Virus record (IMG/VR): IMGVR_UViG_3300042897_000035
Location: 1 to 30,522 of that record
Source of the DNA: a virus
DNA: 30,522 nt
Strand: one strand, 5' to 3'
Both the position numbers and the translations under genes were made by a program. The notes under the pieces are model-generated. The model was not told the DNA's origin and did no database searches. It saw nothing but the letters and a program-made list of their open reading frames with translations. This document shows positions 1-30,522 of the stretch, piece by piece; the stretch's first letter is position 1; each line of letters starts with the position of its first letter.

Positions 1-471
1 TCTGTATAACTTGTACTATAACCACCATAACTCATTGAACCTAATCCACTGTAAGTTAAACCAATCACATTTTCAGCCTGGTTTCCATTGCTTAAAATTT
101 GTTCTAATGCTGGTTTATTTAATATTTCAGCATCTCCGCTTGTAGCGTTCCAATCAGCATTTACATTTACTTCAGCTCCTGTTGCAATTCCTGCTAATTT
201 ATTTTTTTCAGCAGTTGTATAATCGTTTAAAGTAGCACCTGCTAAAGTTCCATTTCCTAAAGGTACACTTGCATCTGTTCCTGTATCTGAATTAATTGTA
301 AAATTACTTGCAGTTTGTGAAGTTGTTAAATTAGTTGCTCCTCCACCTCCACCCGTTGAAGATATTGTTCCGCCTGATATTGTTATATTTGTTCCAGCAG
401 TTATTGAGTCGCCATTAGCTGCTAATAATTGAGATGATGTACCACCTTGTTTTATTAATTTTGTAGCAGTT
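1..471. repeat. Terminal near-repeat, left copy
   Basis: Aligns without gaps to 30052..30522. By my count there are 27 mismatches in 471 bases, all between 128 and 354; the first 127 and last 117 bases are identical. It lies in the tail-fibre reading frame and only about six residues differ, so most changes are silent. The most likely cause is that the window is a circular or circularly permuted genome whose overlap passes through two strain variants. A real tandem duplication inside a longer genome is the alternative. Confidence 0.85.
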
Positions 472-1262
472 ATTTCTCCTGCTTGATTTACTGTTAATTT
501 ATTAACTCCGTTTTTGTTTACTTCAATAGGATTCCCTGTGGATGAAGTTCCACTATCTATAACAACTCCTTTATTTGTACTTCCTAAATTTACATCGACA
601 GATATTGTTCCATTTCCATATACTTCAATTCCTTTCCCTGAAGTTGAATAAGCATATATTGCAGTACCATCGCTTTCTGAATTAGCAGAAACTCCAATTC
701 CTATACCAGTTTGTGCAAAAACACCAACCTCATTATAACTGTTTGCTTCTACGCCATAATATGTTCCAATCCCTTTTACACCTGTTGAACCCTGTCCTAT
801 TACTCCTTCGTTTCCAGAAAATCCATAAACACCAGCTGATGAATCTGAAGTGCCATAAACACCATAAGTTTCTCTTGATTCTCCTTTAATACCAACGGCA
901 CTTGAAATTGCGTAAAGACCTATTTCGTAAGTATCTTCAGTATCAATGTTTATACCATTAGTAGTAGTTGCACCTAAATTAGTAACTGATTGTAGATTTT
1001 GAGCAGTTGTATAAACAGATGAATCAACAGTACCGTTTGCTTTTAAGAACTGATTAGATGTGCCTCCAGATTTAATAAATGAATTTGCAGTTATTGAATT
1101 TGTAGTAACAGAACCAATGTCTGTAACTGATTGCAAGTCTTGACCGTTTACACCTACAGGAACTTGCCTATTAATATTTACAGTAGTTAAATTAGGATTT
1201 ACAGTTATTGCAACCGTTTCTACTGTTTCGGATACATTTATATTTACAATATCGTTTGCCAT
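1..1262 (-). CDS. Tail fibre / adsorption protein, N-terminal part (cut by the window's left end)
   Basis: Starts with ATG at 1262, sharing one base with the stop of the upstream gene (TAATG), and stays open for 420 codons to position 1, so its C-terminus is missing here. The protein is rich in Gly, Ser, Thr and Asn. It carries copies of an IKxGGTSxQxLxAxG motif (near residues 65 and 265) and, around residues 120-200, several short YGVYG/AGVYG-type repeats, as expected of trimeric beta-structured fibres. Joining position 1 to 30051 keeps the frame and gives a protein of about 929 residues that ends at 28524. It follows the BppU-like small protein and the connector, and would be the last structural gene before the lysis block. 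Receptor binding is inferred from position and composition. Confidence 0.8.
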   Translation of the reverse strand, partial: MANDIVNINVSETVETVAITVNPNLTTVNINRQVPVGVNGQDLQSVTDIGSVTTNSITANSFIKSGGTSNQFLKANGTVDSSVYTTAQNLQSVTNLGATTTNGINIDTEDTYEIGLYAISSAVGIKGESRETYGVYGTSDSSAGVYGFSGNEGVIGQGSTGVKGIGTYYGVEANSYNEVGVFAQTGIGIGVSANSESDGTAIYAYSTSGKGIEVYGNGTISVDVNLGSTNKGVVIDSGTSSTGNPIEVNKNGVNKLTVNQAGEITATKLIKQGGTSSQLLAANGDSITAGTNITISGGTISSTGGGGGATNLTTSQTASNFTINSDTGTDASVPLGNGTLAGATLNDYTTAEKNKLAGIATGAEVNVNADWNATSGDAEILNKPALEQILSNGNQAENVIGLTYSGLGSMSYGGYSTSYT

Positions 1263-1597
1263 TATCGAGTTACATCATTAGTTACATAAAAATTCCCACT
1301 TATATAAGTCTTAATTGTTCCATCTGCTTTAATTAATTCAATGTCATAAATATAATTATAAGCATCAATATTAATTATTTGTCTATTTATTTTAAATAAA
1401 CCACCTGCAGCATTTGTAATAGTTATTCCTGCACTTGCAACTGAAGTTAATGAAAGAAATATTACACCACCATATTCTTTTCTTAATTGCATACGTAATG
1501 TACATCCAGTTAAGTTTAAAACTGTTGAATTAAGAATCATAGCAAAATTAACTGCTTCAAATGTATCTCCTTTTATATGTGTAAAGTCTAAAGCCAT
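1262..1597 (-). CDS. Small BppU-N-like tail/baseplate protein
   Basis: A 111-residue protein that opens with a hydrophobic KGDTFEAVNF stretch, then DLTG-like text (LNLTGCTLRMQLRK), and closes with strands typical of the N-terminal domain of baseplate upper proteins (BppU_N, DUF2479 type), which anchor receptor-binding proteins to the tail. It sits between the connector gene and the tail fibre, coupled to both by TAATG stop/start overlaps, which fits an adaptor role. The family call is from pattern recognition only; a generic minor structural protein is the alternative. Confidence 0.55.
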   Translation of the reverse strand: MALDFTHIKGDTFEAVNFAMILNSTVLNLTGCTLRMQLRKEYGGVIFLSLTSVASAGITITNAAGGLFKINRQIINIDAYNYIYDIELIKADGTIKTYISGNFYVTNDVTR

Positions 1598-1686
1598 TAT
1601 TTGTCTTTATTTAGTTTGTTTAAAAATACCTCTAACTTTTTTACGTTAGTTTCTTTTGGCTTGTATGTTTCTTTTATAGTACCCAT
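1597..1686 (-). CDS. Tiny 29-residue lysine-rich ORF between connector and BppU-like gene
   Basis: The ATG at 1686 lies inside the 3' end of the connector gene (13-base overlap) and the stop shares its last base with the next start (TAATG), filling what would otherwise be an unexplained 76-base gap. The product begins MGTIKETYKPKETNVKK and has nine lysines in 29 residues. No family recognised. Tight coupling on both sides argues for translation; the short length argues for caution. It could simply keep ribosomes coupled across the gap. Confidence 0.4.
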   Translation of the reverse strand: MGTIKETYKPKETNVKKLEVFLNKLNKDK

Positions 1687-2174
1687 CCTGTAAAGTTTGC
1701 ATTGTGGTCTGGAAATACATCAGCATTTGAATTAGCAGTATATTCAGGAAATAAATTTTGATTAAAACTCATATAATCAATAAATCTATTTGTATAAGAT
1801 TGTGCAGTATCTCTTGACTTTTCAATTAAAAAATCTATTTCAGACTTTTCAACTGTTGTACTGTTTTCTGAATTATGCTTGTATACTCCTTTTTCAGTTA
1901 TTTTAATAGATGAATAAGGCAAGAACTCCACCATTGTCCACCATACTACCATCATTTTAATATAATCGCTTAAAAGCGTTGTATATGGGCTTATTAAATT
2001 ACCTGCAACAATACCATCATTAATTTTATTATATAATTTTGTTCCTAAATAATTTTGAATATGTAGTTGTTGTGCTTGAAAAATAAATTGAGTATATGAA
2101 TCAGCGTCAATATTACCATTTAAATTGGTATATTTAATTAAATCATTTGTTGTTATAAAGAGTGCTTTTGCCAT
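1674..2174 (-). CDS. Putative head-tail connector (gp6-like / DUF6712-like)
   Basis: A 166-residue, mostly helical protein. The opening (ALFITTNDLIKYTNLNG) and the QQLHIQNYLGTKLY segment near residues 34-47 resemble small adaptor proteins that Bacteroidota phages encode beside the portal; the family name is from memory. Its start is two bases beyond the portal stop, so the two are probably made together, as expected of a ring that docks under the portal. A tail completion role cannot be excluded. Confidence 0.5.
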   Translation of the reverse strand: MAKALFITTNDLIKYTNLNGNIDADSYTQFIFQAQQLHIQNYLGTKLYNKINDGIVAGNLISPYTTLLSDYIKMMVVWWTMVEFLPYSSIKITEKGVYKHNSENSTTVEKSEIDFLIEKSRDTAQSYTNRFIDYMSFNQNLFPEYTANSNADVFPDHNANFTGWVL

Positions 2175-2176
2175 TT

Positions 2177-3955
2177 TTAAACGTCTTTAGGTAAATTTTT
2201 ATTATTTGGATGAAAACCTTTTAAAGGCATATCATTTGGCATCATTGCTACTTCTTTTGCGTTTCTAATTCTATAACCATATTTTTCAGCAGTTGCAACA
2301 GATATCGTTTTTGCATTAGGATTATTAACATCAATTTTAACACCTTCCATATTTACAAAAGTTTTTCTTAAAAATTTATGGTGGCATCTTGGTCCGCCTT
2401 TATATAAGAAGATATTATAAGGAGTATTATTGTGTTCAAATCCATCATTAACTAATTTAGAATTTACATTTTCTAAATCTTCTTTTCTGTAAACTCTACC
2501 GTTATTTGATGCAGTCATCATTTTTTGACAAAATTCTCTTTCTGGACTTTGATTACCGGTATAAGAATATCTTGTAATAAATTTAAAACTATCTATTGTT
2601 TCATCTTGTGAAGATTTAGCATTTGGTCTTGAACTGACACTTGTTGCAAATTTTACAAGTTTTGATAATATACTTTTTTTATTTAGATTGTTAATTTCAG
2701 AATCTAATTCTTCTTCTGTATCATAATCAACTTCAGTTTCATCAACACAAACCCAATTATCAGAAAGTATTTCACCTTTAGAAGAAAGAAAATCATCTAA
2801 TTCTACATTAGTATCAGCAGACATTTTAACTCCCGTTTCTTCTTCTTGAGTTTCAGCATTCATTCCTGATGTATCTACAAATTCTAAAGGTTGGATTGTT
2901 TTAAAATATAACTTTAATGATATATTGTTAATAGCTAAAATAACGTCTAATGCTTCAATTATTTCTAATTGATATGGTTTTATTACTATATTGTCAAATA
3001 ATAGCGTAGCAGTCTTTATTTCGTCTGCATTGTTACCTAAACCACCGTCTCCTGTTCTAATTCCTAATAACATTGGACTTGTAACTCTATGTCCTACTAT
3101 TAACTTTTCAAAACATTCTCTTGACAAATATTCGTAATGTGCAGGAGCATCATTTAAAGGTAAATCTTCAACAGTTGTTTTTGATTCAGCATTACTATTA
3201 AAAGCTACAATAACTTTTTCACCTCTTGCACCTGTTAATTTACCCATTACATCACGTTTCATTTTATCACGCATTTCTTCTGAAGGAATGCCATTATTGA
3301 AATTGATTACTTTAGTTCCACTAAATCCGTTTTGACAATCATTAATTTGATAGTCTGCAATGTTTTCTTCAAGCAAAGCATAAGGCAAAGAACCTGAATA
3401 ATCTATTGGACTATAATAATCAAATCCACTTACATAAGGTTTAATAACGTATATTTCAACTTCATTACCATTACCAAATCCAAAAGCAGGAATACGTTTA
3501 GCTTCTTCAGATGGTTTCTTTTTTGTCCAATCAGGGAAATAATACCAAGCTTCAATTTGTCCTTTATCATTACATTTTTCTGCTCTTAATGTTTGCATAG
3601 GAAAGTGTAAAACTTGTTTCACTTGTTTCTTTTCCATTACAATTTGCATTGCAGCCATTCCTAATAACTTTCTTTCTAATGCTACTTTCTTTACATCAGA
3701 ATCTTTAATAAGTGATTTGAATTGAGCATACTCATTTGGTTTACGATTAGAATCTAAAGCATCTAATCCTTTGCCATAAATCATATTTGTAACACCTGTT
3801 ATAATAGCACCATTTGTAGCACTATAAAGATACCTATCAATTAAATATTGAAAGTAATTATTATCACTTCCGTATTCTATATAATTGCTCTTTTTGTTTT
3901 CTTGAATTTGAGGACTTGTATAAGCACTTAAATTAACTATTGATATATTACTCAT
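2177..3955 (-). CDS. Portal protein
   Basis: 592 residues, within the usual portal range. The N-terminal part (YGSDNNYFQYLIDRYLYSATNG, residues about 28-49, then MIYGKGL) and the long mixed alpha/beta core match portals of Bacteroidota phages as I know them. Twelve portals would form the dodecameric DNA gate at the capsid vertex and dock the terminase. After an acidic stretch (residues about 405-420), the last 150 residues form an extra domain with a FCQKM motif and a YKGGPRCHHKF motif whose Cys and His residues could bind metal; similar tails occur on head morphogenesis proteins. Overlaps the preceding 109-residue gene by 8 bases. Unusually it lies downstream of the tape measure and capsid genes. 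Confidence 0.75.
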   Translation of the reverse strand: MSNISIVNLSAYTSPQIQENKKSNYIEYGSDNNYFQYLIDRYLYSATNGAIITGVTNMIYGKGLDALDSNRKPNEYAQFKSLIKDSDVKKVALERKLLGMAAMQIVMEKKQVKQVLHFPMQTLRAEKCNDKGQIEAWYYFPDWTKKKPSEEAKRIPAFGFGNGNEVEIYVIKPYVSGFDYYSPIDYSGSLPYALLEENIADYQINDCQNGFSGTKVINFNNGIPSEEMRDKMKRDVMGKLTGARGEKVIVAFNSNAESKTTVEDLPLNDAPAHYEYLSRECFEKLIVGHRVTSPMLLGIRTGDGGLGNNADEIKTATLLFDNIVIKPYQLEIIEALDVILAINNISLKLYFKTIQPLEFVDTSGMNAETQEEETGVKMSADTNVELDDFLSSKGEILSDNWVCVDETEVDYDTEEELDSEINNLNKKSILSKLVKFATSVSSRPNAKSSQDETIDSFKFITRYSYTGNQSPEREFCQKMMTASNNGRVYRKEDLENVNSKLVNDGFEHNNTPYNIFLYKGGPRCHHKFLRKTFVNMEGVKIDVNNPNAKTISVATAEKYGYRIRNAKEVAMMPNDMPLKGFHPNNKNLPKDV

Positions 3956-4277
3956 AAATTACAAATTCGTTGTTTGTAGTGTTTGCTACGTATTGATTTT
4001 GATTAACTGTATATGTATCTGTATTTTGATTTGTACAAAAAACTTTATCCTTATAAACTATGTCGTTATTGTTCTTGATTGAAAGATTATAAAATGTATT
4101 TTCTTTTAAATCAAAAATTGATGTTGTTGTTAAATAATAATCTGATAAAAAGAAATCAGCAGCAATAGTTGTTTCACTTCCTGTACTTTCATTTCTTAAA
4201 ACAATAGTAGTAGCTTTTAATTCTCTTGGAATAAAGCTAAAAGTTTGTGCAATATTTTGTTCTTTTAAAATTATCAT
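3948..4277 (-). CDS. Small beta-rich structural protein, function unknown
   Basis: 109 residues with alternating strand-like segments (TTIVLRNESTGSETTI, FYNLSIKNNNDIVYKDKVF) and an ending NNEFVIYE; it looks like a single immunoglobulin-like or beta-sandwich domain. First gene after the terminator at 4324..4357; its leader holds an AT-rich motif shared with the first tail gene. It overlaps the portal by 8 bases, so it is probably a head or neck component. I recognise the pattern from Bacteroidota phage head regions but know no role. Confidence 0.6.
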   Translation of the reverse strand: MIILKEQNIAQTFSFIPRELKATTIVLRNESTGSETTIAADFFLSDYYLTTTSIFDLKENTFYNLSIKNNNDIVYKDKVFCTNQNTDTYTVNQNQYVANTTNNEFVIYE

Positions 4278-4323
4278 AATATTTTTTTATAATAATAATT
4301 TAAACATAAAATTGTTTTAAAAC

Positions 4324-4357
4324 AAAAAAGGCATACTAATTAAAGTACACCTTTTTA
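4324..4357 (-). terminator. Intrinsic terminator after the tail-tube gene
   Basis: Stem AAAAAGG / CCTTTTT, a CA/CA internal loop, an inner stem TACT/AGTA and loop AATTAA. Read on the minus strand it ends in a T run (4324-4329). The shape is nearly the same as at 26378..26410. The A and T runs on both sides would let it act in both directions. Confidence 0.75.
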
Positions 4358-4377
4358 AAAAACAAACAAAACAAATA

Positions 4378-4920
4378 TTATGCTACAGTACCTTCAACAA
4401 TAGAAGCAAGTATTCCTGTAGTTAATGGCCCTGTTACAAAGTTTGCAGGTATTTTTTCCATTCCTTGAAATTCCATTTTGTAAGATGAAGCATCTCCCAT
4501 TGCAGCACCTGTAGATACTGTTGCAGTAACTAAATCCATTCCTTTAGTCAAACCTGCCATAAAGAAATTACCATTGTTATCTTCAACTATAACTTGTGGA
4601 CGTCCATAAGCTAAAAGTTTAAGTTGTTTATGGTCAGCAATAGTTAATTTTTTAATATCCAAAGATAATTTTTGGTCTACAAAAGTAGTTCCATTGTCTC
4701 TTGAACTTGTTACAGTTTGCTCAAAAGTTGAAGTTCCTTTTAATTCATATTTGTAACCAATAGGTGTACCACCTAAAGCAGTGATTACATCCTCTTGTCC
4801 TGCAGTTGCAGAATATGTTACTGTTGTAGCATCACCCCAATTAATGAAGTAAACTGCTCTTAATCCTCCAAGACTGTCCTTACATTGTACAGCTCTTCCT
4901 AATGATATATCGCAAGGCAT
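4378..4920 (-). CDS. Putative major tail protein (tail tube)
   Basis: 180 residues starting MPCDISLGRAVQCKDSLGGL, with a beta-rich body and the segment KLLAYGRPQVIVEDNNGNFF (residues about 101-120). This resembles tail-tube proteins annotated in Bacteroidota phages and fits the usual length of a single-domain tube subunit. It stands alone between two strong terminators, directly after the major capsid gene; isolated, insulated cistrons of this kind are typical of the most abundant virion proteins. The alternative is a capsid decoration protein. Confidence 0.6.
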   Translation of the reverse strand: MPCDISLGRAVQCKDSLGGLRAVYFINWGDATTVTYSATAGQEDVITALGGTPIGYKYELKGTSTFEQTVTSSRDNGTTFVDQKLSLDIKKLTIADHKQLKLLAYGRPQVIVEDNNGNFFMAGLTKGMDLVTATVSTGAAMGDASSYKMEFQGMEKIPANFVTGPLTTGILASIVEGTVA

Positions 4921-4940
4921 AATTTTATATTTTTAAAGTT

Positions 4941-4971
4941 AAAAAAAAGGGATGGCATTTTACCACCCCTT
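4941..4971 (-). terminator. Intrinsic terminator after the major capsid gene
   Basis: Stem AAGGG-a-TGG paired with CCA-c-CCCTT with one mismatch and a seven-base loop. On the minus strand the stem is followed by eight T (4948-4941). It lies 22 bases after the capsid stop codon. Confidence 0.8.
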
Positions 4972-4992
4972 ATTAATATACGTTACTAATTA

Positions 4993-5958
4993 TTAGTTAG
5001 CAGCGTTTGTAATACCATAAGTAGTAATATCAGAAACATTACCATATTGAACTGCAGCAGTAAAACGCATTATAACTCTTACATTTTGACTTCCGTCAAT
5101 TGGACTTAAATCAATTACTTGAACTTCGTTTGCATCATTCAATAAACCTGTACCAAAATAAAGGTTAGATTTTTGAGCAGCTATTGCAACAGTTGGAGCT
5201 AATCCATTTGCAACAAATATTTTGATACCATCAAAAGAAAGTGAACCATTGTTATACCATTGTGTTCCCATTGCGTTTGTACCATTAGCACCTAAACCTG
5301 ATGCTCCAAATCCTCCTAAAGCTCTAACGTAAGCTCTTGCAGTTGCTTGAGAGATATAAAGATACAAATCTTCTTTTCCGTACAATGCAGCAGGAATAGC
5401 ATCTACTAATTTACCAAGTTCAGCAACAACAGTAGAAGCAGCAGTAATATTAGTTGAAGTAGCAGCTACTTCTTGAGCAGAAGGTAAACCAGCATCAGCA
5501 GTTAGCAATGCAGTAAAACCATCAAATTCTCCAGCGTTAGCAGTTACACCTTTCCATATGTTGTTTTCAATTTTTTCAGCAACTTTAGCAGCAACGTGAG
5601 AAATCAAATAATCAGCGAAGGTTGGAGGCAAAGAATCAAAAGCAGAATAACCTTGTTGAATCGCCATCCAAGTCTGATGAAAATCTTTTTTACAAAGTTG
5701 TAAATTTACTTGAAATTCTTCAGGAGTAATAATTTTTTCAGCAATAGTTACAGTAGAAGTAGCACTAAAATCACAAGTTGCATTGGCCACAATAGCATCA
5801 GTATTGATTCTGTTGATTACTTGCTTGAATTTGATATTAGGCAATACTTCAATACCACCATTTGCAATAGTAGAACCAGAAAGTAATGCAGCAGAAATAT
5901 ATTTTCCTGCAAATTCTCCAGCATAAGTAGGAGAAGTAATTGTTGTTGTAGTAGGCAT
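4993..5958 (-). CDS. Major capsid protein
   Basis: 321 residues, Ala-rich and moderately hydrophobic, with SPTYAGEFAGKYISAALLSG near the N-terminus, a FKQVINRI segment near residue 44 and a RVIMRFTAAVQYGNV segment near the C-terminus. These match capsid proteins of Bacteroidota tailed phages (HK97-type fold expected). It follows an acidic scaffold-like gene and the XkdF protease and is followed by a terminator, the arrangement expected for the most abundant head protein. There is no large N-terminal delta domain, which fits the presence of separate scaffold genes. Confidence 0.75.
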   Translation of the reverse strand: MPTTTTITSPTYAGEFAGKYISAALLSGSTIANGGIEVLPNIKFKQVINRINTDAIVANATCDFSATSTVTIAEKIITPEEFQVNLQLCKKDFHQTWMAIQQGYSAFDSLPPTFADYLISHVAAKVAEKIENNIWKGVTANAGEFDGFTALLTADAGLPSAQEVAATSTNITAASTVVAELGKLVDAIPAALYGKEDLYLYISQATARAYVRALGGFGASGLGANGTNAMGTQWYNNGSLSFDGIKIFVANGLAPTVAIAAQKSNLYFGTGLLNDANEVQVIDLSPIDGSQNVRVIMRFTAAVQYGNVSDITTYGITNAAN

Positions 5959-5971
5959 AATTTAAATTTTT

Positions 5972-6520
5972 TTAGTTAAAAAGTTTTGCCATAACTATAT
6001 CTTGTGTAGTCATTTGGCGATTAGTTGATATTTTATTTAATTTTAATTCAGATTTAACTTCAGGTGAATGTGTTAATGGTTCAACAACAACATCAGAACT
6101 TAATTCTTCTTTAACAACTTCTTTGCTTAATTTTAATTCAGCAATTTCAGTACGTAGTTTTTCAATTTCAGAAAAGAACATTTCTTTAGAAACTGATTCA
6201 ACAATTCTTTTAGGAGTTGCTACTGTTTCAGCTTGTGCTTCAACCTCAACTTCTACTTCAGCTTCAGGAGCTTCTTCTTCTGCAACAGGTTCTTTAATTT
6301 CAGCAATAACACCTTCAACGGCTACAACTAAAATCATTCCATCTTCTAATTCGTATTCTCCAACAGGCATAGGAATTTTTTCCTCACCGTTTACAATAAA
6401 AACATTGTTATCCATTTCAAAAGCATCTGCTTCTATAACAGTAACTCCATCTTTAAGTTTCATTTGAGCAAGTTTTACTTCCATACCCAAAAGAGTTTTG
6501 ATTTCATTAATTACATTCAT
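5972..6520 (-). CDS. Acidic scaffold-like head protein
   Basis: 182 residues. The first 75 form a small beta-rich domain (VKLAQMKLKDGVTVIEAD, IPMPVGEYELEDGMILVV); then comes a very acidic Glu/Ala/Val low-complexity linker (residues about 77-98), then a coiled-coil helix (EIEKLRTEIAELK, near 120). Glu-rich linkers plus coiled coils are typical of scaffolding proteins, and it lies 13 bases before the major capsid start. It was probably copurified with or removed from proheads by the upstream protease; this is inference. An internal virion protein is the alternative. Confidence 0.5.
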   Translation of the reverse strand: MNVINEIKTLLGMEVKLAQMKLKDGVTVIEADAFEMDNNVFIVNGEEKIPMPVGEYELEDGMILVVAVEGVIAEIKEPVAEEEAPEAEVEVEVEAQAETVATPKRIVESVSKEMFFSEIEKLRTEIAELKLSKEVVKEELSSDVVVEPLTHSPEVKSELKLNKISTNRQMTTQDIVMAKLFN

Positions 6521-6530
6521 ATTTATTTAT

Positions 6531-6896
6531 TTAAAGTTTAGCTGATTCAAGGCTTTTAATGTAAGATGAAAAAACACCTTTTAAACCATCTTGAATATTA
6601 GTTTTTTGAGCAGCTTGTTCTGGTGGGTAAGGAATACCTAATTCCTTTATCAAAGCATCAAATTTTCCATAAACACTTAAAGCATTTTCGTTAATTGCTT
6701 TTAAGTTTTTAATTTCTGCGATTGCTTCTGCAACTGCTTTTTTAGCTGTAAAATAAACATCATTACTCGATTTTCTAGCATTAATAGCTTGTTGGTATGC
6801 TTTGGCTACATCATCATTTAAAGCCAAATCTACTTTTTGAGAAGCTAATTTTGTTTTTCCAAACAAAGCCTCGTTTACTAATTTTTCAGTTGTCAT
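6531..6896 (-). CDS. Helical scaffold-like protein, paralogue of the protease C-terminal domain
   Basis: 121 residues, almost all helix, Lys/Ala/Glu-rich. Residues 17-30 (KLASQKVDLALNDD) and 76-88 (YGKFDALIKELGI) can be aligned to residues 198-211 and 249-261 of the XkdF-type protease encoded two genes upstream (ELKNQKVELGLIDE, CDEALIKIKDLGI). Two related helical domains beside the capsid gene suggest a scaffold or head-assembly role. An AT-rich leader precedes the ATG (AATTATAATAAAAAAA). Function is not established. Confidence 0.6.
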   Translation of the reverse strand: MTTEKLVNEALFGKTKLASQKVDLALNDDVAKAYQQAINARKSSNDVYFTAKKAVAEAIAEIKNLKAINENALSVYGKFDALIKELGIPYPPEQAAQKTNIQDGLKGVFSSYIKSLESAKL

Positions 6897-6943
6897 ATTA
6901 TTATTTTTTTATTATAATTATTTTTATAACACTTTGTTATAAA

Positions 6944-7150
6944 TTACGTTGTTCTTGTTGAAATTATATTTCCTGCTCCATCTCTAACTACTGCAGTAGA
7001 ACCTCCAACTAAAGTTCCTATTCCTTGTTCTTGTAATTCTCCATTACAACACTTTTGAGAGTATTTACCATCTTTGCATAAGCAACCTCTGTTTCCACCT
7101 TTTGGCGAACTTGTTTTATTTCCCATAATTTTATTTATTAATTTCAGCAT
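6944..7150 (-). CDS. Small Gly/Cys-rich head-region protein
   Basis: 68 residues with a GNRGCLCKDGKYSQKCCNG motif: four Cys in the pattern CxC...CC, suited to metal binding or disulfides, followed by a Gly-rich tail. Starts five bases after the protease stop; a second Met at residue 9 (MGNKTSSPKGG) is an equally good start. I know similar short CC-motif proteins from the same place in Bacteroidota phage head clusters, always of unknown role. Confidence 0.6.
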   Translation of the reverse strand: MLKLINKIMGNKTSSPKGGNRGCLCKDGKYSQKCCNGELQEQGIGTLVGGSTAVVRDGAGNIISTRTT

Positions 7151-7153
7151 TAA

Positions 7154-8041
7154 TTATTTTCTTAATTTAGATAATCCACTAATTCTATTTTCAATAGATT
7201 TGCTCATTGATATTGCTTCTGATTTTTGGTCTGCTACTCTTTTATCTACACCACCTGTAATTCCTAAATCTTTTATTTTAATTAATGCTTCATCACATTT
7301 AGTAACTATTGATTTATAAAAAGGCAATGATTTTTGTAATTTTAAAACAGCATTGTTTATTTCACTTTCTACATCTTGTGAAGCAAATGCCGTTTCTAAT
7401 TCTTTTGATATTTCATCAATTAAACCTAATTCTACTTTTTGATTCTTTAATTCACTTTTTTCAATTAAAGATTTAATCTTTGCAATCATAACATTTTTTT
7501 CCATTTCTTTTTTATTTAAATTTAAACTCATTTCTAATTTGTCGCTAAAATATCCTTCGATTGAAAATCCTTTAACCTTTCCTGTTTTTACAAAGTCATT
7601 CCATATGGCATCGTTATTAACTTTCATTGATACCATCCAAGTTCCTACAGGTGCATTTAAACCGTACTTTTTAGATTTATCCATTTCAGTATCTTCAACT
7701 ATCCAAGATTCAACTACTGACAAATCTTTTAGTTTTTTATCGTGTTCTAATGTTGCATTGTTTTGATTGCTATTCATTAAGAATAATTCACTTGCCTTTC
7801 TTACTGTATCTTCTGAAAAGAAAATATAATATTCATCATTGCCATTCTTACGGTAAATGTTTTTATTTGGTATTAATGCAGCACCCATTAAAATCTTCTT
7901 TTCATCGTCAACTTTAGCAAGTTCTAAATGCTCACTTAATGCTACGAAATTAGATTCTATGGCAGGAAATTCAACAATTGATACTGCCTCTATTCCATTT
8001 AACTTTTCAGATTCGTCTATAATTAATTCAACTATTCGCAT
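7154..8041 (-). CDS. XkdF-type prohead serine protease with fused scaffold-like domain
   Basis: 295 residues. Residues 1-170 match the XkdF-like putative phage serine protease family: LMGAALIPNKNIYR, the H100 segment (NNATLEHDK), ESWIVEDTEMDK and KVKGFSIEGYF with S160 as likely nucleophile and H100 as likely general base. Such enzymes cleave scaffold and capsid proteins in the prohead. Residues 180-295 form a helical domain related to the 121-residue protein at 6531..6896. An in-frame ATG at 7504 (M180), preceded by AAAAAAGAA, could start a free 116-residue scaffold, as lambda C/Nu3 does. The AT-rich leader ahead of the gene (AATTATAATATAAAAAAA) is shared with other late genes. Confidence 0.75.
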   Translation of the reverse strand: MRIVELIIDESEKLNGIEAVSIVEFPAIESNFVALSEHLELAKVDDEKKILMGAALIPNKNIYRKNGNDEYYIFFSEDTVRKASELFLMNSNQNNATLEHDKKLKDLSVVESWIVEDTEMDKSKKYGLNAPVGTWMVSMKVNNDAIWNDFVKTGKVKGFSIEGYFSDKLEMSLNLNKKEMEKNVMIAKIKSLIEKSELKNQKVELGLIDEISKELETAFASQDVESEINNAVLKLQKSLPFYKSIVTKCDEALIKIKDLGITGGVDKRVADQKSEAISMSKSIENRISGLSKLRK

Positions 8042-8081
8042 ATTCTTTTTTTATATTATAATTAATTTATATTTATTTTGT

Positions 8082-9722
8082 TTATCCTATTGAAGCACTT
8101 GAAATTATATTGCGTTCTAAACTTTGAGCAGTACTTATATCTCCAGCCACCACATAAGTTTTTATAGGTTGTTGTTGTTGGTTACCTATTGTTTGTGCTA
8201 ATTGATTTGTAGAACTTGCACCTACTACGTTAAATGATGGAGCAGCTGGAGCAGCACCCATTCCTCCACCACTTGGAGCAGAACCACCACCTCCACCACT
8301 GGGAGTTTTTACTGCTAATATAGATTGTACATTTTTCAATCCCCCTGCTATTGCTAAACCTGCAGAAATAAACGGATAAGCTGGTCCTAAAATAGATATT
8401 GGATTTAATTGTGCATTTTTAAAAGCAGACTGTGCTGCTGCATAAGTATCTATTGTTGCTGCTGCAACTGCTGCTGTTTTTCCTGCTGCCGTATTTTTTC
8501 CAACTAAATCTGATATTTGACCTAACATTGCAGAACCCCTTTGTAAGTTTTGAATTTTTGCATTAGCTAATTTTTCAGCAATTACTATTTGAGCATCAGC
8601 CTGAGCTTTAGCATCAGCAGTTGATTTTATTCCTTTATCAGCTTCAGAAGCAAAATATTCAGTGTCTAATTGAGCTAATTTTCTTTTGTGTTCTTTTTCT
8701 ATTTCCTCAATAGATAAACCTTTATTTAATAAATCTAATTTTTTGGCTTCAAAATCGGCATTTTCTTTTTCAACTTTAATTTGATTTTCAGTTTTTAAAG
8801 CATTTTCATTTGCTTTTCTTGCATCAGCAATTAATTTTTCTGCTGCTTCATATTCATCTCTTGCTCTTTCTCCTTGTCTACCTATTAATGCTTGACGTTC
8901 TTTTTCTATTTCTTCTAATCTCTTTTTTTCTTCTTCTGCTTTTCTTATTCTTTCTTGTTTAGCTTTTTCATCATTAGCCGCTTGTTTTTCTTGTGATGCC
9001 TTTCTTGCTTCTGCTCTTTTTTCCGCTTCTTCTTTTTCAGTTTTAGACATTTCTTTACTGCCTTCATTAAACCTTTTTATAGAAGCATCATAATTTTTAC
9101 TAAAATCATTAACTGAACTTTTAGCATCCTTCCAAGCACCACTAAAATCACCAGAAATAAGTTTTTTAATTGCTCCACCTAACAATCCTAAAGATTGGAA
9201 TACCGCAGTTACAGAACTATAAACAACTCCAAAAGCTTTTGATACAGTAGGTAAAGCACTAATAGCTAAATCAACTAACGTATTAAATAAAGGTTCTACT
9301 GCTCTAAATACTCCTTGAAATAATTTACCAATACCATCAAGTAAAGGTTGCAATTTCTTCATTGCTACTTCATTGTCTTGAAATGCTGCAACTAATCCAC
9401 CAATCAAGGCTACAACTAAACCTATTCCTGTAGCCTTTAATGCACCACCAAAACTTTGAGTAGCTACTTTTGCTCTATTTAAAGATGCACCCAATGCACC
9501 TATAGGTCCTCCTGCACTTTCTAAACTATCAATCCAATCAGATGATGTATTTTTAGCAGATTTAATCTTATCTTCTAAATCATCTATTTGATTAAATATC
9601 TTTTTAAATTCTTCAGAACCAGCAGCAGTATCTTTTAACTGCCTTTTTAATGCTTTTAAATCTGATATAGACTCTCCGAGATTTGATTTAACTTCTAACT
9701 CTATTGTTTTCTTTTCAGCCAT
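8082..9722 (-). CDS. Tape measure protein
   Basis: 546 residues; long, Ala/Lys/Glu-rich. N-terminal coiled coil (SDLKALKRQLKD), a hydrophobic Gly-rich stretch near residues 98-113 (GIGLVVALIGGLVAAF), a charged coiled coil over about residues 220-370, a second hydrophobic patch near 450-465 and a Gly/Ser/Pro-rich C-terminus. This order is that of siphophage tape measures, which set tail length and travel with the DNA. If about 1.5 angstrom per residue holds, the tail would be short (roughly 80 nm). It starts inside the 52-residue gene before it (22-base overlap). Confidence 0.85.
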   Translation of the reverse strand: MAEKKTIELEVKSNLGESISDLKALKRQLKDTAAGSEEFKKIFNQIDDLEDKIKSAKNTSSDWIDSLESAGGPIGALGASLNRAKVATQSFGGALKATGIGLVVALIGGLVAAFQDNEVAMKKLQPLLDGIGKLFQGVFRAVEPLFNTLVDLAISALPTVSKAFGVVYSSVTAVFQSLGLLGGAIKKLISGDFSGAWKDAKSSVNDFSKNYDASIKRFNEGSKEMSKTEKEEAEKRAEARKASQEKQAANDEKAKQERIRKAEEEKKRLEEIEKERQALIGRQGERARDEYEAAEKLIADARKANENALKTENQIKVEKENADFEAKKLDLLNKGLSIEEIEKEHKRKLAQLDTEYFASEADKGIKSTADAKAQADAQIVIAEKLANAKIQNLQRGSAMLGQISDLVGKNTAAGKTAAVAAATIDTYAAAQSAFKNAQLNPISILGPAYPFISAGLAIAGGLKNVQSILAVKTPSGGGGGSAPSGGGMGAAPAAPSFNVVGASSTNQLAQTIGNQQQQPIKTYVVAGDISTAQSLERNIISSASIG

Positions 9723-9859
9723 TTTATTTCTCTTTTGATTTGGTTAAATCCTTGTTTTAATGTTGTTGGTCTTTGGTACTTTCCTTTAGCTATTTCAATA
9801 AGTTCACTTTGCCCGTAAAATTCATCTAATGCTAATAAATCTAAAATGTGCTTTATCAT
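9701..9859 (-). CDS. Small basic protein between tail protein and tape measure
   Basis: The 52-residue ORF starts with ATG at 9859, overlapping the stop of the 684-residue gene (ATGA), and ends 22 bases inside the tape measure gene. It begins MIKHILDLLALDEFYGQSEL and ends in a basic helix (IKREIKWLKRKQ). It fills the only gap in this cluster and is coupled on both sides, so I think it is translated. No family recognised; a role with the tape measure is inferred from place alone. Confidence 0.55.
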   Translation of the reverse strand: MIKHILDLLALDEFYGQSELIEIAKGKYQRPTTLKQGFNQIKREIKWLKRKQ

Positions 9860-11910
9860 AATCTTTGGTCTGTTAGTAATTCAAATTGTACTAATCCCGT
9901 TGTTAAATCTGTTGTAAACGTATTAATCAAATACTTTGTGTCACGTATAATCACATTATCATTCAATTTAAGCGTAGTTAATATGCTTGTTGGTAGTATA
10001 GCACTTACTTTTACTAATCTTGCCTTAAAGTTGTATATGTTATTAAAGTAAGCAGAGTAATATTCATCATATAAACCATTTTGAACTATTTCATTTGTTA
10101 ATGTACTTTGTTGTTCATTAAAATTTAAACTATATGTTTGGTCACTTATTAAAGTTTCTTGACCGAATGCTTTATAAACTGTATGCGGAGTTGATGTTCC
10201 TCCGCTTGAACTTGTATTGAAATAAAATTCAGGTACAGTTGTCAATGCAGTTGAATTATAATCATATAAAATAACTGGCTTTGGAATATATTTTTGTAAG
10301 TCTGTTTTTAAAGAATAACCAACTTGTAATAATCCAGATAAATTTGAAAAGTTTAAATCTTCAAACGGTAATTTTATTGAGTATTCTTCTCCCTCTGCTG
10401 GCGGTATATTTGAATAATGCAAAGAACCATATTCAATACCCGCATTTGAATTAAAACCTACATTTATAACTGATTCACTTTTTTCATAATCAAAGTTTAT
10501 TTTTTTGTAAGTCTTTACTCTGTTTAAATTCTTTTTGTCTTGAATAACATATTTAGTAATGTCTATATCTGAACCATCTAAATAATAATTTTCTAATTGC
10601 TCAACTGTATAATTAATTCCATCTTCTGAATAACAAGTAAGATTGAACATTTTTAGTAATCCACTAAAGAAATCTTCTATTTTAATTTCTGGAAAATATT
10701 GATTAATTTGTAATGTATATGATGGTGTAGTTTGTGATGCTGAATTAAAATAAGTGTTTGGGAAAAAGTATTGAGGGTTGAATCCACTCGTTGAATATCT
10801 TGCAAACGCTCTTGTTTGAGTAGTAAAACTAAATACACCAGATGTTCCTATATAAAATTCATAATAATCATTTGTAGCTTTTCTATTAAAAGTTTCTTCT
10901 AACGATTTACTTACTACAACTCCAGCAGTTGAATTTAACAAACCACTATCATAATATAATATTCCATTTCTATTTATTTTAATTGAATATGTTACTCCAG
11001 AAACAGATGGTGTTAAATTAAAAGTTAAGAATTTTTTTTCAAAATAATATATATTACCACCAGAAACATATCCCCCATTAGCAGTTGTATTTGTAATTTT
11101 ATCATTTGTTAAATCTACTGTATATCCAGTAAAATTAGTACTATCTCCACTTTGTGATGTAAGATTAACTTTTGTCAATGTTTCTTTTGCTTGAAATGTA
11201 TCTTCATTTTTTAACCATAAATAAGCGTTTGTAAATCTTGCATCAGATAAAAAAGAACCATTAAAGTTTAAGTTTAAAATATTACTATCATTTTGAATCA
11301 TATTTAAAACTGCTGATAATTTTATAGCTGGGAATAAGTCATTATATCTTATCGGTGTTCCGGTTGCTGCAATATTATATCCACTTCCATATGCCCAAAC
11401 ATCATCAGAAGTAATTAAAGGAAACATTATATTAGAACTTGCGGCAGTTGTTACTATTTTATCTTTTACTAAATCAGGAGTATAAGCAAAATCATAAGTA
11501 GTATCTGTTAAATCTTTTAAAAGCTTTCCAGCAAATTTATCTTTTAAATTTCCTAATGTTCCAATAAAAGTAATTGAATAATCTTTCGCTTGTCCATCTT
11601 CTACATTTGCACTTTCTAATTGTATTTTACCCTTACGAAAAGTAATAGTATCTATTTCAATATAAGCATCTGACTTAACTAATGTACTAAATGGTGAATC
11701 ATTTGAATTGTCGTACCAATGTCTAAATATTTTATTATTTTGTTTTGATGCCGGTACTACAAATGTCTGTGAAAAATCGGTGTACGTTTTACTCAAATCA
11801 TTTATATTTTGTATGGAACTAACAACAGATATCTTTTCATCATCAAATAAATCAATTCGATTATATTCTAATGTATCAACATCTTTTATGTATATGGCTA
11901 CTGCTAACAT
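9856..11910 (-). CDS. Large tail protein (baseplate/tail-tip candidate)
   Basis: 684 residues, Asn/Thr/Ser/Tyr-rich and beta-structured. The N-terminal quarter contains TYTDFSQTFVVPASKQNNKI and a FRKGKIQLESANVEDG block, which I know as a recurring signature of tail proteins in Bacteroidota siphophages. Later segments (YFPEIKIEDFFSGLLKMFNL) look like a hub domain. Start shares one base with the stop of the 453-residue gene, and the stop overlaps the next start. Placed between two tail genes and the tape measure, it is probably a distal tail or hub component; exact role unknown. Confidence 0.6.
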   Translation of the reverse strand: MLAVAIYIKDVDTLEYNRIDLFDDEKISVVSSIQNINDLSKTYTDFSQTFVVPASKQNNKIFRHWYDNSNDSPFSTLVKSDAYIEIDTITFRKGKIQLESANVEDGQAKDYSITFIGTLGNLKDKFAGKLLKDLTDTTYDFAYTPDLVKDKIVTTAASSNIMFPLITSDDVWAYGSGYNIAATGTPIRYNDLFPAIKLSAVLNMIQNDSNILNLNFNGSFLSDARFTNAYLWLKNEDTFQAKETLTKVNLTSQSGDSTNFTGYTVDLTNDKITNTTANGGYVSGGNIYYFEKKFLTFNLTPSVSGVTYSIKINRNGILYYDSGLLNSTAGVVVSKSLEETFNRKATNDYYEFYIGTSGVFSFTTQTRAFARYSTSGFNPQYFFPNTYFNSASQTTPSYTLQINQYFPEIKIEDFFSGLLKMFNLTCYSEDGINYTVEQLENYYLDGSDIDITKYVIQDKKNLNRVKTYKKINFDYEKSESVINVGFNSNAGIEYGSLHYSNIPPAEGEEYSIKLPFEDLNFSNLSGLLQVGYSLKTDLQKYIPKPVILYDYNSTALTTVPEFYFNTSSSGGTSTPHTVYKAFGQETLISDQTYSLNFNEQQSTLTNEIVQNGLYDEYYSAYFNNIYNFKARLVKVSAILPTSILTTLKLNDNVIIRDTKYLINTFTTDLTTGLVQFELLTDQRL

Positions 11911-13271
11911 TATACTACATCATTTATAAGGTTATAAGCATATTCAAAATCTATTTCGTAGTTTATCAATCTATCTTTTAAACTTGTCTTTAAATCGCTT
12001 CCTTGTGTCTTTACAGTTACAGGTTTGCCATCTAATAAAACAGTTTCAGATAATAATAAATCTGTTATTAATTCTGAATAATTCTCATCAACAAAACCAG
12101 TGTTTAATTTAACTGTTTGTTTACCGTTTGTGTTAAATGTTTTAAATTGCCCAATAGAAGTATTATAATTAATTGCACTTTGTGTTAATTTATAATCTGT
12201 TCCTTTTACTGCAATGGTATTAGTTTGTTGCTTAAAAAATGTTAAAACTTCCCATCCTCCATATCTATTTATAAAAGTACATTCAACAGGTGTATATTTA
12301 CATTCTTCATTTATATAAACATAAACAGAATCTGTAGCTAATAAAGTATCGATTGAATTATATAGTTTTACATCTAATTTATTACCGTCAATAAGTTGTG
12401 CGTTTGTTGGATATAATGTCAATGGTATTTTAAAATTATAAATTCCAGTAATACTTGTAATATTTTGAGGTGTTGTGCTATATGTATTATCTAATTTACT
12501 ATATGTTATTTCTAATCTAAATCCGCTTTCCATATCAACAATATAATTAACATAGTTTTTTAAATTAGATGATGATTTAATTATGTTTTTAGATATTAAT
12601 TTATTAGATAAAAATCCAGTAGTATAATATTCATCAACATAATTTACTCCTTGTGTATAAGTTGTAAATCCATTTACACCTACATAATCAGTAGTATCTA
12701 ATAAAGTATAAGCACTACCATTATACCAATATCTTTTAACTCTAAAATTTACCCATTCATTATTATCTTCATAAGAAGGTGAACTGGCTATTTTAGTAGG
12801 TTTAATATTATTTATAAATTCTTTTACATAATTTGAAACATTATAATATGTACTTATTTGTGATGCACTTGGAACTGACTTTGATAAAGAATAAAATCCT
12901 GATATTTCTGTAATATAAGTTAATCCTGTAGGTGTTCCTGCAGTTGTTACTATTGCTGTTCCTCCTAATGTTTCAGATAGTGTAAATGTTGTAGTTCCAT
13001 TTGTAGCTATAACATAATAAGTTTTTGGACTTGTATATCCTACAATAGTTCCTGTACCTCCTAAAGTTCCTGATATTGTAACTGTATCTCCTGTAGCAAA
13101 TGTAGCAGCAGTACAAGAAAATTGTCCAGCAGTTCCTGTTATTGTAACACCGCTTAATATAGTAGGAATTGAATTCCCATTATTCCAAATAGATAATTCT
13201 ATTTTACTACCTGTTTGTGCAGCTTCTGCAACTGTAATTATAAAAGGACTTCTAACTTTTATTACTTTCAT
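11910..13271 (-). CDS. Large tail protein with inserted Gly/Thr-rich beta domain
   Basis: 453 residues. Residues about 1-32 (KVIKVRSPFIITVAEAAQTG) and 120-453 form a Tyr/Asn-rich structural protein. Between them, residues about 40-117 are a distinct block with GDTVTISGTLGGTGTIVGY, TTTFTLSETLGG and TTAGTPTGLTY. That block matches a beta-repeat widespread in environmental phage virion proteins and looks like a separate inserted domain. The gene overlaps its upstream neighbour by 4 bases and shares TAATG with the next. A distal tail protein is my best guess. Confidence 0.6.
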   Translation of the reverse strand: MKVIKVRSPFIITVAEAAQTGSKIELSIWNNGNSIPTILSGVTITGTAGQFSCTAATFATGDTVTISGTLGGTGTIVGYTSPKTYYVIATNGTTTFTLSETLGGTAIVTTAGTPTGLTYITEISGFYSLSKSVPSASQISTYYNVSNYVKEFINNIKPTKIASSPSYEDNNEWVNFRVKRYWYNGSAYTLLDTTDYVGVNGFTTYTQGVNYVDEYYTTGFLSNKLISKNIIKSSSNLKNYVNYIVDMESGFRLEITYSKLDNTYSTTPQNITSITGIYNFKIPLTLYPTNAQLIDGNKLDVKLYNSIDTLLATDSVYVYINEECKYTPVECTFINRYGGWEVLTFFKQQTNTIAVKGTDYKLTQSAINYNTSIGQFKTFNTNGKQTVKLNTGFVDENYSELITDLLLSETVLLDGKPVTVKTQGSDLKTSLKDRLINYEIDFEYAYNLINDVV

Positions 13272-13774
13272 TTTATATCTTTTAAATTAACATCTACCAT
13301 TGTTTCAACATCCTGCCCAAATGCTTTTAATAAATCTACATCTATATATTTTTTATATCCTGCCTCAAATGGTTTAGTGAAAAATAAAGAAGGTTTAATT
13401 CCATTCATAAATATGCTTCTTGCTATTGCGTATTGTAAACCTTTTCTTGATTGAAATTCTCCTTTAGCATTTCTTGGTGCTATTCCTTTTTTTACTATCC
13501 ATTTGTCAAATGCTTTTGCAGGAGGCATTTTATTTTTATAACTATATGGTGTATTGTATTTTTTAATCTTACCAGAAACTCCTTTATCCTGATAAACACC
13601 ATAATCAACCATAGAAAAACCAACTATGTTAAATCCATTTTCACTTACAATTTCGCCTTTAATAGAATTATATAATTCTTTAGAACTATTCTTTCCACTT
13701 TTAGTTAAATTACTTCTTGATTGTTGGATAACATAATCCCTAAACTTAATTAAAGTCTTTTGAACTTCTAACAT
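13268..13774 (-). CDS. HK97 gp10-like tail completion protein
   Basis: 168 residues. The YGVYQDKGVSGK segment (residues about 58-69), the preceding helix with LTKSGKNSSKELYNSI and the C-terminal strand/helix pattern fit the HK97 gp10 family, which joins head and tail. Overlaps the upstream gene by 7 bases and the downstream one by 4. Its place next to a tail-terminator-like gene supports the call. Basic overall. Confidence 0.6.
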   Translation of the reverse strand: MLEVQKTLIKFRDYVIQQSRSNLTKSGKNSSKELYNSIKGEIVSENGFNIVGFSMVDYGVYQDKGVSGKIKKYNTPYSYKNKMPPAKAFDKWIVKKGIAPRNAKGEFQSRKGLQYAIARSIFMNGIKPSLFFTKPFEAGYKKYIDVDLLKAFGQDVETMVDVNLKDIK

Positions 13775-14223
13775 TTACTCATTTGGTTTTGTATTACCAT
13801 ATCAAAAGTAACAGTTACACCTGCCATTTTATTTTCAAATCTTTCTGTAAAAAATTCACAAGATGGTGTTCCTGCTAATTCATAATCATCTCCGAATTTA
13901 CCCATTCTTAAAACTTCCAAGAATCTATTAACTACCATTAATTGTGTATTTAAAACATCTTGTTCATTGTCATTACCTAAAAATATATCTGTTGTTAATG
14001 ATTTACTTTCATCAACTATATCCATACATAATATAGATACATTGTAATTCCAAGTAGAACCTAAATACGTTGCTGAATTAATTATAATATGGCTTAAAGG
14101 AAAGATTGTAAGCTTGTTTAAATCAACTTTAAATATGTCTCCAATAGTAACTGTGTTTACAAATAAATCCTCCTTTAATTGGTTCTTAATTGCTTGTGTT
14201 ATTTCGTAATAATGTGACGTCAT
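13768..14223 (-). CDS. Putative tail terminator / tail completion protein
   Basis: 151 residues with an N-terminal helix (YYEITQAIKNQLKED) followed by strands (NTVTIGDIFKVDLNK, WNYNVSILCMDIVD) and a C-terminal strand after a long helix; this is the layout of minor tail/terminator ring proteins. Its ATG overlaps the TGA of the -1 frame of the tail assembly chaperone (ATGA), so ribosomes that shift frame would be fed straight into it. Identification rests on length, layout and context. Confidence 0.5.
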   Translation of the reverse strand: MTSHYYEITQAIKNQLKEDLFVNTVTIGDIFKVDLNKLTIFPLSHIIINSATYLGSTWNYNVSILCMDIVDESKSLTTDIFLGNDNEQDVLNTQLMVVNRFLEVLRMGKFGDDYELAGTPSCEFFTERFENKMAGVTVTFDMVIQNQMSKC

Positions 14224-14477
14224 CTATTTTGTCTTTTAATTAAATCAGCTTCTATTTTATTCTTTTCTTTTTCAAATGTTAGATATGTTAAACATTGGTT
14301 GATTGGTAATCTTGTAACGGAATCAAATCTTGTAACGTCTCCTTGACTAAGAGCATACAGGCTACTATACCATCCGAATCTGGAATTGAAATTTGCCGTT
14401 GCAGAATATTCTGTATCTCCTTGTCCTTCTCCAAATAAGCTATCGTAGCTTTCAATAATTCGTTGCCTAAACGATAA
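14220..14477 (-). CDS. -1 frame extension of the tail assembly chaperone (GT-like)
   Basis: This reading frame has no ATG near its beginning; the first possible start is a TTG at 14501. It becomes continuous with the 226-residue frame by a -1 slip on nine T at 14484-14476, giving a product of about 249 residues (164 shared plus 85). The extension contains FNSRFGWYSSLYALSQGDV, RLPINQCLTYLTFEKEK and ends KRQNR; this FGWY...ECL/QCL...YEK-type pattern is one I know from phage tail assembly chaperone C-termini. It ends in an ATGA overlap with the next gene, whereas the zero frame stops 64 bases earlier. Confidence 0.65.
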   Translation of the reverse strand, partial: LSFRQRIIESYDSLFGEGQGDTEYSATANFNSRFGWYSSLYALSQGDVTRFDSVTRLPINQCLTYLTFEKEKNKIEADLIKRQNR

Positions 14478-14968
14478 AAAAAAACCGTAGCACCTAAACA
14501 AACATCTAACGGTGCAAACTTCATTACTTCTGCATAAGTTATTGTTCCATTATAATCTTCAATCTCATATGTGCCATTTAAGCCCTTCTTTTTAATTGGT
14601 CTATATAACACTGCCATTGCTTTATGTATTTCGTCCCAATCGGTTATATAGGTATCCAAATCGGTATATTCTCCAAATGTCATATCTTCTAAATTAGGAA
14701 TAAAACCAAATTCAGTTCCACCCATTTTAAATGTAGGTATAAAAGAATGATTCTGATTAAACATATTTCCAATAGATGTAGTTATATCATTTACATCTTT
14801 ATATTTAATTGAAGCAACTTCTTTTAAATCTATTCCACAAAATATCTGTACCATCTTTTGATGCAGAAATTCTGAATCTTCATTGTCTTTAGCTATCTTT
14901 AAAAAAGCCTGATATTGTGAAAGTTTTATTTCACTTAATTTAGTTGGTATTGTTATTTCTAATTTCAT
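14288..14968 (-). CDS. Tail assembly chaperone, zero-frame product (G-like)
   Basis: 226 residues, beginning KLEITIPTKLSEIKLSQYQA and continuing mostly helical with an acidic character. It is the first gene of the tail block, after a terminator and an AT-rich leader. The run GGTTTTTTTTTATC at codons 162-165 offers a -1 slip into the overlapping frame, as in lambda G/GT. After the slip site the zero frame still has 62 sensible residues (LLKATIAYLEKDKEI...), so both ends may be used. Chaperones of this class coat the tape measure during tail assembly. The alternative is two overlapping but independent genes. Confidence 0.65.
   Translation of the reverse strand: MKLEITIPTKLSEIKLSQYQAFLKIAKDNEDSEFLHQKMVQIFCGIDLKEVASIKYKDVNDITTSIGNMFNQNHSFIPTFKMGGTEFGFIPNLEDMTFGEYTDLDTYITDWDEIHKAMAVLYRPIKKKGLNGTYEIEDYNGTITYAEVMKFAPLDVCLGATVFFYRLGNELLKATIAYLEKDKEIQNILQRQISIPDSDGIVACMLLVKETLQDLIPLQDYQSTNV
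14476..14484 (-). other. Slippery T9 run, -1 programmed frameshift site
   Basis: Nine consecutive T on the minus strand in the context ACG GTT TTT TTT TAT. A one-base backward slip gives ...TTT TTT TTA TCG and joins the two overlapping tail-chaperone frames. A homopolymer of this length would also allow RNA polymerase slippage. Confidence 0.7.
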
Positions 14969-15016
14969 TTGATTTGTTTTTTATAATAATAAAATAAAGT
15001 ATAAATTGTATTAAAC

Positions 15017-15060
15017 AAAAAAAAGACCAGAAGGCTGTTCTTACGGGAAGCTCTACTGGT
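15017..15060 (-). terminator. Intrinsic terminator closing the three-gene cassette
   Basis: Outer stem ACCAG/CTGGT (15026-15030 with 15056-15060) and inner stem GGCT/AGCT around a 12-base loop. On the minus strand it is followed by eight T (15024-15017). It lies 27 bases after the stop of the 53-residue gene and just before the tail block. Confidence 0.75.
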
Positions 15061-15086
15061 ACTTTAATCAACTATTAATTAATCCA

Positions 15087-15248
15087 CTAACTAATCTCTT
15101 TTATATCTATTGCAAAGAAGTTCTGTTTAAACATATCTTTGAATATTGTAATAACCATTTGTTCGTTTGCTGCTATTATTTCAGCATACTCATAATCTTT
15201 TTCGTTGTCAGCATATCTGTACCAACCTTTAACTTCGTATTGTTTCAT
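15087..15248 (-). CDS. Small protein of unknown function, third gene of cassette
   Basis: 53 residues, ATG at 15248 after an AAAACAAACATT leader. Begins MKQYEVKGWYRYADNEKDY and is rich in aromatic and acidic residues (strand-strand-helix-like pattern). It is the last gene between the promoter at 15716 and the terminator at 15017. No family recognised; the setting suggests an early, host-directed protein. Confidence 0.6.
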   Translation of the reverse strand: MKQYEVKGWYRYADNEKDYEYAEIIAANEQMVITIFKDMFKQNFFAIDIKEIS

Positions 15249-15263
15249 AATGTTTGTTTTTAT

Positions 15264-15461
15264 TTATGCTAAATTTTTTTGATTTTCATTTAATAAATCC
15301 CAAATAGAAATAAATATATTAATAGCTTCTTGTCTTGTTTCACAATGAAATGTATCTCCATATCTTAAATCAATACACATCCAAACCTTATTTCCTAATT
15401 CGTTAATACTTTTAAAAACATTTTTGTTAACATATTCTTGTATTTGATATTGCTTTGTCAT
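15264..15461 (-). CDS. Small protein of unknown function, second gene of cassette
   Basis: 65 residues with the sequence VWMCIDLRYGDTFHCETRQE in the middle and a C-terminal helix (AINIFISIWDLLNENQ). Single compact alpha/beta domain by appearance, no signal peptide or membrane segment. Sits 15 bases before the next cassette gene and is expected to be co-transcribed from 15716. Not recognised. Confidence 0.65.
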   Translation of the reverse strand: MTKQYQIQEYVNKNVFKSINELGNKVWMCIDLRYGDTFHCETRQEAINIFISIWDLLNENQKNLA

Positions 15462-15507
15462 AATTTCTACCTGTAATATAATGTATTTTAATTTTAATTT
15501 GTTTTAA

Positions 15508-15681
15508 TTATTTAGTTTCAATATAACATCTTGATAAATTCCAATCTCCTAATAACCATTTTATAGTTTTAGTTCCTTTAATAAAACATTCTTTAAAAGC
15601 AGAAACATCAGTACTTTTTTGCGTGTGTATTACCAATTCTTTAGTAAATTTATTTTCTAATTCAATGATTAAAGTTTGCAT
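15508..15681 (-). CDS. Small protein of unknown function, first gene of cassette
   Basis: 57 residues starting MQTLIIELENKFTKELVI. The frame is open further upstream, to 15726, but the promoter -7 box at 15716-15723 places transcription start near 15711, so the ATG at 15681 after AAACTAAACAAT is the start I choose. Contains a short strand-helix pattern and KWLLGDWNLSRCYIETK at the end. No family recognised. Confidence 0.65.
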   Translation of the reverse strand: MQTLIIELENKFTKELVIHTQKSTDVSAFKECFIKGTKTIKWLLGDWNLSRCYIETK

Positions 15682-15715
15682 ATTGTTTAGTTTTTTAGTT
15701 GTTGTTATCTGAGTA

Positions 15716-15745
15716 CAAATATACAACAGTTATTAACATTACAAA
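15716..15745 (-). promoter_or_regulatory. Bacteroidota-type promoter for the three-gene cassette
   Basis: On the minus strand: TTTG (15745-15742), an 18-base spacer, then TATATTTG (15723-15716), matching the Bacteroidota sigma factor pattern TTTG ... TAnnTTTG. The same TATATTTGTACTCA and upstream ATAGTTTT recur at 26308. Predicted start of RNA is about 30 bases before the first ATG. Confidence 0.7.
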
Positions 15746-15757
15746 ACTATTTTAAAA

Positions 15758-15780
15758 TTTTAACAAAACTTTAACATTTA
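15758..15780 (-). promoter_or_regulatory. Upstream element with two GTTAAA sites, copy 1
   Basis: Plus-strand text TTTTAACAAAACTTTAACAT plus TTA. On the minus strand it holds GTTAAA twice, 11 bases apart. A 22-base identical copy lies at 26351..26373 and a diverged one at 19835..19854, each upstream of a TAnnTTTG box. Here the gap to the -7 box is 34 bases. It may be an activator or repressor site, or an AT-rich UP element. Confidence 0.55.
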
Positions 15781-15833
15781 TAAGATTAAATACATTTTAC
15801 AAATACAATGCTTTTTGTTATTTATATTTTACT

Positions 15834-15983
15834 TTAACTATTCAAATAAGCACTTGCAACTTTGTACATTTCTTGCATTTTTTTAATCTCACCTATATTA
15901 CGTGGCAAATTAATAACCACTTCTATATTTTTTATGTGGTGAATATAACATTGTATTGTTGAAATTATTTCTCCGTATGTCAT
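15834..15983 (-). CDS. Small protein after the large terminase
   Basis: 49 residues. The ATG at 15983 shares a base with the terminase stop (TAATG), so it is translationally coupled to it. Begins MTYGEIISTIQCYIHHIKNI, two short helices with a possible KKMQEMYKVA helix at the end. Not recognised; it is the last gene of the terminase unit before the inserted cassette. Confidence 0.55.
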   Translation of the reverse strand: MTYGEIISTIQCYIHHIKNIEVVINLPRNIGEIKKMQEMYKVASAYLNS

Positions 15984-17149
15984 TAGTAAATAAAGTAACT
16001 TCCTTTGTTTGGATTTTCTAAATGTGATGTTGCTGCATATCGCATTGCATCTATTGCGTGATTATAAGCATCTATTGGTTTGTTCATTTTAACTCCTGTT
16101 TTATCTACCATCCAGATATAGTTTCTTAATTCGTTTATTAGATTCTTACTTCTTGATGTGATATATATTTTGTTTTGATTGATTAAATTTAAGCCATATA
16201 AGATACTATCTTTTCCTTTTGATACTGGTAATACATTATGTCCATAACTATTCAATTCAGCTATTGATTTTGGTTCAGCACTATCAGCATAAACAATATC
16301 ATTTACTTCATTTGCCTTTAATAGATTTGATATTTCACTATTCAACAATCCTTTCTTATAAATTACCTCATCAAATATATAAGCATCATTATATTTATAC
16401 ATTGCAACTAAACTCGTAGGGTCATTTGAATAACCAAAATCCATTCCATAACATAATATTCTTGCATCAGTTGGTAAATCTATTTCATTCCAATCTGTAA
16501 TACATACACCTTCTAAACTACCTGTTTGTCCAAGTCCATATACTTGCCACCAATTAGCCCAATATGTAGATGTTAATGCTTTTACTTTTGCTGATTCTAT
16601 TTCTTTTATAATAGTTTCACTTAATGCTTCATTATCTAAATACGTTAATGTAATAAAGTCTACATTATCTTGTGTTAGTATTTCTTTGTCTACCCAAAAT
16701 GCAGAAGCAGGATTATAATCTAACCATATATCACCTGATGTTCTAATTGCCATTTGGTAATAGCTTTCAAAGTCTATATTGTTACATTCATTAACGTATA
16801 ATATGTTTCTTCTTGCTCCTCTTAATTTATCAGGTTGGTCTACAGAAAAGAATTCAATATAACTACCATTAGCAAATGTGTATTTTAAAGTAGACTTATT
16901 AAACTGGTCATCATTATATCTACCTAATGCCATTATAATCTTTAAGAAGTCTTTTAAAGCACCTCTACGTAAATGTGGTATACTTTCAGATACTACACTT
17001 ATTTCAAGCATAGGTTCTTTTATTGCTTTATCAATTAGCAAAGGAAGTATTCCAAAAGTTTTACCAGCTGAAGTACCTCCTCTAATAACTTTAATACGTT
17101 GCTTTAAACGTGATAACTTTCTTATTGCAGTAGTTAATACAAACTCCAT
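15983..17149 (-). CDS. terL: Terminase large subunit
   Basis: 388 residues, a compact terminase motor-nuclease. Walker A RGGTSAGKT at residues 23-31, Walker B ILYVNE at 116-121 with catalytic E121, and the RNase H-like nuclease acidic residues D237 (GMDFGYSNDPT), D289 (YADSAEP) and D367 (HAIDAMRY). It packages concatemeric DNA through the portal using ATP and cuts it. The small subunit lies 12 bases upstream. By length and motif spacing it looks like a complete PBSX/Terminase_3-type enzyme. Confidence in function is high. Confidence 0.95.
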   Translation of the reverse strand: MEFVLTTAIRKLSRLKQRIKVIRGGTSAGKTFGILPLLIDKAIKEPMLEISVVSESIPHLRRGALKDFLKIIMALGRYNDDQFNKSTLKYTFANGSYIEFFSVDQPDKLRGARRNILYVNECNNIDFESYYQMAIRTSGDIWLDYNPASAFWVDKEILTQDNVDFITLTYLDNEALSETIIKEIESAKVKALTSTYWANWWQVYGLGQTGSLEGVCITDWNEIDLPTDARILCYGMDFGYSNDPTSLVAMYKYNDAYIFDEVIYKKGLLNSEISNLLKANEVNDIVYADSAEPKSIAELNSYGHNVLPVSKGKDSILYGLNLINQNKIYITSRSKNLINELRNYIWMVDKTGVKMNKPIDAYNHAIDAMRYAATSHLENPNKGSYFIY

Positions 17150-17160
17150 ATAATAGTGTC

Positions 17161-17418
17161 TTAAATGTCATCAAAATTGATGTTAAAGATAGGTTGCTCA
17201 TTTGTTACTGTAATGTCTTTTGTTTCTCTTGGTTTACCAGCATAGTAATTATAGAATAATTGTGTGAATTTAAAATCACCATTCTCTAATCCTTTTTCTA
17301 ATGCCATAAATGCTATTGGTTCTAATGCTCCAAGTTTTTCAAGTAACTTTACTTCTTCTGCTTTTGATTTACGTCCAGCACTTTTGTTACCACCGTTGTA
17401 TTTTCTTTTATCTTCCAT
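17161..17418 (-). CDS. terS: Putative terminase small subunit
   Basis: 85 residues from the ATG at 17418; a TTG two codons earlier is also open but less likely. Begins MEDKRKYNGGNKSAGRKSKA, a basic DNA-binding N-terminus, followed by helices (EEVKLLEKLGALEPIAFMAL) and a GKP motif (AGKPRET). This matches short small-terminase proteins of Bacteroidota phages, and the gene lies immediately before terL. It would bind the packaging site and recruit TerL. Confidence 0.75.
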   Translation of the reverse strand: MEDKRKYNGGNKSAGRKSKAEEVKLLEKLGALEPIAFMALEKGLENGDFKFTQLFYNYYAGKPRETKDITVTNEQPIFNINFDDI

Positions 17419-17461
17419 AATCAAATAATATCATTATTGAATTAAAAATAAATAAAATCTA

Positions 17462-17668
17462 TTATTGTTTATCTTTAAATCCATTTTTCAATCTCATTAA
17501 ATTATTTGCTCTTTCTTTTATCTGTTTAAATTCAGAATCAGTTTTAACTCTTTCAGATAAACATTTATCACAATATAAATCTTGAGTGTTACCTGTAGTT
17601 ATTATTATACTACATAGATGACAAAGTGTAGCACCTAATCCTCCATTTAATTTATGTATTGGTTTCAT
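17462..17668 (-). CDS. Small zinc-finger-like protein
   Basis: 68 residues with CHLC (16-19) and CDKC (33-36), a two-CxxC zinc ribbon pattern, then a charged helix. Its ATG overlaps the TGA of the upstream 31-residue gene (ATGA). Lies 43 bases before terS. Possibly DNA- or RNA-binding; no named family recognised. Confidence 0.6.
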   Translation of the reverse strand: MKPIHKLNGGLGATLCHLCSIIITTGNTQDLYCDKCLSERVKTDSEFKQIKERANNLMRLKNGFKDKQ

Positions 17669-17760
17669 TCTCCTTGTCCTTTTTTAATTAAATAATACCA
17701 TAGCCAAATTAACTTTGACCTTAAAAACTCATAAGCTAATAATACTAATATATATTTCAT
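17665..17760 (-). CDS. 31-residue membrane peptide
   Basis: ORF MKYILVLLAYEFLRSKLIWL... ending KKGQGE: one strongly hydrophobic span flanked by basic residues, so probably a small inner-membrane peptide. Start and stop both form ATGA overlaps with neighbours (17757..17760 and 17665..17668), which supports translation. Function unknown. Confidence 0.5.
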   Translation of the reverse strand: MKYILVLLAYEFLRSKLIWLWYYLIKKGQGE

Positions 17761-17891
17761 AATCCTTTTGATTGTTTAAATAATTTTAATAGTCTTTCTA
17801 CTTTTGTTATTTCCATATCTTCAAATAACCAGTGGGCAAATTCAATAGCATATTCATCAGCTATTTGTTCTAACTTTTCTTTAGTTGTCAT
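17757..17891 (-). CDS. Small helical protein
   Basis: 44 residues, MTTKEKLEQIADEYAIEFAH..., predicted to be two charged helices. The ATG at 17891 lies inside the upstream gene's last codons and the stop overlaps the next ATG. Part of a chain of tiny, coupled genes between the DnaA-like gene and terminase. Not recognised. Confidence 0.55.
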   Translation of the reverse strand: MTTKEKLEQIADEYAIEFAHWLFEDMEITKVERLLKLFKQSKGL

Positions 17892-18048
17892 CTTCATCAG
17901 TTTTATATTCCCAGAAGTATTCACATTCTAATCCTTCGTTTGGAGGTTTACAAAAGTATGATTGTCTAAACTTACTTGGTTCTGCTTTATATCTATAACA
18001 TATAGAAGATAGTTCACAGTTGTTTCCTGAACACATTGTTATATCCAT
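17881..18048 (-). CDS. Small cysteine-rich protein (CSGNNC...C...C...C)
   Basis: 55 residues beginning MDITMCSGNNCELSSICYRY, with five Cys in the pattern C-x4-C-x5-C-x15-C-x8-C and a Trp/Glu-rich end. I know this MDITMCSGxxC pattern as a common small protein of Bacteroidota phages and prophages. The Cys spacing suggests a metal or Fe-S site; role unknown. It starts one base after the DnaA-like stop codon region, so it is co-transcribed with it. Confidence 0.6.
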   Translation of the reverse strand: MDITMCSGNNCELSSICYRYKAEPSKFRQSYFCKPPNEGLECEYFWEYKTDEDDN

Positions 18049-18049
18049 C

Positions 18050-18598
18050 TTAATTGTTTTTATTATGTTCTATTACTTTCATATTCATATCGTAGATAGC
18101 TTCTAAACGTAGTATCATTACATTGTGGTGTTCTGTATCTTTTGTTTGATTAAGAAGGTTGTTTAACTGTTCTATTATTTTGTATTCGTATGCTGCTTTT
18201 TCAAGTTTATTTATTCTTAAATTAGTTTCTTCTAATTGTATTTCTAATTCAGATACTTTTAAGTTTTTCTTTTTAAGTTCTAATCTTAATTCTTCATTAT
18301 CTTCTGTATTTAATACATTTTGTTCATCTATTTCATTTACTATTATATTTCTTAAACTTCTTAAATCCCTATTAAACTTTTCATACATTGTATAGTTATT
18401 TAAAGAATGTATTACAGTAGCGTGATTCTTATTTACTGATTCAGCTATTTCTTGTAATGTCATTTTAGGTTTAAAATGCTTTACCAAATAAAAATATAAT
18501 GCTCTTGCTTCTATTATATTATGCTTTCTACTATTTTTAGAAACATCTATATCAGTTTCTTTTAATATTATTTCTTTTAATCTTTCTGTTATTTCCAT
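18050..18598 (-). CDS. DnaA domain IV-like DNA-binding protein with coiled coil
   Basis: 182 residues. Residues about 22-82 resemble DnaA domain IV: KHNIIEARALYFYLVKHF, then MTLQEIAESVNKNHATVIHS, where the NHATVIHS segment corresponds to the DHSTVIHA helix-turn-helix signature that reads DnaA boxes. There is no AAA+ domain. Residues about 98-140 are a heptad-rich coiled coil (LRLELKKKNLKVSELEIQLE). It could mark the phage origin, compete with host DnaA, or act as a transcription regulator. The gene lies between the exonuclease and the pre-terminase small genes. Confidence 0.7.
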   Translation of the reverse strand: MEITERLKEIILKETDIDVSKNSRKHNIIEARALYFYLVKHFKPKMTLQEIAESVNKNHATVIHSLNNYTMYEKFNRDLRSLRNIIVNEIDEQNVLNTEDNEELRLELKKKNLKVSELEIQLEETNLRINKLEKAAYEYKIIEQLNNLLNQTKDTEHHNVMILRLEAIYDMNMKVIEHNKNN

Positions 18599-18608
18599 TT
18601 TGTTTTAT

Positions 18609-19385
18609 TTAAAGTACACCTCTTAATACATATTGATTTAAATCTACATCGCTATCTTCTCCGAAGAAGTATTTATAATTATCTATACCTTGTTCAAGTT
18701 TACGTTTGCCTTTCTCATAAAATTCATCTGAACATTCAAATATTCCAATGTCTAAACTTCCTTTATCAATGCATACAAAAACAAATTCATCAACTCCAAA
18801 CATTTCCCTGTATAGATATGCTTGTAAATCATAAGAGTATTTATCTGCTGAATATCTAAATTCATTTAAACCAGTAGTTGTTTTTAAATCAACTATCATA
18901 TTGTCTTTTAATATATCTGCTTTAGCTCTAAATGGTATTCCGTTTATCATTGCTATTTCTGGAATTTCAAATTGTGCTTTAGACATATAGTGTACTGCTT
19001 CATCATTTCTTAAAATTGCATCAGCTAATCTTTCTGCTGCTTTAATCTCATTTGTAGTGTAAACTTCTTTACCTTCTGCTTTTGCTTCTTTGTATGCTTT
19101 TCCTGCTTTAGTTGCTACATCTACAATAGTTAATTCATCTATTTTATGTGGTTCTAAAATCATTGTATGGAATAGTTTACCATCTCTTAAGGGTTGTGTT
19201 TCACTTTGTCCGTACTTTGTAACGTACTTATACGTTTTAGGACTTGATAGCACCATTTTAAGACTTGAACTGCTTAAAGCTTGTTTACCAAGATAACCGT
19301 AATAGAATGTATCATCATACATATTATCAATCAGTTCTTGCTTATCCCAAATTTTGTTATCGAATGTTTTAATTTTTGTTTCCAT
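18609..19385 (-). CDS. PD-(D/E)XK exonuclease (RecE/YqaJ-type, DUF3799-like)
   Basis: 258 residues. SSSSLKMVLSSPKTYKYV and RDGKLFHTMILEP match the front end of RecE/exonuclease VIII-like proteins; the catalytic core is FRAKADIL (D157) and IVDLKTT (D166, K168), with a DLQAYLY helix (Q188) that completes the motif. Such 5'-3' exonucleases resect dsDNA to feed a single-strand annealing protein; here an ERF protein is encoded at 24764..25318, a likely partner although not adjacent. Overlaps the preceding gene by 17 bases. Confidence 0.8.
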   Translation of the reverse strand: METKIKTFDNKIWDKQELIDNMYDDTFYYGYLGKQALSSSSLKMVLSSPKTYKYVTKYGQSETQPLRDGKLFHTMILEPHKIDELTIVDVATKAGKAYKEAKAEGKEVYTTNEIKAAERLADAILRNDEAVHYMSKAQFEIPEIAMINGIPFRAKADILKDNMIVDLKTTTGLNEFRYSADKYSYDLQAYLYREMFGVDEFVFVCIDKGSLDIGIFECSDEFYEKGKRKLEQGIDNYKYFFGEDSDVDLNQYVLRGVL

Positions 19386-19572
19386 TGTTTATTATTAGTT
19401 TTAGTATGTAATCGTATGTTTCTAATTCTCTTTCTGTACTATCAATCATTATCTTTAAATGTTCATCAGATGTTAAACTTTGTCCAGACATTAGTTCACC
19501 AAGGTATTGAAACAATTCTCTATCTAACACCTGTACTTTAGATTGTATTGTAAAGTATGCAGCTTCATTCAT
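19369..19572 (-). CDS. Small helical protein of unknown function
   Basis: 67 residues, begins MNEAAYFTIQSKVQVLDREL, all helix by appearance. ATG overlaps the upstream stop by 4 bases and its 3' end overlaps the exonuclease start by 17 bases, so it is made with the exonuclease. Could be an accessory protein of that enzyme; nothing in the sequence names it. Confidence 0.6.
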   Translation of the reverse strand: MNEAAYFTIQSKVQVLDRELFQYLGELMSGQSLTSDEHLKIMIDSTERELETYDYILKLIINNGNKN

Positions 19573-19775
19573 ATTCTTATATTATCTAAATTACTCATTG
19601 TTTCATCATAATTCAATACGTCTCTAATTTGTTGTGCATAAGCTTCTGATTCATTCCAATCTTTTACTAATGCTTCAGCAATCAATTCTAACTGTTTACG
19701 TACATAAAAGTTTTCAGTTGTTTCTAAAATAGAAATGCAAGTTTCTAATTTGAATAAAATTTGTAGTTTGTCCAT
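19569..19775 (-). CDS. Small helical protein, first gene of the exonuclease unit
   Basis: 68 residues, MDKLQILFKLETCISILETT..., two or three helices. ATG at 19775 is preceded by AAAAAACAAACAAA, the recurrent early leader, and by a TACATTTG box at 19803-19810, so it opens the transcript that runs through exonuclease, DnaA-like gene and probably terminase. Not recognised. Confidence 0.65.
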   Translation of the reverse strand: MDKLQILFKLETCISILETTENFYVRKQLELIAEALVKDWNESEAYAQQIRDVLNYDETMSNLDNIRI

Positions 19776-19802
19776 TTTGTTTGTTTTTTAAATTGTTATA
19801 AG

Positions 19803-19834
19803 CAAATGTAAACATTATTTGTTTATAAAAAACA
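19803..19834 (-). promoter_or_regulatory. Bacteroidota-type promoter for the exonuclease/DnaA-like unit
   Basis: On the minus strand the -7 box is TACATTTG (19810-19803), fitting TAnnTTTG; the -33 region is only T-rich. It lies 28 bases before the ATG at 19775 and directly after a terminator, the normal order for a unit boundary. The GTTAAA element lies 24 bases upstream of the box. Confidence 0.6.
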
Positions 19835-19854
19835 TTTTAACAAAAAATTAACAT
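19835..19854 (-). promoter_or_regulatory. Upstream element with two GTTAA sites, copy 2 (diverged)
   Basis: Plus-strand TTTTAACAAAAAATTAACAT, two changes from the copies at 15758 and 26351. The GTTAAA and GTTAAT half-sites keep the 11-base spacing. The gap to the -7 box is 24 bases, about one helical turn less than at the other two promoters. Confidence 0.5.
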
Positions 19855-19879
19855 AAAAAAAACAATCATTTCTGATTGC
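19855..19879 (-). terminator. Intrinsic terminator with GAAA tetraloop
   Basis: On the minus strand: CAATCA, loop GAAA, TGATTG, then eight T (19862-19855). The hairpin contains the stop codon of the 45-residue gene, so translation of that gene would run into it. It separates the upstream small-gene cluster from the exonuclease unit. Confidence 0.8.
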
Positions 19880-20003
19880 TTAATTTTAAATTAATAATTT
19901 TTCTATATATTTCATTAACTCTTTCGGAGTTTAATCCTCTATTATAATTGAATTTCATTATACGTTGGATTCTTTGTAATGCTGATTGTTTACTTCGTGT
20001 CAT
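19866..20003 (-). CDS. Small basic protein ending in a terminator hairpin
   Basis: 45 residues, MTRSKQSALQRIQRIMKFNY..., with many Arg and Lys; probably one or two helices able to contact nucleic acid. ATG lies 14 bases inside the upstream gene. Its TGA lies in the hairpin stem of the terminator at 19855..19879, so a ribosome at the stop could melt the hairpin, which would link translation to termination. Confidence 0.55.
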   Translation of the reverse strand: MTRSKQSALQRIQRIMKFNYNRGLNSERVNEIYRKIINLKLSNQK

Positions 20004-20178
20004 ATTGTTTTAATTTTTCTAAATATAATATCATATCCATTGCTTCTTGTTGTGCGTGATTTAGCCATTCTAAACGTGTTAAATCTGTTCTATCTAATGT
20101 AGTACCATATTTATTAATTCCTACGTTAGAACGGTCTTTAAATTGTTCTATTACTGATTCTACTATACTATCTTTCAT
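19990..20178 (-). CDS. Small conserved phage protein (MazG-like helix)
   Basis: 62 residues. The text GINKYGTTLDRTDLTRLEWL followed by NHAQQEAMDMILYLEKL is a pattern I know from short proteins in many phages, where a KYG.TL..xDL..xEWL..A..EAMD motif recalls the metal-binding helices of all-alpha NTP pyrophosphohydrolases (MazG-like). It is too short for a full enzyme on its own but could form a dimer. Overlaps both neighbours (4 and 14 bases). Confidence 0.6.
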   Translation of the reverse strand: MKDSIVESVIEQFKDRSNVGINKYGTTLDRTDLTRLEWLNHAQQEAMDMILYLEKLKQYDTK

Positions 20179-20438
20179 TTACTAAATCTTTTAGAATGTT
20201 GTGTGTATAATTCCATAACCTTTTTAGATGCTTCATATTCTGTAAATTCTATTTTTGTTTTATCTATTTCAAAAGTATATATCTTTAAGTTATCTGATAT
20301 TTGAAACTTAATAACGTGATACATTTTTGTGTTCTGTATTGGTTGTATAACATAAGCTAAATCATTATTCCAGCACAATCTCATTGCTTGTATTTCAGTT
20401 TCCTTTGGAGAATACTTTTCTGATTGCTTTTTAGCCAT
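20175..20438 (-). CDS. Unknown protein of the early small-gene cluster
   Basis: 87 residues from the ATG at 20438 (MAKKQSEKYSPKETEIQAMR); another ATG three codons earlier at 20447 is possible. I prefer 20438 because it makes the short overlap with the upstream stop typical here. Strand-rich centre (MYHVIKFQISDNLKIYTFEI) with helices at both ends. No family recognised. Confidence 0.6.
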   Translation of the reverse strand: MAKKQSEKYSPKETEIQAMRLCWNNDLAYVIQPIQNTKMYHVIKFQISDNLKIYTFEIDKTKIEFTEYEASKKVMELYTQHSKRFSK

Positions 20439-20598
20439 TTGTAACATCCTTTTTAAATATTGATTTTAATATTACAGGTGACCAAGTTTGTGTTAAACAT
20501 AAATTATAAAGCATTTGCCCTAATTCATCAATATCAATATCATCATTTTCTGTTTCTATTGTCGATGTTTTTCCATAAGATGTGTATGTTAATTTCAT
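20431..20598 (-). CDS. Small acidic protein of unknown function
   Basis: 55 residues, MKLTYTSYGKTSTIETENDD..., with an acidic DDIDIDELG stretch. The ATG shares a base with the upstream stop (TAATG) and the stop overlaps the next gene by 8 bases. It fills the 150-base gap between its neighbours exactly, which supports it. Not recognised. Confidence 0.55.
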   Translation of the reverse strand: MKLTYTSYGKTSTIETENDDIDIDELGQMLYNLCLTQTWSPVILKSIFKKDVTNG

Positions 20599-20954
20599 TA
20601 GTCTAATTTTAAAAATTCTGTTTCTCCATATTCTTTAAACCATTCAGCGTTTTCTTTGTATTTGTCTATTACTGCATTTATAAATACTAATTCATCTAAT
20701 GTACTTGTTTGCAATTTAGAAACTATTTCTTCTATATTTCTTAATATATTAGTTGTTGTTTCAGGGTCTGTATTGTAAATTATTTTAAATTCGTTTCTTA
20801 CTATTTCTTCCAAGTCTTTATTTAAACTATTTATCTTGTGTTTAATTTGTTGCTTGTATTGTTGTGTAAAAAATAAATTTTCATTTGATTCAAGTAATAA
20901 CTGACTTAATATTACTGATTTTAAATACTCTTGTTGTATTGCGTTTACTTCCAT
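20598..20954 (-). CDS. Helical protein of unknown function
   Basis: 118 residues, nearly all helix with coiled-coil potential (QQYKQQIKHKINSLNKDLEE), and a C-terminal EWFKEYGETEFLKLD. Starts 10 bases inside the preceding PD-(D/E)XK-like gene. No family recognised; no signal or membrane segment. Confidence 0.6.
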   Translation of the reverse strand: MEVNAIQQEYLKSVILSQLLLESNENLFFTQQYKQQIKHKINSLNKDLEEIVRNEFKIIYNTDPETTTNILRNIEEIVSKLQTSTLDELVFINAVIDKYKENAEWFKEYGETEFLKLD

Positions 20955-21340
20955 TGTTTTGCTTTTGTTAGTTCTAAATATGCTACTTCTTTTTCTATTC
21001 TTTTTGTGTTGTAAAATTGTGTTGTTGCAGGGTTTTTATTATTAGTTTCCCATTCTGGAATAATTAGATTTAAGTTAAAACTGTATATTCCTTTTGGAGT
21101 TGAGTTAAAATACATTGGTGTGTCTAAATGCTTTTCACATTCTTGTTTCATTGCATCGTACTTTTTCTTTTCAAGTAGTAAAGTATTGTAATGTGTTTTT
21201 CTGCACTTTAATTCCAATCTATGTCCTTTGATGGGACTGTAACAATCCCATCTTGACATTTGATTTTTAGCTTTAACTAAATCAGGATATACATTTTCTT
21301 TTAACCAATTAAATAAATCAACTTCTGACCAATTATTCAT
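20945..21340 (-). CDS. Putative PD-(D/E)XK nuclease-like protein
   Basis: 131 residues. WDCYSP (D32) followed by HRLELKCRKTHYN (E43, K45) and LLEKKKYDAM gives the D...ExK plus downstream Lys/Tyr helix of small PD-(D/E)XK nucleases such as resolvases and repair nucleases; a NLNLIIPEWE strand follows. The sequence begins NNWSEVDLFNWLKENVYPDL. It may trim or resolve recombination intermediates in this polymerase-less replication set. The assignment rests on the motif alone. Confidence 0.55.
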   Translation of the reverse strand: MNNWSEVDLFNWLKENVYPDLVKAKNQMSRWDCYSPIKGHRLELKCRKTHYNTLLLEKKKYDAMKQECEKHLDTPMYFNSTPKGIYSFNLNLIIPEWETNNKNPATTQFYNTKRIEKEVAYLELTKAKQWK

Positions 21341-21710
21341 TTATTTTATATTCGTTGTAAACTCGTCTTAATTCATCAAGTTTACCTTTCCAACAACTTG
21401 CACAAGAACTTATCTGTAAACGATAGTTGAATACGTTAAAATAGATGTCTGAAATCTCTTGTTGTTCTATTGCAGTTAATGTAGTTTGTTGAGCAGATAA
21501 ATACTTTGTAAGTTTAGTATAATCTGATTCGTTTAAACAGTTTATATTTCTGTTGTAAGGAAATAAATTATTTAACTTTTCTTTTCTTTCATCGCAGCCA
21601 CAATCTATGCCTGTTGCTTCGCTAAACATTTCAACTACTTTTTTAATTCCTGTTGCTTCGGTTAGTTTTTCAATTGAATCTCCTAATCCTTTACTCTTCT
21701 GTTTCGCCAT
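21333..21710 (-). CDS. Conserved Cys-containing Bacteroidota phage protein
   Basis: 125 residues. The opening GLGDSIEKLTEATGIKKVVE followed by TGIDCGCDERKEKLN is a pattern I have seen repeatedly in Bacteroidota phages; the later CASC motif gives four Cys (CGC + CxxC) that could bind zinc. ATG overlaps the stop of the 50-residue upstream gene by 20 bases. Role unknown. Confidence 0.65.
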   Translation of the reverse strand: MAKQKSKGLGDSIEKLTEATGIKKVVEMFSEATGIDCGCDERKEKLNNLFPYNRNINCLNESDYTKLTKYLSAQQTTLTAIEQQEISDIYFNVFNYRLQISSCASCWKGKLDELRRVYNEYKINE

Positions 21711-21843
21711 TTTCTTCTTCTTTTGGTGTTAATAATCTAACTGCTGCTAAAACTACTTCAGCATCTGTTAACGATAAAATTCCTTTTGCTTGTGCTAAAT
21801 TAGCTACCTGAAGCAAAACATTAATTGCATTTTTTTCTTCCAT
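21691..21843 (-). CDS. Small conserved helical protein
   Basis: 50 residues, MEEKNAINVLLQVANLAQAK..., ending in an acidic tail (KEEENGETEE). Resembles short proteins next to the CGC-motif gene in other Bacteroidota phages. The ORF fills the space between the sigma factor stop (21860) and the next gene, overlapping the latter by 20 bases. Function unknown. Confidence 0.6.
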   Translation of the reverse strand: MEEKNAINVLLQVANLAQAKGILSLTDAEVVLAAVRLLTPKEEENGETEE

Positions 21844-21859
21844 TTTTAATTTACTTTAA

Positions 21860-22402
21860 TTAATATATTTGATTGTAATCATTGTTAATGTAATCCTGAT
21901 AATCTTTCTGAAATTTAGTACTTAATATTTCCTTGTAATTTTTAATTGAATGGAATATAGATATTAAACTTATATTAGTTTCACTTGAAATATCTCTCAT
22001 ACTCATATCTGTATCTCTATAAAGCTTAAACAATTTACGGTCATACCAATGCCAATTTTCTAATTCATCATCAATTAACATACATATATCATTATATGCT
22101 TTATGTTCTTCTATGTTTGAATCATCAAATAATTCCCAACATCCATCAATAGGTACTTTTGTTACTTTTTTCTTTTTGTTGTAAAACTGATAATATAATG
22201 ATTTTAATGTGAAAAACATATATCCTTTTCTGACTTTACCATTTGCATCAATTAGTTTAGAAGCATCAGCATATTTTATCAATGCTATATAACTTTCCTG
22301 TACTATATCTTCAGCGTAATCATACTCTCCAAATTTATGAATTATTTCAATCCATTCTTTGTGGTGTTTTGCTACATTCTCCAACCATTTGAAGTCGTCC
22401 AT
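21860..22402 (-). CDS. Phage sigma-70-like factor
   Basis: 180 residues. YDYAEDIVQESYIALIKYAD (residues about 27-46) matches sigma region 2, with the DIVQESY core expected for core polymerase binding; the C-terminal RKLFKLYRDTDMSMRDIS (near 122-139) and the following ETNISLISIFHSIKNYKEIL match the region 4 helix-turn-helix that reads the -35 box. Length fits an ECF-type factor. I infer that it redirects host RNA polymerase to late phage promoters. It overlaps a small membrane-protein gene at its start by 31 bases. Confidence 0.75.
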   Translation of the reverse strand: MDDFKWLENVAKHHKEWIEIIHKFGEYDYAEDIVQESYIALIKYADASKLIDANGKVRKGYMFFTLKSLYYQFYNKKKKVTKVPIDGCWELFDDSNIEEHKAYNDICMLIDDELENWHWYDRKLFKLYRDTDMSMRDISSETNISLISIFHSIKNYKEILSTKFQKDYQDYINNDYNQIY

Positions 22403-22590
22403 ATAAATGAAAATGAAATTACTAAAATTAAAACTTGTACAGTGTGTTCTGTTTCGTCATCAAATTCATCGTCATTATATAATGCACCGAGCATTACACC
22501 TTTAATTGGATTTATAATTATATCACAATCGTAGAATTGTGCTATTATAAATGCAGTACATAAAATAAAACCTAAAGTTAATGTTATCAT
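22372..22590 (-). CDS. Small two-helix membrane protein
   Basis: 72 residues with hydrophobic spans near residues 2-18 (ITLTLGFILCTAFIIAQF) and 50-65 (VQVLILVISFSFIWTT), joined by an acidic loop (NDDEFDDETEH). Probably an inner-membrane protein; a role in superinfection exclusion is possible but only by analogy. Overlaps the sigma factor start. Confidence 0.55.
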   Translation of the reverse strand: MITLTLGFILCTAFIIAQFYDCDIIINPIKGVMLGALYNDDEFDDETEHTVQVLILVISFSFIWTTSNGWRM

Positions 22591-22591
22591 A

Positions 22592-22888
22592 TTAAAATAA
22601 TTTTGCGTTTACTTTTGCTGTTTTCTTTTCAGATATTACTTCTTTTAATTGAATTGAAAAATCAATATGCGTTAATTCAGAATCAACTTCTAATAGTTCC
22701 TCAATACAATCAGCTATGGGTGTTAAATTATACCTTGCTTCCATATCTGTTAATTCTTGTAAATATACAAGTTTTTCTTTTAAATCTTTAAAGAAACTTA
22801 TTAACATTTTATTGTCTGAATGATAAAGTAACATTCTTTCTGTTGAAACTTGTAATTCTTCTAAATGATTTTTTATTGTTGTTTTCAA
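22592..22888 (-). CDS. Helical protein coupled to the RepA-like ATPase
   Basis: 98 residues. The reading frame starts with TTG at 22888 that overlaps the TGA of the ATPase gene (TTGA), copying the usual ATGA arrangement; the next ATG would remove 18 residues. All-helical, with ARYNLTPIADCIEELLEVDS in the middle. Not recognised; may be an accessory to the ATPase. Confidence 0.55.
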   Translation of the reverse strand: MKTTIKNHLEELQVSTERMLLYHSDNKMLISFFKDLKEKLVYLQELTDMEARYNLTPIADCIEELLEVDSELTHIDFSIQLKEVISEKKTAKVNAKLF

Positions 22889-23733
22889 AATATATCTTTT
22901 AATGGGTCATAAAATGCTCCTTCAACTTGTGGCAATCCAAAATTATTTACTTTAAAACTAAAGTTTTCAAATGGTGCATTTCTTGAGCGTTTACAACTTA
23001 CGGTTACTAATCCTTTATTTACTGTGTTTAATTCTAATTGTATTTGTGTTTCTGTTTTCTTTTCTAAAAATGAACCTAAATGCCCTGTTGGTTTATCTGT
23101 TCCAAAGTTAGAATGTATTACTGTAACTATATGGCAATTTAATTCCTTTGACCATTTCATTAACTTCTGGACAACTGCATTACTTTCCTCAATATTATTT
23201 ACATCAGAACATAAATCTGCAATACCATCAATAATTACTAATCCAATATCTGTAGCTTCAAGTTTATCGTAAAGGTAGTATTCTATAAATTCAACTCTTT
23301 CTTTAAATGATAATTGTCGCAATGCTAAAGTATGATATTTATCTGTTTTTATTCCAGTCATATCAATAGGACGTTTAAACACCACTGAAGCGTGAAAATT
23401 TGATTGTTCAGTGTCAAAATGTATTAAGTGCTTATTATCTCTATTAGCCTTTAAATCACCTCCAAATTGCTCTAAATCATCTGCTAAATATATTGCTGAT
23501 AATAATGATACAAAGAATGTTTTTTTACTTTTAGGAGGAGCTTGTACAAAGCTAAAATTTCCATAAGTTCCTATTGGTGTAGGATATTCTATTTTTCCAT
23601 CTTTAGTTTCGTAACTTTTAACACCAAATGAAATTGCTGGTTTAGGATGCGTTATCTTTTCTAATGGATTAATGAAACATTCTGCTTCAAAAACTTCCAT
23701 TAATAATCTCTTTTCGTCTTTGTTTAATTCCAT
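22885..23733 (-). CDS. RecA/RepA-fold ATPase, putative replicative helicase
   Basis: 282 residues. Walker A-like QAPPKSKKTF (64-73), HFDTEQS (105-111), Walker B LVIIDGIADL (165-174) and a VTVIHSNFG sensor segment near 200 match RepA/DnaB-type AAA_25 ATPases. The Walker A lacks its usual glycines (APPKSKKT instead of GxxxxGKT). It is probably a hexameric helicase or loader for host replication proteins. It is placed after SSB, and its ATG follows an AAACAAACAAA leader and a hairpin at 23755..23780. Confidence 0.7.
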   Translation of the reverse strand: MELNKDEKRLLMEVFEAECFINPLEKITHPKPAISFGVKSYETKDGKIEYPTPIGTYGNFSFVQAPPKSKKTFFVSLLSAIYLADDLEQFGGDLKANRDNKHLIHFDTEQSNFHASVVFKRPIDMTGIKTDKYHTLALRQLSFKERVEFIEYYLYDKLEATDIGLVIIDGIADLCSDVNNIEESNAVVQKLMKWSKELNCHIVTVIHSNFGTDKPTGHLGSFLEKKTETQIQLELNTVNKGLVTVSCKRSRNAPFENFSFKVNNFGLPQVEGAFYDPLKDIF

Positions 23734-23754
23734 TTGTTTGTTTGTTTCTATATT

Positions 23755-23780
23755 TCGGCACTATGTTAAAATAATGCCGA
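23755..23780 (-). promoter_or_regulatory. Leader hairpin upstream of the RepA-like ATPase
   Basis: TCGGCA pairs with TGCCGA, then after one mismatch TAT with ATA, around loop GTTAAA. It is not followed by a T run on the minus strand, so it is not a normal terminator. Lying 21 bases before the ATG, it could protect the 3' or 5' end of an RNA, or serve as an operator. Confidence 0.5.
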
Positions 23781-23798
23781 TTTATAGTTAGTATAATT

Positions 23799-24338
23799 TT
23801 AGAAATTTAATAATACTTTATTTATTAATTCTAAATGTTTTTCTTTTGTATCTAATAAAATACCATTTAAATCTTTATACATAAAAGTATTTTTATCATA
23901 TTTTATAAATCTATGAATTTTTGCGTGGTCAGTTCTATTTAATTCAATTATATCTTTTGCAAATTCAACATTATAATTCCAATGATGTCTTTGATTTTTT
24001 TCATCTAAAAGTTTAACTCTTTGAGATAATGTTTTTGCTTTTTGTTTTTCAGGATATTTAAATTTATATTTTTCTGAAATAATTTTTTTATTTTCAACTG
24101 TAGGTTTATATTTATCTTTATAAAAAAGTCTATGATATTTACCCCTATTTCTTTCTCTTTCTTTTTCTAAACCTTCTGGAGTAGATATTAATTTTTGTGT
24201 TATAATTTTTACATCTAATTTAGTACATATTTTACATTTTCCTAAATAACCATCTTTTGTTGCAGGATGTTTGTAAAAATCATTTAATTCTTTTTTAATG
24301 TTACATTTAAAGCAAACCTTTGTTACAATCGTATTCAT
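23799..24338 (-). CDS. HNH-like zinc-finger endonuclease
   Basis: 179 residues. CFKCNIKKELNDFYKH and GYLGKCKICTK form a four-Cys zinc site (residues about 9-38), followed by a basic helical region and then RHHWNYNVEFAKDIIELN plus DHAKIHRF, an HNH-like arrangement (H117, H118, N120, H138, H141). It stands between SSB and the ATPase and seems unlinked to either, as free-standing homing endonucleases do. Its codons look even more AT-rich than its neighbours (many Lys, Ile, Tyr). Confidence 0.65.
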   Translation of the reverse strand: MNTIVTKVCFKCNIKKELNDFYKHPATKDGYLGKCKICTKLDVKIITQKLISTPEGLEKERERNRGKYHRLFYKDKYKPTVENKKIISEKYKFKYPEKQKAKTLSQRVKLLDEKNQRHHWNYNVEFAKDIIELNRTDHAKIHRFIKYDKNTFMYKDLNGILLDTKEKHLELINKVLLNF

Positions 24339-24363
24339 ATAATTATATTTAAATTAATAATAA

Positions 24364-24371
24364 CAAAGGTA
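24364..24371 (-). promoter_or_regulatory. Possible -7 box before the HNH-like gene
   Basis: Minus strand TACCTTTG fits TAnnTTTG and lies 26 bases before the ATG at 24338. No -33 TTG is present at the right distance, and the GTTAAA element is missing, so this is a weak call. Confidence 0.3.
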
Positions 24372-24404
24372 ATACTTTAAAATGGTAATAAAAAATTTAT
24401 TTTA

Positions 24405-24418
24405 CCTTTTTAAAAAGG
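24405..24418. repeat. 14-base perfect palindrome at the SSB stop codon
   Basis: CCTTTTTAAAAAGG is its own reverse complement. It contains the SSB stop codon (TAA). With no loop it is more likely a protein-binding site or chance product of the coding text (Pro-Phe-stop) than a terminator. Confidence 0.35.
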
Positions 24419-24706
24419 GAGGTCACTTGAAATTTCTTCTTTAGTTACTTCTGCTTTTTTATCAGCAACTGATATAGTTCCATTTGTCCAGATTACATTT
24501 CCATTTCCTAAATACGTTTTAGGCTTCTTTGCTTCTCTTTCTTCTTTTGTTTGACTATCTGTTAAAGAAACATTTTGTCCCCATTGGTTAGATTCGTCAT
24601 TTACTCCAACTGTAAAGTTGTAATAAACTGCACCATCTTTACCTGATACAAATTTTTCTTTAGGTAATTTGTCAACTCTTAAACTTACATTAATTAATGC
24701 ACTCAT
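24410..24706 (-). CDS. ssb: Single-stranded DNA-binding protein
   Basis: 98 residues. It has an OB-fold-like pattern (SALINVSLRVDKLPKEKF, YYNFTVGVND, NVIWTNGTISVADKK) and the diagnostic acidic tip ISSDLPF, which in SSBs binds partner proteins. It is shorter than host SSBs (about 140-180 residues) and has almost no linker. It follows the ERF gene, a frequent pairing in phage recombination modules. Confidence 0.8.
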   Translation of the reverse strand: MSALINVSLRVDKLPKEKFVSGKDGAVYYNFTVGVNDESNQWGQNVSLTDSQTKEEREAKKPKTYLGNGNVIWTNGTISVADKKAEVTKEEISSDLPF

Positions 24707-24763
24707 AATTTATTTAATTTAATTTGCTTACCTTTTTTTACTGTTGTCAGCTATTCAGCTTTA

Positions 24764-25318
24764 TTATTTAACTTTTAATAATTCGTCTTTTACAACTTTA
24801 GTCATTTTATACTTATTTTCTATTGTTGCAATATTACCACCATTTTTTAAATATTCAATAGCTTTATTAAATTCTGGTGTATTTTTATTTAACCATTTTT
24901 TATCATCTAATGCTGCACTTATTTCTTTTGGTGTTAAAGTTTCTGCTACATTTGATTTTTTACTTGCTAAATTCGCATCATCATCTTCAGCCTGTAAAGC
25001 TAATAAAGACTGTAAAGTGTATCTTCTAAAATAAGTAATTGCTGAACCTAATTTTTGCGGGTCTGTTATACCAGTTAGATTAATTCCTGATTCAATAGAA
25101 AACCCATTTGTATCATAAATAATACTTTTTACTAAATTATCTTGAATAGGTTGTAATAATAATAAACCATTTTTTTGTATAATTGGTTCAACGTGCATAA
25201 GTAAAGAATTTATATCAAAGTATTTACTTTTAAAAAAAGGATTGCTACTATCTTTTGAAATCCTACCTACTTCAGATTTAACTGCTGCTAATTTTTCATA
25301 AAAATTTAATTCTGTCAT
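24764..25318 (-). CDS. erf: ERF-family single-strand annealing protein
   Basis: 184 residues. Early text FYEKLAAVKSEVGRI, then NPFFKSKYFDINSLLMHVEP and the family hallmark GSAITYFRRYTLQSLLALQA followed by EDDDAN (residues about 91-116) identify the ERF superfamily. It would anneal ssDNA ends for recombination-dependent replication and genome circularisation. The C-terminal 60 residues are charged helices. Next to SSB (57-base gap) and preceded by an HNH endonuclease gene. Confidence 0.85.
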   Translation of the reverse strand: MTELNFYEKLAAVKSEVGRISKDSSNPFFKSKYFDINSLLMHVEPIIQKNGLLLLQPIQDNLVKSIIYDTNGFSIESGINLTGITDPQKLGSAITYFRRYTLQSLLALQAEDDDANLASKKSNVAETLTPKEISAALDDKKWLNKNTPEFNKAIEYLKNGGNIATIENKYKMTKVVKDELLKVK

Positions 25319-25321
25319 TTT

Positions 25322-25762
25322 TTATAGTTTTAAGTTATTGTTTTTTCTAAAATTTATACATTCTTCTATTGTTAAAAATCTATATTGTTTATTGTTAAAT
25401 TGAGTTGTAAATTTACTTTTTAAACCTTTTGTTATTTCATCTTTATAAATTCCAACATAACCAGTTATATCATTTGCTTTTCTTTTATGATTTAAAGAAT
25501 TTTCTAAACAACTAACATCCCTTAAATTTTTAATTCTATTATCACTTGTTATTCCATTAATATGGTCTATTAAATTATCAGGGTATTTTTTATAATTATA
25601 AAGCCAAATTAATCTATGTGCTTTATGTTGTTTACCTTTGTATTTTATAATTAAATACCCAAATTTATCTTTAGAACCATTACTATTTTTTCTTGTAATT
25701 CTATTTAATAATCCAGTATTATTATTATATTCAAAATTACTTATTAATTCTTCATATTCCAT
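25322..25762 (-). CDS. HNH homing endonuclease
   Basis: 146 residues of the HNH_3/NUMOD type: KAHRLIWLYNYKKYPDNLID (47-66), then DHINGITSDNRIKNLRDVS (66-84) with D66-H67, N69, N75 and N79, and CLENSLNHK. A C-terminal TGYVGIYKDE segment looks like an AP2-type DNA-binding domain. It lies only 3 bases before ERF with no sign of an intron, so it is probably a free-standing mobile gene inserted into the recombination operon. Confidence 0.85.
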   Translation of the reverse strand: MEYEELISNFEYNNNTGLLNRITRKNSNGSKDKFGYLIIKYKGKQHKAHRLIWLYNYKKYPDNLIDHINGITSDNRIKNLRDVSCLENSLNHKRKANDITGYVGIYKDEITKGLKSKFTTQFNNKQYRFLTIEECINFRKNNNLKL

Positions 25763-25763
25763 T

Positions 25764-25943
25764 TTAAGTTGTTTTTAAGTTATAAAGTTCCTGTTTAATT
25801 ATTGTCTTGTATTCTCTTGGACAATTTTCATCAGCTAATTCAAAACAGTAAGTTTCTAATGTTTGAAGATGGTTTTCTAATTTGCAAATTCTTTTTTGCA
25901 TTGCTTCTAATCTAAATCTGTTGTAATCTAATAAATCTTTCAT
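25764..25943 (-). CDS. Small coiled-coil protein
   Basis: 59 residues, MKDLLDYNRFRLEAMQKRIC..., a heptad-like helix then a Cys-containing tail (CFELADENCPREYK). One base separates its stop from the HNH start. Not recognised. Perhaps the original neighbour of ERF before the HNH gene arrived. Confidence 0.55.
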   Translation of the reverse strand: MKDLLDYNRFRLEAMQKRICKLENHLQTLETYCFELADENCPREYKTIIKQELYNLKTT

Positions 25944-25946
25944 TTG

Positions 25947-26030
25947 TTAAAGTGTTAAAATTAATACTGCAGTAATAAATAATCCCCATAAAATAAATGC
26001 TAATCCGATGTCTTTTAAATTTTGTCTCAT
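25947..26030 (-). CDS. 27-residue single-span membrane peptide
   Basis: MRQNLKDIGLAFILWGLFIT... with a basic N-terminus and one hydrophobic span running to the C-terminus. ATG is preceded by AAACAAACAAA, the early leader. No family; a real gene is plausible because leader and spacing match its neighbours, but it is very short. Confidence 0.45.
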   Translation of the reverse strand: MRQNLKDIGLAFILWGLFITAVLILTL

Positions 26031-26087
26031 TTTGTTTGTTTTTAATTGTTAATGCAGTTTATAGTATACTGCTCCACTTTATTTTTT

Positions 26088-26282
26088 TTATTTATATTCT
26101 GGTAAGATATTTTCATATTCACTTGTTACCATTTTAATTGAAAAAGCTATATTGTTATAATTTTTAATAGTTTTATTAATTTTTTCTTGAAGTTTTTCTA
26201 TTTGTTTTTGTAATTTTTTACAATCTTTTACATTTAAATCTAATTGTTCTTGATTTGTAATGTGAATAAAAGTAGATGTCAT
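26088..26282 (-). CDS. Small coiled-coil protein, first gene of an early unit
   Basis: 64 residues; residues about 14-45 form a strong coiled coil (LNVKDCKKLQKQIEKLQEKI). ATG at 26282 follows an ACAAACAAAAACAAAT leader and a TATATTTG box at 26308, making it the first gene of the unit that continues through ERF, SSB and probably beyond. Function unknown. Confidence 0.65.
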   Translation of the reverse strand: MTSTFIHITNQEQLDLNVKDCKKLQKQIEKLQEKINKTIKNYNNIAFSIKMVTSEYENILPEYK

Positions 26283-26307
26283 AATATTTGTTTTTGTTTG
26301 TTGAGTA

Positions 26308-26341
26308 CAAATATATAACTGTTTTTGATATAAAAAACTAT
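26308..26341 (-). promoter_or_regulatory. Bacteroidota-type promoter for the ERF/SSB unit
   Basis: Minus strand TATATTTGTACTCA with the box at 26315-26308, preceded at 18 bases by ATAGTTTT, almost the same as the promoter at 15716. RNA would start about 20 bases before the ATG at 26282. It follows the terminator at 26378 and the GTTAAA element at 26351. Confidence 0.65.
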
Positions 26342-26350
26342 CAATATTAA

Positions 26351-26373
26351 TTTTAACAAAACTTTAACATTTT
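26351..26373 (-). promoter_or_regulatory. Upstream element with two GTTAAA sites, copy 3
   Basis: Identical over 22 bases to 15758..15779. Gap to the -7 box is 35 bases, against 34 at 15716. It lies directly before the terminator at 26378. Confidence 0.55.
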
Positions 26374-26377
26374 AAAC

Positions 26378-26410
26378 AAAAAAAGGGACACTAATTAAAG
26401 CATCCCTTTT
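26378..26410 (-). terminator. Intrinsic terminator after the NinG-like gene
   Basis: Stem AAAAGGGA/TCCCTTTT, CA/CA internal loop, inner CT/AG pair, loop AATTAA; seven T follow on the minus strand (26384-26378). Same design as the terminator at 4324. Confidence 0.8.
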
Positions 26411-26436
26411 CTAACAAACAATATATAAACAGAGAA

Positions 26437-26820
26437 CTACAAAGATTCTAATTTAGAATTATAGTATTCAATCATTTCAATCAAATCTATATCAGCAAAT
26501 TTAACTATTTGTTTTGATTTAATTAATAAACTATCAGGTAAGTTATTATCAAATTGTGTTAAATACTTTGAGAAAGCATATTGCATACCTTGATTTGTAA
26601 TGTTGCAACCATAACATTGTACACCTACATTATTTTCATCCCAACGTGTTGAATAATGTCTACGTGACATAAAATGGCCACACTGAAGTTTTTTATAATG
26701 GTCTTTTTTATTACAGGTAATACATTCAGCTATTTCATCAATAGCATCTTTACGCCTTATATATTGACTAAAGACTGTATCTAATTTTATTACTAAACTT
26801 TTACGAGTTGGCTTTTTCAT
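26437..26820 (-). CDS. ninG: NinG/Rap-like recombination protein
   Basis: 127 residues. CITCNKKDHYKKLQCGHFMS (C33, C36, C47, H49), RRHYSTRWDENNVGVQC (C69) and CYGCN (C72) reproduce the lambda NinG pattern (CxxC...QCGHF.SR...RWDENNV..QC..CN). Lambda NinG (Rap) cuts branched recombination intermediates. It is shorter at the N-terminus than lambda NinG (about 200 residues). A TACATTTG box lies only four bases before the ATG. Confidence 0.85.
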   Translation of the reverse strand: MKKPTRKSLVIKLDTVFSQYIRRKDAIDEIAECITCNKKDHYKKLQCGHFMSRRHYSTRWDENNVGVQCYGCNITNQGMQYAFSKYLTQFDNNLPDSLLIKSKQIVKFADIDLIEMIEYYNSKLESL

Positions 26821-26824
26821 TTGT

Positions 26825-26860
26825 CAAATGTATGTAGTATAAATTAACAATTTTAGTTAA
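26825..26860 (-). promoter_or_regulatory. Possible promoter with inverted-repeat operator before ninG
   Basis: Minus strand TACATTTG (26832-26825) stands four bases before the ninG ATG, which would make a nearly leaderless RNA. TTAAC-N7-GTTAA (26844-26860) overlaps the expected -33 region and could bind a repressor. Both signals are short and the region is very AT-rich. Confidence 0.4.
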
Positions 26861-26881
26861 AAACTTTATTTTAAAATAGCA

Positions 26882-26910
26882 TTGTTTTAATTTTTTATCC
26901 TGTAACTTTG
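26882..26910 (+). promoter_or_regulatory. Plus-strand promoter-like sequence without a gene
   Basis: TTG (26882-26884), 18 bases, TAACTTTG (26903-26910): a near-ideal Bacteroidota vegetative promoter pointing against all genes. Downstream of it is a thymine-poor stretch to about 27000 and then the antisense of the lysis genes. No plus-strand ORF of note follows. The 204-base gap 26821..27024 otherwise holds only the ninG control region. Confidence 0.45.
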
Positions 26911-27024
26911 CCTTGTAATCAAAAAACAAAATAAGTATTTAAAAAAAGATTAAAATAAATAACCAAAAAGAAACAAAATAAATAACAAAAAACAAAGTGT
27001 GGAGAAGGCAACTATATGCCAAAT

Positions 27025-27159
27025 TTATCTTCCTTGACCTCTGTACTTCTTTTGGTAATTTTTAGAAGATTTTAATTTAGAAGATTTTGTTTTGGAATGT
27101 ATATTTGGTCTTGAAATATTAGTTTCTATACGGGTAGAAACCACCGTCTGTTTTGCCAT
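27025..27159 (-). CDS. Small basic protein (KYRGQGR end)
   Basis: 44 residues, MAKQTVVSTRIETNISRPNI... ending KNYQKKYRGQGR; about a third is Lys/Arg/Ser. ATG lies 34 bases inside the spanin gene. I remember tiny basic ORFs with a similar ending in Bacteroidota phages, which makes it more credible. May bind nucleic acid; unknown. Confidence 0.5.
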   Translation of the reverse strand: MAKQTVVSTRIETNISRPNIHSKTKSSKLKSSKNYQKKYRGQGR

Positions 27160-27617
27160 ACTAAATAAATTATAATTATAATTAAAATATATCCTATTGG
27201 ATTAGAAGTTTTCTCTATATTTTTAACTTTTGTATTTTCTTTAACCTTTGTAGTTTGTTGTTTATCTTCAATTTTAGACACTTTTATATCTTGTTTATGT
27301 AAACTATTGTCTTTTGTATTTATGTGTCTTAAAACAACATTTCTGTACGTTATACCATTTACTACAATATCTTTACAAGTATCAAGTGGAGTAATTATAA
27401 ATTCATTGGTTACAATATCGTTTTTAGTTTCTATTTTAATATCTTCTTTTGTAACAATTTTAGTAACTATTTGTGACAAACTATCCTTCTTAACTTCTTC
27501 TATTACTACTTTTCTTGTTGAGCAAGATGATAATATAGTAATTGAAATAATAGCTAATGTAACTGCTAACCAAAAGGATAAAACTCCTTTATTTCGTGAA
27601 ATAATTGTCTGCTTCAA
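27126..27617 (-). CDS. Putative unimolecular spanin (u-spanin)
   Basis: 163 residues. N-terminal lipoprotein signal: basic start, hydrophobic span (residues 12-28) and lipobox LSSC with C32. The middle is a charged, strand-rich periplasmic region; the C-terminus has a membrane span (GYILIIIIIYLVW, about 141-153) followed by a basic tail. An outer-membrane lipid anchor plus an inner-membrane span in one protein is the definition of a u-spanin (as T1 gp11), which fuses the two membranes in the last step of lysis. The only upstream start is TTG at 27617, inside the endolysin gene (29-base overlap). Confidence 0.7.
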   Translation of the reverse strand: MKQTIISRNKGVLSFWLAVTLAIISITILSSCSTRKVVIEEVKKDSLSQIVTKIVTKEDIKIETKNDIVTNEFIITPLDTCKDIVVNGITYRNVVLRHINTKDNSLHKQDIKVSKIEDKQQTTKVKENTKVKNIEKTSNPIGYILIIIIIYLVWQNRRWFLPV

Positions 27618-28038
27618 TTTGTCTTCTTTTAGTTAAACCTGCTAATTTTTTTGTTCCTACTTTATCCCATTTTAAAAACTCTGTACGTATAGCTGGGTCT
27701 TTATGATTTGCATTTACTTTCTTTAATAATGTACTTCTCATAAAATTTGCAACACCAACATTATAAGCAAAAGAAACTAAAGAATTGAAAGAATTTTGAG
27801 TTAAAGGTTGTGTAACACATTTAGAAACTCTTTTAGCAAAATTATCAGCTATGTCTTTAAACATATCAAATGCTTCAGCTTTAGTTATTTCCTTATCTAC
27901 CATAGTCACTTTTTTACCATCTTTATAAAAAGTATTACCATAACCAATTGTAGCTAATTTAGCAGGACATAAATACGGTTTAGCACTAAAGCCTTCAAAC
28001 TCGCATATCATAAGATAGCCTTTATTGTCCAGTTTCAT
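27589..28038 (-). CDS. Endolysin, GH24 lysozyme
   Basis: 149 residues. FEGFSAKPYLCPAKLATIGY holds the catalytic pattern E15-8aa-C24-5aa-T30 of phage lysozymes (E-8aa-D/C-5aa-T), followed by GYGNTF. The rest (KEITKAEAFDMFKDI, LTQNSFNSLVSFAYNVGVAN, GLTKRRQIEADNYF) matches the T4/P22 family to the end. No signal peptide, so it needs a holin for export; two small membrane proteins are encoded just upstream. It cleaves peptidoglycan between NAM and NAG. Confidence 0.92.
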   Translation of the reverse strand: MKLDNKGYLMICEFEGFSAKPYLCPAKLATIGYGNTFYKDGKKVTMVDKEITKAEAFDMFKDIADNFAKRVSKCVTQPLTQNSFNSLVSFAYNVGVANFMRSTLLKKVNANHKDPAIRTEFLKWDKVGTKKLAGLTKRRQIEADNYFTK

Positions 28039-28189
28039 CTTTTACTTTTTTATTAAATGATTCGTAAATTTTAACACCTGTATATATAATTGATAATACC
28101 AAAAGAGTTAATTTTAATATATTCTCTACGTTAGTAAACGTAATAACCAATGCTAACGAATTAAGCATATATAATTTCATTGATTCCAT
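28022..28189 (-). CDS. Small membrane protein, holin candidate
   Basis: 55 residues with two hydrophobic spans (about 6-19 LYMLNSLALVITFT and 24-38 ILKLTLLVLSIIYTG), then a charged tail (FNKKVKDETGQ). Small size, two spans, charged C-terminus and 17-base overlap with the endolysin start are the usual features of class II holins. The neighbouring 58-residue protein is an equal candidate; they may form a holin/antiholin pair. Confidence 0.6.
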   Translation of the reverse strand: MESMKLYMLNSLALVITFTNVENILKLTLLVLSIIYTGVKIYESFNKKVKDETGQ

Positions 28190-28190
28190 T

Positions 28191-28367
28191 TTAACTCTTT
28201 AATTTCGCAACTATATCAGTAAATCCTTGTATGCTTACATAAGCAGTTGCTATTACTACCCAGTCTTGAGATGTTAAATCACCAGCAAATAATCCACAAC
28301 AAGCTATAACAAACACCATTAGTTTACGTGATATAATCTTATTTAATATTTTATCTAAATTATTCAT
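28191..28367 (-). CDS. Small membrane protein, second holin candidate
   Basis: 58 residues: a basic amphipathic start (MNNLDKILNKIISRKL), a hydrophobic span (about 16-28, LMVFVIACCGLFA) and a second, weaker one (about 36-49, WVVIATAYVSIQGF), ending KLKS. Its ATG is 8 bases inside the upstream gene. I know similar proteins in lysis clusters of Bacteroidota phages. Two adjacent candidates suggest holin plus antiholin. Confidence 0.6.
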   Translation of the reverse strand: MNNLDKILNKIISRKLMVFVIACCGLFAGDLTSQDWVVIATAYVSIQGFTDIVAKLKS

Positions 28368-28524
28368 AATTCAAATATTGATGTTGTTCTGGAATATCAT
28401 CTTCCGATATTTCAAATAATTCTGGATGTTCTAAAATTGAAGGATGTTGTTCTAATGGTTCTTCTGCTATTACAACAGTATAACTATCTGTTCCTACTGT
28501 ATTTATTTGTCTTATATGTCTCAT
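28360..28524 (-). CDS. Small acidic protein after the tail fibre
   Basis: 54 residues, MRHIRQINTVGTDSYTVVIA... then a Glu/His/Pro-rich acidic C-terminus. ATG shares one base with the tail-fibre stop (TAATG). Could be a fibre-associated chaperone or a regulator of lysis; not recognised. Confidence 0.55.
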   Translation of the reverse strand: MRHIRQINTVGTDSYTVVIAEEPLEQHPSILEHPELFEISEDDIPEQHQYLNYE

Positions 28525-30522
28525 TATACAAAGTATTGAATCATTGCGTATGCGTATCTATGGGTTGATGCTACTCTTGATATTACTATTTCAAAAACAT
28601 TTGGAGAAGTAGATTTTAATCGTAAAGCACAAAAAGCAGCAGCAGTTGTTGCTAATACTTTGGAAGATATAATCATTCCAGCTCCATAATTAACAACATC
28701 TAATGCTGTTGTAACTGATGAAGGTAAAGCTGGTGTTGGAGCTGTTGATGGTAGTTCCATAGTTACAGATGATACAGTTCCTCCTGAGGCAGTTCCATAA
28801 GCTAAATTTATTGTCAATGTTACTAAATTACCTATTTGAGATAAAGAATAAGTGTGGTCAGTTGTTCCACTTGGTGCTGTTCCTCCAGTCCATACAATAG
28901 TACCAGAATATACTTGATTAGTTAAATTTTCAAATGGTTGTGTAGTTGGAATTGCACTTGCATTAGTATTATTAGCCAACATAGTATAAGCTGCTCTTGA
29001 AGTATCAACTGTACTAATCGTATTAGTTGTTATATTTATACCATTTCCTGCGGTTAAAGTATCTTGTTTGTTATTAAATGTAGTCCAATTAGCAGAAGAT
29101 AAAGCACCTCTATTACTTGCACTTGCACTTGGTAAATTAAATGTATGTGTACTTCCACTTGAATTAATAGCAAAATCTGTTCCTGTTGTTCCTGTTGCAA
29201 AATTTTGAACTTGTGCTTGTAATCCATTTAAAGCAGTTAATCCAGCGGTAAATGTTGTTATTACTTCGCAAAGATGTCCATTTTGTGTATGTAGTGTAAT
29301 TGTTTTACTTGAAGCATTTACATAAACTCTAATAGCTAATCTATCATTTATTGTTAATACCGTTTCAGGCACTGCTAATGGTGTAAAATAAGCATCGATA
29401 GCCGTACCATTTGTTATTCCTTCAGGAGTAGCAGAACTACTTGCAATGGATGTAAATGTAGTTCCATCGTATTTATACAATTCAACATAAAATGAAGGTG
29501 AACCACCTGCAGAACTTGAAGAAAAGAAAAATTCTAAATTCCAATTTCCAGCAGGAATAAGTAATAATGATGGGTCTGCTACATCAGTTATAAATGAAGC
29601 TATATATCCATTAGAACTTATATTAAAGTCTGCACCTGTTCCTATTACTGCAGTTTTACTAAACTCATAATAAGTTGTACCTCCAAACGTACCTTGACTT
29701 GTTCCGCCATTTAAATAATAATTAACACTTGAACCACCACCTCCAGCACCCCCAACAGAAGATATTTGACCTCCTGTAATTGTTATATTAGTACCAGCAG
29801 TTATTACTGAACCGTCAGCAGCTAATATTTGAGATGATGTTCCACCTTGTTTTATTAATTTTGTAGCAGTTATATCATTTAGTCCTAAATCAACATTGGA
29901 TGTAGCACCTGTATATGGAACACCATCAATTATATCATCTACTGTTGCTAAAATATATTCACCATCAGCTTTATTACTTGGTAAAGCAAACGACAATCCT
30001 CCAGCAGAAATACCCTCTACATAGAATAAAGTAATATTTCTATCAGTTGTATCTGTATAACTTGTACTATAACCACCATAACTCATTGAACCTAATCCAC
30101 TGTAAGTTAAACCAATCACATTTTCAGCCTGGTTTCCATTGCTTAAAATTTGTTCTAATGCTGGTTTATTTAATATTTGAGCATCTCCAGTTGTAGCATT
30201 CCAATCTGCGTTTACGTTTACTTCAGCACCTGTTGCAATACCACTTAATTTTGTTTTTTCAGCAGTAGTATAATCATTTAAAGTTGCACCTGCTAAAGTA
30301 CCATTTCCTAAAGGCACAATGGCATCTGTTCCCGTATCTGAATTAATTGTAAAATTACTTGAGGTTTGTGAAGTTGTTAAATTAGTTGCTCCACCACCAC
30401 CACCTGTTGAAGATATTGTTCCGCCTGATATTGTTATATTTGTTCCAGCAGTTATTGAGTCGCCATTAGCTGCTAATAATTGAGATGATGTACCACCTTG
30501 TTTTATTAATTTTGTAGCAGTT
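28524..30522 (-). CDS. Tail fibre / adsorption protein, C-terminal part (cut by the window's right end)
   Basis: The frame is open from the right edge of the window (30522) to the stop at 28524: 665 residues. A GTG at 30317 is inside the frame and is not the true start. It contains IKQGGTSSQLLAANG and, again near 29870, IKQGGTSSQILAADG, then VPYTGATSNVDLGLND and a long Ser/Thr/Asn/Gly-rich beta region. The C-terminal 120 residues end MIQYFV and may be the receptor-binding head. Joined to 1..1262 it gives about 929 residues. TAATG coupling to the small acidic gene follows. Confidence 0.8.
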   Translation of the reverse strand, partial: TATKLIKQGGTSSQLLAANGDSITAGTNITISGGTISSTGGGGGATNLTTSQTSSNFTINSDTGTDAIVPLGNGTLAGATLNDYTTAEKTKLSGIATGAEVNVNADWNATTGDAQILNKPALEQILSNGNQAENVIGLTYSGLGSMSYGGYSTSYTDTTDRNITLFYVEGISAGGLSFALPSNKADGEYILATVDDIIDGVPYTGATSNVDLGLNDITATKLIKQGGTSSQILAADGSVITAGTNITITGGQISSVGGAGGGGSSVNYYLNGGTSQGTFGGTTYYEFSKTAVIGTGADFNISSNGYIASFITDVADPSLLLIPAGNWNLEFFFSSSSAGGSPSFYVELYKYDGTTFTSIASSSATPEGITNGTAIDAYFTPLAVPETVLTINDRLAIRVYVNASSKTITLHTQNGHLCEVITTFTAGLTALNGLQAQVQNFATGTTGTDFAINSSGSTHTFNLPSASASNRGALSSANWTTFNNKQDTLTAGNGINITTNTISTVDTSRAAYTMLANNTNASAIPTTQPFENLTNQVYSGTIVWTGGTAPSGTTDHTYSLSQIGNLVTLTINLAYGTASGGTVSSVTMELPSTAPTPALPSSVTTALDVVNYGAGMIISSKVLATTAAAFCALRLKSTSPNVFEIVISRVASTHRYAYAMIQYFV
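30052..30522. repeat. Terminal near-repeat, right copy
   Basis: Matches 1..471 without gaps, with 27 mismatches, all between 30179 and 30405. The parts 30052..30178 and 30406..30522 are identical to the left copy. See the left copy for interpretation. Confidence 0.85.

Follow-up and report, generated by a model that had tools for sequence, protein, structure and literature searches.

An ECF-like sigma factor and a candidate late-promoter motif in a group of uncultured phages with probable Bacteroidota hosts

The stretch of DNA analysed here, referred to as the window, is the entire IMG/VR record IMGVR_UViG_3300042897_000035 (30,522 bases), and all of its open reading frames (ORFs) longer than 120 amino acids lie on the minus strand. 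Its two ends (1-471 and 30052-30522) overlap within a repetitive tail-fibre-like gene, with 444 of 471 positions identical. Exact end overlaps were found in nine of the 31 genomes compared, and the genome is therefore probably circular or circularly permuted. These 31 comprise the window and 30 related records; 26 (window included) are close and five distant. With the exception of the cultured Nonlabens phage P12024S, all genomes were picked because the sigma factor is present, and since they are related, counts across them are not independent. The window TerL shares 54% identity with TerLs of Flavobacterium psychrophilum phages, a sigma relative of 68% identity was found in a Bacteroidetes MAG contig, and searches with MCP and portal matched only the Nonlabens phages P12024S/L among isolates; together these point to a member of the Bacteroidota as the most likely host. 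TerL (15983-17149) comes in two types (84-98% or about 31-54% identity to that of the window) in genomes that share the sigma and head genes, which would be a sign of module exchange. Two ORFs that look HNH-endonuclease-like by eye, 23799-24338 and 25322-25762, occur in only three and two of the 31 genomes, respectively, and are likely recent insertions. The gene at 18050-18598, found by tblastn in 30 of the 31, encodes a phage protein with DnaA domain IV (PF08299, E=2.5e-10) that may act by binding DnaA boxes or in the control of replication.

The ORF at 21860-22402 carries YAEDIVQESYIAL at residues 29-41, including AEDIVQE, a segment that contacts core polymerase in sigma70. Among NCBIfam models, TIGR02985 gave the best E-value (1e-5) with a match over residues 18-155, spanning both sigma domains, followed by TIGR02937 (sigma70-ECF; E=1.3e-4, residues 27-145). 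PHROG_1740, 'RNA polymerase sigma factor', also matched (E=4e-4), and the Pfam matches to regions 2 and 4 were weak (E=0.07 and 0.22); for the window protein alone, every Pfam and NCBIfam match fell under the curated cut-offs. The family as a whole gives a stronger signal: each of the 39 sequences in the alignment, that of the window among them, matches TIGR02985 and TIGR02937 at E<=0.01 (lowest 6.8e-13 and 4.3e-11), and one relative, L103, passes the gathering score of Pfam Sigma70_r2 (24.5 versus 24 bits). The 39-sequence alignment shows no variation at V34, Q35 and Y38, nor at several positions of the C-terminal helix-turn-helix. Relatives are encoded on 315 IMG/VR stretches, and a further query reached relatives at 36-44% identity. 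A phmmer search of PDB sequences returned three matches, no sigma factor among them, and tblastn of the window protein in a phage collection of 50,697 records gave no match at E<=1, nor did tblastn of two distant relatives in the same collection give any.

An AlphaFold model of the protein (mean pLDDT 79.6, pTM 0.42) folds into two helical domains with a linker of low confidence between them. With VIA-align, the first was superposed on region 2 of E. coli sigmaE at 2.7 A across 77 residues and the second on sigmaE region 4 at 2.4 A across 69 residues, with Z scores near 9, which may reflect a common helical arrangement (Table 1). Alignment of the whole chain to sigmaE (Z 9.8) left an rmsd of 15.9 A, attributed to a different placing of the domains. 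The best 50 Foldseek matches in the PDB were nearly all sigma factors, with sigmaE first followed by SigL and SigW, at a best E-value of 7.7e-3 and none below 0.001. In BFVD, several of the best neighbours are phage proteins with an ECF sigma factor annotation, and the sigma factor of Cronobacter phage GAP52 was a weak structural match (E=0.035). Sigma2 and sigma4 domains are present and sigma1.1 and sigma3 are lacking, which is the ECF (group 4) layout. As judged from profiles, alignment and model, the ORF is a phage sigma factor of this layout. The original prediction had named it an ECF-like sigma factor with visible region 2 and region 4 segments; the first point was borne out by the profile matches of all 39 members together with the superpositions on sigmaE, and the second by those superpositions.

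A protein of this kind might instead be a sigma-derived DNA-binding activator or antiterminator of the ArpU, RinA, Q or YlxM type, which would use its helix-turn-helix while the polymerase kept the host sigma factor. The window protein does have YlxM/UPF0122 as its best Pfam match (E=5.8e-4), and 38 of the 39 members match YlxM; one relative matches Phage_antitermQ weakly (E=1.8e-4), and the gene lies between the replication and terminase genes, where such regulators often sit. The N-terminal half, however, is a complete region-2 fold, superposable on a sigma domain that binds the -10 element, and its VQ pair does not vary among the 39 members. With the promoter evidence given below, this alternative is considered unlikely.

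The sigma gene sits in the early region, downstream of host-type promoter boxes, and in the distant relative G034 TATATTTG is found directly upstream of it. The cysteine-rich protein encoded by the next gene downstream has no Pfam match; its model (pLDDT 72.8) matched no solved structure above Z 3.1 and gave two significant matches to viral structures, unnamed or uncharacterised. It is a possible sigma cofactor or anti-sigma factor. On the other side, the gene at 22372-22590 overlaps the sigma gene start by 31 nt and encodes a small protein, judged hydrophobic on visual inspection and shared by many relatives, which is another possible anti-sigma factor.

Table 1. Features of the window and the basis of their assignment.
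Feature	Positions	Strand	Basis
ECF-like sigma factor, 180 aa, ATG start	21860..22402	minus	profiles, alignment, predicted structure
Segment AEDIVQE, residues 30-36, probable core polymerase contact (from sequence)	22295..22315	minus	V34 and Q35 invariant in 39/39 aligned
Sigma region 2 domain (predicted), residues 1-82	22157..22402	minus	VIA-align 4lup_A (E. coli sigmaE region 2 with -10 DNA): Z 8.9, 2.7 A, 77 residues
Sigma region 4 domain with helix-turn-helix (predicted), residues 101-169	21896..22102	minus	VIA-align 2h27_D (E. coli sigmaE region 4 on -35 DNA): Z 8.7, 2.4 A, 69 residues
Cysteine-rich 125-aa protein, next gene downstream of sigma	21333..21710	minus	31/31 genomes; P12024S homologue gp35
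Candidate late promoter TTTAATACAAT-N12-TTATTATTATAAAA before 14288-14968	14979..15015	minus	site in 26/26 close genomes
Candidate late promoter TTTATAACAAA-N12-TAATTATAATAAAA before 6531-6896	6897..6943	minus	11/11 genomes with the gene
Candidate late promoter TTTAAAACAAT-N12-TTATTATTATAAAA before 3948-4277 and portal gene	4278..4321	minus	25/26 genomes
Weaker candidate late promoter AAACAAA-N12-TTAATTATAATA before head-protease-like gene 7154-8041	8042..8087	minus	relaxed pattern, 16/26 genomes
Terminator-like hairpin with T run, just before late promoter of 3948-4277	4325..4356	minus	terminator scan
Hairpin-like stretch (ACCAG...CTGGT) with T run, before late promoter of 14288-14968	15017..15060	minus	by reading; missed by terminator scan
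Host-type -7 box TATATTTG ahead of early gene	26308..26315	minus	box scan
Host-type -7 box TACATTTG ahead of NinG-like early gene	26825..26832	minus	box <=90 nt upstream in 16/19 genomes with called gap
Host-type -7 box TACCTTTG ahead of 23799-24338	24364..24371	minus	box scan
Host-type -7 box TACATTTG ahead of 19569-19775	19803..19810	minus	16/21 genomes with called gap
Two TAnnTTTG boxes beyond TerL (15749; 15723 inside ORF)	15716..15749	minus	exception to late/early contrast
-10-like halves by lineage: TTATTAwTAT, GATTAACTAT, CGTTAATA			

Reading of the late intergenic DNA identified the same block, TTTAAwACAAT-N12-TTATTAwTATAAAA followed by an ATG, before the unrelated genes 14288 and 3948 (genes are cited here by their lower coordinate), in both cases behind a hairpin with a T run. 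All 26 close genomes have the bipartite motif TTTAAwACAAT-N12-TTATTAwTAT at the start of late units; in the window, three sites are clear and one is weak (Table 1). In its strict form, TTTAAWACAAT-N12-TTATTA, it occurs 44 times on the sense strand of the close genomes and never on the antisense strand, with two sites in 21 genomes, one in two and none in three. A matrix trained on the 14288 sites only gave 65 sense matches and one antisense match above the threshold of 10 bits in these genomes. The sense matches lie at 14288 (26), at 3948 (23), at 6531/5972 or the gene there (14) and in the early region (2); the last two, one each in relatives G002 and G004, count against the late-promoter reading proposed here. 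In non-coding DNA there were 58 sense matches, training sites included, and no antisense match, compared to a mean of 0.45 and a maximum of 3 in dinucleotide shuffles. A degenerate form of the pattern gave four matches in the window with at most two mismatches where 0.13 were expected, and was set aside as circular, having been written from the same sites.

The spacing of the two boxes is rigid. With spacings of 6-21 tested across 885 upstream windows, 12 was found in 55 and 15 in 26, the latter shoulder arising from a TTA repeat, and every other spacing in five or fewer; about 200 random permutations of the boxes (with repeats) reached at most 9, against 52 observed. A relaxed form precedes the late families 14288 (26/26), 3948 (25/26), 6531 (11/11), 5972 (11/26) and 7154 (16/26), compared to two of 381 upstream regions of early genes. 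Its stray matches comprise portal (1/26), Rz (1/24), TerS (3/16, of which two were left after re-anchoring on ATG) and one site inside a coding region of the window. The motif is absent upstream of TerL (0/26), MCP (0/26), 4378 (0/26) and lysozyme (0/23), which counts against the explanation favoured here. For MCP and lysozyme, late promoters lying further upstream could suffice, an account that does not cover TerL and 4378. Gene 4378 likewise follows a terminator-like hairpin, the one behind MCP, and after this hairpin (4921-4992) most close genomes have a conserved leader, TTAACTTTwAAAA. A hairpin with a T run was identified by script upstream of each of 14288 and 3948 in 25 of 26 genomes, compared to 59 of 1040 random windows, although the terminator scan was not above chance (4 versus 4.7). 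In the Flavobacterium phage FpV9, which has a related TerL and no sigma factor annotated in the 27.7 of 42.7 kb covered, the late matrix had no match above 10 bits on either strand.

The motif was also used as the starting point. A scan of IMG/VR with TTTAAWACAAT-N12-TTATTANTAT, involving no protein query, matched at least 120 stretches and at least 123 sites. Among the matches listed, 68 sites lie before 14288 homologues and 52 before 3948 homologues; for the other three of the 123, no gene start was mapped within 75 nt, and at least one of these is cut off by the contig end. Late genes of this phage group are present in 118 of the 120 listed loci, and in 122 of the 123 listed sites the -10-like block lies 21-24 nt before the next ATG. 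As far as these listed matches go, the strict motif appears nearly confined to the 14288 and 3948 starts of this group. When 41 of the 120 loci, chosen for a length of about 8 kb or more, were checked for the sigma factor, it was present in 10, of which seven were already known from sigma searches. Of the 34 checked contigs that had been reached by the motif alone, three (31, 25 and 21 kb) encode it. The other 31, one of them searched minus its last 389 bases, gave no match to the sigma-flanking genes SSB, AAA25, 22592, 22372 and 21333; as they do not cover the sigma locus, they neither support nor contradict the pairing of sigma factor and motif.

The primary sigma factor of Flavobacterium reads TAnnTTTG, refined to TAHHTTTG (excerpts of PMC9723704 and PMC6847099). 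Over the whole window this box shows no excess on the coding strand (28 versus 32 on the other), and a generic sigma-70 promoter scan of positions 1-18500 performed no better than shuffles (106 versus 114.9). Between annotated ORFs, TAnnTTTG was found at 27027, 26832, 26315, 24371, 19810, 17958 and 15749, and none is intergenic ahead of the main head and tail units. An element resembling TGTTAAAGTTTTGTTAAAAT, possibly an operator or UP element, was seen by eye upstream of host-type boxes in 26283-26436, 15727-15982 and 19776-19989. The strand bias of the box, absent from the window alone, emerged only once non-coding DNA was counted over many genomes. Across the 25 close genomes whose landmarks could be used, window included, TAnnTTTG occurs 98 times sense and 38 times antisense in 28.1 kb of early non-coding DNA, compared to 39 and 42 times in 32.8 kb of late non-coding DNA; the stricter TAHHTTTG gave 91/33 early and 34/37 late, with early sense exceeding early antisense in 24 of the 25. 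For five late families, none of the 115 regions of 80 nt upstream contained TAHHTTTG, and one contained the looser TAnnTTTG; for two early families, TAHHTTTG was found in 33 of 51 upstream regions. The earlier claim that early units have TAnnTTTG boxes and late units lack them thus holds across the 25 genomes, with an exception in the window itself, where two boxes lie beyond TerL; the gene behind these is a small accessory gene present in two of 31 genomes. The missing boxes also bear on the activator or antiterminator alternative, as such a regulator should leave host boxes in place, and the motif that stands there instead is a rigidly spaced pair resembling -35 and -10 elements.

Where the sigma factor is only 35-44% identical to that of the window, the same late genes are preceded by blocks that are related to, but distinct from, those of the window group (aligned by eye). 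The block before the late ATG is GATTAACTATAT in G037 and G039, with close variants in G040, AGTTATATATAT in G035 and TAGTTATTA in G034, each with an AACAAA or ACAC-type sequence upstream of the -10-like block; the -35-like half is kept and the -10-like half has changed. Phage P12024S (Inhavirus) was reached through its homologues of MCP, portal and 14288, and a profile search of its ORFs then identified gp33 as a distant sigma homologue (E=1.3e-11), a protein already marked 'containing Sigma-70 region 2' in its record. Like the window gene, gp33 is located before homologues of gp35/TerS/TerL; it differs in having 159 amino acids, with the profile aligned only through the first two thirds. Six AAACAAA-N13/14-CGTTAATA-like pairs precede gp01, gp05, gp08, gp41, gp44 and gp45 of P12024S, all on the sense strand and none antisense, by a pattern written after reading the upstream regions of this phage; CGTTA[AC]TA alone occurs six times sense and three times antisense. 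In a phage not chosen by its sigma factor, a sigma homologue and a related motif at late genes are thus found together.

The use of CGTTAATA at the late sites of P12024S, where the window group has TTATTAwTAT, might suggest that the late motif is read by an alternative sigma factor of the host (ECF or sigma54), or by the host sigma factor with another phage activator, such as the DnaA-domain protein, and that the phage sigma has some other role. The -10-like half of the window group, however, lacks CGT, and this half changes between lineages that differ in their sigma factor. Such a change would not be expected of a fixed host factor, though the hosts may differ too. This possibility is regarded as very unlikely. 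A -10-like half that differs along with the sigma factor is what would be expected if this sigma reads the motif, although common ancestry by itself could also produce it.

The position of the block relative to the ATG could also be taken to mean that it is a translation-initiation or mRNA leader element and not a promoter. Its -10-like half lies at a near-constant 21-25 nt from the ATG at most sites, all six P12024S sites lie exactly 4 nt before the ATG while their box spacing varies by one, and in F. johnsoniae initiation is favoured by A-rich leaders (PMC6847099). In the window group, however, the spacing between the boxes varies less than the distance to the ATG, the far box is some 40 nt upstream, and the hairpins that precede two of the genes would make a new transcription start necessary behind them. 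A leader element is thus considered extremely improbable. Transcription probably starts very near the ATG: counting the first base of the -10-like block as -12, as for the host box (PMC6847099, excerpt), would give leaders of 9-13 nt at most sites of the window group and of zero length in P12024S. By the rule given for phi32_gp36, a start 6-8 nt on (PMC8948821, in extract), counted from the end of CGTTAATA, P12024S transcripts would start just inside the ATG. Leaderless mRNAs make up 5.5% in F. psychrophilum (PMC9723704, excerpt). The spacing of the two halves resembles that of an ECF promoter, SigAb, for which a spacer of 16-17 bp after AAC works (PMC12153292, in extract).

Given the observed sigma fold and sequence signature, together with the position, strand bias and spacing of the motif, the phage sigma factor is proposed, with a probability of roughly 0.85, to move the host polymerase from host-type early promoters to late promoters of the form TTTAAwACAAT-N12-TTATTAwTAT. 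Early in infection, the replication and recombination region, the sigma gene included, would be transcribed from TAnnTTTG promoters by the host RNA polymerase and the primary sigma factor of the host. The phage sigma would then join the host core polymerase, a predicted interaction to which the region-2 fold and the conserved VQ segment point, and direct it to the motif at the starts of the tail, head and portal units, presumably late in infection. At two of these starts, the motif lies just behind a terminator-like hairpin, which would block read-through from early transcription so that late transcription starts afresh. The change of polymerase specificity, or late switch, that had been predicted from the window is supported at the level of sequence by a conserved, rigidly spaced, non-host motif at the head of late units in 26 close genomes. 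More tentatively, and less likely than not, the group as a whole could consist of co-diverging pairs of sigma factors and late promoters, with about five promoter types that share an AAACAA-type -35 half and have their own -10 halves, with late mRNAs that are leaderless or nearly so, and perhaps with the cysteine-rich protein as cofactor. If so, these pairs would form a natural set of orthogonal promoters for the Bacteroidota, and if orthogonal, they could be useful expression tools there.

Bacteroidota hosts use an unusual primary promoter, and the present analysis provides a concrete candidate late-promoter motif for a common uncultured group, with sigma relatives on hundreds of IMG/VR stretches, and for its cultured relative P12024S. 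A search of the open-access literature found no late sigma factor in a Bacteroidota phage and no worked-out late switch, and a word search of two papers on flavobacterial phages (PMC8776804 and PMC4615864) found no sigma factor. In phages phiEco32 and 7-11, a phage sigma factor serves the late promoters and the host sigma the early ones, the late promoter of 7-11 being bipartite, GTAAtg-(16)-aCTA (PMC8948821, excerpts); the late-sigma arrangement of 7-11 had been predicted earlier (PMC4331800, in part). The window phage resembles these (phi32_gp36; 7-11 gp47) in having a phage sigma factor, host-type early promoters and a separate late class, here at the level of sequence, and differs from them in promoter sequence, host phylum and phage family, its protein being unmatched by tblastn in the phage collection. 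It shares the sigma2-plus-sigma4 composition and fold match with bacterial ECF sigma factors (sigmaE, SigW; TIGR02985 of Bacteroidota), but scores under the curated cut-off, has no identified anti-sigma factor and has as its candidate target a motif made of A and T only except for the C of ACAA. Phage T4 gp55 is reportedly likewise a small phage sigma factor that serves late genes through an A/T-rich -10 element. The late promoters of T4 are not known to have a -35 element and depend on a sliding clamp, whereas two boxes are conserved in the motif of the window group. Redirection from early to late genes by a phage sigma factor is a known strategy; the phage family and the promoter class in which it is proposed here are probably new.
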